64,000 nt of DNA, from the NCBI GenBank assembly GCA_022641095.1, contig JALCDB010000001.1:1-64000 (forward strand), written 5' to 3'. The DNA is from Bacilli bacterium. GTDB lineage: Bacteria; Bacillota_I; Bacilli_A; RFN20; CAG-826. The first letter of the stretch is position 1; every line of letters begins with the position of its first letter. This document shows positions 1 through 64,000 of this stretch, piece by piece. The notes beneath the pieces are model-generated. The model was not told where the DNA came from, ran no database searches, and saw only the letters and a list, made by a program, of their open reading frames with translations. Both the position numbers and the translations under genes were made by a program.

Positions 1-1375
1 GACGGGCGTCGGATTTTCCCTTGACCACAGGGACCGCGGGCCGCATCGACCGAGCGGGGTTAAGCCGCACTTCTTTTCGGCAGATGAGGTAGGTGACGAG
101 GCTTGCGACCGCCAAAAAAGCCACCGCTGTGAGGATTCCGTACAGGAGCGGGAAAACATACGTCCGGACGGGCAAGGTATAGATGATGCTGTATTTGTTG
201 TCCATGATGGCCGGGATCAGAAGCGGCCCCACGATTTCCCCGATCAGGATCCCGATGCCCACCACCGAATCGGTAAGGGCGAGGTAGTGCCGATAAATCT
301 GGGCCTTGGACAAACCGATGGCTTTCATGGTGCCGATTTGGGTTCGTTCCTTGAGGATGATTTGGCTCGTCGTCGTCAGAATCACGAGCACGCCGACGAA
401 AAAGAAGACGAATGGGAAGAGAAAAGTGAACTGCCGGGCCTGTTTGACATCGTTGTTGACCACGGTGACGAAAGGCATCGAGGAGCGGTCGTCGACGGAA
501 AGGAGATTGCTGTCGCTCCCTTTCGCGTCGAAATACGCCTCAATCTTGTCTAACGAATCGCCGGCGTCATGGGAAGGGTAGCGGATAAGGTACTGGTTGG
601 CTCGCGGGAAACGGGACCAATCCGGGGTGGCGTTCCAACCAATGGTCTCATAAATGAGCTCGACCCCCTCCTCGGTGAAGTGGTCAAGCAACTTTTTGTT
701 CACCGCGTTATAGAAAGTCTCGCCCCCAATGAGGCAAACCGAAGGCGAATAGGCCGCTTTTTGGATGTTCTCGGGGAATTTCATGATTCCCGTGACCCGG
801 AGGGAAAGGGAGAATCCGGCTTGGTCGAGGACATCGTCGCCCGGATTGAGCAGATACGGGGAAAGATAGGGCTTATACCCCGTCAAGTCGAGGGCGGATA
901 AGTCGTAAGAAAGGCTCATCGAGCTCCCGATCGCGTGCTTCTCCCCATTATCGCCGGCGATAGCCACGTCGACATAGAAAAAGTCGGTGTCCGTCGAAGG
1001 GACCGCATCGCTCAGGCGCACCTCATAGGGGGCGCTGATGGAGGGAAGGGCAGGAACGACGGTCGGATAGGCCACGGAGCCATCGAGCCGACCGTTCGTC
1101 TCGAAACGAGAGGCCATTTCGGCCCCTTTTGGGAGAGCGCTTCTTATGGCGGGTTCGTCCCCACGCTCATATTTCGAGGTGGTTACCCAGGCGTCGGCCA
1201 TCTTGCCCTTTTCGTAAGCGGCGTCGACACGCCCCTCAAAACTGTCCGCGTTGGCGAGCAACCCCACGAACAAAGTCACGGCGATGCCGCCGATGGCGAT
1301 GACCGCAAGGAATTGGGACCAGTTGCTTTTGATCTGGCGCCGCCCCATCCGCGAAAGCAAAGACCCGGTACTCAC
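1..1375 (-). CDS. ABC transporter permease, FtsX/MacB family (C-terminus cut by window edge)
   Basis: Membrane subunit of a MacB/LolC-type ABC exporter whose ATPase is the gene just upstream. Reading from a GTG at 1375 gives 458 uninterrupted codons that run off the left edge. The N-terminus is basic, followed by one hydrophobic segment (about residues 21-42), about 270 residues of soluble and presumably extracytoplasmic sequence, then further membrane segments including FPFVFFFVGVLVILTT. The motif KERTQIGTMKAIGLSK after that helix is typical of FtsX-domain permeases. The GTG overlaps the ATPase stop codon (GTGA), which implies translational coupling. A downstream ATG (about codon 10) is an alternative start. 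The substrate cannot be read from sequence. Confidence 0.85.
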   Translation of the reverse strand, partial: MSTGSLLSRMGRRQIKSNWSQFLAVIAIGGIAVTLFVGLLANADSFEGRVDAAYEKGKMADAWVTTSKYERGDEPAIRSALPKGAEMASRFETNGRLDGSVAYPTVVPALPSISAPYEVRLSDAVPSTDTDFFYVDVAIAGDNGEKHAIGSSMSLSYDLSALDLTGYKPYLSPYLLNPGDDVLDQAGFSLSLRVTGIMKFPENIQKAAYSPSVCLIGGETFYNAVNKKLLDHFTEEGVELIYETIGWNATPDWSRFPRANQYLIRYPSHDAGDSLDKIEAYFDAKGSDSNLLSVDDRSSMPFVTVVNNDVKQARQFTFLFPFVFFFVGVLVILTTTSQIILKERTQIGTMKAIGLSKAQIYRHYLALTDSVVGIGILIGEIVGPLLIPAIMDNKYSIIYTLPVRTYVFPLLYGILTAVAFLAVASLVTYLICRKEVRLNPARSMRPAVPVVKGKSDAR

Positions 1376-2076
1376 CAAACGATTTCCTCGGGTTTTTTGG
1401 GGCTCTTCGCGAGAGCGTCAGCGATGATTTTCCCATCGCTTATGCGAATCAGGCGCTCAGCGCAATCGGCGATTTTGGAATTGTGGGTCACGATGACGAC
1501 GGTTTTCTTGTAGTTATGGCTGACTTCGTAAAGAAGTTTGAGGATCGAAGCCCCGGTTTTGCTGTCAAGGGCCCCCGTCGGTTCGTCGCAAAGAAGAAGC
1601 TTGGGGTTCTTGACGATGGCTCGGGCTATGGCGACGCGCTGCTGCTCCCCGCCGGAAAGCTGCGAAGGGAAGTTGCCGCTCCGCTCCTTGAGCCCGACGT
1701 TCCGCAGCGTCTCCTGAGGCGAAAAGGCCCCTTTGACGACGGAAGCCGCCAGTTCGACGTTCTCAAGGGCGGTGAGATTCGGCATAAGGTTATAGAACTG
1801 AAAGACGAAGCCGACGTGGCGCCGCCGGAAAAGCGATAAATCGCCATAGCCGTATTTGGCCACGTCCTTCCCATCGACGAAATATGAGCCGCCCGTAGCC
1901 GAATCCATGCCGCCCAAAATGTTAAGAAGCGTGCTTTTCCCCGCGCCCGAGGCTCCAAGAATCACCACGAATTCGCCTTCTTGAAGAGTGAATGAGACGT
2001 CGTTGAGGGCCCGAACTTCGTTTTCTTTCCCCTCATTGTATTTTTTCGTCAAATGCGTGACTCTGATTTCGCCCAT
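1372..2076 (-). CDS. ABC transporter ATP-binding protein (MacB/LolD type)
   Basis: Cytoplasmic ATPase of 234 residues that powers the FtsX-type permease encoded immediately downstream. Visible motifs in order: Walker [10 protein letters not shown] (residues 41-49), Q-loop FVFQFYNL (about 90-97), ABC signature [14 protein letters not shown] (from 140), Walker B LLLCDEP (160-166), and H-loop VIVTHN. The spacing is that of the small single-domain LolD/SalX group used by exporters with a large extracytoplasmic permease domain. Only a weak purine stretch precedes the ATG. It is the first gene of a two-gene operon, with a perfect 9-bp inverted repeat about 40 bp upstream that could serve as a control site. 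The role as an exporter is family knowledge; the substrate is unknown. Confidence 0.93.
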
Positions 2077-2116
2077 GAGGTTACTTTATCTCGATTTCCC
2101 GCTTTGCGGTAGGTCT

Positions 2117-2139
2117 CTTTTTCCTTATTTAGGAAAAAG
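2117..2139. promoter_or_regulatory. Perfect 9-bp inverted repeat in divergent intergenic region
   Basis: CTTTTTCCT (2117-2125) and AGGAAAAAG (2131-2139) are exact reverse complements separated by TATTT. It lies 41 bp upstream of the ABC ATPase start in the space shared with the divergent aldehyde dehydrogenase gene. It could be an operator or a short hairpin in the leader of the ABC mRNA; no T-run follows on either strand, so a terminator is less likely. Confidence 0.5.
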
Positions 2140-2310
2140 CCGTCGATGCCTGATGGCGGCGCGTTAAGGATAATACGCTTAGGAAATCTCGAAATCCCTT
2201 CAATCCGTCACTCGAAAATCGTTTTCTGTGGGAATTTTTTACTAAGAGACCAAAACAAGAGAATTCCCAAAAAGGCGGAAACAAGTTTAAAATAATAATC
2301 GAGGTTACAT

Positions 2311-3678
2311 ATGATCAAAGAAATGCTGGATGCCCAACGGGCCTATTTCGCTTCTGGGAAAACTTGGGACGTTTCCGAGAGAATCGCCAACATCAAAGCG
2401 ATCAGGGAACTTATCCTCAAGTACCGAGGCAAGTTCGACGAAGCGTTCAAGGCCGACTATAACAAAGGCGAATTCGACGTCCTCTCGACGGAGGTGTTTC
2501 TCGTCCTTGAGGAATGCGATTATCACATTAAGCATTTGAAAAAAGAGGCTAAGCCGCGACGCGTCAGAACCTCGCTCATGAATTTCCCCAGCCATGGCGA
2601 ACTCCTTCAGGAGCCCTATGGCAATTGCCTTATCATCGCTCCGTGGAACTATCCGTTCCAACTAGCGCTCGAGCCACTCATTGGGTGCTTGGCCGCCGGC
2701 AACACCGCCATCATCAAACCCGCCAGCGCCGCCGGCAACGTCTCGCGCGTCATGGCGGACATGTTCAAGGAATTCGATAAGCCGGGCCTCGTCAGCGTGA
2801 TCCTCGGCAACCATCAGCAAAACGCCGACCTGCTCGATCAGAAATACGACTACATCTTCTTCACCGGCGGGGCTATGACCGGACGCGAGATCTTAGCCAA
2901 AGCCGCCCCCAACCTTACCCCGGTCTCCCTTGAGCTCGGCGGGAAATCGCCATGCCTCATCGACGAGGACGCCGACGTCGAACTCGCCGCCAAGCGGTCC
3001 GTGTGGGGCAAATTCCTCAACGCGGGCCAAACCTGCGTCGCGCCGGATTATTTCTACGTTCACGAGAAAGTGCATGAGGCCTTCGTGGGCGCGGTGAAGA
3101 AATACATCAAGGCCTTCTACTATCGCGACGGCAAGCTGAGCGGGACCTTCCCTCACCTTATCAGCGATCGCCACGTCGCCAAGGTCATGGCCTTCATCGA
3201 TCCTGCGAAGGTGATCGTCGGGGGCAAACTCGAGGGGCGCCTTCTTGAACCGACGGTGATGGATGGGGTCAGCTGGGACGACAAAGTCATGTCCGACGAA
3301 ATCTTCGGCCCCATCATGCCGATTATCCGCTTCAACGACATCGACGAAGCCTTATCCGTTATCAACTCGAAGCCGAAACCCCTCGCCTTCTATTACTTTT
3401 CGAAGGATAAGAGGAAGGCCAAGCGCGTTTTCGCCCGTTCGCCTTTCGGAGGGGGTTGCTACAACGACACTATCATGCACCTCACGAATGAATCGCTGCC
3501 TTTCGGCGGGGTCGGACGCTCCGGCATGGGAAGCTACCATGGAAAATGGTCCTTCGAGACTTTCAGCCACGAGAAGAGCCTCCTCGTCAAAGGCCGGATG
3601 GAAGTCAACGTCAAATACCCCCCTTACACGGATAGGAAGATGAGGCTTCTCAAGAGAATCGCCAAAATCAAGGATTGA
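2311..3678 (+). CDS. NAD(P)-dependent aldehyde dehydrogenase (class 3-like)
   Basis: Oxidises aldehydes to carboxylic acids using NAD(P) in the cytoplasm. The 455-residue length and the lack of the long N-terminal arm of other classes match the class 3/YwdH-like group. The Rossmann-domain motif PWNYP is at 111-115, the catalytic general-base Glu is in LELGGKSP (Glu208), and the catalytic Cys242 sits in GQTCVAPDY. The C-terminal motif LPFGGVGRSGMG is also present. The start is supported by GAGG seven bases upstream (cgaggttacatATG). It stands alone between a divergent ABC operon and a convergent pepC, with a strong bidirectional terminator directly after the stop. The natural aldehyde is not predictable. 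Confidence 0.93.
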   Translation: MIKEMLDAQRAYFASGKTWDVSERIANIKAIRELILKYRGKFDEAFKADYNKGEFDVLSTEVFLVLEECDYHIKHLKKEAKPRRVRTSLMNFPSHGELLQEPYGNCLIIAPWNYPFQLALEPLIGCLAAGNTAIIKPASAAGNVSRVMADMFKEFDKPGLVSVILGNHQQNADLLDQKYDYIFFTGGAMTGREILAKAAPNLTPVSLELGGKSPCLIDEDADVELAAKRSVWGKFLNAGQTCVAPDYFYVHEKVHEAFVGAVKKYIKAFYYRDGKLSGTFPHLISDRHVAKVMAFIDPAKVIVGGKLEGRLLEPTVMDGVSWDDKVMSDEIFGPIMPIIRFNDIDEALSVINSKPKPLAFYYFSKDKRKAKRVFARSPFGGGCYNDTIMHLTNESLPFGGVGRSGMGSYHGKWSFETFSHEKSLLVKGRMEVNVKYPPYTDRKMRLLKRIAKIKD

Positions 3679-3685
3679 GGAACGG

Positions 3686-3714
3686 AAAAGGGCGCCGGAT
3701 CCGGCGCCCTTTTT
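3686..3714. terminator. Bidirectional rho-independent terminator
   Basis: The core GGGCGCCGGATCCGGCGCCC is a perfect 20-nt palindrome flanked by AAAA on the left and TTTTT on the right, so it can end transcripts from both the aldehyde dehydrogenase gene (plus) and pepC (minus), whose stop codon is only a few bases away. Confidence 0.92.
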
Positions 3715-3717
3715 CTT

Positions 3718-5064
3718 TTAGTCGGCCAAGGTCCCCATCGGGTCCCAGGGGTGCAAATGCACGGGGCTTTCAAGGCACGCCTTCCGCTCAGCGGGAGTGA
3801 GGAATTTGCGGTTTATCACGGCTTGATAGACGAAGGAATCGAACCAACTTGGGCTCATGACGTAATAGCCTTTGACGCCGTTATCGGGACCCCAGGAATT
3901 CTCGATCTTCCACTTGGTGGGCTTCCCGTCGACGAGATCGACCCCGGCTATAAGCATCGCGTGGTTCATGGCACTATGCCAATAGTCGAGCATGTCGGCC
4001 TTGCCGAATTTGACGGGAAAGCCGAACTCGCTCTCGTAATCGAGGGCCGCGTCGTCCCAGGCGAAGGAGGAGCGGTCGCGATAGAAGCCGACGTCGCTGC
4101 CAAACCACACCGGCAAACCGCTTTCCATCTGAGCGATAATGAGTTCTTTGATGCGCTCCATCGGGAGATTGAGGTGGTTGATCGGATGGCCTTCGACGAC
4201 GTTGCCAAGGTAATCGATCGTGTAATTGCGCATGAAGGGCTTGTCAGCCGTCGGCGAATTGATGAGGGACTGGTATTCATCGATCTCATCTCCGATATAC
4301 TTCCGGAAAAAGGAAAGCGGGGTGAGCCCACGCTCCAGCGCATACTTGTCCTTATCGTCGACGTACTCGAAGTCGAACGTTTTCGGCGGAACCCCGAAAG
4401 CGTTGAGGAACATGGCGTATATTTTGCCCATCGTCTCCTCTTTTAGGGGAAGGATCTGACTATGGAGGCCCGCCTTATGAAGGCGGCAGGCCTGGGCGGC
4501 GAAACCGCGGATCGCGGCATTGACCAAGGCGTCGGTCTCACGGGTGTGCTCGCTGGCGAAAGTCTCGGGGAAGGCCGCCTTCGGCATAAGGCCGTATTTC
4601 TTCACCACGTTCACGAACATGTCCCATTGGCCGCCATCGCTCACGGGACCATGGAGAATGAAAGAGAACTCGCGGTCGTCGTGATCGCGATCGGCAAACT
4701 GGACGACGGTCTCGAGGGCGTAGTTGGCTTTCTCGATTTTGTCGAAGAGGGAAATGTAATTCTGCGAGAGCTCAAAGTTCTTGATGTGGGCCTTCTTGCC
4801 GATTATTTCGCGAAGGAAATTGAGCCCCGCGAAAATCCAGCAGCGGCCGCTGGCCTTCTGGTTGGCGACCGGCATGGTTTTAAGATCGAGCGAGAAGACG
4901 GGGTCAACGCTTGTTTTCGAAGAGGAATCGTAAATGACGTCCGTGAGGCTCACGCGCGAAAGGGCGTGACGGACGACTTTGTTCTTAGGGTCCTTCTCGT
5001 AAGAGGCGAGGATCTCCCCGCTCCGTTTGGCATCGAGGGCTCCAACGATGGTTTTGCTGCTCAT
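3718..5064 (-). CDS. pepC: Aminopeptidase C (bleomycin hydrolase-like, peptidase C1B)
   Basis: Papain-fold cysteine aminopeptidase of 448 residues that trims N-terminal amino acids from peptides in the cytoplasm. The C1B family usually assembles as a hexameric barrel. The catalytic residues are visible: Gln69 and Cys75 in NQKASGRCWIFAGLN, His368 in NHAMLIAGVD, and Asn389 in IENSWGPDNG. The length is normal and there is no signal peptide. An AAGGAG stands seven bases before the ATG at 5064. It is monocistronic and faces the aldehyde dehydrogenase gene. Together with pepT and pcp nearby it suggests a peptide-consuming lifestyle. The identification is firm. Confidence 0.96.
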   Translation of the reverse strand: MSSKTIVGALDAKRSGEILASYEKDPKNKVVRHALSRVSLTDVIYDSSSKTSVDPVFSLDLKTMPVANQKASGRCWIFAGLNFLREIIGKKAHIKNFELSQNYISLFDKIEKANYALETVVQFADRDHDDREFSFILHGPVSDGGQWDMFVNVVKKYGLMPKAAFPETFASEHTRETDALVNAAIRGFAAQACRLHKAGLHSQILPLKEETMGKIYAMFLNAFGVPPKTFDFEYVDDKDKYALERGLTPLSFFRKYIGDEIDEYQSLINSPTADKPFMRNYTIDYLGNVVEGHPINHLNLPMERIKELIIAQMESGLPVWFGSDVGFYRDRSSFAWDDAALDYESEFGFPVKFGKADMLDYWHSAMNHAMLIAGVDLVDGKPTKWKIENSWGPDNGVKGYYVMSPSWFDSFVYQAVINRKFLTPAERKACLESPVHLHPWDPMGTLAD

Positions 5065-5137
5065 TTGCTAAGCTCCTTAAAAAGTGTACGGGTCCTATTC
5101 TAGAAGAATCCCGCCGCTATTCAATCTTTTCGATTTT

Positions 5138-6751
5138 TCATAGCGGCTGCAAAGCCCCAAGCAGAAACGATTTCTTGCTCTCCATGTAGCTACGGACGGA
5201 AGGAAGATCGTTCTTTTGGGGGGCCGAAGCGATGAAGGCGGCGTAGTTATCCCAATCGAGATACCCCTCCGCCAAAAAATCCGAAAGGGCCTTCCGATAC
5301 TTCATCCTATACGCATCGAGCGGATAGGCGGGGCTATGAGAGCTTCCCGTCAAGATAGTGTCCCAATAAATGTTATTGCGGCACTCGCCTCCGTCGAGGC
5401 CATAGGCATAGAAGGGGTCGAGATGCGCCATGTCCCTGCCGCCGCTATTGCCAAGCGACCAATCCCAATCGTAAGGAATGTAGATGGCTTTCCCATCCTC
5501 GACTCGGAAGTAAACGTAATAGTTGTTGTAGTCCATCCGCTGATCGTCGAAGTTGCCAAAGAGGAACGACATGGCCTCGAAACGCAGGAACTCATCGACG
5601 TCGACGACGCTCTCCAGCAACGAAGAAGGGGCGCTCCGGTAACGGCAACTGTGGGCGGCGTTGATGAGGCCCGCCATCTTTCCGAAATCGCTGTCTTCCC
5701 CATCGTCGTTGGTCTTGAGCTGATAATTCGGATGGTATCCCTCATAGCAATCCTCGACCCCGATGCGACCGGCAGCCAGACGGCCCCCATCATCGTATCC
5801 GTTCGCATCGAAGACCTCTTTTTCCACCGCGTCGGCCCTGACGAGGTCGGCCCCGCTCCAGAAGCCGCCTTTGTTAGCGCCCCAAACGCACTTGTAGAGA
5901 TCCCCTTGGGCCGCTTCTTTGCCCAACCGGTTCTTGAGGAACGTCTTATCGATAGGCTCGATCATTTCGTAATAGGAAACGCGCGAATCGGCGGCGTCGG
6001 CAAGGGTGAGATCGGTCCATTTGGCATGAGGGGCCAAAATGCCCGCGTCGTTAAACGATTCATAGCAATACAGTTCCTGCGAATAAGTCTTCGAGTCGTT
6101 TCGGGGCACGTACTTGAGGTCGAATTTCTCCATGCCGAAGAGAATGCGTTTTTTCCTGCTCTTCCGTCCCGCCGCGTCATCGCTCCAGTCATGCTTGAAA
6201 GAGGAGAACTGGGCCAAGTCGTACATTTCGTCATCGAAAGTGGCTTTGAGGGAAACTTTGAAATGGGCGTATTGCCCATCCATGAACGAACCGTCCTCGT
6301 TCAAAAAAGCGGTCCGGGAGGTGTTGCCTTTCATGCGGACGCCCACTTCCTCCAAGTCGTGGTCAATCCCGCCGAAAGAGAGCCGAAGATTCGCCGGGAA
6401 ATAAACGTCGCCCCATTTTTGCCCGTCGATCGAGCCGTAATGGCTGAGGGCGCACAAAGAAGCGTCGCTGAAGGATAAGGAAACGGAAACGGTCGACGAA
6501 TCGGCCCAAAACGCCGCATAATCGGCATCGGGGACGGACGCGGAAGAGGAAGAGGAAGAAGACGGGGCCATAGAAGAGGACGAGGGCGAAGACTCGGAGG
6601 CGGAACCGGACGAGGAATGCGAATCCGCATCCGCGGAAGAGACGAGGGAAGCCTCTGCCGAGGAAGGGGGAAGGCTCCCAAAAAAGGAACAACCCGAAAG
6701 CAGTCCCGCCACGAGAAGGAAAACCCCAAAGGAACGATAATGTTTTGCCAT
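5138..6751 (-). CDS. CotH-like kinase-fold lipoprotein
   Basis: Predicted surface lipoprotein with a CotH-type (spore-coat protein kinase fold) domain. From the ATG at 6751 the protein has 537 residues: a signal peptide ending in the lipobox LLSGC, a Ser-rich linker of about 60 residues, then the CotH region with VRMKGNTSR, GMEKFDLKYVPRNDS, a hydrophobic-aromatic core, and IPYDWDWSLGNSGG, the DxD-like motif of CotH proteins. Longer in-frame starts exist upstream, but the signal peptide begins at this ATG, which has GGAG and a TATAAT box just before it. CotH domains phosphorylate coat proteins in spore formers, but non-sporulating gut bacteria carry similar lipoproteins of unknown substrate. 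It is divergent from pepT across a 15-bp inverted repeat. Confidence 0.8.
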   Translation of the reverse strand: MAKHYRSFGVFLLVAGLLSGCSFFGSLPPSSAEASLVSSADADSHSSSGSASESSPSSSSMAPSSSSSSSASVPDADYAAFWADSSTVSVSLSFSDASLCALSHYGSIDGQKWGDVYFPANLRLSFGGIDHDLEEVGVRMKGNTSRTAFLNEDGSFMDGQYAHFKVSLKATFDDEMYDLAQFSSFKHDWSDDAAGRKSRKKRILFGMEKFDLKYVPRNDSKTYSQELYCYESFNDAGILAPHAKWTDLTLADAADSRVSYYEMIEPIDKTFLKNRLGKEAAQGDLYKCVWGANKGGFWSGADLVRADAVEKEVFDANGYDDGGRLAAGRIGVEDCYEGYHPNYQLKTNDDGEDSDFGKMAGLINAAHSCRYRSAPSSLLESVVDVDEFLRFEAMSFLFGNFDDQRMDYNNYYVYFRVEDGKAIYIPYDWDWSLGNSGGRDMAHLDPFYAYGLDGGECRNNIYWDTILTGSSHSPAYPLDAYRMKYRKALSDFLAEGYLDWDNYAAFIASAPQKNDLPSVRSYMESKKSFLLGALQPL

Positions 6752-6762
6752 AATCTCCATAT

Positions 6763-6820
6763 TATAGCGAAACGCCTCGCCCAAGAACGCTTTTATGGCG
6801 GATAAAGGCGTTTCGCTATA
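6763..6820. promoter_or_regulatory. 15-bp perfect inverted repeat forming mirror-image divergent promoters
   Basis: TATAGCGAAACGCCT (6763-6777) is the exact reverse complement of AGGCGTTTCGCTATA (6806-6820), with 28 bp between. Each arm ends in a -10-like box: TATAAT reading towards the CotH-like gene (6766-6761) and TATACAAT reading towards pepT (6817 on). No good TTGACA -35 is visible on either side, which fits promoters that need an activator, or a repressor site covering both. Confidence 0.6.
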
Positions 6821-6851
6821 CAATGACGACGACAAAACGAAAGGCTATCCC

Positions 6852-8051
6852 ATGACAAAAGAACTGGAACGTTTCATCCGTTACGTCAAAATCGACACCC
6901 AAAGCGACGATAAAAGCGGCTCCACCCCCTCGGCGGCGAAAGAGCTCAATCTCTCCCGGGAACTCGTGAAAGAACTCGGCGAGATGGGGATCGGCGCAAC
7001 CCTGGACGAGTATGGCCGCGTCTATGCCAAACTCGTGGGCGAAAAGGATTTGCCCGCGATCGGCCTCAACAGCCACGTCGACACCGCCCTCGAAGTCTCA
7101 GGGGCCAACGTCAAAGCCAATTACATCCCCTCTTATGACGGCGGACTCATCAAGATGAAGGACGGCTACTCGATGAGTCCCGCGGATTTCCCGCGCCTCG
7201 CCAATTACAAAGGGAGCGGCCTCGTCGTGACCGACGGCACGACTCTCCTCGGCGGGGACGACAAAGCCGGCGTCGCCATCATCATGGCTACCCTTGACCA
7301 CTATGCGAGCCACCCGGAGGAAAAGCACCACACCATCTGCGTCCTTTTCACGCCTGACGAGGAAATCGGGCGCGGGCCGGAGCACTTCGACAAAAAGAAG
7401 TTCGGCGCCGACTTCGCCTACACCATCGACGGAGCCGACCCCGATCTCGTCGAGAACGAGAATTTCAACGCCGCCCACGCCGATGTGGAATTCGCCGGCG
7501 TCGCGATCCATCCGGGGGAAGCCAAAGGCAAAATGGTGAACGCCCTTCGCCTAGCCGCCGAATTCGACGGTCTCCTCGACCCATCCGAACGGCCGGAGCT
7601 AACCGCGGGTTACGAAGGTTTCAACCATCCGTTGCAGATGGAAGGCACCGCCGAACACGCGAGCGTCCGTTATCTTATCCGCAACCATGACGCGGCGGTC
7701 TTTGCGAAGCAAAAACGCGAATTCGTCGATGCGACGAAGGAAATGAACCGCAGACACCCTCGGGCCCACGTCAAAGTGACCATCGCGGACGACTACCGCA
7801 ACATGAAAGAGGTTTTCGACCGCGATCCGCGTGCCATCAAGCATGCCGATGAGGTCTATGAAAAACTCGGGATCAAAGCCCGCCACGAACCGATTCGCGG
7901 CGGAACCGACGGCGCGACCTTCAGTTTTCTCGGATGCCCGACCCCGAACCTCGGCACCGGCAGCTACAACCACCATGGCCGCTTCGAGTATCTAAGCGAA
8001 AAGGACTTCGAGACGATGATCGGAATCGTCATCGCCCTCGTGAGGGCCTGA
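6852..8051 (+). CDS. pepT: Peptidase T (tripeptide aminopeptidase, M20B)
   Basis: Di-zinc aminopeptidase that releases the N-terminal residue of tripeptides in the cytoplasm. The 399-residue product has the M20 metal-binding set: SHVDT (His75, Asp77), GGDDKAG (Asp136/137), and PDEEIGRG (Glu170/171). Further ligands are in YTIDGAD and in the C-terminal NLGTGSYNHHGRFEY. I start it at the ATG at 6852 because MTKELERFIRYVKIDTQSD aligns with the usual PepT N-terminus and AAAGG lies 7 bases upstream. An in-frame start at 6795 would add 19 atypical residues. It is transcribed from the divergent repeat promoter and ends in a strong terminator. Confidence 0.95.
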   Translation: MTKELERFIRYVKIDTQSDDKSGSTPSAAKELNLSRELVKELGEMGIGATLDEYGRVYAKLVGEKDLPAIGLNSHVDTALEVSGANVKANYIPSYDGGLIKMKDGYSMSPADFPRLANYKGSGLVVTDGTTLLGGDDKAGVAIIMATLDHYASHPEEKHHTICVLFTPDEEIGRGPEHFDKKKFGADFAYTIDGADPDLVENENFNAAHADVEFAGVAIHPGEAKGKMVNALRLAAEFDGLLDPSERPELTAGYEGFNHPLQMEGTAEHASVRYLIRNHDAAVFAKQKREFVDATKEMNRRHPRAHVKVTIADDYRNMKEVFDRDPRAIKHADEVYEKLGIKARHEPIRGGTDGATFSFLGCPTPNLGTGSYNHHGRFEYLSEKDFETMIGIVIALVRA

Positions 8052-8062
8052 ATCGCCGAGCG

Positions 8063-8095
8063 AGCCCTCCCTCATATCGATCGGGGGGGCTTTTT
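8063..8095 (+). terminator. Rho-independent terminator of pepT
   Basis: AGCCCTCCC (8063-8071) pairs with GGGGGGGCT (8083-8091), with one G-U pair, and is followed by TTTT. It lies 12 bp after the pepT stop. Confidence 0.85.
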
Positions 8096-8100
8096 GAGCG

Positions 8101-8124
8101 AAAAAACCCTCCGCGACGGGAGGG
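8101..8124 (-). terminator. Rho-independent terminator of tRNA-Gln
   Basis: Read on the minus strand, CCCTCC and GGAGGG form a short stem followed by six T residues, 14 bp downstream of the tRNA 3' end. Confidence 0.75.
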
Positions 8125-8137
8125 CGCTTTCGCTATT

Positions 8138-8212
8138 TGGCTGGGGTGACTGGGATCGGACCAGTGCATACGGGATTCAGAGTCCCGTGCCTTACCACTT
8201 GGCTACACCCCA
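8138..8212 (-). tRNA. tRNA-Gln (anticodon CUG)
   Basis: 75-nt cloverleaf with a TGGGGTG/CACCCCA acceptor stem, an anticodon loop CTCTGAA giving CUG, a T-arm ACTGG/CCAGT and an encoded CCA end. Confidence 0.95.
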
Positions 8213-8225
8213 ATAGGCACTGACT

Positions 8226-8253
8226 ATTCTACTCGGCTATCGGGCTCGTTCAA
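8226..8253 (-). promoter_or_regulatory. Promoter of tRNA-Gln
   Basis: On the minus strand TTGAAC (8253-8248), a 16-bp spacer and TAGAAT (8231-8226) lie about 14 bp upstream of the tRNA 5' end. Confidence 0.65.
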
Positions 8254-8270
8254 GGAAGAACGCAACTTTA

Positions 8271-8300
8271 TTGGCCCATCAAGGGCCAGGGGTCTAAAAT
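8271..8300 (+). promoter_or_regulatory. Promoter with -10 box 6 nt before ATG (leaderless-type)
   Basis: TTGGCC (8271-8276), an 18-bp spacer and TAAAAT (8295-8300) are followed by AACGGC and the ATG at 8307. Transcription would begin at or next to the start codon, so the amidohydrolase mRNA is probably leaderless; no Shine-Dalgarno is present. Confidence 0.6.
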
Positions 8301-8306
8301 AACGGC

Positions 8307-9107
8307 ATGGCAACAATCGTCGACGCGCATGCCCATATCGGCAGTTGGCCCACCATCAAGGAAAGCGAGCGGTGCGTTCGGGAGAGCATGAAACGCTACG
8401 GCGTCTCTTTTTCCCTTATCTCCGATTGCGATTGCAGCGAATACCCTTCCTTCGAAAGGTTCCCGCCCCATAAGGTGAGTCAGGAATCCGGGCTTATAAG
8501 GACCCTCCGATTCGTTCGAGGCGATCCAAAGCGCCGAGGTGCCGCGGTTTGGGTCAACCCCCATAACGAAACGGTCACCCCAAGGCTTTGCGACCTCATC
8601 GCCAAAAACCGAAAGTTCATTTTCGCCCTCAAAGTCCATCCTTACGAAAGCCACCTTCGGGTGACGAGCCCCAAACTCAAGCCGTATCTGAAACTGGCTC
8701 GGGAGTTCGGTTTACCGATCCTCGTCCACACCGCCGCCGACCGCTATAGCGACGTAAAATACCTCGGCGACCTCGCCCGAGGCAACCCCGACCTCAAGTT
8801 CGTCGCGGCCCACTTGCAACTATGCAGCGACAACGAAGACGGCATCAAAGAACTCGCGAGAACCGCGAACCTCTACGCCGACACCGCTTGGGTCGACATG
8901 AAAAAGGCCAAACGGGTCCTTCTGTCTGTCGGCGAGGATCGCATAATGTTCGGAACCGACAATCCCATCGACGGAATCGATACGTTGGGCAACCCGATGT
9001 ATCGGTCCTATTTCAAAAACCGCCTCAGACTGCCGAATCGCCTTTACGAGAACCTCATGTTCAAAAACGCCATCCGCCTTTATCGCCTTCCCTTAAAAGC
9101 CGAATAG
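8307..9107 (+). CDS. Amidohydrolase-superfamily metal hydrolase (Amidohydro_2 type)
   Basis: Predicted TIM-barrel metal-dependent hydrolase of 266 residues. It opens with IVDAHAHIGSW, the HxH metal site on the first strand. It continues with KVHPYESH, then LVHTAADRYSDVKYL (a metal-binding His), a further His in KFVAAHLQ, and MFGTDNPIDG near the end, whose Asp closes the site. These are the landmarks of the COG2159/TatD-like amidohydrolases, whose substrates range from decarboxylated aromatics to cyclic amides; nothing here fixes the substrate. No Shine-Dalgarno is visible, and a -10 box sits six bases before the ATG. A bidirectional terminator follows. It stands alone. Confidence 0.8.
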   Translation: MATIVDAHAHIGSWPTIKESERCVRESMKRYGVSFSLISDCDCSEYPSFERFPPHKVSQESGLIRTLRFVRGDPKRRGAAVWVNPHNETVTPRLCDLIAKNRKFIFALKVHPYESHLRVTSPKLKPYLKLAREFGLPILVHTAADRYSDVKYLGDLARGNPDLKFVAAHLQLCSDNEDGIKELARTANLYADTAWVDMKKAKRVLLSVGEDRIMFGTDNPIDGIDTLGNPMYRSYFKNRLRLPNRLYENLMFKNAIRLYRLPLKAE

Positions 9108-9113
9108 AGAAAA

Positions 9114-9146
9114 GCCCTCGAATCCTTTATATATTGATTCAAGGGC
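9114..9146. terminator. Bidirectional terminator hairpin
   Basis: GCCCTCGAATC (9114-9124) and GATTCAAGGGC (9136-9146) form an 11-bp stem with one mismatch, with T-rich flanks on both strands. It separates the convergent amidohydrolase and membrane-protein genes. Confidence 0.8.
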
Positions 9147-9153
9147 CTTCTTT

Positions 9154-9798
9154 TCAGTTTTTCTCGTGCGAATCGACCTCGATTACCTCGTGGCCTTTGG
9201 CCGCTTTCTTTTTCTTGGCGGCTCTTTTTTTCTTGGGCGAAGGAGTCGAGAAGTCTTTTTCCTTCGGCTCTTTCTTCGCCACTTCGCGCGGAGCCCCAAC
9301 GCGACCGTAAACGCTTTGGTAACGTTCCGGGTTCTCCTTGATCCACGCGGCTTTCCAAATCGAGTAGATAAGGGCGAGGCCGCTCACGATGAGGCCCAGA
9401 ACCGAATAGACATAGAGGAATCCGCCCCAATTCGAATCGCCTTGGCTCACAAGGCCCAAATGAAGCAGGAAAGCCGCCATGATCAACAAACCCACGATCC
9501 GCAATCCCATGCGAACGGAAAGCGAGGCTTTGATGCGGCCAAGGGAATTGCGTTCCTCCTCATCCCCGACGAAATAGAGGGCGGAAAGGACGGCGATGAG
9601 GATGAGCGAGAAGACCGCGCCTCCGAAGCCGACCCACAGGTAAACGAGATTGACTCCGGCGCCATGGGCGACGATGAGCGAGACTCCGGCGACGAGAAGG
9701 TCGAGAAAAACGAAAACGATTTGGCAAACATAGGAATAAAGATTGAGACGCGAGCGGAATTCCGCCAAAGGATCATGAGGCGTTTGTTGGTTGTCCAT
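9154..9798 (-). CDS. Four-helix membrane protein with basic C-terminal tail
   Basis: 214-residue integral membrane protein of unknown function. Four hydrophobic segments lie at about residues 22-45, 50-72, 92-115 and 125-147. They are followed by a soluble tail with a Lys-rich cluster (KKKRAAKKKKAAKGH) near the C-terminus that could bind nucleic acid or acidic lipids. I do not recognise a family. The ATG at 9798 has no Shine-Dalgarno, but TAAGAT ends exactly six bases before it, so the mRNA may be leaderless. It is divergent from pcp with only 46 bp between the two starts. Confidence 0.75.
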   Translation of the reverse strand: MDNQQTPHDPLAEFRSRLNLYSYVCQIVFVFLDLLVAGVSLIVAHGAGVNLVYLWVGFGGAVFSLILIAVLSALYFVGDEEERNSLGRIKASLSVRMGLRIVGLLIMAAFLLHLGLVSQGDSNWGGFLYVYSVLGLIVSGLALIYSIWKAAWIKENPERYQSVYGRVGAPREVAKKEPKEKDFSTPSPKKKRAAKKKKAAKGHEVIEVDSHEKN

Positions 9799-9844
9799 GG
9801 CAATATCTTACTATGAAATCCCGCGTTTGGGCTAAACTTAACTC

Positions 9845-10384
9845 ATGAAAATCCTCGTGAGTGGCTTTCAGCCTTTTAGCGGAGGAACGGACAACCCCTC
9901 CATGGACGTTTTGCCGTTTCTAGAAAGAAAAGGCGTTTCCACCATCGTTTTGCCCGTTAGCTACGCGCGGTCGCGCTCGGCGTTAAGGGAAGCCATAATC
10001 ACGTGCAATCCCGGCCTCATCGTTTCGCTTGGCCTCGCCGATAAGCGAAAGGAAACGACGCTTGAGCGGTATGCCTACAACCAAATGGCCGCCGCGAAAG
10101 CCGACGAAGACGGAAGCCTAAAACATGGCGAAACGATCCTTAAGAAGGCGCCCTATCGCCTTGAGACGCCCTTCCCCACCGACCGACTCCGCTCTTCCCT
10201 GGCCGAAAAAGGGCACCGCTGCCGCGTTTCCCTCGACCCGGGGCGCTTTATCTGCAACCTCGTCTATTTCCTCGCCCTGTCCTCAGGAACCCCGTCTCTA
10301 TTCGTTCATCTGCCCGCAAAAGGAACCATATCCCTCGAAGAGGATATCCGTTTGCTCAACGACTTGCTCGATCTGCTCGCTTAA
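9845..10384 (+). CDS. pcp: Pyroglutamyl-peptidase I (pyrrolidone-carboxylate peptidase, C15)
   Basis: Removes N-terminal pyroglutamate from peptides in the cytoplasm. The N-terminus MKILVSGFQPFSGGTDNPS is the family signature. The catalytic triad can be placed: Glu74 in TTLERYAYN, Cys137 in GRFICNLV, and His155 in LFVHLPAKG. At 179 residues it is somewhat shorter than typical members (about 200-215), with the shortening in loops between these motifs. There is no Shine-Dalgarno; TAAACT ends six bases before the ATG. Its stop codon overlaps the stop of a small convergent reading frame. Confidence 0.88.
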   Translation: MKILVSGFQPFSGGTDNPSMDVLPFLERKGVSTIVLPVSYARSRSALREAIITCNPGLIVSLGLADKRKETTLERYAYNQMAAAKADEDGSLKHGETILKKAPYRLETPFPTDRLRSSLAEKGHRCRVSLDPGRFICNLVYFLALSSGTPSLFVHLPAKGTISLEEDIRLLNDLLDLLA

Positions 10385-10530
10385 GCCCCATCGATGTCGT
10401 TTTTGTAGGCATCGCTATGGGCGCGATCGCTAGCGCCGCCCCTCCGCTCCCGCTCACGGAGCATATCGATGTCTTCGCCCGTGCGGTCGCTTCTTCGCTC
10501 ACTGCGCTTCCGTCCCTTAGAAGGATTCAT
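10381..10530 (-). CDS. Small, highly charged 49-aa protein (candidate gene)
   Basis: A 49-codon frame from the ATG at 10530 to the TAA at 10381, too short for usual gene-calling cut-offs. The product is almost entirely charged and polar (it begins MNPSKGRKRSERRSDRTG and later has LRERERRGG), with no hydrophobic core, so it would be disordered or nucleic-acid binding. AGGAT lies about 8 bases before the ATG as a possible ribosome site. Its stop overlaps the pcp stop tail to tail, and no gene occupies the other strand. I do not recognise a family. Chance cannot be excluded, because the region is GC-rich. Confidence 0.4.
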   Translation of the reverse strand: MNPSKGRKRSERRSDRTGEDIDMLRERERRGGASDRAHSDAYKNDIDGA

Positions 10531-10592
10531 ACGCTTATCCTATATCAAAGGGAAGAACGAAGAAAAGAAAATCCGCCCCCAAACCGTATTCT

Positions 10593-10621
10593 ATGACAAG
10601 ACGGCCTCAGTAAGTTATAAT
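10593..10621 (+). promoter_or_regulatory. Promoter of the Mrp-family gene
   Basis: ATGACA (10593-10598), a 17-bp spacer and TATAAT (10616-10621) lie 25 bp upstream of the ATG, leaving room for the AAGGAAG ribosome site. Confidence 0.7.
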
Positions 10622-10646
10622 CCACTAAGAAAAAGGAAGCAGAACA

Positions 10647-11474
10647 ATGAGCACTGAAACGAATTGCAACCACGATTGCGCCTCCTGCGCGGAAGAGGAT
10701 TGCAAAAGCCGCAAAATCGAGAAACTGAAGCCCCATGCCGAGACAAAAATCGGCAAGACCATCGCCGTCCTCAGCGGAAAGGGCGGCGTTGGCAAGACGC
10801 TCGTGACCTCGCTACTAGGAGCCGAACTCGCGAAAGCCGGTTATAAAGTCGCCATCATGGACGCCGACGTCACGGGGCCCTCAATCCCGCAATCTTTCGG
10901 CGTCAAAGGGCAAGCCATGGGTGACGAAAACGGAATTTTCGCGATGAAAACCAAGCACGATCTGCGTTTGATGTCAGTCAATTGCCTCCTCGACAACGCC
11001 TCGGACCCGGTCCTGTGGCGAGGCCCCCTCATCGCCAATTTGGTGAGCCAACTTTACACGAACGTCATATATGGGAAAGTCGACTACTTCCTCATTGACA
11101 TGCCGCCGGGAACCGGCGACGTCCCCCTCACCGTCTTCCAGCAAATTCCCGTCGATGGGGTGATTGTCGTCGCCAGCCCCCAGGATCTCGTATCCATGAT
11201 CGTCGAAAAGGCCGTCAACATGTGCAAAATGATGAAGATCCCGCTCCTTGGTCTCGTCGAAAACATGGCCTATGTCAGTTGCCCCCGTTGCGGCGAGAAG
11301 ATCCGCATCTATGGCGAAGACAAGAGCCAGCTCGTGGCGAAACGCTACGGAATCCCGCTCCTTGACGAGCTTCCCATCGATCCGATCCTGGCCGAGGCCA
11401 CCGACAAAGGCGCGATCGAGGAAGTCGAGAAAAGCTTCCTTCCCGGTTCCGTCAAAGCGGCCGAAAAACTCTAA
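10647..11474 (+). CDS. Mrp/NBP35-family ATP-binding iron-sulfur carrier
   Basis: P-loop ATPase of the Mrp/ApbC/NBP35 group, which holds a labile iron-sulfur cluster and passes it to apoproteins in the cytoplasm. The 275-residue product has an N-terminal cysteine group (Cys7, 11, 14, 19), the deviant Walker A SGKGGVGKT (residues 43-51), IMDADVTGPSIP, YFLIDMPPGTGD, and the cluster-binding pair CPRC (Cys212, Cys215). The N-terminal four cysteines may form a second cluster site as in Nbp35. AAGGAAG stands nine bases before the ATG. It is monocistronic with its own promoter and a strong terminator. Confidence 0.93.
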   Translation: MSTETNCNHDCASCAEEDCKSRKIEKLKPHAETKIGKTIAVLSGKGGVGKTLVTSLLGAELAKAGYKVAIMDADVTGPSIPQSFGVKGQAMGDENGIFAMKTKHDLRLMSVNCLLDNASDPVLWRGPLIANLVSQLYTNVIYGKVDYFLIDMPPGTGDVPLTVFQQIPVDGVIVVASPQDLVSMIVEKAVNMCKMMKIPLLGLVENMAYVSCPRCGEKIRIYGEDKSQLVAKRYGIPLLDELPIDPILAEATDKGAIEEVEKSFLPGSVKAAEKL

Positions 11475-11486
11475 AGTAAGGTTCGC

Positions 11487-11521
11487 AAAAAGGCGGCGGA
11501 AGCAAAGTCCGCCGCCTTTTT
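11487..11521. terminator. Bidirectional rho-independent terminator
   Basis: AAAAAGGCGGCGGA (11487-11500) pairs perfectly with TCCGCCGCCTTTTT (11508-11521) around a 7-nt loop. It serves the Mrp gene and the convergent CBS-domain gene, whose stop codon touches its right end. Confidence 0.92.
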
Positions 11522-11928
11522 CATTCGCTTGTTTTCTCGCTTAGAAGCGCATTCACGACCGACTGCCGGCGGATGATCCCGATGAAGACGTTTTGGTCAT
11601 CGACCACCGGAACGAAATTCTGCCTGGTGACGAGAGGATAAACTTCTTTGATTTGGCAGTTGACGCCCACGCTTTGAATATCGCGGGAAGGCTTGATCGA
11701 GGCTAACGGCAACTTGCCGAACGTCTCAAAGGGAAAGCCGTGTTCTTTCCAGTACCACAGGAAGTCACCCTCGCTGAGACTGCAAAGATAGTGCCCATTC
11801 TTTCTGTCGATGACCGGAATGGTGCCGAATCGATGGAAGTCCATCTTTTCAAGGGCTTGACGAACGGAAAAATCGCCGTAAAGGTACTCGACTTCCTTCT
11901 TCGGCGTAAGAAATGGAATGATGTTCAT
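11521..11928 (-). CDS. CBS-domain protein
   Basis: Stand-alone pair of CBS repeats, 135 residues from the ATG at 11928. The first repeat contains FHRFGTIPVIDR and the second QNFVPVVDDQNVFIGIIRR, the usual hydrophobic beta strand plus helix pattern. CBS pairs bind adenosyl ligands (AMP, ATP, SAM, c-di-AMP) and act as sensors; there is no attached catalytic domain, so the partner is unknown. An in-frame TTG at 11973 would add 15 residues, but a good promoter (TTGTCT, 17 bp, TAATAT) ends seven bases before the ATG, so I prefer the ATG and a leaderless mRNA. Confidence 0.8.
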   Translation of the reverse strand: MNIIPFLTPKKEVEYLYGDFSVRQALEKMDFHRFGTIPVIDRKNGHYLCSLSEGDFLWYWKEHGFPFETFGKLPLASIKPSRDIQSVGVNCQIKEVYPLVTRQNFVPVVDDQNVFIGIIRRQSVVNALLSEKTSE

Positions 11929-11935
11929 GAATTGT

Positions 11936-11964
11936 ATATTATCATCGTTTTCCCAATGAGACAA
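11936..11964 (-). promoter_or_regulatory. Promoter placing transcription start at the CBS-gene ATG
   Basis: On the minus strand TTGTCT (11964-11959), a 17-bp spacer and TAATAT (11941-11936) are followed by 7 nt and the ATG at 11928. There is no Shine-Dalgarno, so the transcript is probably leaderless. Confidence 0.6.
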
Positions 11965-12062
11965 ATCGCCCAAACGATCATGTATTTTCTTTGCATATTC
12001 ATTTTATGATGGCTAAATTCCATGATATATTTAATAAACAATAAAATATCAGGAGGAGAAAT

Positions 12063-12695
12063 ATGGCCAGAAGAACGTTGCGGAATCTCGATGCCCGCAT
12101 TATCAAACTCACGATCCATTATGGAGCGACGAACGGAATTGACAACATATCGACGAAACGAATCGCCAAAGATCTCAAAATCACCGAACCGACGATTTAC
12201 GTGCATTTCAAAACGAAGGAAAGACTGTTGCTTGCCGCCTACAAAGGAATCCTCGCCAACATCTACGCGGGTCGCGTTTTGCGTGACGTCGACGAGAAAA
12301 ACCGGTTTGATTACCTTCAAGGCGAGCTGCTCCGCGTGCTTCAGCTCTCGGATACCCACCGCGAGGAAGTCGTTTACGCGTTCAACTATCGCAACAGCTC
12401 CCACCAGAAATCCTTCTCAAGCCCTGACGGCGACGCTTATCTGAACCACTTCACCAAAGTGCTGCTCGCGACCATTCAGGACCACGACATGGCCGATTCG
12501 GTTCGAAAGACCTTGATCCCCGTCTGTTATGACGTTTTTGAGCTCTTCGCGTATAAAGTCGCTAGAGGCGAGGTCAAAGCCGATATGCTGACCGTCAAAA
12601 TAATGGTGTCGCTCATCATCGGCGGACTCCAAGGTACCCGCGATGTCTTCTACGCCAGCCTCACGCCCGAAGAAAAGAAAACCATCCGCCAATAG
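12063..12695 (+). CDS. TetR/AcrR-family transcriptional regulator
   Basis: 210-residue repressor-type regulator. The N-terminal 50 residues form the TetR helix-turn-helix (ISTKRIAKDLKITEPTIYVH followed by FKTKERLL), and the rest is an all-helical ligand and dimer domain typical of the family. A strong AGGAGGAG precedes the ATG. It is not next to an obvious transporter on its own strand; the neighbours are a divergent CBS gene and a convergent membrane protein, so the regulated gene is unclear. The 130 bp upstream is AT-rich and probably holds its operator. Confidence 0.9.
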   Translation: MARRTLRNLDARIIKLTIHYGATNGIDNISTKRIAKDLKITEPTIYVHFKTKERLLLAAYKGILANIYAGRVLRDVDEKNRFDYLQGELLRVLQLSDTHREEVVYAFNYRNSSHQKSFSSPDGDAYLNHFTKVLLATIQDHDMADSVRKTLIPVCYDVFELFAYKVARGEVKADMLTVKIMVSLIIGGLQGTRDVFYASLTPEEKKTIRQ

Positions 12696-12860
12696 ATCAG
12701 CATAAACGCTTTCCGCTCGCTTGATGGTCTCTCTTTCCCCTTGGGATAAGGAGCCTCAATCAAATTGGGATTCGGTTTCTTTTCCTGGAGCTGTGTGGCG
12801 TTTGAGGCAAAACGAACCTTTTCGTCTTTCGGTTTCGAAAATCGCCGAAAAACCACGAGA

Positions 12861-13367
12861 CTAAATTACTCGAATGATGTAAAACCTCTCCTTTTTCTCA
12901 TCGTACAATCCCAAAACCTTTTTGTTGTTGAAATCCTTGATATCGAATTTTGTAAACATGGAACTGGAAAAGCAAGGCTCGGCTTTGACTTCTTTTGATG
13001 TCGTCCCCAAATCTATCGCGACGGTATAATAAACCGCGCTGGCGCGGAACGCGTATGAAGTCGACGGATTGTCCAGCGTGGCTTCATATGGCTTATACTT
13101 TTCATAGTTTTTCAAGAAACCATGGGCCTTGTTTAATATATACAAGAGGACCGATCCGAAAGCCAAGACAAAGAAAGCTTCCACGATCGCCCATGCGATC
13201 AAGGAAACCTTAAACGCCTCAAGGCCCAGATCGCCGTTTGCCATCGCGACCGCCAACGCTACCAGCAAACCAAGGAAACTGATGATCCCGAAAACCGCCA
13301 AGGCGTATTTCGCATCGAACATCGACGACTTATACTCAACGCTGTTTTTTATCTCTTCTTTTGTCAT
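12861..13367 (-). CDS. Two-helix membrane protein
   Basis: 168-residue protein with two hydrophobic segments (about residues 23-46, including FGIISFLGLLVALAVAM, and 57-80, AWAIVEAFFVLAFGSVLLYI), followed by a soluble C-terminal half of mixed beta character. The arrangement resembles small bacterial PH-like or DUF membrane proteins, but I do not recognise a family. I choose the ATG at 13367 because AAGGAG is ten bases upstream; a GTG three codons earlier touches that ribosome site and is unlikely. It is convergent with the TetR gene and may be its target, though nothing shows this. Confidence 0.7.
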   Translation of the reverse strand: MTKEEIKNSVEYKSSMFDAKYALAVFGIISFLGLLVALAVAMANGDLGLEAFKVSLIAWAIVEAFFVLAFGSVLLYILNKAHGFLKNYEKYKPYEATLDNPSTSYAFRASAVYYTVAIDLGTTSKEVKAEPCFSSSMFTKFDIKDFNNKKVLGLYDEKKERFYIIRVI

Positions 13368-13376
13368 TCCGTTCAC

Positions 13377-13718
13377 GCTCCTTATAATGATAGTCTTTAT
13401 CCGTCGCCATTTGTCGAGGCAGTTTGACTTTTAAAAAGACGAGTTCGATATCATTCGTTTTTTGTCAAAATCAGCCCATCTCATGGCCGTCAAAATCGTT
13501 TGACGCTGAAAAATCGTCGATCGCTCTTCGCCTTTAACAAAAACCATATCAATTCTATCGTTCTAATGTGAGGTGGAAACGGATTTTCTATCTTTTTTCA
13601 CTACTAAAGTTAAGCATCTAGGTAAGTAATGCTCAACTTTAATTCTAAGATGAGTTATTTTCGTCAGCCTTCTATCCAATAAGGATGGATTTGTGGTAAA
13701 AGTGTGGTACGGAAAAAT
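13377..13718. other. AT-rich intergenic stretch without a gene
   Basis: No reading frame of substance. It holds the upstream region of the membrane protein at 12861-13367 and an imperfect inverted repeat at 13606-13640. The composition is lower in GC than on either side. No integrase or transposase remnant could be read. Confidence 0.5.
13606..13640. repeat. Inverted repeat near tRNA-His
   Basis: AAAGTTAAGCAT and ATGCTCAACTTT are reverse complements except for one position, separated by 11 nt (CTAGGTAAGTA). It lies 115 bp from the tRNA-His 3' end. The word ATCTAGG in it recurs in the nearby terminator at 13736-13742. Confidence 0.5.
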
Positions 13719-13747
13719 GAAAAAACCTAGATGTTATCTAGGCTTTT
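13719..13747. terminator. Terminator downstream of tRNA-His
   Basis: CCTAGAT (13726-13732) pairs with ATCTAGG (13736-13742). Six T residues follow on the minus strand and CTTTTT on the plus strand, so it can work in both directions; tRNA-His is the likely user. Confidence 0.8.
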
Positions 13748-13755
13748 TGGTTATA

Positions 13756-13833
13756 TGGGGCGGAATACGGGAATCGAACCCGTGCATGGCCGGTTCACAG
13801 CCGGTTGTGTTAAACCGCTTCACCAATTCCGCC
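13756..13833 (-). tRNA. tRNA-His (anticodon GUG)
   Basis: The cloverleaf has an anticodon stem CCGG/CCGG around the loop CTGTGAA (GUG). The extra 5' G (13833) pairs with the C before the encoded CCA, the hallmark of tRNA-His. A promoter lies upstream on the minus strand: TTGCCT (13872-13867), 17 bp, TAAACT (13849-13844). Confidence 0.95.
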
Positions 13834-13882
13834 AGCGCGTATTAGTTTAGGCATTCGGGCCCATTTAGGCAAGTTATTCCGC

Positions 13883-14401
13883 TCATTTTCCTTCTGTCGC
13901 GACGAGGGCCTGTTCCCAAATGGGCATTTCGCGTCTTTTCACCAAAAGGGGAACCCCTTCCTCGGGCATGCTCCTATAGAGTCCGAGGATCGCAGGAATC
14001 GAAAGCCACAGGGTCTTCTTGATCATGCGGTCGCCCAAACTCACAAAGTGAGGGCCCAAGCTCTCGCCAAAACGCTCGCAAAGGTAAAAAAGGTTGTGGT
14101 TGATTCGCCCAATGAGATTATAAGCGTCGTCAACCTCCCCTAAAGAAGCGATGACTTTGACGCGGTAGCCAATCTCTTCCCAGCATTCGCGGACGACCGC
14201 CGCTTCAGGGGTTTCCCCCGCGTCGATGCCACCACCGGGGGTTTCGTAATACTTATAGGAGCCAAAAATATCGTTCCGTTCCAAATAGTGGATGGCATAG
14301 CGTCCCTTCCCGTCCGAAACGATCCCCCGCGAAATCTCTCGGACATGGGGCGTCCCGCCAAATCGGTACTGATCATCGAGCAAAGTCAGCTTCGTTTTCA
14401 T
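13883..14401 (-). CDS. NUDIX hydrolase
   Basis: Hydrolase of nucleoside diphosphates linked to another moiety, 172 residues, cytoplasmic. The Nudix box is clear: GGGIDAGETPEAAVVRECWEEIGYRV-type spacing, with GGGIDAGETPEAA followed by RECWEEIGY, giving the GX5EX7REUXEEXGU residues that bind magnesium. The C-terminal half has no extra recognisable domain. The divergent partner is a membrane protein at 14458. Only a weak CGGA precedes the ATG, with TATCAT nine bases upstream, so the leader is very short at best. The substrate is not predictable. Confidence 0.87.
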   Translation of the reverse strand: MKTKLTLLDDQYRFGGTPHVREISRGIVSDGKGRYAIHYLERNDIFGSYKYYETPGGGIDAGETPEAAVVRECWEEIGYRVKVIASLGEVDDAYNLIGRINHNLFYLCERFGESLGPHFVSLGDRMIKKTLWLSIPAILGLYRSMPEEGVPLLVKRREMPIWEQALVATEGK

Positions 14402-14457
14402 GTTCCGTTAATGATATAACTTTGAAAATCCGCCGAAAAGGTAGAAAATATCGCGGT

Positions 14458-15147
14458 ATGGTAATCCGCAATCGTTTGGCCTCGTTGATCTATCGCGCTT
14501 TCGAGGTTTCCTTGGCCATCGCCACCCTCGCCATCGTTTTCGCAAGCCCTTTAAAAGACGAGCGCCCCTTCATATATTTCTCGACGGAAGTCTCCATTTT
14601 CGCTTGCATCATCATGATTTTGGCTTTCATTTTCAACTTCGTTGACCTCATCCGCCACGGCATCAGCGGAGTCGCGGCCTACGTTTACATGCCTTTTACC
14701 TTGGCTTCGGTCGTTTACCTTGTCGGCAGCACAATCGGTTACTGGATCCTCTTTCCGATGATCAATGGCGTTTTTTGGGCCAACGGAATGGGCCTTGCCT
14801 GCCTTTTGACTCATGCGGCGCTCCCCCTTGCCGCTTTGCTGGATTGGCTTCTCTTCGCCGAAAAAGGCACGGTCAAATGGCGGCATGGGCTCTATTACCT
14901 CGTCTATCCGCTCTTCTATATCGTTTACAGCGAACTCGCCCACTTCATCTTTCAGGACGATTTCTTCCCCTATGAGCTGATGCGGCCAACATTCTACAGC
15001 GCGTCGGGTTCCCTTATGGCCGGCAACGGGGGCTGGAACGGGGTCGTCGTCGCCATGGTGGGGTTTTTGGCAGGGATAGCCGCCGTTTCCTTCTTGGCGA
15101 TTCTCATCAACGATATTCTCTCGGGCAAATTCCGGCGACGCGCCTAA
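14458..15147 (+). CDS. Pr6Pr-family multi-pass membrane protein
   Basis: 229-residue integral membrane protein with about six hydrophobic segments. The sequence LPLAALLDWLLFAEKG followed by WRHGLYYLVYPLFYIVYSEL and the late GGWNGVVVAM segment match the Pr6Pr family, whose function is unknown. I take the ATG at 14458, not the in-frame TTG at 14422, because TTGAAA, an 18-bp spacer and AAATAT end exactly six bases before this ATG, so the TTG lies inside the promoter. There is no Shine-Dalgarno at the right distance, and a leaderless mRNA is likely. It is divergent from the NUDIX gene. Confidence 0.75.
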   Translation: MVIRNRLASLIYRAFEVSLAIATLAIVFASPLKDERPFIYFSTEVSIFACIIMILAFIFNFVDLIRHGISGVAAYVYMPFTLASVVYLVGSTIGYWILFPMINGVFWANGMGLACLLTHAALPLAALLDWLLFAEKGTVKWRHGLYYLVYPLFYIVYSELAHFIFQDDFFPYELMRPTFYSASGSLMAGNGGWNGVVVAMVGFLAGIAAVSFLAILINDILSGKFRRRA

Positions 15148-15518
15148 TCGACTTTGCTGATTGGGGTTTCGGATGCAATTTCTTTGGCTTTAAGGTCGCT
15201 GAGGTTGTAGATAAGGCGCATCGACAGTTTTCCTTCGTCCCCGATTTCCATCGCCACTTTGCGGAAGGCCCCTTCCTTCAGGTATTCCTTAATAAGGAAA
15301 AGAACCCTCTTTTTCACGCAATAGGCCGCATAGTCGGGTTTGGCGATGATACGCCCCATTTCCTCGATGCGACCCAAATAGGTTTTGGGCCATTTTCGCG
15401 CGAAGGCGTCGAGTTCCTCGTTTGAAAGATAGACCCCGACGTCATCCCCGAACTCGTGTCCCACCGCCTTCTCGATTTTTCGGCTGACCCGACCGATTTT
15501 CAGACTTTCGCTCCCCAT
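15144..15518 (-). CDS. Small conserved-looking protein, possibly PBECR/RelE-like nuclease fold
   Basis: 124-residue soluble protein starting at the ATG at 15518, which has GGAGG eight bases upstream; longer frames exist but lack such a site. The core VGVYLSNEELDAFARKWP, then IIAKPDYAAYCVKKRVLFLI and a final FRKVAMEI strand, has the order of elements seen in phage PBECR/colicin-E5-like domains and their cellular relatives. This match is by eye and weak. It is convergent with the Pr6Pr gene (4-bp overlap of ends) and divergent from the SpoU-type methyltransferase 66 bp away. No antitoxin partner is visible. Confidence 0.55.
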   Translation of the reverse strand: MGSESLKIGRVSRKIEKAVGHEFGDDVGVYLSNEELDAFARKWPKTYLGRIEEMGRIIAKPDYAAYCVKKRVLFLIKEYLKEGAFRKVAMEIGDEGKLSMRLIYNLSDLKAKEIASETPISKVD

Positions 15519-15572
15519 ATGCTTCCCTCCACCCTTATATAGGTGGGATTCCCCATTTAAGACCGACGAGTT

Positions 15573-15578
15573 TATAAT
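15573..15578 (+). promoter_or_regulatory. -10 box 6 nt upstream of the methyltransferase ATG
   Basis: A consensus TATAAT is followed by TGGCTC and the ATG at 15585, with no Shine-Dalgarno. Initiation would fall at the start codon, giving a leaderless mRNA. The -35 is poor. Confidence 0.55.
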
Positions 15579-15584
15579 TGGCTC

Positions 15585-16289
15585 ATGCATAAATACGACA
15601 GAGACGGGACCATCAGTTATTGCCTCGGCACCACGATTTGCTTCGAGCTTCTTTTTCGTAAGCCCCTCGCCGCTAAAGCGATTTACGTCTCCCCCAAACA
15701 AAAACGGGACGAAACATATGCCAAACTGGCCTCTTTGGCCAAGAAGAACGGAATCCCCCTCATCGAGAACAACGAGAAAATTTTCCGTCTATGCGAAAAG
15801 AGCAACGTCATGGCGATCGGGGAATTCGAGAAATTCTCCTCAAAACTCGACCCGGTTAAAAACCATATCGTCTTGGTGAACCCCTCCAACATGGGAAACC
15901 TTGGCACCATTTTGCGAAGCGCCGCCGCCTTCTCAGTCGGAGGGCTCGCCATCATTAGGCCCGCGGCGGATGCCTTCGACCCCAAATGCGTCCGCTCGTC
16001 GATGGGAGCTATTTTTTCGGTGCCATTCGCCTATTTCGATTCGTTCGACGAATACCGGAAAGCGGCCGGCGAGCGCTCCTATTACCCTTTTATGCTCAAA
16101 GCCAAAACGAGTCTCAAAAACGTCGAAGCGAAAAAGCCCTGCAGCCTCGTTTTCGGGAACGAAGCCACAGGACTCGACGATTCGTATCTAGAATTCGGGA
16201 CCCCGCTTCGCATTCCTCAGTCGAGCGCGGTCGATTCGCTTAACCTCGATAACGCGGTCTCAATCGGCCTTTACGCTTTGCTGTCTTAA
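15585..16289 (+). CDS. TrmH/SpoU-family RNA 2'-O-methyltransferase
   Basis: SPOUT-fold enzyme of 234 residues that methylates ribose 2'-OH in rRNA or tRNA using SAM. The knot motifs are plain: NPSNMGNLGTILRSAAAF (motif 1, with the catalytic Asn and Arg), LVFGNEATGLDD (motif 2) and IPQSSAVDSLNLDNAVSIGL (motif 3). The N-terminal 70 residues resemble the L30e-like substrate-binding domain of RlmB-type enzymes. The gene appears leaderless. Its last 4 bp overlap the end of convergent rex. The target nucleotide cannot be told from sequence. Confidence 0.9.
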   Translation: MHKYDRDGTISYCLGTTICFELLFRKPLAAKAIYVSPKQKRDETYAKLASLAKKNGIPLIENNEKIFRLCEKSNVMAIGEFEKFSSKLDPVKNHIVLVNPSNMGNLGTILRSAAAFSVGGLAIIRPAADAFDPKCVRSSMGAIFSVPFAYFDSFDEYRKAAGERSYYPFMLKAKTSLKNVEAKKPCSLVFGNEATGLDDSYLEFGTPLRIPQSSAVDSLNLDNAVSIGLYALLS

Positions 16290-16924
16290 TGGCGTTTCGC
16301 CATCTTTTCGTTGAGACGATGGTTAAGGACGGCTAGGGAAGAGGCCAAATTCACGTTTTCGATCACGACCCCGTCGGGAACGTTGATGTGGGCCGGGGTG
16401 AAATTCCAAATCCCCAAAGCGCCGCATCCGATGGCGAAGTCAGCCACTTTCTGCGCGACGGAGGCCGGCACGGTGAGGACGACGATCCGGCAGTGGCGTT
16501 TCGCCATCTCAGTTGGCAGATCGCGAATGTCCAAAACGGATTTGCTACCCACGGTTTTCCCGATTTTGCCGATGTCGGCGTCAAAGCCTTCGGTGATGGA
16601 GAGCCCCATCTCCTGAAAGCCAGGATAATTCAAAAGGGCGGCCCCCAAGTGGCCCGTTCCTAGAAGAAACGCCTCCGTTTTCCCGCGATATCCCAAGAAA
16701 CTCTCGATGTTGTCGATAAGTTTGTCGACGCTCCGCCCTTTCTTCGGACGGCCGGCGCTATCGCTCACGGCTTGCAGGTCCTTGCGGATTTGCTCTTCGC
16801 TGTATCCAAGGGCCCGCGCGATTTTGGGCGATGAAATGTTCTCCGTCCCCTCCGCCTGCAGCTCTTTGAAGAACTTGAGGTAAATCGGATAACGTTGCAA
16901 CTGGTTTTTGCTGAATACTCTCAT
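16286..16924 (-). CDS. rex: Redox-sensing transcriptional repressor Rex
   Basis: 212-residue NADH/NAD sensor that represses fermentation and respiration genes when NADH is low. The N-terminal winged helix covers residues 1-75 (NISSPKIARALGYSEEQIRKDL is the recognition region, read in two parts), and the Rossmann domain has the dinucleotide motif LGTGHLGAALLNYPGF. A C-terminal swapped helix completes the dimer. The length is standard. Promoter-like TATAGT lies ten bases before the ATG, and there is no clear Shine-Dalgarno. No Rex operator (TTGTGA-type palindrome) stood out near other genes in the window. The identification is firm. Confidence 0.95.
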   Translation of the reverse strand: MRVFSKNQLQRYPIYLKFFKELQAEGTENISSPKIARALGYSEEQIRKDLQAVSDSAGRPKKGRSVDKLIDNIESFLGYRGKTEAFLLGTGHLGAALLNYPGFQEMGLSITEGFDADIGKIGKTVGSKSVLDIRDLPTEMAKRHCRIVVLTVPASVAQKVADFAIGCGALGIWNFTPAHINVPDGVVIENVNLASSLAVLNHRLNEKMAKRH

Positions 16925-16952
16925 ACGTCTATTAACTATACTCGAATATCGG

Positions 16953-17051
16953 TTTTTTCAAAGCGCTTTGAGGCAAGTCTGCCCCCCGAAAGGCCAAAAT
17001 AGGATGAGAGGCAGTCCGACGAAGAGACCAAGGAAGCGTTTTTTCGGAAGA
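16953..17051 (-). pseudogene. Decayed 3' fragment of an ABC-2-type permease gene
   Basis: Read on the minus strand this stretch gives KKRFLGLFVGLPLILFWPFG and then, after a frame change, DNA nearly identical to the last 13 codons of the ABC permease at 18969-19670 (shared core TTTGAGGCAAGT on the plus strand, 16967-16978 and 18994-19005, within about 40 closely matching bases). No start or ribosome site is present. It looks like a leftover of a second copy of that transporter gene. Confidence 0.5.
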
Positions 17052-17061
17052 AGGTCCGTTT

Positions 17062-17628
17062 TTATTCGGCGAAATGGGCATCGATTTTCTTAAGGAATTC
17101 CAGTCTCGTCTCTTCAAGATGGACCCTCGGGCAGTGAATCCAAGCGACGTCTTTGATTCCGACTAAGCCAAGGATGCCGCGGGCGAGGATGTTTTCAATC
17201 GGGTCGCCAAGGCTCGATAGAGCCGCCTTATCGAGGTTTCCGGTCGTGAGAATCGTCGCTTTCTTGATTTTGAGCAGGCCCGTCAGCTTGTGGTCGACCT
17301 CGTCATAGACGCGGCCTTTCAGGAAAACTTTGTCGAAGAACCCCTTCATGATCGCCGGCACGCCATACCACCAAACCGGGAAGATGAGGACCAACTCATC
17401 GGAGGAAAGCAAACGGGCCGAGTAGTCGGCGGCCAACCTGTCGTGGTAATCGCCTTTGGAGAAAAGGCGGAGATCCTCCCCGTGCATGACCGGATCGAAG
17501 CCATCTTTGTTAAGATCGATAAGATCGGTTTCCGTGCCTTTGGAAGCGAGCAGACCTTCGACTCGCCCGAGGACGAAATGGTTGAAGCTGCCTTCGTAGG
17601 GATGGGCGTAAACGATGAGAGCTTTCAT
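17062..17628 (-). CDS. Flavodoxin-fold NAD(P)H oxidoreductase (YwrO/KefF type)
   Basis: 188-residue FMN-dependent quinone or nitro reductase-like enzyme. The N-terminus MKALIVYAHPYEGSFNHFVL is the phosphate-binding loop of the family, and the central LVLIFPVWWYGVPAIMKGFF is its second signature, which lies against the isoalloxazine ring. Family members reduce quinones by two electrons or act as ancillary subunits of K+ efflux systems; no kefB/C-like channel is nearby, so a soluble reductase is more likely. AAGG stands seven bases before the ATG. It is monocistronic. Confidence 0.88.
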   Translation of the reverse strand: MKALIVYAHPYEGSFNHFVLGRVEGLLASKGTETDLIDLNKDGFDPVMHGEDLRLFSKGDYHDRLAADYSARLLSSDELVLIFPVWWYGVPAIMKGFFDKVFLKGRVYDEVDHKLTGLLKIKKATILTTGNLDKAALSSLGDPIENILARGILGLVGIKDVAWIHCPRVHLEETRLEFLKKIDAHFAE

Positions 17629-17817
17629 GGTTTTTCCTTCTTCTCATCGACATGGTAGCACAAGGGCCTATCGGAACGGGGAAAAACGCTTGCGAGGCCA
17701 GGGGGCTGAGAGAAAGCAAAACGAGGAATCAAAATCCAATCCAGGGCGTTCCCCGGCGTCTTGTTTGCCCCAAAGGCGCAAGATGTCCATAATGATAACG
17801 AAAGAAGGTTTCCACAC

Positions 17818-18378
17818 ATGAAAAGGGCCCTGATTCTTCTGGCGGAAGGTTTCGAGGAAACCGAGGCAATCGCCACCCACGACGTTTTGACCAGAACGCA
17901 CGAGATCGAAGTCAGTTACGCCGCGGTGGGCGATTCCACGGAAGTCCGTTCCTCGATGGGCAGTCTTCTCAAAGCTAATTTCGTTTTGGGCGAGGAGCCC
18001 CTATCCAATTACGATTTTCTCGTCCTGCCTGGCGGAAAACTCGGCGTCATGAACCTCAAAGGGTCCAAAAGAGCGATTGAAGCCATCAAAGGGTTCCATG
18101 ACGATGGAAAACCGGTCTACGCGATCTGCGCCGCGCCTTCCGTTCTTGGAGAACTCGGCTACCTTGACGGGAAACGTTACACCTGCTTCCCTGGCTTCCA
18201 AGCCGGAAAAGGGACTTATGTTGACGAAGGAGTCGTCACCGACGGCGAACTGATAACGGGCCACTCCATGGCGTTCACGATCGCTTTCGCCGAAGCCATC
18301 GTGAGAAAGCAACTCGGCGAGGAATCTCTCGCCCGACTCGCCCCCGGAATGCAGGGAACCGCCAAGCCAAAACAATAA
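17818..18378 (+). CDS. DJ-1/PfpI-family protein
   Basis: 186-residue member of the DJ-1/ThiJ/PfpI superfamily, which contains glyoxalases, deglycase-like and chaperone-like proteins. The nucleophile elbow is YAICAAPSVLGELG, with the reactive Cys, and the acid partner is in LLAEGFEETEA. The start at 17818 is chosen because MKRALILLAEGFEE is the family N-terminus and AAGG lies 9-10 bases upstream; the frame continues upstream without homology. The closest functional group is the DJ-1 subfamily, judged by the absence of the heat-shock protein 31 cap. A SnoaL-like gene follows after 6 bp, probably in the same operon. Confidence 0.88.
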   Translation: MKRALILLAEGFEETEAIATHDVLTRTHEIEVSYAAVGDSTEVRSSMGSLLKANFVLGEEPLSNYDFLVLPGGKLGVMNLKGSKRAIEAIKGFHDDGKPVYAICAAPSVLGELGYLDGKRYTCFPGFQAGKGTYVDEGVVTDGELITGHSMAFTIAFAEAIVRKQLGEESLARLAPGMQGTAKPKQ

Positions 18379-18384
18379 ATAAAC

Positions 18385-18813
18385 ATGGTTTCCAAGGTTA
18401 ATGCGGCGATGGGCGAAAACGACATCGGACTTGCGGAAAAGAAAAAAATAAAATCGTACTTCCGGATGTGGGAGACGCGCGATTTCAAAGAACTGAAAGA
18501 CGTTTTTCCCCCAAGCGTCTACTACAGCGAATGCTATGGTCCTGAATACCGGGGAATCGGGCAAATCGAAAGATGGATATCCCATATGCTGAAGTCCCAG
18601 ACCGTCAAGGAATGGAAAATAACGCGAATGATCCGCGCCGAAGGGTCAAAAACGGTTGTCGTCAATTGGGTATTTTCCGCCGTCGAATCCTCATCCTATT
18701 CCTTCAACGGGGTTTCGATAATCTCCTTCGACGGCGGCGGACTGATCAGTTCGGTTGAAGAGTTCAAGTCGGAGGCGAGGAAATTCACCCCTGATTTTGC
18801 CAAAAAGCCCTGA
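18385..18813 (+). CDS. SnoaL/NTF2-like protein
   Basis: 142-residue cone-fold protein of the SnoaL_2/ketosteroid-isomerase-like type: IKSYFRMWETRDFKELKDVF at the N-terminus, EYRGIGQIERWISHML in the middle, then three strands ending in SVEEFKSE. Such proteins bind small ligands and are often called by fold alone; catalytic residues are not evident. It begins 6 bp after the DJ-1-like gene, so co-expression is likely. No good ribosome site stands before the first ATG; the ATG at 18409 has AAGG eleven bases upstream and is an alternative start. Confidence 0.75.
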   Translation: MVSKVNAAMGENDIGLAEKKKIKSYFRMWETRDFKELKDVFPPSVYYSECYGPEYRGIGQIERWISHMLKSQTVKEWKITRMIRAEGSKTVVVNWVFSAVESSSYSFNGVSIISFDGGGLISSVEEFKSEARKFTPDFAKKP

Positions 18814-18968
18814 TGGTCCCCTAAACGCATCCCTTTGAGCAAGCCCGCTCTCTTGTCATTCGTAGAAACGGACTTGCTTTTGTTTTGGGCCTCATTTGGA
18901 ACGCGTTGAAACAAACGCCACCCGCCGCAGCGGGTTCCCTTTGATTGACAAGGCAGACCCGCTCTTGC

Positions 18969-19670
18969 TCAGATGTCGACTTTCTCAAAGTGCTTTGAGG
19001 CAAGTTTGCCCGCCCAAAAGGTCAACCCGGCGCCTAAAAGCAGACCGCCGAAAAGAATCCCGCATTGGGCATAAAGCGACACGGGATCGGAGAGGGTTGC
19101 GTAGATAAGGTAATTCTGAAGCCCAGGGACGAAAGGAGCCAGAACGAAAAGAACGCTGATAAGCATCGTGACGATGGTCGACACCAACTGGGGGGCATTG
19201 ATTTTGGTTGGATTCTTGTAGAACCATGGGAAAAAGAGAATGTTGAAAATCCCGAAAGTGATAAAGGCGAACCCGTATGTCGATAACGAAGGCCCCATGG
19301 CGTACATGGTGAGCAGATCCGCCTGGGTGGTCGAAGAGCCGATCATGCTCTGCAGAGTCGCCGGATCGAATACGAAAACCCTCAAAAGGGCGAACGGCAC
19401 GGTGAAGACGATCGTGCCAAGCTCCAAAGCGGCGAAAAGAAGCATCTTCGAGACGACGACGTCATGCTTGGGGATGGGGAGCATGGCGGTATATTCCAAA
19501 TCCTTGTCCGCCGCCGCTCGCGGCATGATGGAAGCCAAACCGCCCAGAATGTAGAAGAAAGCGGCGAAGGCCGGAAAAGAAGGAACGCAGACAAGGAGAC
19601 CCAAAAGACCCATGACGATAACGTTCGGATTGAGGGAAAGGAGAAACTCCTTCTTGAGCAGATTACGCAT
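18969..19670 (-). CDS. ABC-2-type transporter permease (PmtB/D-like)
   Basis: 233-residue membrane subunit with six hydrophobic segments, beginning MRNLLKKEFLLSLNPNVIV. The motif DLEYTAMLPIPKHDVVVSKM after the second helix is characteristic of ABC2_membrane_5 permeases, as in phenol-soluble-modulin and peptide-antibiotic exporters. The start at 19670 is chosen because the frame upstream is the antisense of the ATPase gene. It overlaps the ATPase stop by 8 bp. A decayed copy of its 3' end lies at 16953-17051. The substrate is unknown; export of amphipathic peptides or drugs is the family role. Confidence 0.85.
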   Translation of the reverse strand: MRNLLKKEFLLSLNPNVIVMGLLGLLVCVPSFPAFAAFFYILGGLASIMPRAAADKDLEYTAMLPIPKHDVVVSKMLLFAALELGTIVFTVPFALLRVFVFDPATLQSMIGSSTTQADLLTMYAMGPSLSTYGFAFITFGIFNILFFPWFYKNPTKINAPQLVSTIVTMLISVLFVLAPFVPGLQNYLIYATLSDPVSLYAQCGILFGGLLLGAGLTFWAGKLASKHFEKVDI

Positions 19671-20523
19671 TTTTCTTTTCCTCCCCTCTTTCGAGGAAGA
19701 CCATGATTTCCTCAAGGCTCGCCTGACGGGACACGGCCCCTGGAATCGCCGCGCTGTCCTTCGCCGGCACGACGAACTCGAACTTCCCGCCATGGACGCG
19801 GACGTAACCGAATTTCGAAACGTTCCGATCCTTGAGCAGGCTTTCCTCGCCCGTGAGCATAACGTACTTTTTCTCGAACGAGGAAAGGGACTCGTCGGCG
19901 ATGATTTTCCCTTCCTTGATGTAGATGATGTCGTCGGCGCTTTTCTCAAGATCGCTGATGACATGGGTCGAGAAAAGGATCGTGTGCTCGCCATCGGAGA
20001 CGATTTTCATGAAAATATCCATCAGTTCGTCGCGCGAGACCGGATCGAGCCCGCTCGTCGGCTCGTCCAGAAGCAAAGCCTTGGCCCCGTGCGAAAGGGC
20101 CAGCGCCAAGCCATATTTCACTTTCATGCCGCTCGAGAGTTCCTTTATTTTTTTGTTCTCGTCAAGGCCGAAATCCTTCACGAACGACTCATAAAGCGAC
20201 CGGTTCCACTTGGGGTAGAAAGAAGAGGTTATCGAGGTCATCCTCCGCAAAGTCTTGTTGGGATAATACTCGATGCCGCCAAACAAAAGCCCAATCTCGC
20301 TCTTGGCGAAGGCTTCCGTGTCGCGAATCTCTTTCCCCAGATACTCGATGGATCCGGAATCGGGGCTCACAAGGTTGTAAATGCATTTGAGCGTCGTGGT
20401 TTTCCCAGCCCCGTTCCTCCCGATGAAACCGACGATGTGCCCGGCTTCGAGGGAAAAGGAAACGCCGTCAAGAACGAAACTTGGGTAAGTCTTACGAACG
20501 CTATTCAGCGTAAGGATTCTCAT
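19663..20523 (-). CDS. ABC transporter ATP-binding protein (YtrB/PmtA-like)
   Basis: 286-residue ATPase for the permease downstream. Walker A is GRNGAGKTT, the signature region LSSGMKVKYGLALAL (a variant LSSGM as in this subfamily), Walker B ALLLDEPTSGLD, and H-loop LFSTHVISDLE. The extra 70-residue C-terminal domain is normal for the drug/peptide-export subgroup. AAGGAG stands ten bases before the ATG. Operons of this type usually begin with a GntR regulator; none is readable here. Instead a promoter at 20704-20732 is followed by a 16-codon reading frame and about 120 nt of structured leader. Confidence 0.9.
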   Translation of the reverse strand: MRILTLNSVRKTYPSFVLDGVSFSLEAGHIVGFIGRNGAGKTTTLKCIYNLVSPDSGSIEYLGKEIRDTEAFAKSEIGLLFGGIEYYPNKTLRRMTSITSSFYPKWNRSLYESFVKDFGLDENKKIKELSSGMKVKYGLALALSHGAKALLLDEPTSGLDPVSRDELMDIFMKIVSDGEHTILFSTHVISDLEKSADDIIYIKEGKIIADESLSSFEKKYVMLTGEESLLKDRNVSKFGYVRVHGGKFEFVVPAKDSAAIPGAVSRQASLEEIMVFLERGEEKKNA

Positions 20524-20703
20524 TCTTCCCTAACTCCTTTATAAAGATGCGACGCGAATCTCTCGGCTCTTTCTTGACTAAGACCGCAAGGCCTTTGCGG
20601 CGACCCCCGGGAGCAATGATGGTTCAGCCATCTCCCGCATTGATCGTTTAGGCGAAACGGCGAACTTCCGAGGTTACGTCCATTCGTTTTTTCATACTCG
20701 CTA
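20524..20703 (-). promoter_or_regulatory. Leader of the ABC-2 operon with a 15-aa upstream reading frame and hairpins
   Basis: The start point would be near 20697. An ATG at 20695 opens a 15-residue frame (MKKRMDVTSEVRRFA) ending at 20648. The remaining leader can fold into a hairpin with arms GGGAGATGG and CCAT...CTCCC and into CCGCAA/TTGCGG, before the AAGGAG of the ATPase gene. This is the layout of translational attenuators, but no function is shown. Confidence 0.4.
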
Positions 20704-20732
20704 AGTATAAACATCGCACGAAAAAAGGACAA
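20704..20732 (-). promoter_or_regulatory. Promoter of the ABC-2 operon
   Basis: On the minus strand TTGTCC (20732-20727), a 17-bp spacer and TATACT (20709-20704). Confidence 0.7.
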
Positions 20733-20739
20733 AGCAATT

Positions 20740-21104
20740 TCATAGCGGCGAAAAGCCGCTACGCAAGCGAAACTATAAAAGCCGGGATCGATGGCGCATT
20801 CGCATCGAAACAAGAAAAATCGGTTTTGGTCTTGATGGCTTATGAAAGCAGAAATACCGCCAATAGACAATTTGGCAATTTGGCAAGGGGGGCCATTATC
20901 CATTCGGGCCTAGCCGAAGATCATTGAACGTGACTTTTTGGGATGTCTTGAAGCCGAAGATGCCAGCTACATTGATGCGTGCCTGCCTTTCTAAGTTTCC
21001 GCTTTCCCTAGGAGGCATCCGATGATGGATCTTCTAGCCAAGATTTGATTGATGCCTGCCTTGGCCTATGGCTTTCCGCCAATTGCGAAACCCTTCGCCA
21101 TCGC
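20740..21104. other. Intergenic stretch without a recognisable gene
   Basis: Contains a perfect stem-loop TAGCGGC-GAAAA-GCCGCTA near 20743-20760 and a short tandem repeat of CAATTTGG near 20870. No coding frame is supported. Confidence 0.5.
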
Positions 21105-21644
21105 TCACTTAAGCGGATGGTCTTGGCCTTCCTGCATTTTGTCCTCCATTGGCTTGAGCCCTCGCGCCAACCCCTTGAACACCGCAAATGCCATAAAAAC
21201 AATGTAAGCAAAGAATATTGGAAGGAAAACCACAAAGAAATAGGCGACATTGTTGGAAAAAGTGACGCTATGGTTAGTGACGATCAATTTTCCGGTAAAC
21301 AAAGGCAGCAAGCACATCACCAAAGCCATCAGAAAGAATGGCAAATAAAGAAGGTGGAAATAGATTGTTTTCCTGAAGAAACGGTACTTGTGGACCAAAA
21401 TGGCCATCCGTACGAAACAATACAAATACGCAAGAACCAAGATATCGAAGAAAACCTCAATGATGATCCCATCCAAAGTGACATAGTTATAGCCATAGAA
21501 GGTGGGGGCGATTGGAAGGCATCCGGTGATTAAAAGTATTAATGAATTGTACCTATCAATCCTCTTCTTGGATTTCTTATCCGTGATTGAACTGATTCTT
21601 TCAGAGTCAATTATTTTTTCGTGCAAAGGGGTTTTAGCTTTCAT
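21105..21644 (-). CDS. Four-helix membrane protein of unknown function
   Basis: 179 residues: a charged 30-residue N-terminus, then four hydrophobic segments (about 33-50, 57-82, 95-118 and 132-160) and a short charged tail ending near DKMQEGQDHPLK. The phenylalanine- and tyrosine-rich helices and the lower GC content than its neighbours suggest a lineage-specific or acquired gene. I do not recognise a family. TATACT lies eleven bases before the ATG, and there is no clear ribosome site. It is monocistronic, with no partner on its strand. Confidence 0.65.
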   Translation of the reverse strand: MKAKTPLHEKIIDSERISSITDKKSKKRIDRYNSLILLITGCLPIAPTFYGYNYVTLDGIIIEVFFDILVLAYLYCFVRMAILVHKYRFFRKTIYFHLLYLPFFLMALVMCLLPLFTGKLIVTNHSVTFSNNVAYFFVVFLPIFFAYIVFMAFAVFKGLARGLKPMEDKMQEGQDHPLK

Positions 21645-21695
21645 CGCTATTGGTTAGTATATGCCCTCATCAAGTCGAAAGTGTCGTGCTTTTTT

Positions 21696-21935
21696 CTAGC
21701 CTTCGAAGAATTTATGGTCTAGGAATCCGCAAATGAGCATTGGCGTTAAAGAAAAGATCGCCAGGCACCCTAACGCCCCGACGACTATCTTCAAGACGTA
21801 ACTCAAGCCATAAGCGCTCGCGACCATGATGGCCGAAAAAACCTCACGAACGTCTTCCGCGACCCCGTCAAAAAAGGAACGATCTTCCCGGTCGTTGCCA
21901 ATTTGGTGGCCGAGGCGGCAAAGGCTTTCAAAGCG
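21696..21935 (-). pseudogene. Remnant or small membrane-protein gene
   Basis: An open stretch of 80 codons with an in-frame stop before it and no ATG until 21827. From that ATG it encodes 43 residues, MVASAYGLSYVLKIVVGALG followed by a second hydrophobic half ending in FLDHKFFEG. The upstream part (including FFDGVAEDVREVF) reads like protein sequence but lacks a start. It is most likely the 3' part of a decayed membrane-protein gene, or a 43-aa membrane peptide. The rest of 21645-22154 shows nothing else recognisable. Confidence 0.4.
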
Positions 21936-22154
21936 TTAAAATGACTCGCGAAAGAAACCGGCCGCGTTCATGGACCCAGCCGCACCATAGAGATCCTACC
22001 TATAAACCCATATAGCAAATCCACGGGCAGCAAAAGAAAAGACCGCACTAGACGGTCACTTCTTGGTTTTGCTCGAACTCAAGGAATCCCTTGAGCCCGA
22101 TTGCAACGACGAACTCTGTCCGGTAGACTCCAAGAATTCGCATATACGGCATTT

Positions 22155-22228
22155 TGGCAGGGGCGGAAGGAATCGAACCCTCATCAAAGGTTTTGGAGAC
22201 CTCTGTTCTACCACTGAACCACGCCCCT
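22155..22228 (-). tRNA. tRNA-Trp (anticodon CCA)
   Basis: 74-nt cloverleaf, acceptor AGGGGCG/CGCCCCT, anticodon loop CTCCAAA (CCA), T-arm GAGGG-TTCGATT-CCTTC and an encoded CCA end. Confidence 0.95.
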
Positions 22229-22240
22229 AAAGGCGTGGTA

Positions 22241-22270
22241 ATTATAGACCTCTCGCTATCTTTCTGACAA
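22241..22270 (-). promoter_or_regulatory. Promoter of tRNA-Trp, inside the end of the GatB/YqeY frame
   Basis: On the minus strand TTGTCA (22270-22265), an 18-bp spacer and TATAAT (22246-22241). It overlaps the last codons of the upstream interrupted gene. Confidence 0.65.
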
Positions 22271-22643
22271 GTGACATGTCGACTTGCCCGTCGTAGTGTT
22301 CCTTGAAGTATCTCATGACGGAGGGAAGGGCTTTGTCGGAAAGCCAGGAGTAGATCTTCCTGATCTCCGTTTCCGGAAGCATCTTGGGGAGGAATCCCTC
22401 GATGGCCTTTTTCTAAAGGGCGATGACGGAAGCCTGCTCGGGCCTGCCGGCCGCGGCGTAGCTGTCCCGCTCCTCGTCGAGCTCCTTGAAAAACTTCTGG
22501 ACGATCTTGAGGACATCAAGGTCGGTGACCTCCTTGCCGCTTCCGTTGGTCTTCAGTTCCTGATAACGGGAAATGACGATGCTAAGGCTCGAGCGAGCGG
22601 CCTCGTCATGCGCTTTCATGGCCGTGATGTTGGCCTTAAGCAT
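22242..22643 (-). pseudogene. GatB/YqeY-domain protein interrupted by an in-frame TAG
   Basis: GatB/YqeY proteins share the tail domain of the tRNA amidotransferase subunit GatB and are thought to act around tRNA-dependent amidation. The frame starts at the ATG at 22643 behind a GGAGAG site and reads through 133 codons to the TAA at 22242, except that codon 77 is TAG (22415-22413). Both halves belong to the family: RYQELKTNGSGKEVTDLDVL before it, KKAIEGFLPKMLPETEI directly after it, then the C-terminal SVMRYFKEHYDGQVDMSLV. One base change from GAG, CAG or AAG would restore it. It is either a recent nonsense mutation, a base-call error, or a suppressed codon. Confidence 0.8.
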
Positions 22644-22673
22644 CTTTCTCTCCCCCCCCTAGACAAAAGAAAA

Positions 22674-22721
22674 CCGGAAAAGACAAAGAGAACAGTTTCT
22701 GTCTCATTTGTCTTTTTTCGG
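22674..22721. terminator. Long hairpin between GatB/YqeY and the NERD gene
   Basis: AAAAGACAAAGAGA and TCTCATTTGTCTTTT pair with one bulged base and continue into CCGG/TCGG flanks, with T-rich ends on both strands. It lies downstream of the NERD gene and upstream of GatB/YqeY on the minus strand. Confidence 0.65.
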
Positions 22722-22863
22722 TCTTATATACGCGTGGCTAGACCATCATAACATAAGGAAAGCCCCCGACGTGCGAAGGCATTTTGTTCAGACTCTCGAT
22801 TTTTTTCGAAGAACTATTACGTACTGAAATTTGATCATTCCTCGTCTTTTCGCGGATTAGTAT

Positions 22864-23706
22864 TCACTTTTTCTTGATGAACTTGCACTTCGGGTAGTTT
22901 GAGCAACCATAGAATTCGCGGCCATCTTTCGTGTGACGGAGAACAAGCGCGCTTCCACAACGAGGGCAAATGTTGGCATTGATTTTGTTTTTGGTTTCCC
23001 TTATGCCTTCAGCGTGTTCTTTGTTGGTTTCGATCGGGTTCTCCTTGTAGGTGTTAATCGCTCCAGCGATTCTTTGGATATCGCTTTCTTGGAGAAGATC
23101 GTTCCGACAGCCTTTTAGGTAGCGTTTGAGTTCTCTAGGAGCGAAAACATATTCGCTGTCGATGTATTTGACGTTGCCTTGGGCGAACACCACCACATTG
23201 TTCATGTTGAGTTTCTCATTTGGGAACAAAGAATTGAGCCTTCTTATGTGAGTCGTGTTTTGAAACACCGGTGAATACAACCGGTTCTTGTTATGCCCAT
23301 AAGCGAGCACCTGGGTCCAATTCATGTCTCCATCTTTGCCGTAGATCCTTCCGGAGTAGTTTTTCGTCTCCACCACGAAGATTCCTTTTGAAGACACCAA
23401 AACGTGATCGATTTGCGAGGTTTTGCCGTCATCCCCCGGAACGATTACATCGTTGATAAGAACGTCGTTTTTGTTCATCCCTTTCAAAATATACCTTCTT
23501 ACTTTTCTTTCGCCTTTCCATCCCTTAACGGCTGGCAGATGATTGATGATAAGAAGGGCCATTACCGCGACAACGAGGAGCGAAAAGAAGATAATCCAGC
23601 CTGTCCCCCAATTTTGCCCAATCGCTAACACAAGTAGAATTATCGGCCCAGCAAGAATCACCGTTTCGACTGGGGTTGCTTCGTTTTTTCTTTTTCTTCT
23701 TGCCAT
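22864..23706 (-). CDS. NERD nuclease-related protein with C-terminal topoisomerase-type zinc finger
   Basis: 280 residues. Two hydrophobic segments near the N-terminus (about 15-31 and 36-54) would anchor it in the membrane. The NERD domain follows, with its nuclease-like residues Asp100, Glu113 and Lys115 in QIDHVLVSSKGIFVVETKNY. The last 35 residues are a zf-C4_Topoisom finger (CPRCGSALVLR then FYGCSNYPKCKF) that binds single-stranded DNA in topoisomerase I. Stand-alone NERD proteins are suspected in DNA processing or defence. It is monocistronic, with no ribosome site stronger than AATCATT-type sequence before the ATG. The family is sure; the role is not. Confidence 0.88.
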   Translation of the reverse strand: MARRKRKNEATPVETVILAGPIILLVLAIGQNWGTGWIIFFSLLVVAVMALLIINHLPAVKGWKGERKVRRYILKGMNKNDVLINDVIVPGDDGKTSQIDHVLVSSKGIFVVETKNYSGRIYGKDGDMNWTQVLAYGHNKNRLYSPVFQNTTHIRRLNSLFPNEKLNMNNVVVFAQGNVKYIDSEYVFAPRELKRYLKGCRNDLLQESDIQRIAGAINTYKENPIETNKEHAEGIRETKNKINANICPRCGSALVLRHTKDGREFYGCSNYPKCKFIKKK

Positions 23707-24217
23707 AATGATTATCGACAGGAATAAAAGTTACACTTCAAGCAGAAAACTACATATGAAGGCTTATATTAAGGATGGGAACCAAGGGTTACGTCCACCC
23801 CGTTCTTGGTGAGTTCTTGGGCTAGGAAATATAGGGTTGCACATCATCTCTAGTGCCCATTGTGAACATTGCTGCTTTTTTGTCTTGCCTCCTGACTTGC
23901 ACCGCTTCTAGGATCGTTTGGACTTCCGGTCTGTATAGCACAGAATGCTTGTTTTCCCGATGAGATCATAATTGCCAAAATGGAAAAATAAACTTCGAAT
24001 AAACATTGGTAGCGAAAAAGAATGAAGTCGATCAGAAAACTTTCAGAGGAAACGATAAACATCGAGAAGCTTCGAATGGTGACAGAGAAAACAAACGAAG
24101 GAAAAAGCCAAGACATCGTAAACGGTCATAGCCGGCAAAGCAATGAACTGATGGGTAACTGTTTTCACCAGAAGGATTTTTAATGCCGTTGGCAAACGGA
24201 AGCAGGATAATAGTTGC
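23707..24217. other. Intergenic stretch upstream of the RiPP cluster, no supported gene
   Basis: Short frames exist on both strands but lack ribosome sites and protein-like composition. GATAAT at 24206-24211 ends six bases before the regulator ATG and is its likely -10 box. Confidence 0.5.
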
Positions 24218-25240
24218 ATGAGGATCGGGGAATTCTCAAAACTCACAGAGCTTAGCGAATCCACCATTCGTTATTACATAAACCATGGACTTTTGGGACC
24301 AACAAAAAGAAATGGGCAATACTCTTTTGACGACCGGGACCTAAAAACGGCTAAGACGATAAACGAATTAAAGGAATTGGGATTTTCTTTAGAAGATATT
24401 TCAAAATTCCTTCTTTCGATGTTACTTACAAGCAAATTCAAGAATGCTTTAGCTAAAGAACAAAAAGGAATGTTGAAAAGACGAATTCATGAGATTCACG
24501 ATGAGCAAAAATCTCTTCGGTTAAAGGAAAAAAAGCTGAAGGCCATTATTTCTTCGCAAGACGATGATATTTCTCGTTTGGATTGCGGTTTTTCTTTAAA
24601 GGCCATTCCTTTTCTGCGATGCCCCTTCTGTGGAAGTAAACTCCTTTTAAGGGACGGGACCATAGAAGAAGACTGCCTTCGAAGCGCTTCACTTCATTGT
24701 GAAAAATGTAGTGATTCCTGGAACATTTCTGATGGTATCTTGTATCCAAATTGTTTTTCAAAAGAGTTCATACAAGCCAAAGATCGTCCGATAAACACCG
24801 ATTTCGGTGATTGGGGATCGAAAAAAGAAGCCGAAGTCGAAAAACGCTTGATCGCTTACCAACGTGCTTTTTCCGAAGCGTTGGAGAAATTTTCCACCAC
24901 CTCCCCAAAGGTTTTTCTAATCTCCGACATAGATAATTCTGTCCTTTTACTAAGCTCCTTTGAACAGTTACCTCGGGATTGCTTGATTTTCGTTCAAGGA
25001 GGGATGGATCTACCTTCTATCAGAAAAGTGTGTTCGGATTTTCGTGGCCATCAAGTGGCCTTCATTTTTTCCGATTCTCGATGCCTTCCACTGAAAGCAG
25101 CTTGCCTCGATGGCGCCTCTTGGATCTCAAACGGGGATCTTCCGACCCCTTTCTTCTCGTCTCTAACAAAAGATGATTCCGTCCTCTTTGAAACCATCGT
25201 GAGAGAAGACAACGAAATCGAGTTAAAGCAAAGCAAATAA
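24218..25240 (+). CDS. MerR-type regulator with zinc ribbon and methyltransferase-like tail
   Basis: 340 residues. Residues 1-70 are a MerR winged helix (MRIGEFSKLTELSESTIRYY), followed by a Lys/Glu-rich dimer helix (about 75-112). A zinc ribbon then has CPFCG (Cys135, Cys138) and CEKC (Cys161, Cys164), next to SWNISDGILYP, which resembles the Trm112-like start of some methyltransferases. The last 150 residues look like a reduced Rossmann/methyltransferase fold without a clear SAM loop, so a sensor role is more likely than catalysis. It directly precedes the RiPP precursor, maturase and exporter and is probably their regulator. It appears leaderless (GATAAT six bases before the ATG). Confidence 0.75.
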   Translation: MRIGEFSKLTELSESTIRYYINHGLLGPTKRNGQYSFDDRDLKTAKTINELKELGFSLEDISKFLLSMLLTSKFKNALAKEQKGMLKRRIHEIHDEQKSLRLKEKKLKAIISSQDDDISRLDCGFSLKAIPFLRCPFCGSKLLLRDGTIEEDCLRSASLHCEKCSDSWNISDGILYPNCFSKEFIQAKDRPINTDFGDWGSKKEAEVEKRLIAYQRAFSEALEKFSTTSPKVFLISDIDNSVLLLSSFEQLPRDCLIFVQGGMDLPSIRKVCSDFRGHQVAFIFSDSRCLPLKAACLDGASWISNGDLPTPFFSSLTKDDSVLFETIVREDNEIELKQSK

Positions 25241-25260
25241 CCTAAACCTAGGTTTAGGTT
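25239..25260. terminator. 22-bp perfect palindrome after the regulator gene
   Basis: The palindrome includes the last two bases of the regulator stop codon and reads CCTAAACC at its centre-left and GGTTTAGG at its centre-right around CTAG. It is followed by TTCTTC. It is probably a terminator, or alternatively an operator for the divergently read signal upstream of the precursor. Confidence 0.6.
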
Positions 25261-25287
25261 TTCTTCAGAATCCATCGTTAATGGTGC

Positions 25288-25318
25288 TTGACCTCATCTT
25301 TGGTATTGGTTTTATGAT
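25288..25318 (+). promoter_or_regulatory. Promoter of the RiPP operon with 19-bp spacer (MerR-type)
   Basis: TTGACC (25288-25293), a 19-bp spacer and TATGAT (25313-25318) lie 23 bp before the precursor start codon. MerR regulators act on promoters with 19-20-bp spacers by untwisting them; a MerR gene ends 48 bp upstream. The dyad inside the spacer is weak (only ACC and GGT at its edges). Confidence 0.6.
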
Positions 25319-25340
25319 GCCGACAAAGGAGGTAAAACCC

Positions 25341-25445
25341 GTGGAAATAGTTGTCGAAGGATACGACGGCCTCTTCACCGAAAGCATTAACATCATTGCT
25401 TGCCAGAAGAAGTGCGTGCTCAATTACCTTGGGTGCGGGAGCTGA
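25341..25445 (+). CDS. RiPP precursor peptide, 34 aa, three cysteines
   Basis: Short frame starting with GTG eight bases after a perfect AAAGGAGG and ending at the TGA at 25443-25445, six bases before the radical SAM gene. The first 19 residues are an acidic, hydrophobic leader (MEIVVEGYDGLFTESINII). The tail is ACQKKCVLNYLGCGS, with Cys21, Cys25 and Cys32 (CX3CX6C) and a C-terminal Gly-Ser. Position, strong ribosome site and cysteine-rich tail identify it as the substrate of the adjacent maturase. Sactipeptide- or ranthipeptide-type thioether bonds at the cysteines are the obvious expectation. I recognise no named precursor family. No GG or C39 cleavage motif is present. Confidence 0.8.
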   Translation: MEIVVEGYDGLFTESINIIACQKKCVLNYLGCGS

Positions 25446-25451
25446 TAACGT

Positions 25452-26684
25452 ATGGAGTTTGCCAAATATTCTTTAATATTCAAATCCACCAAAAACGGAT
25501 GTCTTTTAATCAATACGATGACAAACTCCGTCGTTAGATTTGACCAAGAGCATTCTCTCAGGTTGGCCAATGCCATAAATGGATCAAAAGACGAAGAAAT
25601 AGAAGGGTTTTTGCGCTCTCACCATTTCCTGAGAGACCACACTTTCGAGAACGCCTTCCTTTTGGACAAGGAACGCGCCTTGTTCCATGGAAAGGATTTA
25701 TTAGACGTTTGCATATTCACTAGTTTGCGTTGCAATTTAAGGTGTCCGTATTGCTACGAACGTCACGATGGGCCGACAACGGGGGATGATACGTACATCA
25801 GGCTTGAGAGAAAAATCAAAGAGCTGTCTCCGCAAATCCTTTTTATTTCTTGGTTCGGGGGAGAACCGTTGTTGAATAAGGAGAGGGTCCTTTCTTTCTC
25901 TTCGGAAATGAAGGAGTATCAAAATTCCTGTTCGCACATCTTCAAATCAGGCATTACCACGAATGGCACCTTATTGGACGGACCTACCTCGCGTAGCCTT
26001 GTCGATTGCGGCGTGACTTCGTTCCAAGTGACCGTTGACGGGCCAAAGGAAATGAATGACATTAGTCGGCTCCGGCCCGATGGTGGTGGCACATTCGACA
26101 TAATCATGAGAAACCTTCTAACATTACATAAGATCCCAGAACCGTTTACCATGATCGTAAGATGCAACGTCAGCGATCAGGCCGTAATAGATCCGTTTTG
26201 CGATGTTTTCAATGACAACTTTGGAAACGATAAACGGTTTTCGCTCCTTTTTTACCCAGTTAGTGATTGGAAAAATCTCGGAAAATCATGCATGGCAAAA
26301 AGTTTAAACATTTTTTCGTTAAATGAGCCAGTATTACGAAAGGGCTTGCATTCAGCCTTGATGGATTCCGTTAATACGGAAGGTTTCTTTTGCCAATTTG
26401 GGCATCCAGGCAAATTCGTCGTTTATCCCGATGGCAGCATAGGCGATTGCACGATAAAGATGATGGGGGAGGGAAAAATCGAAGATTGCCTATCCGAAGA
26501 TCCAGAAGCCAGAAAAAATTGCCCCGATGACGATTGTTTGCTATATCCGAAATGCTTTGGCCAACAATGCAGGAACGCTGAGAGGGGCGAAAAGATCTGT
26601 GAGGCAATGCGACAAGGCGTTATAGGTTTTTACCAATGCTATGCAGAGGAACTGCTTCATGAAAAAGTATCTTTATTGGTCTAA
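25452..26684 (+). CDS. Radical SAM/SPASM peptide maturase
   Basis: 410-residue enzyme predicted to modify the 34-aa peptide encoded just before it. Residues 1-80 are a small N-terminal domain of the type that often binds leader peptides. The radical SAM core has the iron-sulfur motif CNLRCPYC (Cys94, Cys98, Cys101), the SAM-binding WFGGEPL (134-140) and ITTNGTLL. The C-terminal SPASM region has nine cysteines (314, 333, 346, 357, 361, 368, 373, 383, 396) that would hold two auxiliary clusters, as in thioether-forming maturases. GGGAG inside the end of the precursor gene serves as its ribosome site, and its last 26 bp overlap the exporter gene. Confidence 0.92.
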   Translation: MEFAKYSLIFKSTKNGCLLINTMTNSVVRFDQEHSLRLANAINGSKDEEIEGFLRSHHFLRDHTFENAFLLDKERALFHGKDLLDVCIFTSLRCNLRCPYCYERHDGPTTGDDTYIRLERKIKELSPQILFISWFGGEPLLNKERVLSFSSEMKEYQNSCSHIFKSGITTNGTLLDGPTSRSLVDCGVTSFQVTVDGPKEMNDISRLRPDGGGTFDIIMRNLLTLHKIPEPFTMIVRCNVSDQAVIDPFCDVFNDNFGNDKRFSLLFYPVSDWKNLGKSCMAKSLNIFSLNEPVLRKGLHSALMDSVNTEGFFCQFGHPGKFVVYPDGSIGDCTIKMMGEGKIEDCLSEDPEARKNCPDDDCLLYPKCFGQQCRNAERGEKICEAMRQGVIGFYQCYAEELLHEKVSLLV

Positions 26685-28257
26685 GGGATTCTATTTCCTT
26701 CTCCTTTTTCTCGCTTTTCTTGACGCCGTTCTCGAAGCGGGGATTGCTTTGGTCATTGAATACCTAGTTAACAACATTTCCTCCGACTCTTTTGACATAA
26801 CCACCTTCATAGGTTATGGGGCGGCGGCGCTTGGCTATGCGGTGATAATGATCACGTGTTTTTTTGGATATAACTCTTACGTGGCTTGGTACCTCAACAA
26901 GGCAGTCAAACGGCTTAGCGACGATGTTTTTTCCTCCTTGATGGAGAAAAACACGGCCTCATTTCAGGAAAACAATGTTTCCTCTTATCTGTCCGTTCTC
27001 ATGAACGATTGCACCCGTGTCGCCAATCAATATCTAGGCCCAATGCTTTCCCTCCCTGGTTTTATACTGACTTATTTGGCTGCGCTTGCCATGTCCCTTT
27101 ACATTAATTGGGCCATCGCACTTTTCTTGTTGGCCTTTTCTTTCTTGGTGTTTCTTGTCCCGTATTTTTTTAACAAGCCAATGAATCTTCGTAACGAGGA
27201 AATCCAGAAAGCCTTTTCCAATCTTTCAAGCCAATACCAGAATTTCCTTCAGGGCCACGACGTCGTGAGGAGCCTTTCCGCATACGATTATGTTTTTGAA
27301 AAGGAAAGCCGCTCGTCGATGAAAGCCTATCGCGCGGCCTTTAGGCAATCCCGCCTTTCCTTGGGCGTGTCATCCTTAAGCAGTTTGTTGACAACGGTTC
27401 TTCAAATCTCGGTCATTGTGGGGTCAGGAATTATCGCCTCCCAGGGAGGACTGGCTTTCGGTGCCGTTCTTGCTTTCATCCAACTCGCGAACAACCTCTA
27501 TAATCCATTGAGCAGTTTCGCCACTTCTGTATCTTCAATAAAGGGGATGTCATCGGTAAACGCAAGCCTTCTCACATTAACAACGCAAGAGTTCTCTAAG
27601 AAGGATAAAATCGAACTGGATGGTCGCCTTTCTGTTCAAGATCTCAGCTTTTCCTACGGGGAAAAAGAAATCATTTCCCATTTTTCTTATTCATTCGAAC
27701 CGGGTAAAAAATACCTCATAGAAGGAGAAAGCGGTAGCGGAAAGAGTACCTTGCTCCGCCTTCTTTCTGATAGTGGTGAGCCTTATGTCGGAACTATTGA
27801 AGCGAGCGGACACGATTACCGCGATCTCAGTTTCAAAACGGTGGCATCCGCGGTTTATTACTGTGAGCAAACTTCAAGAATTTTCCCAGGCACTCTGAAG
27901 GAGAACGTTCTTTTTGGTTCCCCGTATGACGACGGCAAATTCACTAAGGCAATTCGTTTGGCTGGATTGGTCGATTTCGTTAAGGAAAGAGGGACGGATA
28001 CGCTTCTTGACCCCGAGTTAAACTCCAGCAGTGGCGGCGAGACTCAAAGAATAGCGCTCGCAAGGGCTATATACCATGAACCAAAGATTTTGCTTCTAGA
28101 CGAGATCACATCTGGCTTAGATGAAATGACGAATCGCAGCATCCAAGAAAGCATATTGGGACTACCCATGACAATCGTCTTCGTTTGCCACAATGTGCTT
28201 CCGTCATTGCCAAAGCAATTCGATGGTACCTTGGAAATGAGAAAATGCAACGACTGA
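26659..28257 (+). CDS. ABC exporter, fused membrane and ATP-binding domains
   Basis: 532-residue half-transporter likely to export the mature peptide. Six membrane helices fill residues 1-300. The ATPase domain has Walker A GESGSGKST, signature SSGGETQRIALARAI and Walker B ILLLDEITSGLDE. There is no N-terminal C39 peptidase, so leader removal must be done by another protease, or the product keeps its leader. I place the start at the ATG at 26659 (MKKYLYWSKGFYFLLL), eight bases after AGAGGA; an ATG 18 bases upstream lacks a site. It overlaps the maturase gene by 26 bp, so the two are coupled. Self-immunity may be by export. Confidence 0.92.
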   Translation: MKKYLYWSKGFYFLLLFLAFLDAVLEAGIALVIEYLVNNISSDSFDITTFIGYGAAALGYAVIMITCFFGYNSYVAWYLNKAVKRLSDDVFSSLMEKNTASFQENNVSSYLSVLMNDCTRVANQYLGPMLSLPGFILTYLAALAMSLYINWAIALFLLAFSFLVFLVPYFFNKPMNLRNEEIQKAFSNLSSQYQNFLQGHDVVRSLSAYDYVFEKESRSSMKAYRAAFRQSRLSLGVSSLSSLLTTVLQISVIVGSGIIASQGGLAFGAVLAFIQLANNLYNPLSSFATSVSSIKGMSSVNASLLTLTTQEFSKKDKIELDGRLSVQDLSFSYGEKEIISHFSYSFEPGKKYLIEGESGSGKSTLLRLLSDSGEPYVGTIEASGHDYRDLSFKTVASAVYYCEQTSRIFPGTLKENVLFGSPYDDGKFTKAIRLAGLVDFVKERGTDTLLDPELNSSSGGETQRIALARAIYHEPKILLLDEITSGLDEMTNRSIQESILGLPMTIVFVCHNVLPSLPKQFDGTLEMRKCND

Positions 28258-28464
28258 GAAAGCCTTTTGTTGTTTCTCTTTTCTCCTTCTGACTTCTTTC
28301 GCTCTTTCCTTTATCGATTCCCTGTATTGTTCTGATGTCGTATTGTCATAGGAACGAACAACCATGTAAATCTTGTCGATTGATTGAATCCAATCTTTAA
28401 ATCCATCGAATCCATCTCGAAAAACAAAGCATCTCACACAACCACCCCATGACATACATTTCAT
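28204..28464 (-). CDS. Short hypothetical frame beside the RiPP cluster (doubtful)
   Basis: 86 codons, of which the last 18 are antisense to the exporter end. The product begins MKCMSWGGCVRCFVFRDGF and continues with an acidic, then a basic helical stretch (ESIKERAKEVRRRKEKQQKA). There is no ribosome site before the ATG. The N-terminal part is protein-like, and it sits between the cluster and a repeat-bearing element, so it may be a remnant of a mobile element gene. I recognise no family and give it low weight. Confidence 0.25.
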   Translation of the reverse strand: MKCMSWGGCVRCFVFRDGFDGFKDWIQSIDKIYMVVRSYDNTTSEQYRESIKERAKEVRRRKEKQQKAFSVVAFSHFQGTIELLWQ

Positions 28465-28488
28465 AGAAATGATGGATTATCAACTTCT

Positions 28489-28544
28489 AATTCGTCACCT
28501 TTGACGTTAATTCGTCCACTCTGACTCGAACTCGTCACCATTGA
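28489..28544 (+). repeat. Three tandem 16-bp repeats at exact 20-bp spacing
   Basis: AATTCGTCACCTTTGA (28489), AATTCGTCCACTCTGA (28509) and AACTCGTCACCATTGA (28529) are similar copies with a strict 20-bp period. Such multiple terminal repeats are typical of transposase-binding ends of IS21/Tn7-like elements. Confidence 0.6.
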
Positions 28545-28700
28545 TCTGAAAAGGTCAAGAAATTTATGAAAGGGAAAACCCTTTTTTTGATACACACTTT
28601 TTAGCGTTTTTGCTTGTTTTTTTATTAAAAAAGCTGTTTTTTGACAAAATAAAAACCGCTTCGTGGGTGCGAAACGGCCATATTTCGATTTTGGCTTTAG

Positions 28701-28828
28701 TGAACGAAAACGATACCTCAAAATCAGGGGTTTGAACGAAAGTGATACGTTGTTTTTGCCACTTTTTGTAGGTTCGATACTCGCCACCCTACTATCGTGC
28801 AACATATTGCTGAACGAAAGAGATACCT
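28701..28828 (+). repeat. Three copies of a TGAACGAAAnnGATACcT motif
   Basis: TGAACGAAAACGATACCT (28701), TGAACGAAAGTGATACGT (28733) and TGAACGAAAGAGATACCT (28811). Together with the repeats at 28489-28544 they bound about 340 bp with no coding capacity, a layout like the two ends of a small non-autonomous element. Confidence 0.55.
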
Positions 28829-28854
28829 AAAACGATAATTTTTGAGCTAAAGAT

Positions 28855-29265
28855 TTATTGAAACCGGAACATACTTTTGATGGCGTTCCATTTTGCAGTT
28901 TTTAATATCTTCTTTGCAACTGGATGTCTATCGTTTGCAGCAGCAACGATACACTCGTAACCCCTATCCCAATATTCCTCGGAAAGGCTATAGTAAATCT
29001 TTGCCATTTTCATTTGAAGTGGACCAGATGCATGGGCTCTTGATAAATCGAAATACTTGAAAGCTGTTATTCGATCTTCCTCTACCACCATTCCAAAGAA
29101 ATGAATCGCACCATAAAGGTACTCGGCTAATGGACTTTTGCTATTGTCCGCTAAGTCTTGAAGTCGTTTTACATCTTCTTTAGTAGCTTCTTTCTTAGCC
29201 AATCTCCATTTGATTTTGTAGAGGTCAGAAACCTCATGTGTCAACGTCTCTAAATTTTGTGTCAT
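28855..29265 (-). CDS. SEL1-like repeat protein
   Basis: 136-residue helical protein. The centre ADNSKSPLAEYLYGAIHFFG and AFKYFDLSRAHASGPLQMKM are two adjacent SEL1-type (TPR-like) repeats used for protein-protein contacts. A strong AGGAGGTG lies before the ATG with TATAGT upstream, so it has its own promoter. It is the last gene at the left end of the prophage, downstream of the holin terminator, in the place where phages keep accessory (moron) genes expressed in the lysogen. Function unknown. Confidence 0.7.
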   Translation of the reverse strand: MTQNLETLTHEVSDLYKIKWRLAKKEATKEDVKRLQDLADNSKSPLAEYLYGAIHFFGMVVEEDRITAFKYFDLSRAHASGPLQMKMAKIYYSLSEEYWDRGYECIVAAANDRHPVAKKILKTAKWNAIKSMFRFQ

Positions 29266-29364
29266 AAATTAACACCTCCTACTATATAAGTAGTAAGAAA
29301 TTTCAATTTTTTAGCAAAAAAGTTTTATTTGATTGCTTTTACTACTTTGTAGTAACTTTTTTAC

Positions 29365-29408
29365 AAAAAAGACCTCTTACAACTTTTTAGGTCGCAAGAG
29401 GTCATTTT
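29365..29408 (-). terminator. Terminator after the holin gene
   Basis: On the minus strand GACCTCTT and AAGAGGTC form an 8-bp stem followed by TTTTTT, immediately after the holin stop. It closes the late operon. Confidence 0.85.
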
Positions 29409-29789
29409 TCATATGTTCTTCAAACTATTAATAGAAGCTTCGATTTGATTATTTATCCATTCATCTAAATCGCCATAATTCGATTTGATGTAAGTGACAA
29501 GTTCATCGTTAAATTGTGCTTTGATTATTGCCCTGGCTTTTTCAAGGGCGGTCTTCTGGGCAGTTTCATCGAACTTCCCACTATTCTTTAAGGATTCCAC
29601 ATAGGTTTGAAACACCGATTTAACGGCATCGAGAACTATCGCTGTGGCTTTGCTTAAGAAGTTAGCCGCTTTCTCGTCCTTTATTTTCGTTCCTATCAAC
29701 TGGATCAGTTTTGTTCCAAGAAGACTTATTAGCGGAATCACGACAGCTGTAACAACAACCGACAAGACATTGAGTAATATATCATTCAT
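29409..29789 (-). CDS. Phage holin, LLH family
   Basis: 126 residues: one N-terminal membrane helix (about residues 5-30, VVVTAVVIPLISLLGTKLI) and a long amphipathic helical domain with KAIIKAQFNDELVTYIKSNY, ending in a short charged tail. This is the plan of the Phage_holin_6_1 (LL-H) family, which permeabilises the membrane at lysis. It is translated from a GGAGG-type site and is the last gene of the late transcript, followed by a terminator. No endolysin is adjacent. Confidence 0.82.
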   Translation of the reverse strand: MNDILLNVLSVVVTAVVIPLISLLGTKLIQLIGTKIKDEKAANFLSKATAIVLDAVKSVFQTYVESLKNSGKFDETAQKTALEKARAIIKAQFNDELVTYIKSNYGDLDEWINNQIEASINSLKNI

Positions 29790-30115
29790 TAGCTTTTTCC
29801 TCCTTTGCTATGAAGACTTTTGTTTTTGATATGGTCATCAAGGTTCTTTGAAACATTGCTGATATTGGCTTCTGCTTTGATGACTCGTCCTTCGAGTTCG
29901 GAAAAGCGAACCTCAAGTTTATCCATTGATTTTTCGATTCGATCAATAGAAGACTTGATATAACCAACATCCGATATCAAAACACCTTCGTTTTTTCCTT
30001 CGCTTTTATGGTCGCCCTTCTCGTTCCTACGAAAGGCCAAAACAGCAAAGAAAATGCTCGAGCAAGTCTCGAGCACTCCAATAATAGAAATAACAATCGT
30101 TAATGCATTATCCAT
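29789..30115 (-). CDS. Membrane-anchored coiled-coil phage protein (XhlA/holin-like)
   Basis: 108 residues from the ATG at 30115 (MDNALTIVISIIGVLETCSS): a single N-terminal membrane helix, a short charged linker, then a coiled coil (SSIDRIEKSMDKLEVRFSEL, then further heptads to about residue 95). The plan resembles XhlA-type lysis accessory proteins but the helix order is reversed. GGAGGTG lies eight bases before this ATG; two ATG/GTG codons upstream lie in or before that site. It overlaps the nucleotidyltransferase gene end and abuts the holin start. Confidence 0.7.
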   Translation of the reverse strand: MDNALTIVISIIGVLETCSSIFFAVLAFRRNEKGDHKSEGKNEGVLISDVGYIKSSIDRIEKSMDKLEVRFSELEGRVIKAEANISNVSKNLDDHIKNKSLHSKGGKS

Positions 30116-30716
30116 CCGCATCACCTCCACTTTCTACATACTTTTTCAAATAGTTAATAATCGATTCAAAATCATCGATGTAATTCGCACCAATGACCTC
30201 TTTTTGGTTTTTGTATTCCTTGGCTTTTTCTAGATATGACTTTGGATAGACATTCTCGAATTTGCCAGTTTCATCATAGTGAGCAAGTAGCCCACGAATA
30301 CGATAAAGATGATAAAGTTTCTTACTAAACTCTTTTAGTCGCACATATTTTTCAAAATAATCGATGTTTCTTTGAACCCATATTTTAACGGACTTACTCC
30401 AGTCAATTTTCGTAATTGATAAGAATTGATCTTTAAAACATTCGTCTAGATAGATAAGACTTTTATCTAGGCAAAGCACTTCGTCATTAAAAATAACCAA
30501 GTAATCGAGCAAGGAATCATCAAATGCCATCTTCCTTTTGAAAGACGAAATATCAAAGGCAAAGATGTCATCGCCATTTGCCTTATCAATTATGATTCCA
30601 GGATTACCATCAAGCACCACAATATAGTCATTGTCACTATCATTATTTTCAAAGCCAAACGCATATGAGCCACAACGGTACTTAGCTAGTACCTTAAATC
30701 CTTGAAATGTTTCCAT
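30108..30716 (-). CDS. Nucleotidyltransferase-fold protein (phage moron)
   Basis: 202 residues from the ATG at 30716 (METFQGFKVLAKYRCGSYAF). The motif GSYAFGFENNDSDNDYIVVL carries the GS and D-x-D pair of the polymerase-beta-type nucleotidyltransferase fold, and IFAFDISSF supplies the third acidic residue, so the active site seems intact. The C-terminal 110 residues are helical. The pattern is nearest to COG3541/RlaP-like enzymes of unknown substrate. It sits between receptor-binding and lysis genes, where phages place exclusion, toxin or lysogenic-conversion genes. The longer frame upstream is antisense-like and lacks a site. Confidence 0.7.
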   Translation of the reverse strand: METFQGFKVLAKYRCGSYAFGFENNDSDNDYIVVLDGNPGIIIDKANGDDIFAFDISSFKRKMAFDDSLLDYLVIFNDEVLCLDKSLIYLDECFKDQFLSITKIDWSKSVKIWVQRNIDYFEKYVRLKEFSKKLYHLYRIRGLLAHYDETGKFENVYPKSYLEKAKEYKNQKEVIGANYIDDFESIINYLKKYVESGGDADG

Positions 30717-30720
30717 TGCG

Positions 30721-31512
30721 TTACCTATAACAAGCAATGGCCTTGACATTGTGAGTGGTTTCACTAACGCCAATAACCATTTGGTTAGTCTCTGGTAGGA
30801 ATTCAAGAGTCATAAGGCATTGGGCTGTACCAGAATAATAAATGGTTGATGTCATCGAGGTATTGTTACCAATATTAATCCCGGATACTACTACATACTG
30901 GTTAAGAATATGAACAACGACTATACTTTTCTCTAAAATGGCTTTTTTAATATTAGGAAAATAGAAATATTTTCCGCTTTGATGGGAAGGTGAAGAACGC
31001 CACATAGTAAAGTTGTCATCGACATAATCTTTTGATTGTTGAACGCTTTCTTTAATGGCCGTACCGCATGATTTTATTTTCGTGGGTGCGTAACTCGTAT
31101 CGAGAGTGAGTGCCGTTGTAGTCTTAGTATACCTTGCAATTGCAAACTGGTACTTTGAACCACCATTTTGGAGGTTCTCTTGAGTAAGAGTCGGATAAGT
31201 GCCAGCTGTTTCTATTTTTTCTAAAGACACACTATTGGTAGCTAGATTCACGGTCACGCAGATATAACCATATTTTGTGGAATCCAAAGAGATATAAACG
31301 GATGTTCCGCTCTCGACATATATTCTTCGCCCATAGATCATCACATAGCCATCCGTAAAATTAATGTAGTTATTGGCAGCAGTACACGTGACCCCACTGC
31401 CGAGACTTTCCATGATTCCAGCTTTGATTAAGTCTCCACAATGGAAATTGAAATCGGCATCCTGCTTGGAAGTAACCGATGAACCATCGAAGGTTATTTT
31501 AAGTAGTCCCAT
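30721..31512 (-). CDS. Tail/baseplate protein, receptor-binding candidate
   Basis: 263-residue beta-rich protein following the baseplate hub gene. The N-terminus MGLLKITFDGSSVTSKQDAD and the YGRRIYVESGTSVYISLD region resemble the early part of upper-baseplate and tail-fibre proteins of Gram-positive phages. The C-terminal half is Ser/Thr-rich and variable-looking. Its ATG overlaps the stop of the upstream gene (TAATG). The function is inferred from position; no catalytic motif is visible. Confidence 0.65.
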   Translation of the reverse strand: MGLLKITFDGSSVTSKQDADFNFHCGDLIKAGIMESLGSGVTCTAANNYINFTDGYVMIYGRRIYVESGTSVYISLDSTKYGYICVTVNLATNSVSLEKIETAGTYPTLTQENLQNGGSKYQFAIARYTKTTTALTLDTSYAPTKIKSCGTAIKESVQQSKDYVDDNFTMWRSSPSHQSGKYFYFPNIKKAILEKSIVVVHILNQYVVVSGINIGNNTSMTSTIYYSGTAQCLMTLEFLPETNQMVIGVSETTHNVKAIACYR

Positions 31513-32576
31513 TATTCGTTCCTCCTATTTAATAATTTCATTTTTTCAGTCAACTTGATTCGATGTTCGCCAAGGGTGACTGAAGCAATGACGAATGAAT
31601 TTTTAAACGACAACCTCGTGACCAAAGTATCATAGGTTTTGTTTTCGCCCACGAAACTCACAAAATCCCCAACCTCAAAGTTCCTATATGGAGCAATGGT
31701 TGAGTTGGCTATAGTGATATTAAAAGTGATATTATGATCCAAACTCGAGTTCAGTAGGCTTTCCGTGGCCTTACTGGCGAGATTTAGGTAATCGTTGTCC
31801 GAATACTTCTCGTATTTAAAATATGCCTTAGAAGGCCTATTTTCCACGAGTGGGTTCGTTCCGATTGTGCCATCGTTAAGCATGACATAAGAGATTATCG
31901 TCTTATATGAGGTGTTGTCGGATTTTGGCACATAGATGATTTCGTTAATCGATTCCTCATCCGTATCGTTAATTACAAGGTCGGAAAGAGCACCAAGGTT
32001 ATAGCGAATCGCTAGTCCCTTAGTGACATCAATCGCCTTGATTAGTATTTTGGAAATCTGTCCATCATCATAGATGAGTTCATAGGCAAGTCGAACCGAG
32101 AACTCCTTCATTATGGTTTCGTTTAAGTCCACAATTGATTCGAGGGTATCATCATCGAAAGTGAGTGAGCCATATTTAGAAGTCTTGTTTTGAAACAAAA
32201 GGTAGGTCATTTTTTTATGCCTATCAATCGTGTTATAGAAAGTGGACTTAATGATGTTAAGAATATAGTCACCAACATTCTCATTATTGAGATTTGCCAC
32301 CGGAACTTTAATATCAAATTTTGATATGAAGTCATAGGCTTGAATACTTGTTGTGAATTCATCGCTACTTTCAATTGTCGTGATGCTTCCGACAAAGGTC
32401 ATGAGCTCGTTTTTAATGACGAGCAAATCCCCTACTTCAGCGTTGATATTAACTTTGTTAATAACAAGGCTAGACTTCTGGGGAATAACCGAGTCGATGA
32501 CGATTTCAAAATCATTGCTAAGAAACGCATAGTCTTTGACTTTCAAGGAGAGTCCATCGAGAAAAGTTACATTCAT
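31512..32576 (-). CDS. Baseplate hub / tail protein (Gp37-like)
   Basis: 354-residue protein next to the distal tail gene. Its plan, an N-terminal beta domain (VKDYAFLSNDFEIVID), a linker and a C-terminal barrel with FEVGDFVSFVGENKTYDTLV, fits the siphovirus hub family that caps the tail tube. No peptidase catalytic motif is evident, so I do not call it an endopeptidase. It starts 1 bp after the upstream gene stop with AGG-rich sequence before it. Function is by position and fold. Confidence 0.68.
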   Translation of the reverse strand: MNVTFLDGLSLKVKDYAFLSNDFEIVIDSVIPQKSSLVINKVNINAEVGDLLVIKNELMTFVGSITTIESSDEFTTSIQAYDFISKFDIKVPVANLNNENVGDYILNIIKSTFYNTIDRHKKMTYLLFQNKTSKYGSLTFDDDTLESIVDLNETIMKEFSVRLAYELIYDDGQISKILIKAIDVTKGLAIRYNLGALSDLVINDTDEESINEIIYVPKSDNTSYKTIISYVMLNDGTIGTNPLVENRPSKAYFKYEKYSDNDYLNLASKATESLLNSSLDHNITFNITIANSTIAPYRNFEVGDFVSFVGENKTYDTLVTRLSFKNSFVIASVTLGEHRIKLTEKMKLLNRRNE

Positions 32577-32577
32577 A

Positions 32578-33411
32578 TTAATTTGCTATATAGCCCTCCA
32601 AGAAAGATATCGAACATTTGGTTTTCTTGCTCACTCCTGGTTCAAAATGTAAATCGTATGTGCCTACTGGAAGGAAGAGGAAGTTATCGCAAGTGAAGTC
32701 TTGCTTGTCGTAAATGTTAGTCGTAACACCATTGATGGTTTCTTCAATCTTCTGATCAGTTGGATCACTTTCAATTTCAAGGGTGGTATCACTTCTTGAA
32801 AGAATCAATCGAAGTTTGGAAACTACCACACCCTCCTTTTCTATTGAGAGCGTTGGATTATCAACTGCTCCTTGAATGAGAATTCGCATTGGAGCTTTAA
32901 ACATTCCACTATTCGTCACACTCTTTCTTCCATTAAAGGTTGTGGAGTAAATGAATGGATAAGGATATGGATACACCTTCTTGTTTGTGTTTTCGTCCAC
33001 TTCGATCTCGGTCGACTTCTTCACAATCCATAACGAGAGTTTCTCAAGAACCAAGGAACTCTTGATTGTTCCAGCTTCAAGTTGACCCTTTGTGCAGGAC
33101 TTTATGTCAACATAGCAATACTTTGTATTGTTTGAAACATAATACAATCTTAGCGACTTGCTTTTCCTAACGAACTCAAGCCACTTCGCAAAACCAACAT
33201 ATCCTTCAAGAAAGATGAGGTTGAGGTTGATTTCGCTCAACGGCAAAGTCTTATTGGTCACGAGATAGGTGTTATCATACTTTTGATGTTCGACATCATA
33301 CTCGAAGCCTAGCCCGTCAAGGGAATCGATGAGCGTATTGCATCGGTAGTCCAGAAAGAAGGTGCTACCGACATCGTTAACTAAATAAAGAGAACGCATA
33401 TTAGTAAGCAC
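32578..33411 (-). CDS. Distal tail protein (Dit-like)
   Basis: 277 residues. The N-terminus MRSLYLVNDVGSTFFLDYRC followed by SLDGLGFEYDVEHQKYDNTY has the strand pattern of siphovirus Dit proteins, and the C-terminal half is a galectin-like barrel ending in VGTYDLHFEPGVSKKTKCSI. Two in-frame starts exist; the ATG giving MRSLYL, a few codons in (33399), is the better match because AGGAGG-type sequence (gtgcttactaat region) overlaps the tape-measure stop. It lies between the tape measure and the hub gene, the usual Dit position. Confidence 0.75.
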   Translation of the reverse strand: MLTNMRSLYLVNDVGSTFFLDYRCNTLIDSLDGLGFEYDVEHQKYDNTYLVTNKTLPLSEINLNLIFLEGYVGFAKWLEFVRKSKSLRLYYVSNNTKYCYVDIKSCTKGQLEAGTIKSSLVLEKLSLWIVKKSTEIEVDENTNKKVYPYPYPFIYSTTFNGRKSVTNSGMFKAPMRILIQGAVDNPTLSIEKEGVVVSKLRLILSRSDTTLEIESDPTDQKIEETINGVTTNIYDKQDFTCDNFLFLPVGTYDLHFEPGVSKKTKCSISFLEGYIAN

Positions 33412-35716
33412 CTCCTAACGCTTTGTTGATTGTGTCGACATCCACATCGCCACTCGTATTGATGGTGACGTTATTGTTCGTTGTCGAATTGTCGTTTGTG
33501 GAATTGGCATAGGTATTACCTCCGCCATTTGATACGGTCTCCGTAGCTGCACTGCTATTTCCCCAACCGAAGAGATTTCCTATCCAACCGAATATGTTTC
33601 CGACTTTGTCAAAAATCCATTGAATAGCACTCATGATGCCATTAAGTAAGTCAAGAATTGGTTTAAGAATTTGAAACAAAACTTGAAGAACTGGCATGAT
33701 GATTGTCTTAATGACATTTGCGAGTATTTCCAAAACAGGAGATATGAACTCTAGTAAAGTAGATACTACTTGTAAAATATAAAGAATTGGGGTCAATAGC
33801 GTTTCTATTAACGGAGCAAGAATCCCTATTAATGACGAGATTATTTCAATTATGATTCCAATGAAAGTAAAGAGAGGCTCAAGCAAAGCAATAATGATTT
33901 CAAGAATCGGTTCAAGGATCTCTATGAGAATATCTAATAGGTTCACAATGAGCTCAATGATGACACCGAGGATATCTACTATTACCTGGATGATTTCAAT
34001 GACAACGCCAATCACGGAATTTATGAGTTCAACCACCACTTGAATGATTTGTACCACCAAACCGATGATGACCTTTATCACTTCAGCTACAGGAACAAGA
34101 ATCATTTCAATTAATTGAATGACTGGAACAAGAACATCGATGAGCATATTCACAATTTGCTCAACAATAGGCAATAACGATTCGATTAATCCAATCACTA
34201 CATCAACAACGCCCATTAAGGCATCCAAAATCTGATTCAGCGAATTGACTAAAATATCAATAACGACATTCAAAACCTCTATTATTTCATCAAGAATGGG
34301 TTTCAAAGCCGAGATTAACTTATCAATCAACTTCGCTAAAATCGAAAAGACTTCTTGCAACATATCAAAGACTCTTTTAAGAAGAGCTCTAAATGACTCA
34401 TTTTGCAGAAGGATTACTGCAATTATTGCTATAAGAGCAGCCCAACCTGCGGTCGAGGCTTTGACGGCCACCCCCATAATCGAAACTGCACCTTTCACAG
34501 CTGTAAAGGAAGTAACCAAAGTTTTTATCACTGGGATAAGTTTTCCAACAGTAACAAGCACTGGTCCAAGAGCCGTAACGACTCCAAGAAATACCCCAAT
34601 TGTCACCTTCATTCCTTTGGAAAGATTAGTCCACCAGTTAATAAGTTTCTGCACAACTGGAATAACTTTCTCTCGAATAGCGTTTATCACCTTTTCAAGA
34701 GTTGGGAGCAGTGTTGCAGCAAAGCTCATCGCTAAAGCGGATACTGATTGTTTTAGATTATCTAGGGAATCATTAAAAGTACCAGATATATCTGCTTCTT
34801 CTTGGGTATAAATTCCATATTCTTCTGCTTTATCTTTTAGAGAATCCATCTCGCTAGAAGTGGCAGACAAAACTGGTGCGAGTTGAGTACCAAGTTTCTC
34901 ACCAAAGAAATCGTTAGCGACAGCTGTCCTAACCGAGGCATCTTCCACACCAGCTAAAGCATTTCTTATTTTGTCGAATGCTTCTTCGGTGTTTAGCCCA
35001 GCTAAATCTTCAACACTCAGTCCGATCATCGCAAGTGAATCAGCAACGGAGTCACCATTTCCGCTAGCTATAGCACCAAGGATAGAATTGGTCTTTGAAA
35101 GAGCCTTGTCCATATCCTCGGTTGAACTGCCTAGAAGTTTTGCAGCATATTCATATTTTTGCAAAGCCTCAACGGAAATCCCTAGTTTCTTTGCGTTATC
35201 GTTAATCTCATCAACCGTGTTAGCGGTCTTAATTGTTAGAGCGGACAAAGCCGTTCCTGCTGCCACCACTGGAAGAGTGACGTACTTAGTCAAAGAAGAC
35301 CCTACTTTCGCAAGATTCGAATAATTGATATTCCCTAGGGACTTTATCTTCTTATTCGTCTGGTCGAGCTCGGTATTTAGTCGAGCAACTTCCGCTTCAC
35401 TATAAATGACTCCTCTTTCGAGTTTCTTAAATTCACTCTCACTCATCGCTCCGACTTGAACAGCCTTCTTTGCGTTTTCAAGCTGAGAATTTTGTTCCAC
35501 CAATTTTTGTTTAGTTATGGCCAATGTCTGATTAAGAATAGATTGTTTTTCTTTCCATAAATCGATGTTAGAAGAGTCATACTTCAAATTAGCGTTTATG
35601 GCCTTTAAATCTTTAGATTGTTCTTTTAGATCTTTATTAAGAGATGAAAGCTTGGTATCGAGTTCGGTGGTATCTAGACCAAGTTTGATGTTAATTCCAC
35701 GTATTGTTTCTGCCAT
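33401..35716 (-). CDS. Phage tail tape measure protein
   Basis: 771 residues. The N-terminal 130 residues are a coiled coil (LDTKLSSLNKDLKEQSKDLK, then further heptads). A TMP-type region follows (VTLPVVAAGTALSALTIKTA through TEEAFDKIRNALAGVEDASV). A long Val/Ile-rich hydrophobic repeat zone spans about 380-690, with many copies of an I-E/V-I-I-x pattern, and the C-terminal 60 residues are Asn/Thr-rich. It sets tail length. AGGAGGTG stands before the ATG. It follows the frameshifted chaperone genes, as in most siphoviruses. Confidence 0.93.
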   Translation of the reverse strand: MAETIRGINIKLGLDTTELDTKLSSLNKDLKEQSKDLKAINANLKYDSSNIDLWKEKQSILNQTLAITKQKLVEQNSQLENAKKAVQVGAMSESEFKKLERGVIYSEAEVARLNTELDQTNKKIKSLGNINYSNLAKVGSSLTKYVTLPVVAAGTALSALTIKTANTVDEINDNAKKLGISVEALQKYEYAAKLLGSSTEDMDKALSKTNSILGAIASGNGDSVADSLAMIGLSVEDLAGLNTEEAFDKIRNALAGVEDASVRTAVANDFFGEKLGTQLAPVLSATSSEMDSLKDKAEEYGIYTQEEADISGTFNDSLDNLKQSVSALAMSFAATLLPTLEKVINAIREKVIPVVQKLINWWTNLSKGMKVTIGVFLGVVTALGPVLVTVGKLIPVIKTLVTSFTAVKGAVSIMGVAVKASTAGWAALIAIIAVILLQNESFRALLKRVFDMLQEVFSILAKLIDKLISALKPILDEIIEVLNVVIDILVNSLNQILDALMGVVDVVIGLIESLLPIVEQIVNMLIDVLVPVIQLIEMILVPVAEVIKVIIGLVVQIIQVVVELINSVIGVVIEIIQVIVDILGVIIELIVNLLDILIEILEPILEIIIALLEPLFTFIGIIIEIISSLIGILAPLIETLLTPILYILQVVSTLLEFISPVLEILANVIKTIIMPVLQVLFQILKPILDLLNGIMSAIQWIFDKVGNIFGWIGNLFGWGNSSAATETVSNGGGNTYANSTNDNSTTNNNVTINTSGDVDVDTINKALGGAY

Positions 35717-35732
35717 GCTTTCACCTCCTTTC

Positions 35733-35964
35733 TAAAGCAAAAATGCATCAATATCGCTTTGAGAAGCCTTTTTAGAACCACCGCTGATTCCTTGCATTTG
35801 CTCCTTGGCGATGTCGACCATTTCCATATAGACTTCAATATCAAAAAGATCGGCGTCCCTGATTGGAATGCCGATTTGTGCCAAGTTATAGATGATATTG
35901 CTTGTTACACTATGACTTGGCTTATTGTTGTGGGGACTCGTGGTCTCCTGGTGCTTCTTTTTTT
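35733..35964 (-). CDS. Tail assembly chaperone T extension, expressed by frameshift
   Basis: In the +1 (equivalently -2) frame relative to the upstream G gene, about 75 codons are open from the A7 run at 35964-35958 to the TAG at 35733, encoding a tail that includes SNIIYNLAQIGIPIRDADLF and GGSKKASQSDIDAFLL. There is no ATG or ribosome site for separate expression, and a stop codon in this frame lies just before the A-run. The slip must occur in CTAAAAAAAG. G and GT proteins help the tape measure assemble in siphoviruses. Confidence 0.8.
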
Positions 35965-36275
35965 AGTCCTCCTAAAAGGACTCCAATTGCATCAGATAAA
36001 TCTTCGAGTTCCTTCGTGTTGCTTAATACATCAAAATCGAATCCGAGCAAAAACTCCTCGTATGATTCCTTTGTGTAAGGTTTATGTAAAACATAAACGA
36101 TACGGAATAAGACATCGATGATTTTGCCATATTGCCCTTTTTCCTTTTTCTCAGAATCCAGGGTTTGAACATCATCAAAGAGCTCAGTTCCAAAGGTCGA
36201 ACGATAAGTGATGATTGTGCCAAGTGAGGAACGAAGTTTTACTTCCTTCCCACCCAAAGTTACGGTCTTTTCCAT
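35922..36275 (-). CDS. Tail assembly chaperone G protein
   Basis: 117 residues, unshifted product of the G/GT pair. It begins MEKTVTLGGKEVKLRSSLGT, a beta hairpin and helix typical of phage tail chaperones, and ends with GGLKKEAPGDHESPQQ soon after the slippery run CTAAAAAAAG. GAGGG lies seven bases before the ATG. It lies between the major tail protein and the tape measure. A fraction of ribosomes is expected to shift and make the longer GT protein ending at 35733. Confidence 0.8.
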   Translation of the reverse strand: MEKTVTLGGKEVKLRSSLGTIITYRSTFGTELFDDVQTLDSEKKEKGQYGKIIDVLFRIVYVLHKPYTKESYEEFLLGFDFDVLSNTKELEDLSDAIGVLLGGLKKEAPGDHESPQQ

Positions 36276-36278
36276 CTT

Positions 36279-36851
36279 CTATCCCTCAATAACTGGTAAG
36301 ACTGGTGCAACGTCAAGGAATGTCCCATAGTTGCTGTCCCCTACCGATGAAATGACATGGGTTGTGAGATAGTTGCCAGTCTGAATAGGTCTTGCCGTGA
36401 TGTTTAGAGTGATTGCATTAGCCTCGACCGAATCAGTCTTGCTCTTGCTAGATTCACTGATTGGGGTAACCGTGCATAGATAGAACCAGACACGTCTTGC
36501 CTTCGCATCGCCTTGAAACTCAACACCTAAAGCGAATGTCTTGACTGGAGCATTGTTGATTTCAACAAGGTTTCCATTTTCGAGTTTCTTATAACCCAAG
36601 ATGTCAGTCTTGAATTCATCAGAAAGTTCTGTGAGTTTGAGGGTGACGGTTCTTCCAGCGTTTTGAACGAGAGTCGCAATGACTGAATCATCCGCATAAA
36701 CTGGGGTTGAACCACCAACGATATCACTCGTGAACTCTTGAGCACCAAGTAAACGAACTGGTGTAGCGAAAGTCCAGGTTCCATCATTCCCTTGCGTAGC
36801 GAGAGAATAATGTACATTAGTTAGACCAAAGGTCACTTTATTATTTGCCAT
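36279..36851 (-). CDS. Major tail protein (phi13/phage_tail_2 type)
   Basis: 190-residue beta-rich protein that builds the tail tube. The N-terminal VTFGLTNVHYSLATQGNDGT and the central ARRVWFYLCTVTPISESSKS are the family landmarks, with a C-terminal strand LNITARPIQTGNYL. Position between the tail terminator-type gene and the chaperones agrees. Its start overlaps the upstream gene by 11 bp with a GGAGG site inside it (plus strand attcctcc). Confidence 0.87.
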   Translation of the reverse strand: MANNKVTFGLTNVHYSLATQGNDGTWTFATPVRLLGAQEFTSDIVGGSTPVYADDSVIATLVQNAGRTVTLKLTELSDEFKTDILGYKKLENGNLVEINNAPVKTFALGVEFQGDAKARRVWFYLCTVTPISESSKSKTDSVEANAITLNITARPIQTGNYLTTHVISSVGDSNYGTFLDVAPVLPVIEG

Positions 36852-37200
36852 TAATATATTCCTCCATTTTTATTTCGTAGACTCTTGATATCGTTTTATC
36901 TTCATTGCGATACTCAGAGATGACTTGAAATATAAAGTCTTTCTTTAAAAGAGCAGATTCCAACTTTTGCTCCAGTTTCACATCCTTCTTTTTGGTTATT
37001 AGAGAGATTTGATAGTTGGATACATAGTAAGTTGGATGATTGTCGCTAAATGAGGTCGCTCTTTTATTGACCTCAAAATACACGACATAAGGAAGGACTG
37101 GGTTCTCGATAGAATCGTAGGTTGCTTGCCCATAATAGCAGCGTCCATCGGTTAAACCTTTGATTGTGTCAAATAGACAAATGATATCCTTTGCCATCAT
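36841..37200 (-). CDS. Tail terminator/completion-type protein
   Basis: 119 residues. The alpha/beta plan, with YYGQATYDSIENPVLPYVVY, a basic edge, then KKKDVKLEQKLESALLKKDF, matches DUF3168/tail terminator-like proteins of HK97-type phages. It lies between the gp10-like gene and the major tail gene, where such proteins are found. The start overlaps the gp10-like stop by 4 bp; the second Met is an equally possible start. Function by position. Confidence 0.68.
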   Translation of the reverse strand: MMAKDIICLFDTIKGLTDGRCYYGQATYDSIENPVLPYVVYFEVNKRATSFSDNHPTYYVSNYQISLITKKKDVKLEQKLESALLKKDFIFQVISEYRNEDKTISRVYEIKMEEYINGK

Positions 37201-37583
37201 TTACCTCCCTTAATGATTTCGTTCATGTCTTCGAGCATTTCTGGAGTAAACGTGTCGTAGGCCGGCCTCATAAAAGGCTTAGCTGCAACTTGCTTGCCAC
37301 TTCGATGTCTAAAACCAAACTCAAGTAGATGAATAAGAGTTCCTTTTGAACGAGAATAGATGATGACGATACGATTCGTACCCTCACCATAGATTTCTTT
37401 TACAAAACTATCGGCCAACGGATCTTTGCCACCACTCCTAGGAGCGTGTGTTTTGATATAGTCGATAATCTTGTCAGCTGTTTCGTCTAGTAAAGCATCA
37501 ATGCCTAGATTGACCTTCAAAGTATATTCGCCCACGATTGAGCCGATTTCCTCACCGACTTCATCAAGTTGAACATTCTTCAT
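37197..37583 (-). CDS. HK97 gp10-like tail completion protein
   Basis: 128 residues. The features APRSGGKDPLADSF and GTLIHLLEFGFRHRSGKQVA, followed by AKPFMRPAYDTF, are the standard HK97-gp10 pattern. It joins head and tail. It overlaps the head-closure gene upstream by 20 bp and the next gene downstream by 4 bp. Confidence 0.88.
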   Translation of the reverse strand: MKNVQLDEVGEEIGSIVGEYTLKVNLGIDALLDETADKIIDYIKTHAPRSGGKDPLADSFVKEIYGEGTNRIVIIYSRSKGTLIHLLEFGFRHRSGKQVAAKPFMRPAYDTFTPEMLEDMNEIIKGGK

Positions 37584-37902
37584 TTAGGCTGACCTCGACA
37601 TCGCTTTTTGAAAGATAGAGTTCAATAAATTGTCCGTTTTGATAGGTTCTTTCTATAAGAAAGGTTTCCCCATTAATCGAGACATACTTACTGCCGTCAA
37701 ATAGGATCGATTGAATCGAGACCTTGAACTCCACATTCTTTCCTATTTCAAGGGAAGATTTGTATTGGTTCGTAGTCAAAGACGAAACGCTCCCAATGAC
37801 TTCTTTTTTGCTTTCAACAACATATTTCTTGTTGCCGATTTCGTCATAAGATGATGTGACCACTAATAGTAAGAGGCGAGCATTTGGTGAGTTAGGAAAC
37901 AT
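37564..37902 (-). CDS. Phage head closure / head-tail adaptor protein
   Basis: 112 residues from the ATG at 37902 (MFPNSPNARLLLLVVTSSYD), chosen because GGAGG lies six bases upstream; the frame continues five codons earlier without a site. The beta-barrel pattern with GKNVEFKVSIQSILFDGSKY and a final IELYLSKSDVE strand matches SPP1 gp16/HK97 gp7-like head closure proteins. It sits between the connector and gp10-like genes. Confidence 0.75.
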   Translation of the reverse strand: MFPNSPNARLLLLVVTSSYDEIGNKKYVVESKKEVIGSVSSLTTNQYKSSLEIGKNVEFKVSIQSILFDGSKYVSINGETFLIERTYQNGQFIELYLSKSDVEVSLNEECST

Positions 37903-38194
37903 TGGATGCCTCCACATTTGAAAGCGTAAGCTGCCTTAAAAGGAAGTAATAGCTTTCAGGGAGTTCCTTGACACTTCCATCATTAGTAAAGCCATAAAAA
38001 GTCTTACAATAAATTAATATCAAAGCTTGGACTAGTCCATTGTCAGTCTCCACCACGTCCGCACTCACACCAGCAGAGCGAATCATACTTTTGCAAGATT
38101 GGATGTGAAGAACAATTTCATCGTCCGCATATGTTTCCTCGAGAGGAATCATCAATGCCTTCTTGACCTTATTTTTGATTTCTACATCACTCAT
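37892..38194 (-). CDS. Head-tail connector protein (gp6-like)
   Basis: 100-residue all-helical protein: VKKALMIPLEETYADDEIVL, then the SCKSMIRSAGVSADVVE loop and a C-terminal LQALILIYCKTFYGF helix, as in gp6-like adaptors that dock under the portal. GGAAATGAGTG-type sequence precedes the ATG. Upstream lies a 330-bp purine-rich repeat region separating it from the capsid gene. Confidence 0.82.
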   Translation of the reverse strand: MSDVEIKNKVKKALMIPLEETYADDEIVLHIQSCKSMIRSAGVSADVVETDNGLVQALILIYCKTFYGFTNDGSVKELPESYYFLLRQLTLSNVEASNVS

Positions 38195-38235
38195 TTCCTC
38201 AATACTCCTTATTACATTTATTGCTTAATTGTCCG

Positions 38236-38450
38236 TTCATTGTTCCGTTTTACTCATACTCATTTCATTTCATTATTCCTTTTTACTTGTACTTTTTTCA
38301 TTGTTCCTTTCTACTTTTTTAGCATTGCCTCGCCAGAGCTCCGAAGAGATAACTACGCTTGGTTCAATTTCGTTGTACCTTTTTACTCATTTCCGTTCAT
38401 TGTACTTTTTTACTTTTACTCTTTTCTTTTCATTGTGCCTTTTTACTTGT
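38236..38450 (-). repeat. Six degenerate copies of a purine-rich ~20-bp motif, mostly ~30 bp apart
   Basis: On the minus strand a motif close to GTAAAAAGGNACAATGAA occurs near 38450, 38416, 38390, 38316, 38290 and 38254. Most copies contain a ribosome-site-like AAAAGG followed by ATG and then a stop within 5 codons (for example MKRKE and MNGNE). It fills the gap between capsid and connector genes; the copies are too degenerate and too short for CRISPR. A 45-bp non-repeat insert lies between copies 3 and 4. Confidence 0.6.
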
Positions 38451-38524
38451 TCTTACCACGTAGTGACTCTCGCTAAAACGTGGCCACACCATTATCTAAA
38501 ATCGATTACTCGATTAAAGATTCA

Positions 38525-39658
38525 TCATTCGCCAGCAGCTGCGACTTTCTTAACTCTTAAGAAGCCGTTATAACCGACAACGTTTCCACCAGTGAAAACA
38601 CTCGCTTTGTAGCAGATGATTCCATCTTTGAATTTGTAGTCGGTAGACTTGGCAATCTCAACTGGTGAGAAGACAGGGACTTCGTAATTGGTAAGAGCAC
38701 CATAAGCGATGCAATACTCACCAGCAGTGGTATTTGGATCAGTAACTGATTTGCAGTTTGAATTAATGACATATGGTATGCCATCGATGGTCTTATTGAC
38801 ATAGTCAATGATGTGGACTTTTCTTCCTTCAGTTGTACGAAGTTTAGCAAAGGCACGAAGGTCGTTTTTGTTTAAGATTAAGCAAGCACCACCTTCAACA
38901 TCCTCATTTCCACCATAGGCATAAACAATGTCATCAAGAGTTGTGTCGGTAATAGCGTTAATCCCAAGAGTTGGAGCATCGGCCAAGGCTTCCGCACTAG
39001 CTGAGAAAATACCAGTGAAAGTATTCGCAGTTCCAGCACCAAGCAAGATTTGCTGAGAAATCTTTTTCTTAAGAGAAACATCGATGTTCTTGATAACTTC
39101 CGCTTGATAGTCAACAAGTGGGAGTTTCTCGAGTTCTTCGGTAATTTCACTATAGGCGGTAATCTTGGTTTTGGTGATTGTGGCATAGCCAAATTCAGGT
39201 TCGGTTTCGCCATAAGCAGCACCTTCAGCAGTTGCATTTCCAGTACTATGGCTCTTTACATAAGCCTTTTTGTAGGTTTCGCCACCTTGAAGATTGATTA
39301 TGCCGACCTTATCAACGAGTGTTGAAACATCATTGAAAGGAACACCATTTATGGTTGGGTCTTGATGGGTAGGAAGTAGGATGTTGCCAGTTGCTACGGT
39401 AATCGTACGTCCTTCTTTCAAGTCCTTTCCTCTTTGTTCGAGGTCAGCTGTATCTTCTTTGTTGGTTTCGATGATTGGGGTGTAGTTGAATTTACTAGCC
39501 ATCGCTAATTTGCGATCGATAGTCTTTCTCTCTTCGTTGAGGTTGTCGACTTCCTTTTCCATTTCATCGAGTTTATTTGAATCAGTTTCTTTATCGGCAA
39601 GACCCCTGATTTCTTCGAGTCTAACTTCGATTTCTTTCTTACGAATTTCTAAATTCAT
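38525..39658 (-). CDS. Major capsid protein (HK97 fold)
   Basis: 377 residues. The first 100 form the charged, coiled-coil delta domain (IRKKEIEVRLEEIRGLADKE), which acts as scaffold and is removed by the prohead protease. The mature part begins near residue 110 and contains EITEELEKLPLVDYQAEVIK and GIPYVINSNCK, typical of HK97 capsids of Gram-positive phages. It follows the protease gene by 13 bp. The family call is firm. Confidence 0.92.
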   Translation of the reverse strand: MNLEIRKKEIEVRLEEIRGLADKETDSNKLDEMEKEVDNLNEERKTIDRKLAMASKFNYTPIIETNKEDTADLEQRGKDLKEGRTITVATGNILLPTHQDPTINGVPFNDVSTLVDKVGIINLQGGETYKKAYVKSHSTGNATAEGAAYGETEPEFGYATITKTKITAYSEITEELEKLPLVDYQAEVIKNIDVSLKKKISQQILLGAGTANTFTGIFSASAEALADAPTLGINAITDTTLDDIVYAYGGNEDVEGGACLILNKNDLRAFAKLRTTEGRKVHIIDYVNKTIDGIPYVINSNCKSVTDPNTTAGEYCIAYGALTNYEVPVFSPVEIAKSTDYKFKDGIICYKASVFTGGNVVGYNGFLRVKKVAAAGE

Positions 39659-39671
39659 GATATGAATCCTC

Positions 39672-40262
39672 CTATTTATTCGTTTTAATTTGTATCCTTT
39701 GTTTCACGAGTTTGGCTTTCTTCTCGTTATCTGCTAAATCCATAGCCTTTAGCTCCATATCCATGGCTTCTAAAGAACGAGCATAGATGGAAGTGCCATC
39801 GTAAGCTGGAACATCCACTACCGACACGTCATAAAGGCGGTCGATACTTTCAATTGTTCGCTTTGGTGTTTTTCCACTTCTATCCCAACTTTGCTTTGCA
39901 ACCGTGAAAGCAAATGACATCTTGTCTAATAGCCCACTTTGGATCATCTTGTAGATGTCCTCGTTGTTTTGTGTATCGATAAGTTCTGCGTGGACTTTCA
40001 GACCATTATCATCAACTGATAAAGAAAGAGAACCATTTCTGGTCCTCGCTAAGATTAAAAAGTTGTCCACATGATTATATTTAAGTGGAACATCTTTCAT
40101 ATTTGTTTCTTTAAGAGCGTCCTTTGAAATGATTTCATAGAATCCTCTTTCTTCATCGCCAATCAGCGTTTCTTCATCAAAGACAATAGCGTAACCTTCG
40201 ATTACCTTTTTGCCTTCGCCTTCTTCACTTCTAATTTCCGCTAGTCGAATTTCCTTCTTCAT
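39672..40262 (-). CDS. Prohead protease (HK97/S78 type)
   Basis: 196 residues from the ATG at 40262 (MKKEIRLAEIRSEEGEGKKV), nine bases after AAGGAG; upstream codons in frame are antisense to the portal gene. The herpesvirus-type protease core is visible: VPLKYNHVDNF with the catalytic His and LDKMSFAFTV with the Ser, then YDVSVVDVPAYDGTSIYAR. The C-terminal 40 residues are a charged helix. It matures the capsid and overlaps the portal gene by 32 bp. Confidence 0.92.
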   Translation of the reverse strand: MKKEIRLAEIRSEEGEGKKVIEGYAIVFDEETLIGDEERGFYEIISKDALKETNMKDVPLKYNHVDNFLILARTRNGSLSLSVDDNGLKVHAELIDTQNNEDIYKMIQSGLLDKMSFAFTVAKQSWDRSGKTPKRTIESIDRLYDVSVVDVPAYDGTSIYARSLEAMDMELKAMDLADNEKKAKLVKQRIQIKTNK

Positions 40263-41478
40263 CTTTGTTATCTCCTTTGTTGTCGTCACCGACTTGATAT
40301 TGATTAGCCACTGAACTATCAACATAGTTGAGCGACTGAAGTCGCTTATCTCCACCTTTGATTGGTTCAAGTCCAAGCAAGGCTCTCGATTCGTTTAGCG
40401 ACATGATTCCTAACCCCATCAACCTTTGAATGGCATCGACTTTCGTCTTCCAGGAAGCGTATTGAAGTCGCTCCGAATAGAAGATGATTTGCTCGCCATT
40501 CTCGAGTTGTCTTTTGGTTAGCAATGTTTTTGAGAATGCCTCGCTTAACGAGATGGCAATTCCCTCGATTGTGCCTTCATAGAAGGCGTTGTATTCTTCC
40601 TCGCTATATTTGTTGTCAAATATTCCTTGGCTCACACCAAAGTAAGAGATGATTTTCTTCTGGAGAAAGGTCAATGTTTCGCTATCGACCATCTTGGGAT
40701 CGACATTGAGTGGTGTGTATTCCGATTTAAGGTCAACTGGAACAATGGCAGAACCCTTGCTCGAAGTGGCATCCTTAATGGCATCATCGAACAGCTCCCT
40801 TTGCTTTTGCTTATCCTTTTCGCTAAGCATAGCGTTCATCTTGAGTAAGCCCTTGATTTGGAACGAGGACTTCACGGCATTGTCGATGCCTTGCAAGATG
40901 GAATCGTTGATGGCGATAGTCTTGAGAATTGCCGCATGGTCGCTGATTGCTCCACTGCCACCGAATATCTCATCGGTAGCGAAGAACTTCCTAATGTGGA
41001 TGACGTTCTCATAAGGGAGCAGATAGTTGCTCCCATCACTGAAGTAAAACTTCAAATAGATGTCGCCAAGGTTATCTTTATAAGCCTCCACGCTATTTGG
41101 CTTGATTGGATACAAAGCCAAGAGTTCGTGAGTCTCATGGTCATAGACTGGATAGATGAACGTATTGTTATTTAAAAATAACAAACTCACAACCTTGTAG
41201 ATAAAGTCAAATGGAGTCATGAGTGGGTTAGGTTGAAACTTCAAAAGGTATGAAATGTCGCCTTTTTTCTCAGTTAGGATTGGATCACTACCAGTCTTCA
41301 CATATCTCGGTTTGAGCTTTGCCGAGTGAGTCGCAATTCTATCGATGCAAATCTTAACCACATCACTGGCATTGATGTTGTTTCCAAAATCAGAAAATGA
41401 ATTGAGCGTTGCTCTATAAAGAGCGGTCGTATCAAGAGTGTCATTTGGCACTTTTTTCTTTCGTTTAAATATGCTCAT
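40231..41478 (-). CDS. Phage portal protein (HK97 family)
   Basis: 415-residue portal subunit, the dodecameric gate for DNA at the head vertex. Landmarks: ASDVVKICIDRIATHSAKLK near the N-terminus, PNPLMTPFDFIYKVVSLLFL, HIRKFFATDEIFGGSGAISD and ISYFGVSQGIFDNKYSEEEY in the stem and crown region, then YASWKTKVDAIQRLMGLGIM. The C-terminal tail is acidic. It lies 12 bp after the large terminase gene in the usual order. Confidence 0.93.
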   Translation of the reverse strand: MSIFKRKKKVPNDTLDTTALYRATLNSFSDFGNNINASDVVKICIDRIATHSAKLKPRYVKTGSDPILTEKKGDISYLLKFQPNPLMTPFDFIYKVVSLLFLNNNTFIYPVYDHETHELLALYPIKPNSVEAYKDNLGDIYLKFYFSDGSNYLLPYENVIHIRKFFATDEIFGGSGAISDHAAILKTIAINDSILQGIDNAVKSSFQIKGLLKMNAMLSEKDKQKQRELFDDAIKDATSSKGSAIVPVDLKSEYTPLNVDPKMVDSETLTFLQKKIISYFGVSQGIFDNKYSEEEYNAFYEGTIEGIAISLSEAFSKTLLTKRQLENGEQIIFYSERLQYASWKTKVDAIQRLMGLGIMSLNESRALLGLEPIKGGDKRLQSLNYVDSSVANQYQVGDDNKGDNKDEEGNSTSGN

Positions 41479-41490
41479 ATTCCCTCCTTT

Positions 41491-43131
41491 TTAAGAAATC
41501 ATATTCATGTATTCCGACTTACACCTATTAAGGACGGCATAAGCGATAATGAGAGCAACGCAACCATCGATTCGTTTAAGTTTCGATGATAGTTTGCTCG
41601 GTTGGATATTTCCGTTTAGATCAATCTTGGCTTGGGTGTTAGCGATGCACCACTTTAAGATTGGATTGTTATCATAGATAACGAGTTTGTTTTTTAAGTC
41701 AGCTTCAAGTTGTTTCATCGGTTCGCTAAGCGTGTAGATTCCTTGCCTTATCTTTTCCATCGTGAAGCCAGCATCTTCCATTTCCTTGACCCAATAGGTC
41801 GAGTTCCAAGGATCGTAGCCAATCCACAAAGGACGGATGTTATAGACTTGAACCATATCAACGAACCACTTCGTCACATTCGAGAAGTCGTTCTGGTTAC
41901 CATTGGTTAAAGTGATGAACCCTTTTTTGACCCAAATGTCATATGGGACATTGTCCTCCTCCACTCTTTGTTTCAAGACATCACTTGGCATAAAGAAATG
42001 AGGAATCACGTACTTTTTGCCATCTTTGATGATGACAAGAATCGCAGCTGTAAGGTCGGTCGTTGAGGAAAGGTCAACTCCTCCGATTGCGTAGGAATCC
42101 TTGACGAAATCCAACTTGTACTTGGTCTCGTTGTTCAAATCGCTAAAGGTCATCCAGGAGCCACTTTCCAGCTGTTTGATATTAAAGTCTTTGCAAAGCA
42201 TGGTAACTCTTGTTGAGAGGTCGTTTCTTGCCTTGTTCATAATGTCGTCTAGATAACTCTTGAGTTTAATCTTCCCAAGGGAAGGGTTGCTCTTTTGCCA
42301 GCTAGATTCATCGGTGAAAACCTCATCGATAGAGTCTTGGGTATAAAGCCAAGGAAGGACTCGCTCGTCCTTGATTTCGCCTTTGATGAGTTTTCTGCAG
42401 TAGTCGAGTTTCTTATCAAGAAACCCCTCAACCGTTGTTCCTTCAGTCGTGATGACGAAGATGAGTGGTTCGTTCTTGGTCGATTGACTTTGTTTGATTG
42501 CGTCATAGACTTTAGAATCGGTCATTTCGTGAACTTCATCGATGCACCCAACCTCGATGTTGTAGCCGTCTTTGTTACGGCTTTGAGCGGATAATTTCTT
42601 AATCTTGTTTTTGGTTTTGCTTGAGTAGATGTAGAAGATGTTCTTCTTTGACCTTCGCTCATCTCGTAGGACTTTGCTTTGCTCACGCATATTGTTGATT
42701 TCTTCAAAGAGGATGGATGCTTGGTCGCTCGTGTTGGAGGCACAAACGATGTCCGTTCCACCTTTGGAGAGAAAGAACTCCGCTAAGTCGATACCAGCGA
42801 TAAAGGTTGTTTTGCCGTTTTTACGAGCAACGAGAAGGATTACTTCGTTGAACCTACGAAATCCTGTCGCTTTGATTTTGAAACCATAGGCGACCTCTAG
42901 AAGTGCCTTTTCCCATAGTTTTAGAATGAAAGGTTGACCATTGAATGGCGATTTCGTGTGTTTGCAGAACTTCTCGATGAACTTGATACGGACATTCCCA
43001 GGATGCTCATCGTAGGTGTACCTCGGATCGCTTAGATCATTTTGTAGATTCTTGAGCGTGGCCTTTAGTTCGTGACCAACGATGATGTTTCCCTTTTTAA
43101 TCTCGCCTATGTAATCAAGTAGGTAACTCAT
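41491..43131 (-). CDS. Terminase large subunit
   Basis: DNA-packaging motor of 546 residues. The ATPase part has ARKNGKTTFIAGI (Walker A variant) and VGCIDEVHEM (Walker B). The nuclease part has AIGGVDLSSTTDLTAAILV (first acidic residue), IGYDPWNSTYWV, and a late WCIANTQAKIDLNG. This is the YmfN/HK97-type large terminase. I prefer the ATG at 43131 (MSYLLDYIGEIKKG) because GAAGG is nine bases upstream. It overlaps the end of the small terminase gene. Confidence 0.94.
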   Translation of the reverse strand: MSYLLDYIGEIKKGNIIVGHELKATLKNLQNDLSDPRYTYDEHPGNVRIKFIEKFCKHTKSPFNGQPFILKLWEKALLEVAYGFKIKATGFRRFNEVILLVARKNGKTTFIAGIDLAEFFLSKGGTDIVCASNTSDQASILFEEINNMREQSKVLRDERRSKKNIFYIYSSKTKNKIKKLSAQSRNKDGYNIEVGCIDEVHEMTDSKVYDAIKQSQSTKNEPLIFVITTEGTTVEGFLDKKLDYCRKLIKGEIKDERVLPWLYTQDSIDEVFTDESSWQKSNPSLGKIKLKSYLDDIMNKARNDLSTRVTMLCKDFNIKQLESGSWMTFSDLNNETKYKLDFVKDSYAIGGVDLSSTTDLTAAILVIIKDGKKYVIPHFFMPSDVLKQRVEEDNVPYDIWVKKGFITLTNGNQNDFSNVTKWFVDMVQVYNIRPLWIGYDPWNSTYWVKEMEDAGFTMEKIRQGIYTLSEPMKQLEADLKNKLVIYDNNPILKWCIANTQAKIDLNGNIQPSKLSSKLKRIDGCVALIIAYAVLNRCKSEYMNMIS

Positions 43132-43453
43132 CGCCATTTTCCTTCATGAATTCATCGAACTCATCGGTTTCGTCCGATACGGACTTACCGAGAATTCTTG
43201 ATAGTTGTTTGATGATTCCTCCGTAGGAAGATACAAGTTTGGTGTAGTACTTTGCACATTCGGTTTGCTTTTGCTTGCCGCTCTTGTTCACTTGCACCGC
43301 TCCCAGCTCACGCATTTGCTTTTTGAGAAGTTCAAGTTCGCTCTTCATAAAAGCAGCTTCACGAATGAGGTTGTCGGCTAGTTCAGACTGAACCTTGTCG
43401 ACATCGTTGAATAAAGACTTAAGTCTTTTATATTCGCTTTCTTCTTTATTCAT
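43115..43453 (-). CDS. Terminase small subunit (P27-like)
   Basis: 112 residues from the ATG at 43453 (MNKEESEYKRLKSLFNDVDK), nine bases after AAGG. The all-helical pattern VQSELADNLIREAAFMKSEL, then KQKQTECAKYYTKLVSSYGG matches P27-type small terminases, which recognise the packaging site. It overlaps the large terminase by 17 bp, the classical arrangement. The acidic C-terminus ends with EFMKENGDELPT. Confidence 0.85.
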   Translation of the reverse strand: MNKEESEYKRLKSLFNDVDKVQSELADNLIREAAFMKSELELLKKQMRELGAVQVNKSGKQKQTECAKYYTKLVSSYGGIIKQLSRILGKSVSDETDEFDEFMKENGDELPT

Positions 43454-43664
43454 TTGGTTTAACCTTGATAAGAACATGGGTCTTTCCGTTCACTAGTGTG
43501 ACTTCGTTTTCCTCTTCTTCATCAACCTCCTCATAGTTCTCTTCCTTGTCTTTCGATGAGAGAATTACGCGGTTGGAAATGATTAGATTACTCGGCTTGA
43601 ATAAAAAAGTTTTGCCTTCGTCAGCTGTTAAAACAACACGACCATTTTGTTCACTTTTTGTCAT
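43446..43664 (-). CDS. Small acidic phage protein
   Basis: 72 residues with an Asp/Glu-rich centre (EENYEEVDEEEENEVTLV) between two short beta-type segments. I recognise no family. It is placed between the LRR-type gene and the small terminase and overlaps the latter by 8 bp, so it belongs to the same transcript. Its last residues (VLIKVKPNE) encode the ribosome site of the terminase gene. Confidence 0.7.
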   Translation of the reverse strand: MTKSEQNGRVVLTADEGKTFLFKPSNLIISNRVILSSKDKEENYEEVDEEEENEVTLVNGKTHVLIKVKPNE

Positions 43665-43675
43665 GGCTTTTCCTC

Positions 43676-44794
43676 CTATGATAATGACCAGTTTTTATTG
43701 AGAGCGATGTCCGTCTGGGTTTGCGTTAGTTTTGCTAAGTTATCCGCACCAAGAGTGAACACTTTGCTACTCGTTCCACTTAGGTCTTTTAAGGCTTTGA
43801 ACATGTTTTCCATTGAGGTAGCAGTCAAAGCTCGAATGTTGATAAAGTTCGTGCTGACGTTCCATCCACTTCCGAGAACAATATCGGTAATGGCTGTGCC
43901 ATCGATAGAGTTCTTTGTAATCGTTGTATTAACCGTACTTGGAAGAGTTATCTTCTCAAGGGCGGTGTTGTCCTTCACGCAGTAGGTGTTTCCAGTGAAC
44001 CCTTTGAAATGATCGGGGAAGTTAATCTCCTTTAATGAGCTCATCGCCCAGAAACAATAACTACCGAGGTATTCGCATTCGCTACATTCTTCAAAAGAAA
44101 TCTTTTCAAGGCTACTCATTGTGAATACATACTTTCCAAAAGTCGTGAGTTTTCGAGGGAACACCACTTCTTTTAGTACACTAACGTGGTTGAAAGCGTA
44201 GTCGCCAATGGATGTCAACTGACACCCATTTACAAAAGTCAAAGAAGATAAAATGCTATAGTTGAATGCTCGTGATTGAATGATTTTCACATTCTCTCCA
44301 ATCTTGAGCGAATATTGATTTGGATAATTGTCGATGAAATAAGTGCCGATTGTTTCAACATAGGAAGGAATCTCGAGGCTCGAGAAATCGAGTGCGAAGA
44401 GTTTCTTCACAAGAATTTCATCGCTCGTCTGAATGACAGCGGAGGTGTTTCCTTCCACCACCGTAGTCACGAGAAGTTGCGATGCGAATATGTATGAACC
44501 ATTGAAAGAACCATCGGAACTTATCACTTCGTTCGTGGCCACAAAAGAAAGTAGCCACTTTCCAGGATAAGGAGTGATTCCTCTCCCAACTTCAAAAGTC
44601 TTATTTGTTATTCGATAGACAATTCGTTTTTGCCCTTGAGTGAAAACCAAATAATTATAAGTAGAATCGATAGATTCATCGACTTCAAATGACAAAGTCA
44701 CTCTATTACTCTCGTTTGCTACGGAAATAATAATTGGATCTAAATCACTTGTAATTAGTCCGTTTTCATTCACTTTTAGTTTGATTTCGTACAT
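43676..44794 (-). CDS. BppU-N / BspA-type leucine-rich repeat phage protein
   Basis: 372 residues. The first 110 residues (MYEIKLKVNENGLITSDLDP onward) match the N-terminal domain of upper-baseplate BppU-type proteins. Residues about 140-330 are BspA-type LRR_5 repeats: IPSYVETIGTYFI, then QLTSIGDYAFNHVSVLKEVV, LTTFGKYVFTMSSLEKISF, and CEYLGSYCFWAMSSLKEINF. Such repeats bind host surfaces, so this is a strong receptor-binding candidate. Its location, upstream of the terminases rather than with the tail genes, is unusual. A strong terminator precedes it on the minus strand, so a separate transcript is likely. Confidence 0.8.
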   Translation of the reverse strand: MYEIKLKVNENGLITSDLDPIIISVANESNRVTLSFEVDESIDSTYNYLVFTQGQKRIVYRITNKTFEVGRGITPYPGKWLLSFVATNEVISSDGSFNGSYIFASQLLVTTVVEGNTSAVIQTSDEILVKKLFALDFSSLEIPSYVETIGTYFIDNYPNQYSLKIGENVKIIQSRAFNYSILSSLTFVNGCQLTSIGDYAFNHVSVLKEVVFPRKLTTFGKYVFTMSSLEKISFEECSECEYLGSYCFWAMSSLKEINFPDHFKGFTGNTYCVKDNTALEKITLPSTVNTTITKNSIDGTAITDIVLGSGWNVSTNFINIRALTATSMENMFKALKDLSGTSSKVFTLGADNLAKLTQTQTDIALNKNWSLS

Positions 44795-44813
44795 ATTTAC
44801 TCCTTTCTAAGCA

Positions 44814-44841
44814 GAAAAAAATCTAGACGGAAATCTAGATT
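44814..44841. terminator. Terminator downstream of the 242-aa gene
   Basis: AATCTAGA (44820-44827) and TCTAGATT (44834-44841) form an 8-bp stem; on the minus strand six or more T residues follow. It separates the gene at 44921 from the LRR-type gene. Confidence 0.8.
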
Positions 44842-44848
44842 CTTGAAA

Positions 44849-44909
44849 ATTTGGCCTCACGTATTTCTGAGGTGGGGCAGTCGGTACTGCTCCCTTTATT
44901 TTTTAGCAA
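44849..44909 (+). other. Possible structured RNA or plus-strand terminator
   Basis: CCTCA/TGAGG and GGGGCAGT/ACTGCTCCC (one bulge) form two consecutive hairpins, the second followed by TTTATTTTTT on the plus strand. No plus-strand gene precedes it here, so a small plus-strand RNA or a convergent-transcription stop is possible. Confidence 0.35.
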
Positions 44910-44920
44910 TGACTGGGGGG

Positions 44921-45649
44921 CTATTTAAATGGAATAAAAATGCTTGTTCCCATCGTCATTGGTTCAAAATTAATTATCTTTTTTTCCAAAAGATTAATTG
45001 CATGGCTTCTAAAATAGGCTTCATCAACTCTTGAATACATCCATGTGATAATTTGATTCTGACTTCCTTCAATCGAGCAAATAACATTGTCGACATCAGT
45101 TTTGTTTGCAATGAAATCAAGAAATTGATTTGTAAAAATTGGGAGAACTGGTTTCATTCCCTCCTCAAAATAACAAGTGCCAAACACGGTAGTGTCTTCA
45201 ATCATGAATACCACTTTAAATGAATACTCACTTTTGTTTACGTTTAACTTCTTACAGACATCGTCTTTATAGGCTTCAATCTTCTTGTAGTGATTCTCAA
45301 AGTTCTTATAAAGATTCTCAAGATAATATTCAAAAGATAACTTTGTTGTTAATTGGCCATGATAAATAGTTCCATTATTACCCTTCACTTTTTCCTGAAA
45401 TTTACGATTATCACATCCGATATCAATTCTAGAATCAGTTCCTTTTTTCGTGTGCTTTGAAGCATCAATCTCAAAATGCTCATAAATATAAATGGTGTTT
45501 CCATCTACTGAATAGAAATCAGGGTGGTCAAATGGTTGAATTTGTTCCATAACCTTAGCAAACTTTACATAATCAAACTGCCCCTTTTCAGGATAATTCA
45601 ACAATTGATTTGAAATGAATTTATCAAAATAAATGCTAGCTTCGTCCAT
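44921..45649 (-). CDS. Phage protein of unknown function, 242 aa
   Basis: Soluble alpha/beta protein. The stretch YIYEHFEIDASKHTKKGTDS, with E-H-F-E-x-D and a following Lys, is the most conserved-looking part and recalls uncharacterised nuclease-like proteins, but no complete catalytic motif is readable. A second segment, VFMIEDTTVFGTCYFEEG, is beta-rich. GAGGA precedes the ATG. It stands between HNH and LRR genes with a terminator after it. Its lower GC content than its neighbours suggests a later acquisition (moron). Confidence 0.6.
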   Translation of the reverse strand: MDEASIYFDKFISNQLLNYPEKGQFDYVKFAKVMEQIQPFDHPDFYSVDGNTIYIYEHFEIDASKHTKKGTDSRIDIGCDNRKFQEKVKGNNGTIYHGQLTTKLSFEYYLENLYKNFENHYKKIEAYKDDVCKKLNVNKSEYSFKVVFMIEDTTVFGTCYFEEGMKPVLPIFTNQFLDFIANKTDVDNVICSIEGSQNQIITWMYSRVDEAYFRSHAINLLEKKIINFEPMTMGTSIFIPFK

Positions 45650-45679
45650 AAAAAATCCTCTTATTGATATTTTACATTA

Positions 45680-45982
45680 TCAACGCTTTTTTGTCTTTGT
45701 TTTTACTAAGTTTCCTTCGCTATCAAACTCACTTTCTTTTTGAAAGCGATTATGCTCTTCGTTGTGGCATTCCTTACAAAGCAAGATGAGGTTGTCTTGG
45801 TTGAGAGAAATGTTTGGATCAAGAACATTCATCGGTGTGAGTTTAATCTTGTGATGAACTTCTTGACCCACCCTACCACATTTCTCGCACCTTCCATTAG
45901 CGAGTAGGATTCTTTCAAGTCTTGCTTTCTGCCAAGCATCGCTACGATAGAACCGCTCGATAATATCAGGATTGCTCTTCAT
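45680..45982 (-). CDS. HNH endonuclease
   Basis: 100 residues. The HNH motif reads VGQEVHHKIKLTPMNV, then NLILLCKECHNEEHNRF, with zinc-binding CEKCG and CKEC pairs. Phage HNH proteins next to terminases nick DNA during packaging and are needed for terminase activity. Its start overlaps the end of metK by 17 bp, so it is translated from the same mRNA. Confidence 0.93.
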   Translation of the reverse strand: MKSNPDIIERFYRSDAWQKARLERILLANGRCEKCGRVGQEVHHKIKLTPMNVLDPNISLNQDNLILLCKECHNEEHNRFQKESEFDSEGNLVKTKTKKR

Positions 45983-47090
45983 CCTTTAAAGCCTTGATTA
46001 AAGCATCACGCTTGTCCGTATGTTCCCAGGGAACATCAATATCAGACCTACCAATATGGCCATAGGATGCGAGTTTTTGGTATTTGACTTCTTTTAGTTT
46101 TAATTCCTTGAGAATGTTTAAAGGTGTGAAGTCGAACACCTTATTTATGCAAGCAAGGATTCTCTCCTCGCTAACACTTGAAGTATTGAAAGTATCTACG
46201 GATAAGGACACTGGTTCAGCGATTCCAATCGCATAAGCCACGCCCACTTCACAACGCTTGGCGATTCCAGCTGCTACGATGTTCTTGGCGACATACCTTG
46301 AATAGTAAGCAGCACTTCTATCGACCTTGCTTGGATCCTTTCCAGAAAACGCTCCACCACCATGATGGGCAACCCCACCATAGGTATCGACAATAATCTT
46401 TCTTCCAGTGAGTCCGCTATCGGCAAACGAACCACCTTTGACGAACTCGCCAGTTGGATTGATTAAGATTTGCGTTTCTTTTGAAAGAATCTCGTGAGGG
46501 ATAACTTTATAAAGGCATTCATTAATAATGATTCCAATATAGGTTTCTCGAGATACTTCCTTTTTGGTTTGTGCAGAAACCACTATCGCCTTAATTGATA
46601 CTGGTTTATTCTCTTCGTAGTTTACGGAAACTTGACACTTGCCATCACTTCCAAACGCCCACTGATACTTGCCACTGCTCAACTCGTCCATCTTGATGGA
46701 TATCTTTCGAGCAAGGACAAGACTCAAAGGCATGAGTTCTGGAGTTTCATCACTTGCGTAGCCAAACATCAGTCCTTGGTCGCCAGCTCCGTTTTTATCA
46801 ACTCCGAGTGCGATGTCTTTGCTTTGCGTGGAGATTTTCTCAATCACGCAGTATCTTCCTTTGTAGGCGGCATTCTTTAGAACATCCTTTGCCACTTTGG
46901 AATAGTTAACCTTCGCCTTGGTGGTAATTTCGCCACCGACAACGAGAAAGTCATCTTTGATAAAGCATTCCACTGCCACTCTTGAGTTAGCGTCTTCTTT
47001 CAAACACGCATCTAATATAGCATCGCTAATTTGGTCACACACTTTGTCTGGGTGACCTTTGAACACGGATTCGCTTGTTACAATTTTCAT
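45966..47090 (-). CDS. metK: S-adenosylmethionine synthetase (phage-borne)
   Basis: 374-residue enzyme that makes SAM from methionine and ATP. All family motifs are present: SVFKGHPDKVCDQISDAILD at the start, GAGDQGLMFGYA, GGSFADSGLTGRKIIVDTYG, and VAHHGGGAFSGKDPSKVDRS. The length is normal for the short bacterial form. AGGAG stands six bases before the ATG, after a terminator-like hairpin at 47108-47125. It is embedded between phage genes on the same strand, so it is a viral copy, presumably feeding the element's methyltransferases. It is not a host housekeeping locus by context. Confidence 0.95.
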   Translation of the reverse strand: MKIVTSESVFKGHPDKVCDQISDAILDACLKEDANSRVAVECFIKDDFLVVGGEITTKAKVNYSKVAKDVLKNAAYKGRYCVIEKISTQSKDIALGVDKNGAGDQGLMFGYASDETPELMPLSLVLARKISIKMDELSSGKYQWAFGSDGKCQVSVNYEENKPVSIKAIVVSAQTKKEVSRETYIGIIINECLYKVIPHEILSKETQILINPTGEFVKGGSFADSGLTGRKIIVDTYGGVAHHGGGAFSGKDPSKVDRSAAYYSRYVAKNIVAAGIAKRCEVGVAYAIGIAEPVSLSVDTFNTSSVSEERILACINKVFDFTPLNILKELKLKEVKYQKLASYGHIGRSDIDVPWEHTDKRDALIKALKDEEQS

Positions 47091-47107
47091 TTTTTTCTCC
47101 TAAAGAA

Positions 47108-47125
47108 AAGAGCCTAATGGCTCTT
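47108..47125 (-). terminator. Hairpin before metK
   Basis: AAGAGCC-taat-GGCTCTT is a perfect 7-bp stem; on the minus strand TTTTCTTT follows. It overlaps the stop of the gene at 47124. It lies downstream of that gene on the minus strand only if transcripts run past it; position 18-35 bp before the metK ATG makes it an attenuator candidate for metK-distal transcription. Confidence 0.5.
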
Positions 47126-47288
47126 AACGTTTCTCAATGCTTTCTTGGATTCGCCTAGGAATCACAAATGTCGCATTGCATTCATCACAACACCTACCAT
47201 CGTTTATCGGTTGAGCGTTGTTTCCGTAGCCAGTATATGGTTTCCCACATATTGAGCACACGTGTTTCTTCTTACTTTGTTTTAGCAT
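47124..47288 (-). CDS. Small zinc-finger phage protein
   Basis: 54 residues from the ATG at 47288, chosen for GGAGG six bases upstream. Two CxxC pairs, CSICGKPYTG and CCDEC, spaced 20 residues apart form a zinc ribbon, followed by a basic helix (FVIPRRIQESIEKR). It is probably a DNA- or protein-binding accessory factor. It overlaps the upstream gene by 17 bp. Confidence 0.7.
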   Translation of the reverse strand: MLKQSKKKHVCSICGKPYTGYGNNAQPINDGRCCDECNATFVIPRRIQESIEKR

Positions 47289-47598
47289 CTTTAACCTCCA
47301 ATAATGCTTTAGGAAGATAGGCACAATATCGCCCATAGGAACTTCCTTCGCTTTGAATAAGAATTCCATAGTCTTCTTCATCGCAAGTCACAAAGATGCA
47401 GTGCATGACATCCTTTGATGGTTCATACCACATCAGTTTCTTGTTCTCTTCGATGAAGTCGTAGTCATCTAGTGGATAATGGACAAAGCAGTTGAATAAG
47501 TTTTTAGTGAGAACGATGTTCTTTTCAATTTCCACCTTTTCTTGGGGAACGAGTTCCTCAATTGAGGAAGGCTTTCTTATGAATATTGCTTTAATCAT
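47272..47598 (-). CDS. Hypothetical phage protein, 108 aa
   Basis: Starts at the ATG at 47598 (MIKAIFIRKPSSIEELVPQE) with GAGG nine bases upstream; a GTG five codons earlier is part of that site. The C-terminal half, MHCIFVTCDEEDYGILIQSE followed by SSYGRYCAYLPKALL, recurs in other Bacillota phages as an uncharacterised family as far as I recall. No catalytic motif. It belongs to the run of small overlapping genes between the methyltransferase and metK. Confidence 0.68.
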   Translation of the reverse strand: MIKAIFIRKPSSIEELVPQEKVEIEKNIVLTKNLFNCFVHYPLDDYDFIEENKKLMWYEPSKDVMHCIFVTCDEEDYGILIQSEGSSYGRYCAYLPKALLEVKDAKTK

Positions 47599-47785
47599 GA
47601 TTCTTGTCCTCACTTACTTTCACAACCTTGAATTTGTCAATTCCAGGAATGATGGCAAGTCCGCCCCAACTTCCGTGGTTTTGCTTGGCATCATCGATGA
47701 AACGGATAACACCAATTCGCCCAGAATAGGAAGGCTCGTCTTTCATCTCGATGATTTGAATGGTCATTCCAACTTTGAGTTCCAT
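47591..47785 (-). CDS. DUF4314-type small phage protein
   Basis: 64 residues from the ATG at 47785 (MELKVGMTIQIIEMKDEPSY) with GGAGG eight bases upstream. The pattern SGRIGVIRFIDDAKQNHGSW, then GGLAIIPGIDKFKVV is that of DUF4314, a small beta-barrel of unknown role common in gut Bacillota mobile elements. The start is the last base of the upstream stop codon region (overlap 1 bp). Confidence 0.8.
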   Translation of the reverse strand: MELKVGMTIQIIEMKDEPSYSGRIGVIRFIDDAKQNHGSWGGLAIIPGIDKFKVVKVSEDKNHD

Positions 47786-48162
47786 TACTTTATCCTCCAA
47801 GCTGTGTAGACACTGCGATAACCACAATCCCAAGTATCGAAATTCACTCCGTCTTTAACTACGGTTAGGTGATGGGATATCTTCAAGATATACGTGCCTA
47901 AAGGAAATAAAACGCAGAAATCATCGACCTTGACTCTTGGTTTTCCAACTTCTGACTTGAACTTAAGTCGCTCGTATTTGTCTAGATAATCGTATATGAA
48001 TTTGGTTTCCTTATAGGAAGGGTAGCCAAGGTCACGCTTTGAACGATTGAGTTCGAGCCTTGTTTCGCTGTAGTCTCTTTCAAAGGCAATCGACACGGCA
48101 CGAACCACGCAATCTTTGACGTTAAGTCCTTTTGGATGGGCATTGAAATATTGGTAAGCCAT
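47785..48162 (-). CDS. Hypothetical phage protein, 125 aa
   Basis: From the ATG at 48162 (MAYQYFNAHPKGLNVKDCVV) behind GGGAGGAA. The N-terminal DCVVRAVSIAF and the late ILKISHHLTVVKDGVNFDTW contain a Cys, a His and an Asp in the order of papain-like folds, so a cysteine protease or peptidase-like fold is possible. This is a by-eye suggestion. It overlaps both neighbours by one base. Confidence 0.65.
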   Translation of the reverse strand: MAYQYFNAHPKGLNVKDCVVRAVSIAFERDYSETRLELNRSKRDLGYPSYKETKFIYDYLDKYERLKFKSEVGKPRVKVDDFCVLFPLGTYILKISHHLTVVKDGVNFDTWDCGYRSVYTAWRIK

Positions 48163-48593
48163 TATTTTTCCTCCCAAGGAGTGTTGAACCACTTCACTAG
48201 TTCTCTTGAGGAGTCACTTTCAAAAAGAGGAACATCGAATCCGTTCTTCCTTCCGTAGACGACATAGCGATGTTTCTCGTAGCCACAATTGATGCGAGTC
48301 GTAAATTCGACTTCGCTATTTTCGATGATTGCGAAACGGAAATCATCGTAGAGAGGATAACTGATTGGGCAATTGTTCTTGAACCAAACATAGCAATTAT
48401 CGATATCGACTTTGCCACCACGTTTGATTTGCGAAACGATTGAGCCCATTCTTTTGGTTTTGTTTGCTAGGGATGAGTCCTTGCAAAACCAGTCGTACCA
48501 ACCAGCGTCAATTTGTTTGCCTACTTCGCTAGACTCATAAATACCCATGAGGTAGTTAACTTGGAAGAATTTAATAGGGTAAGGTTTATTCAT
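48162..48593 (-). CDS. Hypothetical phage protein, 143 aa
   Basis: Mixed alpha/beta protein beginning MNKPYPIKFFQVNYLMGIYE. Aromatic-rich; it contains NCYVWFKNNCPISYPLYDDF and KHRYVVYGRKNGFDVPLFES. No family recognised and no motif of an active site. It is translated in a TAATG overlap with the genes on both sides, within the early-late accessory run of the phage. Confidence 0.6.
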   Translation of the reverse strand: MNKPYPIKFFQVNYLMGIYESSEVGKQIDAGWYDWFCKDSSLANKTKRMGSIVSQIKRGGKVDIDNCYVWFKNNCPISYPLYDDFRFAIIENSEVEFTTRINCGYEKHRYVVYGRKNGFDVPLFESDSSRELVKWFNTPWEEK

Positions 48594-48826
48594 TATTCAA
48601 TGACCTCCAATACATCGCATTCAGGAATTAGAAAGCACAACTTCTCGGTAATCATGAAGTCAACGTGCTCATCGTACTTTCTCATCTCGGTGGGAAGAAC
48701 GCTCACCCATGTTCCAGGAAGAGCGTGCTTGTCAGTTTCAATCTCTTTAACAATTCCGATGAATTCGTGTCTTCCGTGTTTACGGAAAACGGCACGAACC
48801 TTATCACCAACTTTGAAGGCTTTCAT
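48593..48826 (-). CDS. Small SH3/KOW-like phage protein
   Basis: 77 residues beginning MKAFKVGDKVRAVFRKHGRH. The pattern of a VGDKVRAVF strand, then FIGIVKEIETDKHALPGTWV, is that of a small beta-barrel such as an SH3-like or KOW-like domain. The C-terminal half is acidic. Overlaps of one base on each side show it is in the same transcript. Function unknown. Confidence 0.62.
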   Translation of the reverse strand: MKAFKVGDKVRAVFRKHGRHEFIGIVKEIETDKHALPGTWVSVLPTEMRKYDEHVDFMITEKLCFLIPECDVLEVIE

Positions 48827-49068
48827 TATTGGAAATCCTCCAATTCGTTATTCATTGAATCTAACGCACTTTCAAGGCTATCGAGAGTCTCTTGGAAATT
48901 GGATAATCTTTCTTCCAATCTTTCGTAGCGTTCGCCACTTTGGAAACCTTCTGGAATGTTGTCTAGTTTCTCTTGCATTGAGTCGACCAACTCTTCCATG
49001 GTGTCCCTTGCCTCGATCACTTTTGTCTGAGCTTCATCGAGGTCTTTTGTAAACCATTTTTTAGCCAT
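48826..49068 (-). CDS. Coiled-coil phage protein, 80 aa
   Basis: From the ATG at 49068 (MAKKWFTKDLDEAQTKVIEA), eight bases after AAGGAGG. Nearly the whole length is an acidic amphipathic helix with heptads (YERLEERLSNFQETLDSLES). It is the first gene after the palindromic control region at 49089-49139 and probably the start of the transcript covering the run of small genes down to metK. Function unknown. Confidence 0.68.
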   Translation of the reverse strand: MAKKWFTKDLDEAQTKVIEARDTMEELVDSMQEKLDNIPEGFQSGERYERLEERLSNFQETLDSLESALDSMNNELEDFQ

Positions 49069-49114
49069 TTGTATGACCCTCCTTGACCTTGTTTGGTCAT
49101 ACATATATATCACT

Positions 49115-49131
49115 CTATACCAATGGTATAG
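49115..49131. promoter_or_regulatory. 17-bp palindromic operator candidate
   Basis: CTATACCA-A-TGGTATAG is a perfect 8-bp inverted repeat. On the minus strand it lies between TTGCTA and TATATA-type boxes upstream of the gene at 49068. A second inverted repeat, TGACC-N6-GGTCA, lies nearby at 49084-49099 next to the ribosome site. Confidence 0.6.
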
Positions 49132-49165
49132 CAAGTTAATCAGTCACTATATGTCGCTAATTTTG

Positions 49166-50398
49166 CTAGATACCTTCGATGTTTTTTAATAGGTCTGGAG
49201 TGGTCTCTAAGGTGAGAGGAATCTTCTCTCCACCACGAAGTAAAAAGCACCCCTCAAGAGTGCCTTTGAATTTGATATATCTACGGACAATGACATCGAC
49301 ATACTTCTCATCGATTTCCATGAGGAGCGATTCTCTTTGAAGTTGCTCACTGGCGATGAGGGTTGAACCACTGCCACCGAACAAGTCGAGCACCACTTGG
49401 TGCATTCTACTTGAGTTAGAGATGGCTTTGCCAACAAGCTCGAGAGGTTTCATCGTTGGATGCAAATCATTATTCTTTGGTTTGTTATATTCCCACACGG
49501 TGTCTTGGGTTCGATCATCAACGAAGTAATGTGCCGCTCCCTCTTTCCAACCATAAAGAATTGGTTCATGTCGCCAATGGTAATCTTGTCTTCCAAGGAC
49601 TAGAGCATTTTTCACCCAAACCAAGCATTCCGCCAGTTTGAAACCAGCTTGTTTGAATGCGTTTCTAAAGTTCAGACCTTCGGTATCGGCATGACACACA
49701 TAGATTGAACCACCCAATTTAATATGATCATAAAGGTTATCAAAGGCACTAACGAGGAAGTTAAAGAACGACTCATCTTCCATATTATCGTTTTGAATCG
49801 TCCCAGCTGTACCTTCGTAGTTCACATTGTATGGCGGATCAGTAAAAATCATATCGGCTAATCGATTATCGCATAAGATATCGACATCTTCCTTTTTAGT
49901 GGAATCGCCACACATAACACGGTGTTTTCCAAGCAAATAGATATCGCCTATTTGGCTCGTTGGTGTTTCTGGAAGTTCCTCATCTTCGTTGAAATCATCG
50001 TCTTGAGCTTCGCCAGTCAACTCTTTTTCAAGGTCTTCTAGGTTGAAACTGAATAACTCCATATTAATGGATTCGATTTTCTTCAATTCCTCGAGCAATT
50101 CCTCTTCGTTCCAATCGGAAAGTTCAGCGGTCTTGTTATCAGCCAAGCGAAAGGCATTCACTTGTTCTTCGGTTAGATCATCGGCAATGATACAAGGTAC
50201 AACCTTAAGTCCGAGTTTCAAAGCAGCCTTCAAGCGTGTGTGTCCTGCGACTATCACGTAATCCTTATCAATGATAATAGGGTTCTTGAATCCGAACTCC
50301 TTTATCGACTCAGCAACGGCATCCACCGCCTTATCGTTATCACGAGGGTTATTTTCATAGGGAATCAGTTTCTCGACTGCAATATCACTAATCTTCAT
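49166..50398 (-). CDS. ParB-domain DNA N6-adenine methyltransferase
   Basis: 410 residues from the ATG at 50398. Residues 1-110 are a ParB/Srx-type domain (IPYENNPRDNDKAVDAVAES, then VIVAGHTRLKAALKLG). The methyltransferase part has MIFTDPPYNVNYEG (motif IV, DPPY) before VLDLFGGSGSTLIASEQ (motif I), the beta-class order. Such ParB-MTases are common in Bacillota prophages and protect phage DNA from host restriction. A weak AAGAA precedes the ATG, which overlaps the upstream gene by 11 bp. Confidence 0.92.
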   Translation of the reverse strand: MKISDIAVEKLIPYENNPRDNDKAVDAVAESIKEFGFKNPIIIDKDYVIVAGHTRLKAALKLGLKVVPCIIADDLTEEQVNAFRLADNKTAELSDWNEEELLEELKKIESINMELFSFNLEDLEKELTGEAQDDDFNEDEELPETPTSQIGDIYLLGKHRVMCGDSTKKEDVDILCDNRLADMIFTDPPYNVNYEGTAGTIQNDNMEDESFFNFLVSAFDNLYDHIKLGGSIYVCHADTEGLNFRNAFKQAGFKLAECLVWVKNALVLGRQDYHWRHEPILYGWKEGAAHYFVDDRTQDTVWEYNKPKNNDLHPTMKPLELVGKAISNSSRMHQVVLDLFGGSGSTLIASEQLQRESLLMEIDEKYVDVIVRRYIKFKGTLEGCFLLRGGEKIPLTLETTPDLLKNIEGI

Positions 50399-50849
50399 AT
50401 TTCTTAAAGTCGTCTCCTTTCGCCATTTCAATGCGTTTGAGTTGGATGTCTATCTCTTCTCTTCTAGGGTTCAAACCCTTATCAAAGTTCTGGAACCAGT
50501 ATTTTTGTGCGTCTAGGCTTGGTGCGATTGGCTCTTTGATTTTCTTTAAAGTGGTCTTTCCATTGGAATCCTTTAACACCACGTTGCGATCAATTTCATA
50601 ACCATAGGCAACTTGATAAAGTCTAACGTTAAGTTTTACAGCTGCGAGATTGACTTCGTTCAAAGCCAAAACCACATCACGATGCTTTTTCTTCATCGCA
50701 GTCAGGGTTCGAAGGTCGATGTTTAGCAATTTTGCGATATTGCAATCAAAACAACCTTGGCTTGAATACTCCTTCATCAATGCTAACTTCTGGTCAAGCA
50801 CACCATCGGCTTTCCACTTGGCATAAGTGTCTTGTTCTTTTTTTCTCAT
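50388..50849 (-). CDS. Helix-turn-helix phage protein, small-terminase-like
   Basis: 153 residues from the ATG at 50849 (MRKKEQDTYAKWKADGVLDQ), seven bases after AGGAG. A helix-turn-helix is readable in CFDCNIAKLLNIDLRTLTAM, followed by VRLYQVAYGYEIDRNVVLKD, a sequence order seen in small terminase-like packaging proteins. The true P27-type small terminase lies at 43115, so this may be a second DNA-binding packaging factor or a methyltransferase partner. It is the first gene of the minus-strand late block as far as seen. Confidence 0.65.
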   Translation of the reverse strand: MRKKEQDTYAKWKADGVLDQKLALMKEYSSQGCFDCNIAKLLNIDLRTLTAMKKKHRDVVLALNEVNLAAVKLNVRLYQVAYGYEIDRNVVLKDSNGKTTLKKIKEPIAPSLDAQKYWFQNFDKGLNPRREEIDIQLKRIEMAKGDDFKKYED

Positions 50850-51277
50850 AGAATTGCTCCTTTCTTGAATCTCCATATTTTTGTGATTCAAATTTCCATT
50901 TAAGGAAGTCTGAATACTACGGATTTCCGCAAGAAAGGAAAAGGGAGCGATTATGCATCACTCCCATCTCTCCTAGGTTCAAGTCAATTGACCTGAAGCC
51001 AGTATTCCACGATACCAAAATCTTATCAAATTACTCCGTCCTAGTAAATGTACTGATAGTTCATTTCGTTCGACCACTACTCACTTTTTGAAGTGTCGAC
51101 AAACGACAATAAAAGCACCACTGACGATTAGTTCAAATGGTGCTTATGTACTGCTCACGTCAACGCTCAGTAGTATTAGCGATGATGAAAAAATTATTTA
51201 AATTTTTAGTACAAAGTGTTCTCTTAAATCACTCAAAGTGATAGAATATTATCAATATATCATTTTGGGAGATTTTG
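50850..51277. promoter_or_regulatory. 428-bp divergent intergenic region rich in inverted repeats
   Basis: Separates the phage late block (minus) from the MORC/Z1 operon (plus). Inverted repeats include GGGAGCGAT/ATCACTCCC (50943-50965), TTCA-GTCAATTGAC-TGAA (50978-50997), TCGACCACT/AGTGTCGA (about 51070-51099) and AAGCACCA/TGGTGCTT (51113-51145). There is no protein-coding frame. It could be a junction of two elements, a small RNA locus or an origin. Confidence 0.5.
51219..51247 (+). promoter_or_regulatory. Promoter of the MORC/Z1 operon with operator in the spacer
   Basis: TTCTCT (51219-51224), a 17-bp spacer and TAGAAT (51242-51247). The inverted repeat ATCACT-CAA-AGTGAT (51228-51242) fills the spacer, an ideal place for repression by the ribbon-helix-helix protein encoded first. 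Confidence 0.6.
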
Positions 51278-51427
51278 ATGGAAAAAACAAAGCAGCTTAT
51301 TATTCGTGTGTCACCAGAAGTTAAAAAAGAACTTAAGTTGTATGCAGTTGAAAACGATAAAAGTATGAATGACATCGTTCTTTCTTTTTTGATAGATGGA
51401 TTAAGGAAGGCTGGAAAGAATGTCTAA
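51278..51427 (+). CDS. Ribbon-helix-helix protein (Arc/MetJ type), 49 aa
   Basis: Too short for usual cut-offs but convincing: GGGAG seven bases before the ATG, and a sequence with the RHH plan, a strand KQLIIRVSPEVKKELKLYA, then a helix and SMNDIVLSFLIDGLRKAG. It would bind DNA as a dimer through the N-terminal strand. It overlaps the start of the cytosine methyltransferase gene by 8 bp and is the first gene of the operon, so it is probably its autoregulator, using the inverted repeat in the promoter spacer at 51228-51242. Confidence 0.82.
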   Translation: MEKTKQLIIRVSPEVKKELKLYAVENDKSMNDIVLSFLIDGLRKAGKNV

Positions 51428-52685
51428 ATTTACTTTTATAGATCTATTCGCTGGAATAGGTGGTTTTCATCAAGCAATGAAGTCTTTAGGTGGAAAATGC
51501 GTTTTTGTTTGTGAAAATGATGAACAGTGTGTTGAAACATACAAGAAGAATTATGATATCAAAGAAATATATGGAAATATCAGAAATATCAATCCAATAA
51601 AGGATGTTCCAAACTTTGATTGCCTTTGTGCAGGATTCCCTTGCCAATCGTTCAGCAAAGCAGGTTTGAGAAAGGGGTTCAAAGACGAGCAAAGAGGCGA
51701 CTTATTCGATTACATCATTAAAATATTAAAAGACCATCAAGAGGCTAAATTCATTATTTTAGAAAATGTTAGAAATTTAGCTGATGACGAGGATAACTGG
51801 AAGCATATTAAAGAAGAATTGATGAAGTTGAATTTTTTTATTACTGAAGAACCAATAATTCTTTCTCCATCTGATTTTGGTATTCCTCAAGTTAGAGAAC
51901 GTGTTTATATTCTTGGAATAAGAAAAGATTTACGTGATATAGCAAAACTTAAAAACGGATATATTCATATTTCAGATTTGCATTTAGAAAAGCAAATGAA
52001 GAAATGTGGTAGTAAGGCTGCGTTGTCTATCTTAGATAATAAAAAAGGAAATATATCCACTCTTACTGATGAACAAGTTGAAATGCTTGGAGCTTGGGAA
52101 GAATTTAGAAATCAATGCCTAGCTGAGTCAATAGGATCCCCTGTATGGCTTCACTATTTTGGCACGGACTTTGAAGATGATAAATCTTTCTATCGTAGTT
52201 GTGGATTTTATAAAAACAAAAAGAATCGAACTCCAGAATGGAAGCAAAGATTTATCACAAGGAATCGTGAGTTATACAAGAAAAATAAAGAATGGATTGA
52301 TGAATGGATAGTCCGCTATGACATGAAGAATAGGAGTAGGATTTATCAAAAATTCGAATGGAATTGCCGTGGAAAATGCGAAACCATGCATGATGGAATA
52401 ATTCAGTTCCGTCAATCTGGTATAAGGGTGAAAGCACCAAATTCGTTCCCTTCACTTGTTGCAATGGTAAATACCCCCATTATTTGGGATACTGAAATAG
52501 AAGAATTTCGATATATTACAGTTGAAGAAGCTGCCAAATTGCAAAGTTTCAATGCAAATTTCGACTTTGGAGAAAGTAAGCATACAGCATATAAACAACT
52601 TGGAAATTCCGTTAATGTTAAAGTGTTGAAAATTCTAGGAAAAGCATTAACAAACTTATTAGTCGAAGATTGGGAGGAAAAATAG
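51420..52685 (+). CDS. DNA cytosine-5 methyltransferase
   Basis: 421 residues, all C5-methyltransferase motifs in order: FIDLFAGIGGFHQAM (motif I), GFPCQSFSKAGLRKG (motif IV with catalytic Cys), FIILENVRNL (VI), IPQVRERVYILG (VIII), a target-recognition region of about 150 residues, and QLGNSVNVKVLKIL (X). It is the modification part of the operon and presumably protects sites that the ATPase-nuclease genes downstream restrict. It overlaps the RHH gene and abuts the GHKL gene (stop TAG directly before ATG). AT-rich codon use unlike the host. Confidence 0.95.
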   Translation: MSKFTFIDLFAGIGGFHQAMKSLGGKCVFVCENDEQCVETYKKNYDIKEIYGNIRNINPIKDVPNFDCLCAGFPCQSFSKAGLRKGFKDEQRGDLFDYIIKILKDHQEAKFIILENVRNLADDEDNWKHIKEELMKLNFFITEEPIILSPSDFGIPQVRERVYILGIRKDLRDIAKLKNGYIHISDLHLEKQMKKCGSKAALSILDNKKGNISTLTDEQVEMLGAWEEFRNQCLAESIGSPVWLHYFGTDFEDDKSFYRSCGFYKNKKNRTPEWKQRFITRNRELYKKNKEWIDEWIVRYDMKNRSRIYQKFEWNCRGKCETMHDGIIQFRQSGIRVKAPNSFPSLVAMVNTPIIWDTEIEEFRYITVEEAAKLQSFNANFDFGESKHTAYKQLGNSVNVKVLKILGKALTNLLVEDWEEK

Positions 52686-54254
52686 ATGGGACAAAAAATT
52701 AATATTCGCCCTACCACTGGCGTTTATGCAACATATAAAAACCTGAGATACGAACCTTGGACTGCTTTGGCAGAATTTGTAGATAACTCAACGCAAAGTT
52801 TCTTCGATCATAAAAGTACATTGCTAACTCTTCCAACATTCAAAAAACTAATTATTAACATTGAATATGAACAAAACGATTCAGGTGACATTGTAAGAAT
52901 AACCGATAACGCATTTGGAATGGAGAGTTCAGACTTTGAAAGAGCAATCCAACTAGATAAGCCACCACTTGTAAAAAGTGGAAGAAATGAATTCGGTATG
53001 GGTCTAAAAACAGCTGCGTGTTGGTTTGGCACATTATGGACTGTCAAATCTACACAACTTGGATCTGAAATTGGCTATAAAGCCACTATGGACATTAACC
53101 AGTTAGCAATCAGCAAAGAAGACTTAATCGATCTTGATATTTATGAAACTAAAAAAGATGAGCACTACACCATCATCGAAATTAGAAACCTTAATAAAAA
53201 AATAACTGGCTCCAGAACTATTGGGAAGGTCAAAGATTTTTTAAGCAGTATATATCGTGAAGACTTACGAAGAGGCGATGTTGAAATTGTTTTTAAAGGT
53301 CAAACGCTAAATTTTGAAAACCCTGAAGTCTATTGCGAAACACTATCAAACGGAAACACCGTCGAATGGAAAAAAGATGTTTCTTTTAGTGTAAATAGAA
53401 ATGGACAATATTACGATGTCACTGGCTTTATTGCATTAAGAGCTAGAGGTAGCAGACGTGATGCAGGCTTTACCCTAATTCGTCGAGGACGTGTAATAGT
53501 TGGAGGCCCTGAGTCTAATTATCGACCAGAAGAATTATTTGGCGATGCTGGTACATATACCTATCAACGTCTATTTGGCGAACTTCATATGGATAATTGG
53601 CCAGTTACGCAAGCAAAAGACAACTTCGATTGGCACACCGATGGTCTTGAAGAAGAGTTTATCGCCAAAATGCTCCCATTTACAAAAGACTATCGAGTTA
53701 AAGCTGAAGATATCCGTTTCCGTGCAACCAAGAAAGTTCCTGACACTCTAAAAGAAGCTGGGGACATTCTAGAAAAGGGTGGATTGATTTCAAATGTTAA
53801 AATTGAAATACCACAAGAAGAAGTCAAAACTAATGATTCAACGCCAAAAAGCGAAGAGCCTAAAATTGATGATACATATACAAAGCAAGAAACTGACCAA
53901 GATACGAGTGTAATTATCGAAGGTCCTAGAAGCGGAACTTTCTCATTTACTTATAAAGGTTCTGATTACTCTTTTTTAGTCCAATATGACATTACAAATC
54001 CAAGTAATCCATGGTTGATTGTTACACAAAAGGATGCAAAAAATTATTCGCTTATACTAAATATGAAGCATAAATTCTTTTTTCCATTCCTTGAAAATGG
54101 CGATTTCATGAATCTAATCACCGAGTTTGTCATTTCAATGGTTTTGTCTGAAATTGAAGCTTCATCCTATTACCCTGATGGTCGCATAGATATTGGCGAT
54201 GTTAGAACCATCATGAATACATTATTAGAAAAAATGGCCGAGGCTAAAAAATGA
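52686..54254 (+). CDS. MORC-like GHKL ATPase
   Basis: 522 residues. The GHKL ATP-binding motifs are clear: N-box ALAEFVDNSTQSF (Glu30, Asn34), G1 ITDNAFGMES (Asp74), and G2 SGRNEFGMGLKTAACWFG. A transducer-like domain follows, with RRDAGFTLIRRGRVIVGG, and a C-terminal region of about 190 residues. This is the bacterial relative of eukaryotic MORC and of MutL-type clamps. In predicted restriction systems such ATPases occur with a Z1 helicase, a REase and a methyltransferase, precisely the neighbours here. Its ATG directly follows the methyltransferase stop. Confidence 0.9.
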   Translation: MGQKINIRPTTGVYATYKNLRYEPWTALAEFVDNSTQSFFDHKSTLLTLPTFKKLIINIEYEQNDSGDIVRITDNAFGMESSDFERAIQLDKPPLVKSGRNEFGMGLKTAACWFGTLWTVKSTQLGSEIGYKATMDINQLAISKEDLIDLDIYETKKDEHYTIIEIRNLNKKITGSRTIGKVKDFLSSIYREDLRRGDVEIVFKGQTLNFENPEVYCETLSNGNTVEWKKDVSFSVNRNGQYYDVTGFIALRARGSRRDAGFTLIRRGRVIVGGPESNYRPEELFGDAGTYTYQRLFGELHMDNWPVTQAKDNFDWHTDGLEEEFIAKMLPFTKDYRVKAEDIRFRATKKVPDTLKEAGDILEKGGLISNVKIEIPQEEVKTNDSTPKSEEPKIDDTYTKQETDQDTSVIIEGPRSGTFSFTYKGSDYSFLVQYDITNPSNPWLIVTQKDAKNYSLILNMKHKFFFPFLENGDFMNLITEFVISMVLSEIEASSYYPDGRIDIGDVRTIMNTLLEKMAEAKK

Positions 54255-56428
54255 CGAACAATGAAATTAAAATGAATATTGTCGAAAAACTATCGGTTTG
54301 GAATATCAAGAACGACGGGCTTTTTAAATCATCTATTTACAATCATTTATTGAACGATGGAATAACTGAAAATGGAGTTGATGCAATTTTCGAGAATGCT
54401 AACGATATTCTCCTCCACTGCCCAAATCCTCTTTATGATACGAAGTTAGGAAAAACAGGGATTGTTATCGGAAAAGTACAAAGCGGCAAAACTTCAAATT
54501 TTATCTCCACCATCGCTCTTGCGTTTGATAATGGATACAACATATCTGTCGTATTAGGTGGCAACAAAAAGAACCTTGCTTCTCAAAATGCAACAAGAAT
54601 TAAAGAGTCCTTTTCAGGCTGTGGTAGCAAACTAGCGGTTCTTTCTACAGAACAAAATATCGACCTTTTGAACGAAAAGAACATTCAAGACTTTTTGGAT
54701 AGTGGAAAGAAAATTATTATCGTTGGTTTAAAGCATCAAAAACATATCAAAATGATTAAAGATTTGTTTGAAAATACTGCATTGGCTTCTATTCCAACAT
54801 TAATAGTTGATGACGAAGGGGATCAAGCATCATTGAACACAAAAGCTTTCTCAAAAACCAAAGGTGAGAGTTCAATTTACGCATCAATAAAGAGTTTAAA
54901 AGCTGTAATTGATGTACATTGTTTTTTATCAATAACAGCAACTCCTCAAGCCAATATCTTAATTCCTCAAATTAGCGTTTTATCTCCAGATTTTGGAGTA
55001 CTAGTTTATCCTGGTTCAGACTATTGTGGACTAAATGATTTTCATGGGATAGATAGCAAAAAACACATCAAAATAATACTTGCCACCGAACAAAGTTTGT
55101 TAGATGGTAGCGTTGTTCCAGCATCATTTTATAAAGCTCTTGCTTCATTTTTTGTCGGAGGTGCAATTCGAAGGAATCGTGGAGAGGCTAAATTCAAAAA
55201 ACAAAAACATTCTATGTTGATTCATCCTTCTTTGAAAAAACCTGACCACAAAATTGTTTTAAGTAAAGTTGAAGCTGTTCTTAACAAATGGAAAGATATT
55301 TCAAAACTCGAACTTAAAAATATACATGATATGGCATATAAACCAATTAGGCAGCATTTATTAAATGCCTATGATGTTTTTAAAGCTGACGGAGTTCAAG
55401 TTCCAGAATTCAACGACATAGAAAAAGATATTCTTCTGATTATTAGAGATTGCTCTCCAGTATTCTTATGCAATAGCGATTCAGATGCCAGTAGCAATGA
55501 GCAATACTATGACTGCAATATTTTTCTCGGTGGAAACATGGTTGAAAGAGGCCTAACCTTCAAAGGACTCGCTGTAACTTACATTATTCGAAGAGCGAAG
55601 GGAATCAGCAATGTTGACAACACTGAACAAAGAGCACGTTGGTTTGGCTATAAACGTGATTACTTTGATGTTTGCCAAGTCTATACAACTGAAGATATCG
55701 CCCGAGATTTTTCAGATATTTTAGATCATGACAATGATTTATGGAGCACTATCGAAAGGGCTCAAGCACGAGGAGTTCAGTTCAAAGATATGCCTCGCAT
55801 TTTTAAACTTGGGAGTAGCAAGTTACGATTAACAAGAAAGAATGTCGCTCAATCCGATTCGTTTTCGTTCCCAGAATGGACAAAAGAAGGCAAATTTCTA
55901 TTTGATAAAGAATCTTGTACTTCGAACAAGAGCACTATTGATAATTTCATTAACGACAATTCATCTCTTATGAAGCCAATGATTATTGGTGGCTATGAGA
56001 ATCCTAAATATCAAATTATTGAAAACTACGATTTAAATAAATTGTTTGATAACGTGATAAAAAAACTAATTTTCATTCAAGATGCAGGAATTGATAAAAC
56101 TGATTTTGCATCATTAATTGAAGTATTTGAGAAAATGAAAATTTCAGTGCCTATCGATATTGTATTTATACGATATCCAGATTACGATTCTCGTGAAATT
56201 TACGAAGACGGATCTATTAACCAGCTTTTCCAAGGACACGGAACACGATATCCTGGTGATAGTGCACTTCCAAATGAAAAGCAAGATGCTATTCAACTTC
56301 AAATACATTTCATCGCTCCAAACAACAAGCCTGAAATAGACTATAAAACATTAGCTTTGGCACTATACATTCCAACTACACTATCTGAGCAAACCGGTCA
56401 ATTTGTAGGGAGGGCAAAAAATGATTAA
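54251..56428 (+). CDS. Z1-domain ATPase (helicase-like)
   Basis: 725 residues. Walker A GKVQSGKTSNF (74-84), Walker B LIVDDEGDQ (185-192), a motif III-like SITATPQANIL, and the Z1 domain with IFLGGNMVERGLTFKGLAVT, TEQRARWFGYKRDY and VCQVYTTEDIARDF. The fold is a superfamily-II-like motor that probably moves on DNA under the control of the MORC-like ATPase. The ATG overlaps the previous stop (ATGA) and its own end overlaps the nuclease gene by 8 bp, so expression is tightly coupled. Confidence 0.92.
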   Translation: MTNNEIKMNIVEKLSVWNIKNDGLFKSSIYNHLLNDGITENGVDAIFENANDILLHCPNPLYDTKLGKTGIVIGKVQSGKTSNFISTIALAFDNGYNISVVLGGNKKNLASQNATRIKESFSGCGSKLAVLSTEQNIDLLNEKNIQDFLDSGKKIIIVGLKHQKHIKMIKDLFENTALASIPTLIVDDEGDQASLNTKAFSKTKGESSIYASIKSLKAVIDVHCFLSITATPQANILIPQISVLSPDFGVLVYPGSDYCGLNDFHGIDSKKHIKIILATEQSLLDGSVVPASFYKALASFFVGGAIRRNRGEAKFKKQKHSMLIHPSLKKPDHKIVLSKVEAVLNKWKDISKLELKNIHDMAYKPIRQHLLNAYDVFKADGVQVPEFNDIEKDILLIIRDCSPVFLCNSDSDASSNEQYYDCNIFLGGNMVERGLTFKGLAVTYIIRRAKGISNVDNTEQRARWFGYKRDYFDVCQVYTTEDIARDFSDILDHDNDLWSTIERAQARGVQFKDMPRIFKLGSSKLRLTRKNVAQSDSFSFPEWTKEGKFLFDKESCTSNKSTIDNFINDNSSLMKPMIIGGYENPKYQIIENYDLNKLFDNVIKKLIFIQDAGIDKTDFASLIEVFEKMKISVPIDIVFIRYPDYDSREIYEDGSINQLFQGHGTRYPGDSALPNEKQDAIQLQIHFIAPNNKPEIDYKTLALALYIPTTLSEQTGQFVGRAKND

Positions 56429-57368
56429 CATCGATGATATAAAAAATAAAATTAATCAACTTTCTGCTAACGGAGATTTGAATTCGTTTAGCCTTTTTAA
56501 GCAGTCCGATTTTCTATATATTGGAATAAACAATAATTCTTTGGTTTTTGTTACGCCTTGCACCGAATCCGCCAAACCAACATATTTCCAAGAGACCAAA
56601 GAGTTGAGATTGGGAGTCAATGTCTACTGCAGTTTGCAAATAAACGGAAAGGAAACAAATGAACATTGCAATATTTTGTATTGCTTAAGTCACGATACAT
56701 TTCATGTTGACGCATTTGTAAGACTGGGGCTAGTATTTTTTGAAAAAGAAAAATCCACAGATGAGATAGTTAAATTGTTTTCTTCTTTAACAAATATGTT
56801 CAGCAAAAACGTCGAATTAAGTTTCAACGAAATACAAGGTTTTTATGGTGAATTGTTTACAATTTACTATTTGAATCAAAAAGGCATTAGCGTTTCTAAA
56901 TATTGGCAGTCAGAGGATAGAATGAAATTCGATTTTTCTATTGATGAGAAAAAAAGGATTGAAGTTAAAACAACTATCAAAGAAGAAAGAATACACCACT
57001 TCCGTCATGAACAATTGCTTAGTGATTTCTATGATATAAGAGTTGTTTCCATTCTTTTAAGGAAAAGTGATACAGGGCTCTCACTTGGTAGTCTAATTGA
57101 AAACATTAGAAGCATACCATTAATTGAATTTTCAGTTTTAGAACACATCGAAAAATTTATTAACCAAGCAAGCAATAAGCAACAGGTTCTTTCAATTTGT
57201 TTTGATGAAACTTATGCAAAACAAAATATAAAGTTTTTCCCAGCTGATAGAATTCCTAGATTTAATGAAAAACAGCCAAATGGTGTAACAAACACTGAAT
57301 ACGATGTTGATTTGAGCACAACAAAAATTGAGGATTTAGGTATTTTGAAGTCTTGGTTACAAAGATAA
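56421..57368 (+). CDS. PD-(D/E)XK nuclease (DUF4420 type)
   Basis: 315 residues. The nuclease site is plain: Glu144 in GFYGELFTIYYLN, Asp171 in KFDFSIDEKKR, then IEVKTTIKEERIHHF with Glu181 and Lys183. This is the PD-(D/E)XK motif protein that accompanies Z1 and MORC-like ATPases and should be the cutting subunit. The N-terminal 130 residues are beta-rich and may read the substrate. It is the last gene of the operon; its stop is only 6 bp from the stop of the convergent operon, with no terminator between. Confidence 0.88.
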   Translation: MINIDDIKNKINQLSANGDLNSFSLFKQSDFLYIGINNNSLVFVTPCTESAKPTYFQETKELRLGVNVYCSLQINGKETNEHCNILYCLSHDTFHVDAFVRLGLVFFEKEKSTDEIVKLFSSLTNMFSKNVELSFNEIQGFYGELFTIYYLNQKGISVSKYWQSEDRMKFDFSIDEKKRIEVKTTIKEERIHHFRHEQLLSDFYDIRVVSILLRKSDTGLSLGSLIENIRSIPLIEFSVLEHIEKFINQASNKQQVLSICFDETYAKQNIKFFPADRIPRFNEKQPNGVTNTEYDVDLSTTKIEDLGILKSWLQR

Positions 57369-57374
57369 AGGGTT

Positions 57375-59945
57375 TTATTTCTTTGAATTTCTTCGATTTG
57401 CAAGAAATTTGAGTAAGTGCCGTGCCTCTTCTAGAATGTTTTTATATTGTTCTGTTCCAAACAAAATTTTTGCCCATAATTCATCTATTGGTCGTGCTAT
57501 TGGATTTTGCAATTCCAAAAACGAAGTGTTATTGATCTTTGCTAGATTGTCAGTTTCTTCTTTCGTAAGTAAAGATATGTTTGGAACAATTGTGTTCATA
57601 AAATCAACTATTTCAATTTTGCGTGTTCCTTCCTGGTCTTTTGATGAGATTTCGCATGATAATTGGTAAAAAATAGTAGTCATCCAATCAGCTAATATTT
57701 TGGCTTTTGCTTTATCGCTAACATCTAGAATAATAAAATTCGTTGAAACAAAAATGTCGGAAGATGTTAGATGGACTTTTCCAGTTACTCTAAGGTTTCT
57801 AGGAATCAAAATACAACCTTTTGGTGTAATGTGCTTTTGCTCTTTAGTAAGAATTTTTATTATTTCTTCCTTTGTTTTATTAAGTTTAATTTGCTTGCCT
57901 TCTTTTTGTGGAATAAGCAAGTAATCATCAACAATTCTATTTAATGAGACTGTATCCTTAATTTTTGAAATATTGAAGAATGCAGAATCTCCATTTTTTG
58001 TTTCTAAAGTTTTAACTGTGTCAGCGTTTCTAATGCCAATATCAAGAGACAAAAAATCATCATGATGGGAAATAGCAAAATCAGAATCACGCTTTAAAAA
58101 TAATAAATCGCTAATTCCACTCGAACCAACAACACCCCTTGACACGTGATAAGTTTCGTCGCCAATTCTTTCGATAAGTTTATTTGACAAAACATTAGAT
58201 TCAAAGAAATCAACAGCATTCAATGTTTCACTATTTATGAACCTCCAACCATCATTCATTTTGGAAATTAGCAAACTCCTATCTTTGATTAAGCCTTCTA
58301 CACCAGGCATTATCGAAGTAAATGTGTCACCGCTTGTATCGAATTCAGAAACACATTCTTCAAATGAAACCGAATCAACATTTTGAACCGATTCCAATAT
58401 AGAAAGAATTTTTATTTTTTCACTTCTAGTTCTAACTTTCCCAACCATAATACAAGTGTCTTTCGTAACACTTCCAAAAAGAGATGACCCAGGATAATTC
58501 AAAATCGAAATTAAGCCAAAATCATTTAAAAGAAATTTCCTAAAAGCAATCGCTTCTGGTCCTCTAGAAACCAAATATTGTTTAGGAAGAAGACATGAAA
58601 CAATTGTTCCGTCTTTCAAAAGCGTTAATAAATATTCAAGAAATATTGCTTCTAACCCAATTTGACCAATATTTAATGAGCATTCTCTCCCTTGATTAAC
58701 AAGCATTGCATGATTGAAAGCTGCTTTTTCCTTAGTGGAATTTATCCCAGCAACATATGGTGGATTGAGAACAACAATTTTCACGTTTTCAAAAACACTT
58801 GATTCTAACTCTTTAATATCTTTTTCAAGAATCAATGGATGATTGTTGTGATTAATTGTTCCATAAAATTTAAGCCCCATTCGTAGCGATAGAAGCTCCA
58901 AAAGTTTAGGTTCTCTATCATTGGCTACAACTTGATTTGCAGAAACATTAAACACATCAATTGAAGTTGACAACAAAGCACCACTTCCAGCAGCTGGATC
59001 ACAAATTAAATCGTTTTTATTAAGCATATTTGAATAGGCAATTTTTGCTAGTAATGCAACATATTTTGAAATTTCAATATCGGTTGAAACCAACCCTTCA
59101 TGTTCTCTTCCTTTGCAAACAATCGAATGTAATATATCAGCTATAACATCACCATAGATGTTTTCTTTTGCAAAAATAAATAAATTAGACAAGAGCCTAC
59201 TATCAACAGAATATTTACTCAAATAATGTTGAATATCAAAGCCAAAGATACCTTCAAAATCGATTTTATGCCCTTCAAAACAAATTGATTCAATATCATC
59301 GGAGTAAGCTCTAATATCCCTAAGTTCTCGTCGACTAATTGATTCAAATGAGCCTCTTATGTATTCATAGAGAAACATAGCTAGAGCACTTTTCCATTCT
59401 TTATCAGTGGATAATAAAGTTTCCATCTTTGCAGAAAAACCATCCAGTGTAATTAAATAATCGTTAACATTATTAATAATCTTTTTTAATATCCCACAAA
59501 AAGTTCCAACTAAATCAAGCAAAAAAAGTTGCTTAGAACCATACTTTCCAAAGTCTCCAGTTTTTATTAATCCAGGTTTAATAAGTTGTTGAAACGGTCT
59601 TGTCCTACTACTGTCATAGCGAAAAAGATATGATGATTCCAAATTTGTTAATACATAAAATGGGGTTTCCATACGAGAACCTATATTTAAAACATATGAT
59701 TGTGCTTGATACTGATATCTCGTACTTTGAACATCGCTTTTGGTTCTTTTGACTTCAAATACGCAAAGAATCTTATGATCCGCCATATTTTCAATTACAA
59801 AGTCTGGTTCTATCGTGCCAGTTTGAAAGTGATGAATAACATGATATTTGTTAGACAAACCTAATTTAATAAGTGATTGTTTTAAAGCTTCTCCACAAAT
59901 TGGGTGATATACATCAACCTCAGAATCCGAATAATTAATCCACAT
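57375..59945 (-). CDS. Type IIG-like restriction enzyme: nuclease, N6-methyltransferase and target domain in one chain
   Basis: 856 residues. Residues 40-90 hold a PD-(D/E)XK site like that of HsdR: IEPDFVIENMADHK (Asp48), then CVFEVKRTKSDVQS (Glu64, Lys66) and YQYQAQSY. A helical region follows, then the gamma-class N6-adenine methyltransferase: DLICDPAAGSGALL (motif I, 316-322) and VVLNPPYVAG (motif IV, NPPY at 394). The last 350 residues contain a target-recognition-like part. Such fusions cut at a distance from their site and methylate one strand. It lies last in a four-gene operon with two separate methyltransferases. Confidence 0.85.
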   Translation of the reverse strand: MWINYSDSEVDVYHPICGEALKQSLIKLGLSNKYHVIHHFQTGTIEPDFVIENMADHKILCVFEVKRTKSDVQSTRYQYQAQSYVLNIGSRMETPFYVLTNLESSYLFRYDSSRTRPFQQLIKPGLIKTGDFGKYGSKQLFLLDLVGTFCGILKKIINNVNDYLITLDGFSAKMETLLSTDKEWKSALAMFLYEYIRGSFESISRRELRDIRAYSDDIESICFEGHKIDFEGIFGFDIQHYLSKYSVDSRLLSNLFIFAKENIYGDVIADILHSIVCKGREHEGLVSTDIEISKYVALLAKIAYSNMLNKNDLICDPAAGSGALLSTSIDVFNVSANQVVANDREPKLLELLSLRMGLKFYGTINHNNHPLILEKDIKELESSVFENVKIVVLNPPYVAGINSTKEKAAFNHAMLVNQGRECSLNIGQIGLEAIFLEYLLTLLKDGTIVSCLLPKQYLVSRGPEAIAFRKFLLNDFGLISILNYPGSSLFGSVTKDTCIMVGKVRTRSEKIKILSILESVQNVDSVSFEECVSEFDTSGDTFTSIMPGVEGLIKDRSLLISKMNDGWRFINSETLNAVDFFESNVLSNKLIERIGDETYHVSRGVVGSSGISDLLFLKRDSDFAISHHDDFLSLDIGIRNADTVKTLETKNGDSAFFNISKIKDTVSLNRIVDDYLLIPQKEGKQIKLNKTKEEIIKILTKEQKHITPKGCILIPRNLRVTGKVHLTSSDIFVSTNFIILDVSDKAKAKILADWMTTIFYQLSCEISSKDQEGTRKIEIVDFMNTIVPNISLLTKEETDNLAKINNTSFLELQNPIARPIDELWAKILFGTEQYKNILEEARHLLKFLANRRNSKK

Positions 59946-61040
59946 TTATTCTACCTCTTTTAACGCTTTCTTAATCGAAAGAGCAAGTTCATACGCTAAC
60001 ATTGGTGGAACTGCGTTTCCGACTATCATATTCTTTTTTTGCTTACTAGATGAAACAACAACAAAAGTATCTGGGAAAGATTGAAGTCTTAAGGCTTCTC
60101 TCAAAGAAATAAGCCTGTCTTGTTCATAATGGATATTACATCCTACATTAGGCCTATTAAAATAAGTATTGATTGTATACGATGGCTTATTAGGATCTAG
60201 ACGACCATAACAAGTAGTGTGTCCACCATCTTGTATCAATCTACGTATTCTTTTTGAATTTACTTCTAGAGGTATATCCATATAATTACCACCAGGTTTT
60301 ACATGAGCAATAATGTACTTATCTAGTTGACTCGTACTTTGTTCAAAATGATCAGAAACATTAATTGAGTCTAAACGCATTAATTTTTGATAATCAGTAA
60401 ATGGATTACACTTGTAATTTTGAGTCCCGCTTTTGACTCCAATACAGTCTGGTAAATCTCCCAATGCATCATATGCAGTAACATATGGCAACAAGCCATC
60501 ACCATGGTTTGGCTTTGGAAAAGAAAACTCAAAGCCTTTCCTTGTACCAACTAAAATTACTCTTCTTCTTTTTTGAGGAATACCAAAATCAGTAGCTTCA
60601 AGAATATTGTATTTAAGTTCATAACCAATTTCTTTAAAAGAACTAATTAATTCATCTATTACTTTTTTCCCTTCTTTTGTTTTTGCAGATAAAATCCCTG
60701 TTACATTTTCCATTAAAAAAATCTTGGGAAGTTTACATTTGATAATCTCTAGATATTTAAAAACAAGCTTTGCTCTAGGATCGTCGGTATCTCTTTTTCC
60801 AGCTAATGAAAAAGCTTGACAAGGTGGTCCACCGATAATTACATCACAATCAGGAAACGTTGACATAGGAAGCGTGTTAATATCCGCCTGTATTATTTTT
60901 TCACTAATATTCTTTTTGTATGTTAAAACGGCCGATTCATCAATATCGGTAGCAAAAACTATATCAAAATTAGCTTTTTTGAATCCTAAATCAAGTCCAC
61001 CACCACCAGAAAAAAGACTGACTATTTTGTATTTTTTCAT
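59946..61040 (-). CDS. DNA cytosine-5 methyltransferase (second restriction operon)
   Basis: 364 residues. Motif I VSLFSGGGGLDLGFKKA, motif IV GGPPCQAFSLAGKRDTDDPR with the catalytic Cys, motif VI FLMENVTGIL, motif VIII FGIPQKRRRVILVGTRKG, a target region of about 90 residues, and motif X VGNAVPPMLAYELALSI. Its stop is one base from the nuclease-fusion start, and its own start overlaps the N6-methyltransferase end by 4 bp. As an extra C5 enzyme beside two N6 enzymes, it suggests that both strands, or two bases, of the target are marked. Confidence 0.94.
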   Translation of the reverse strand: MKKYKIVSLFSGGGGLDLGFKKANFDIVFATDIDESAVLTYKKNISEKIIQADINTLPMSTFPDCDVIIGGPPCQAFSLAGKRDTDDPRAKLVFKYLEIIKCKLPKIFLMENVTGILSAKTKEGKKVIDELISSFKEIGYELKYNILEATDFGIPQKRRRVILVGTRKGFEFSFPKPNHGDGLLPYVTAYDALGDLPDCIGVKSGTQNYKCNPFTDYQKLMRLDSINVSDHFEQSTSQLDKYIIAHVKPGGNYMDIPLEVNSKRIRRLIQDGGHTTCYGRLDPNKPSYTINTYFNRPNVGCNIHYEQDRLISLREALRLQSFPDTFVVVSSSKQKKNMIVGNAVPPMLAYELALSIKKALKEVE

Positions 61041-62506
61041 TTGGAAATCAACCTTCTTTCTTTTGTACTAAAATATATTTTTTCAATATCCACATTTGAA
61101 ATATCCTCATACTTTGATAATAAGAGAGTGTTTTCTTTAATTATTTGTTGAGATTGTGATGACAAAGATTTTATTAGGAGTTCAGCGTTTTTTATTAACT
61201 CATTTTTGTCTTTTAACGATAGCAATTCAGGATTAATAATTTGAATGTTTTTTATGTCATAGCATTGAAGTTTTAATAACCCTCCACCATATTTTTTCCC
61301 AGCCATTTCCACACGATAATAGCAATAATAATTGTTTAATAAAGAAAGCAAAAGTAATTGATCATTTGAATTAATAGTATAAAAATTATCACGAATTATG
61401 CATTCTTGAGCTGTAATAGAAAATTTTAAATTAGCTCTAACAATATACCCAAAAACTATAGTATTTTTAGGACACTTTGTTGGATTAAAACAATACCATG
61501 TTAAATCATTATTCTGTATTTTATTGAAAATTCCTAATGGAGATTTAGTATCAATTATTTTTTGCTTTTCAATTTGAATATAGTCGTCAAGTTCTTTTTC
61601 TACACTCATATTGTTTGGGATTGTTAAACAATAACTAAGACATTTTTTATTTACTAAGAACGAAGAAATGCTACGCGGATTACTCAAAATAGGTTTTTTG
61701 TATTTGCTTAAGATTTCAGAGCAATCTTTAAAATACATGTCGTTGTTTCCGGAACTAATTCCTCTTTTCACTTTTGCAATCACATTAAGAGAAATGCAAT
61801 TTTTATTACCAAGCAGTTTATTTTCTTGTACATTAGAAATTTCAAGAACGTCATTTGCAATAGCCAAGTTCTTGTTAATTACAACTTTAGAATCACTATA
61901 AAGGCCTTTTTTAATTTTCAAAATATCTACATCAACAAGCACGTTCTTTCCAAAAGGAAGCCCTACACAATTTGCTTGATAGGTAATAAAACCTCCAGCT
62001 CTGCATATTGCCTTGTTTAAGTAAGAATCGTTTTTTGTCCATGTCGATGGAATTATTAAGACCAATTCTCCATCACTTTTCAAAAGTGAGAGAGATTTAA
62101 TAACAAAGTATGAATATAAATTAGCTTTTCTAGGAAGCGAGGAATATATTTTCTTTGACCTTAACATTTCCTTTGTAATTCCGTATTGTTTGAGACCGTT
62201 TATCTCTTCTTGCCTAACATATGGAGGATTCATTATTATTCCGTCAAACAATAAACCAGAATAATTTAAAAAATCACAATTTATCTTTTTGAAACCAAAT
62301 GGAGCATCGAACGAATCAAATAATTTTTTATCTAGTTCAATAGCGGTTACATTTGAAAAGCCCTTATCTTTTAAAGAATTAACGAACACACCTTCTCCAA
62401 AGCAAGGATCTAAAATATTGGCTTTTTTTCCCATATCAAAAAGACCAACCATGAAATCAGAAATTATTTTTGGTGTAAAAACTTGCCCTAAATTAATCCT
62501 GCCCAT
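61037..62506 (-). CDS. N6-adenine DNA methyltransferase (Eco57I/TaqI type)
   Basis: 489 residues from the ATG at 62506 (MGRINLGQVFTPKIISDFMV), nine bases after GGAG; a TTG two codons earlier is less likely. Motif X region GQVFTP, motif I ILDPCFGEGVFVNSL and motif IV IIMNPPYVRQEEING define a gamma-class enzyme. The C-terminal 250 residues are a target-recognition domain. It overlaps the XRE controller gene upstream and the C5 methyltransferase downstream. It would methylate the partner strand of the sequence recognised by the fusion enzyme at 57375. Confidence 0.9.
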   Translation of the reverse strand: MGRINLGQVFTPKIISDFMVGLFDMGKKANILDPCFGEGVFVNSLKDKGFSNVTAIELDKKLFDSFDAPFGFKKINCDFLNYSGLLFDGIIMNPPYVRQEEINGLKQYGITKEMLRSKKIYSSLPRKANLYSYFVIKSLSLLKSDGELVLIIPSTWTKNDSYLNKAICRAGGFITYQANCVGLPFGKNVLVDVDILKIKKGLYSDSKVVINKNLAIANDVLEISNVQENKLLGNKNCISLNVIAKVKRGISSGNNDMYFKDCSEILSKYKKPILSNPRSISSFLVNKKCLSYCLTIPNNMSVEKELDDYIQIEKQKIIDTKSPLGIFNKIQNNDLTWYCFNPTKCPKNTIVFGYIVRANLKFSITAQECIIRDNFYTINSNDQLLLLSLLNNYYCYYRVEMAGKKYGGGLLKLQCYDIKNIQIINPELLSLKDKNELIKNAELLIKSLSSQSQQIIKENTLLLSKYEDISNVDIEKIYFSTKERRLISK

Positions 62507-62690
62507 CGACAATCACTCCGTTTTCTTTGCATAAAGCAACAATTCTTCTTTTGACTTTAGTGGTCGGATTACAGTGTCCATTTTCCCAACGATTTATCGA
62601 AATATAGGAGACTCCTAAAGTTTGAGCAAGTTCAGTTTGAGTGAGAATCAGTTTCTCTCTTAATTTTTTAATTAAAATCTGATAATTCAT
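62493..62690 (-). CDS. XRE-family controller protein
   Basis: 65 residues with a single helix-turn-helix: KLILTQTELAQTLGVSYISI followed by NRWENGHCNPTTKVKRRI. Small XRE proteins at the head of restriction operons are C-proteins that delay restriction until methylation is established. AGGA stands nine bases before the ATG. It overlaps the N6-methyltransferase start by 14 bp. The 80-bp gap upstream, which has the AT-rich sequence atatcattttt, should hold its operator. Confidence 0.88.
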   Translation of the reverse strand: MNYQILIKKLREKLILTQTELAQTLGVSYISINRWENGHCNPTTKVKRRIVALCKENGVIVDGQD

Positions 62691-62770
62691 AATTCTTTAT
62701 CCTCTTGATGCCTGACAAATAAATCCAAATAAAGTATATCATTTTTGTTTCACTTTTTATTAGAAAAAGT

Positions 62771-63997
62771 TTATCTTTTTGGCAATTCCTCCAATATTTT
62801 ATAAAGGCAATTAACAACTATAGAGTTTCCAGCCATTTTATAAAGTTGAGTTTCAGATAAATTGCTATCCATTATGCAGTTTATTCTTTCATCACTCCAG
62901 CCCATAAGTCGCCAACACTCTCTTGGTGTTAGTCTTCTAACGGAAATGAGATCATTTGGATCATTAACCACTACTCCCACATCATAGGTTGAACATTTAA
63001 GAGTGGGAATCATCCCTTTTTGAACCACACCACGCTTAGACTTGCATCGGTTGGTGTAGATTCCATCTCCCACTTCAGCTGCGACATAGCCATCTCTTGT
63101 GGCTTGAGGAACGATGACAACATTGTCCTTCTGCACCGTGGTTATGGTGTTGCATAGCCCTTGCTTATTTATTTCGAGTTTTTGCTCGTACTTATTATCT
63201 TCGTTTTTCCTTCCTCTTAATGCTCCAATAGCAGGAACCATGATGAAATTATCGGTTGCCCTACTTCCTGGACAAGTCGAAATGGTATAAGCATAGGCAC
63301 TTTTCTCGGTCAATAAGCGAAATCTCACGCCACGGACAAAGCCGTTACGATCTTTCATTGAGGCAAAGCATTTGATGAGCCTATCGCTAAGGAAATACTT
63401 CTCGTCAACGTTAGGTTCAAGCAAATCGCTAAGGGTAACTTTCAGCTCTTCCTTTTTTGGGAAGACAAAGTCTTTATCACAATCGAGAATGGAAATCATG
63501 AAGGTTCTTTCCCTATTTTGTGGAACTCCATAGTCTTTAGCGTTTAGAACCTTCCAGAACGACTTATAGCCAAGGGATGATAAATAATCCACCCACACTT
63601 GAAAAAGGGGCATAAACTTCTTGGAAACGATGTTCTTGACGTTTTCAAGGAGCAGATACTTGGGTAGTTCGTTAACTGATGCACTTTGTTTGAGGAGTCG
63701 TTGAACTTCCCAAAGAAGAGAACTTCCAGTTCCACTATCCTTTTCAAAACCCTTCATAGAACCAGCAAGCGAGATATCAGTACACGGAAATGAATAAGTC
63801 CATAAGTCCGCTTTAGGAAGAAAATGAATGTTCCTAATGTCTCCGAGATTGTTTACTGGTCCATGAAGAAGTTCATACGCTTTGATAGCGTATTTATCGA
63901 TTTCACTTATGGCCACCACTTCATGCTCAATATTAGCTTCTTTCAAAGCCTCGGCTTGAGCTCCGATTCCTGCAAATAACTCAATGACTCTTATCAT
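62771..63997 (-). CDS. Phage-type DNA cytosine-5 methyltransferase
   Basis: 408 residues. Motif I IELFAGIGAQAEALKEA, motif IV YSFPCTDISLAGSMKGF (PCxD variant common in Bacillota phage enzymes), motif VI LLLENVKNIVS, motif VIII YGVPQNRERTFMISIL, and a terminal YKMAGNSIVVNCLYKIL. The large inserted region with ARVDP-like loops (GVRFRLLTEKSAYAYTISTC) is also typical of the phage group. Base composition is closer to the phage late genes than to the restriction cassette, so it marks the return to phage DNA. The start codon lies 3 bp from the window edge. Confidence 0.92.
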   Translation of the reverse strand: MIRVIELFAGIGAQAEALKEANIEHEVVAISEIDKYAIKAYELLHGPVNNLGDIRNIHFLPKADLWTYSFPCTDISLAGSMKGFEKDSGTGSSLLWEVQRLLKQSASVNELPKYLLLENVKNIVSKKFMPLFQVWVDYLSSLGYKSFWKVLNAKDYGVPQNRERTFMISILDCDKDFVFPKKEELKVTLSDLLEPNVDEKYFLSDRLIKCFASMKDRNGFVRGVRFRLLTEKSAYAYTISTCPGSRATDNFIMVPAIGALRGRKNEDNKYEQKLEINKQGLCNTITTVQKDNVVIVPQATRDGYVAAEVGDGIYTNRCKSKRGVVQKGMIPTLKCSTYDVGVVVNDPNDLISVRRLTPRECWRLMGWSDERINCIMDSNLSETQLYKMAGNSIVVNCLYKILEELPKR

Positions 63998-64000
63998 ATC

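Follow-up and report, generated by a model that had tools for sequence, protein, structure and literature searches.

A compact orphan RiPP cluster with a three-cysteine precursor and a radical SAM/SPASM maturase in uncultured Bacilli

The window, i.e. the whole 64,000-nucleotide stretch of DNA analysed here, comes from uncultured anaerobic Bacilli of the order RFN20 (genus UBA4951, according to the GTDB label of a partner MAG that shares part of it), and contains a cluster of four plus-strand genes (Table 1). The gene order and coordinates given in the first-pass annotation proved right to the base, and the sequence also bears out the 6 bp gap between the peptide and maturase genes, the 26 bp overlap between the maturase and exporter genes, the CX3CX2C motif of the maturase (C94/C98/C101) and the nine cysteines that follow its residue 300. 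The same annotation took the locus for a compact RiPP-type cluster, and this holds: a short precursor is encoded beside a modifying enzyme, an arrangement conserved in the window and in the genome G137. The pathway in the window is genuine, compact and orphan; its kind is known, the type of its precursor new.

Table 1. Features of the cluster and of the surrounding sequence (positions in the window)
Feature	Position	Strand	Description
Identical block	20204..28695		8.5 kb, 100% identical to G024 (UW_MP_BACIL6_1), no mismatch; holds the whole cluster
MerR-family regulator	24218..25240	+	340 aa; MerR_1 E = 5e-18
Palindrome	25240..25262	+	perfect, ACCTAAACCTAGGTTTAGGT, then T's; just 3' of the regulator stop
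Promoter-like element	25288..25318	+	TTGACC-19 bp-TATGAT; layout common to three loci
Shine-Dalgarno sequence of precursor	25325..25332	+	AAAGGAGG; good spacing to GTG 25341
Precursor peptide	25341..25445	+	34 aa from a GTG codon; MEIVVEGYDGLFTESINIIACQKKCVLNYLGCGS; cysteines 21, 25 and 32; counterpart in G137
Radical SAM/SPASM peptide maturase	25452..26684	+	410 aa; Radical_SAM E = 1.5e-16
ABC exporter	26659..28257	+	532 aa from ATG 26659; membrane and ATPase domains fused

The precursor frame of 34 codons closes with a TGA and has a single CX3C spacing. The list of open reading frames also offers an earlier in-frame ATG at 25281, which would give 54 residues. We rejected this start: it is not conserved, the corresponding extension in G137 is out of frame, and the longer frame would begin upstream of the promoter-like element. 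GTG is preferred because both this element and the conserved Shine-Dalgarno context favour it. The first-pass annotation had described the peptide as unfamiliar, and indeed it has no NCBIfam match even at an E-value of 10; tblastn searches of plasmids with the window and G137 precursors likewise returned no match.

Relatives of the maturase were sought in about 100 related genomes and in samples of the order (279 genomes), the class (395) and the phylum (392). Leaving aside an identical copy in G024, the only full-length close relative is encoded in G137, which belongs to another genus of the same family. Between residues 5 and 400 the two enzymes share 35% identity (E = 2e-70), and they are sisters with 99/98 support in a tree that also takes in plasmid, viral-contig and genomic relatives. 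Plasmids and phages yielded only distant matches, below 60% identity, and none of those in phages covers 80% of the protein. Directly 5' of the G137 maturase gene lies MEILQVQYTDESLLNIKCVQNIICGVDAKYCHLE, again a frame of 34 residues with three cysteines, which starts with MEI; its ATG occupies the equivalent position after AAAGGAGGTGAAACCC, in a Shine-Dalgarno context nearly as in the window. Thus, the 34-codon frame does recur in a related cluster. The cysteines of the G137 peptide are spaced CX5C then CX6C, and both precursors have Tyr8 in common, plus another Tyr near the last Cys. They can be aligned in two ways, either CX6C to CX6C or along a common CVxN...CG stretch. This comparison involves just two independent sequences, window and G137, and its score was reached by 99 of 5000 shuffles; with the MEI start left out, 553 of 5000 did so, too many for significance. 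Conservation therefore lies in position, length, start, Shine-Dalgarno context and number of cysteines, not in the core sequence. The G024 cluster, being an identical recent copy, was rejected as independent evidence of conservation.

In G137, no MerR gene adjoins the cluster, and two different ABC half-transporters take the place of the single exporter. The conserved unit therefore consists of peptide and maturase only, and neither the regulator nor this particular exporter is a fixed part. For this reason the term "complete pathway", used in the first-pass annotation, is overstated: all four genes are present, but the window cluster includes neither a leader protease nor a dedicated immunity gene.

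The maturase belongs to the radical SAM superfamily, with 61.5 bits for the Radical_SAM domain against a Pfam cut-off of 29.5. Its CX3CX2C motif and seven of its nine late cysteines (314, 333, 357, 362, 368, 373 and 383) are invariant in four aligned maturases; the seven follow the SPASM pattern CX9-15GX4C - CX2CX5CX3C - C, as C314-X13-G328-X4-C333, then C357, C362, C368 and C373, and finally C383; the second part, spaced CX4CX5CX4C, is slightly relaxed. The enzyme does not join any known family, since no curated NCBIfam cut-off is reached. With this and the recurrence of the 34-codon frame, neither of the two refutations suggested in the first-pass annotation holds. The best score is that of CefB (NF038107; 112 bits against a cut-off of 600), followed by TIGR04463 (97.9 against 525) and the models of the geopeptide maturase (94 against 400), the Clo7bot maturase (88.8 against 600) and PapB (NF047865; 79.4 against 340), all of them maturases of Cys-rich peptides. 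The SCIFF model (TIGR03974) gives 51.8 of 425 bits, and the model of the sactisynthase RumMC, at 37.7 of 720, is far below its cut-off. The G137 maturase reaches no NCBIfam cut-off either, and neither precursor matches any model; literature searches under model names turned up nothing pertinent. Because the pair recurs in G137, with maturases that fall short of all these cut-offs and precursors outside all models, we infer that it represents a small orphan subfamily. With CteB, a ranthipeptide synthase, as the nearest solved fold, it most likely makes Cys thioether crosslinks. In a fold search with the AlphaFold2 model of the maturase (mean pLDDT 65, with low confidence in the SPASM part), the best hit was CteB (5why; E = 3e-13), then SuiB, with SkfB ranking lower; CteB also leads the solved structures in the sequence comparison. 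In the model, residues 7-56 are arranged in the RRE-like order beta-beta-beta-alpha-alpha (pLDDT about 57-76), suggesting that the N-terminus of the enzyme (residues 1-60) may be RRE-like.

The regulator begins with a MerR helix-turn-helix domain (residues 1-65; 65.3 bits against a cut-off of 21.6), which is followed by a helical linker and a Trm112-like Cys4 zinc ribbon (C135/C138/C161/C164). The short domain at its C-terminus aligns with the methyltransferase-like C-terminal domain of related MerR proteins and has no GxGxG-type SAM motif; judging by the alignment, it may be a degenerate methyltransferase. A single-sequence structure model of the regulator (pLDDT 44.6) was set aside. We infer a sensing role for this protein. 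No relatives were detected in viral contigs, and no literature link was found between a MerR regulator and this sort of cluster. The palindrome could act as a weak terminator or as an operator; the paralogous locus described below has AAACCAAGGTTT and a T run at the equivalent position. The layout of the promoter-like element is found upstream of the window precursor, of the G137 precursor and of the remnant in the paralogous locus. Promoters activated by MerR proteins typically have a spacer of 19 bp. With spacings of 19-20 bp, 9 of 300 shuffles reached the score of this element, which is weak on its own, and the putative promoter is more convincing as a feature of three loci than when taken alone.

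No peptidase domain was found in the ABC exporter. Both the window genome and that of its partner contain a second, paralogous locus (G000:C6 and G024:C1), where the regulator is 38% and the exporter 53% identical to those of the cluster. In the G000 copy, a frameshift interrupts the exporter gene at a run of A's close to its end, which may reflect decay or an error of sequencing. Of the maturase gene, this locus has kept only the last 49 codons; the precursor and the rest have gone, and the deletion junction is the same in both genomes. This loss occurred before the two species separated. Between G000 and G024, the paralogous exporter differs by 22 nonsynonymous and 43 synonymous changes (dN/dS 0.14) and the regulator has a dN/dS of 0.28, both indicating purifying selection; for the maturase remnant the ratio is about 1.1, calculated from only 6 changes. 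Since the paralogous exporter and regulator stay under purifying selection without a peptide, regulated export appears to be useful in itself, most simply as protection against the peptide.

The identical block that holds the cluster is shared with contig JALCSW010000003 of UW_MP_BACIL6_1 and was recently exchanged between the two species; the flank from 14.2 to 20.2 kb is on average about 91-93% identical per kilobase. UW_MP_BACIL6_1 is a MAG from milk-permeate fermenting bioreactors (RFN20, CAG-826, UBA4951; GC content 54.5%) (PMC9302107). At 28695 the two genomes diverge, into a prophage in the window and into a serine recombinase and a mobilisation-type gene, both named by eye, in G024. 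The possibility that the cluster is prophage cargo was set aside: the block ends exactly where two different elements start, which places the cluster on the chromosomal side. No convincing attachment-site repeat was seen in the window. The window cluster has a GC content of 41-46%, compared with 53-54% for the chromosome, and the G137 maturase gene one of 39%, compared with 54-56%; both clusters look horizontally acquired.

The best explanation of the locus, which we consider probable, is an orphan RiPP pathway with a maturase that forms Cys thioethers. In one rival reading, the 34-codon frame is a chance ORF and the enzyme acts on another substrate. Short frames are common, and on both strands of the 64 kb there are three distinct ones, but only three, that span 25-60 codons, follow a Shine-Dalgarno sequence and have three cysteines or more; the G137 cluster, in repeating the length, position, Shine-Dalgarno context, start motif and number of cysteines, already largely refutes this reading, which we regard as very improbable. 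SPASM enzymes also yield C-C, C-O and epimerised products, which makes thioethers the most likely of several conceivable outcomes. As for the kind of thioether, CteB makes a Cys-Thr S-Cgamma bond (PMC11002830). With CteB as the nearest fold, we lean towards ranthipeptide-type chemistry for the window maturase. Were the product instead a sactipeptide, alpha-carbon thioethers would fold the short core into a hairpin. A short Cys-rich precursor adjoining a SPASM enzyme would suit this, as would the one CX3C of the window peptide, a spacing that also occurs in sactipeptides; yet the low RumMC score, the rank of SkfB below CteB and SuiB and the absence of CX3C from the G137 peptide make a sactipeptide unlikely. 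The product may also lack thioethers altogether, the enzyme introducing a C-C or C-O crosslink or an epimerisation and the cysteines serving as metal ligands or forming disulphides. SPASM enzymes carry out a wide range of chemistries (PMC8326336), and the tyrosines common to both precursors would fit such a product. However, the closest models and the nearest fold are those of Cys-rich-peptide maturases rather than cyclophane enzymes, and three cysteines are present in both precursors, so that this outcome, too, seems improbable.

Compatible with any of these chemistries is a role of the peptide not as a toxin but as a signal or inducer, which the regulator would sense. The regulator gene adjoins that of the peptide, and SCIFF-derived ranthipeptides are reported by Chen et al. 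(2020) to be involved in clostridial quorum sensing. On the other side, the G137 cluster has no regulator, a related MerR protein is encoded next to an MFS efflux gene, and the retention of regulator and exporter without a peptide at the paralogous locus suits protection better; signalling is possible but, in our opinion, doubtful.

In the thioether pathway that we favour, the MerR-type protein would activate the promoter just 5' of the peptide gene, giving a precursor with a probable leader of about residues 1-19 and a core of about residues 20-34 carrying the three cysteines. The RRE-like N-terminus of the maturase, if its predicted fold is correct, would bind the N-terminus of the precursor; a 5'-deoxyadenosyl radical would take a hydrogen atom off an acceptor residue, whose carbon would then be linked to at least one Cys sulphur in a thioether, the non-alpha type of ranthipeptides being the likelier one. 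The ABC exporter would then secrete the product and might also protect the producer, the leader being either removed by a protease from outside the cluster or retained. This product would most likely serve anaerobic Bacilli as an antibacterial of narrow spectrum or as a signal. More tentatively, the window and G137 might define a new RiPP subfamily with an undescribed crosslink pattern, in donor-acceptor pair or ring topology, a MerR protein whose inactive methyltransferase-like domain has turned sensor, and an exporter that, at another locus of the genome, persists alone to confer immunity by itself. The enzyme-substrate pair is very small, lies outside all curated maturase families and is directly testable; one enzyme and a small precursor make a good system for new radical SAM crosslink chemistry, and the contrast, in one genome, between the intact cluster and the regulator-exporter remnant allows one to ask whether the exporter is the immunity factor.

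Several known systems resemble parts of this cluster. The domain order of the regulator is that of MerR proteins from Vescimonas fastidiosa (26% identity over 307 residues) and Acetoanaerobium noterae, which have the Trm112-like ribbon and the methyltransferase-like C-terminus; the window protein is shorter than either. The A. noterae protein keeps the SAM motif ELGTGVG, which the window regulator lacks, and its gene directly precedes an MFS-type gene, whereas that of the window protein lies in a RiPP operon. The NxxC systems of Streptococcus (NxxcA/NxxcB) also have a short precursor; the comparison covers the precursors. An NxxC-like motif is present in the G137 peptide (N21-I-I-C24), whereas the window peptide has N28-Y-L-G-C32 (NX3C), so the spacing is not kept, and no Rgg/SHP quorum-sensing pair as in NxxC systems was seen. 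CefB of the Cys-every-fifth system CefA/CefB, the best-scoring NCBIfam model, matches the window maturase from residue 1, but the window precursor is devoid of a CX4C repeat, which the peptide beside the G487 relative does have (CWTGGCYSGGCYTKSC). The PapA/PapB system of freyrasin represents a ranthipeptide maturase family; the CX3D motif is missing from the window precursor. Finally, in the CteB/SCIFF ranthipeptides (thermocellin), a SPASM maturase with an RRE-like N-terminal domain, a putative feature in the window enzyme, is encoded beside a short Cys-rich peptide as in the window, with six cysteines in about 45 residues as opposed to three in 34 in the window precursor.

The prophage-like region of the window begins 438 bp downstream of the exporter stop; judged by eye, it includes genes for terminase, portal, capsid and tail proteins and a holin-like gene set. 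G024, the second cluster-bearing genome, carries a different element, with a serine recombinase and a mobilisation-type gene, in precisely this place, and because of this, position 28696 looks like an integration hotspot. Within the prophage region, the plus-strand gene run at 51420-57368, named by eye, looks like a putative restriction-type defence cassette; the region also encodes an S-adenosylmethionine synthetase-like protein together with several DNA methyltransferase-like genes.

Coordinates of features in the window
Feature	Position	Strand	Remarks
NERD-like protein with topoisomerase-type zinc finger	22867-23706		In exchanged block; named by eye
Prophage-like region	28696-64000		GC 37%; genes named by eye
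S-adenosylmethionine synthetase-like protein	45966-47090		In prophage region
DNA methyltransferase-like genes	49166-50431, 51420-52685, 59946-61040, 62771-63997		In prophage region
Cytosine methyltransferase-like, GHKL ATPase-like, Z1-like and nuclease-like genes	51420-57368	+	Named by eye

The NERD-like protein is present in only two of the 37 genomes of the genus, namely, those with the cluster. The orphan paralogous exporter of the window's genome (L016:3009-4574) has a frameshift in an A-run near its C-terminus; that of G024 is intact (537 aa).

Related maturases are encoded by two genomes of the same class. In G487 (L012:1462-3305), the gene order is unusual: a CefB-like maturase comes first, then an acyl-carrier-like protein, and then a peptide with the C-terminal end CWTGGCYSGGCYTKSCKK. 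In G367, a short peptide, MEVISNGNPTSVGVVVPVNILCGSNCGK (L011:2596-2691), lies immediately upstream of the maturase; it is preceded by AGGAGG and likewise starts with ME.
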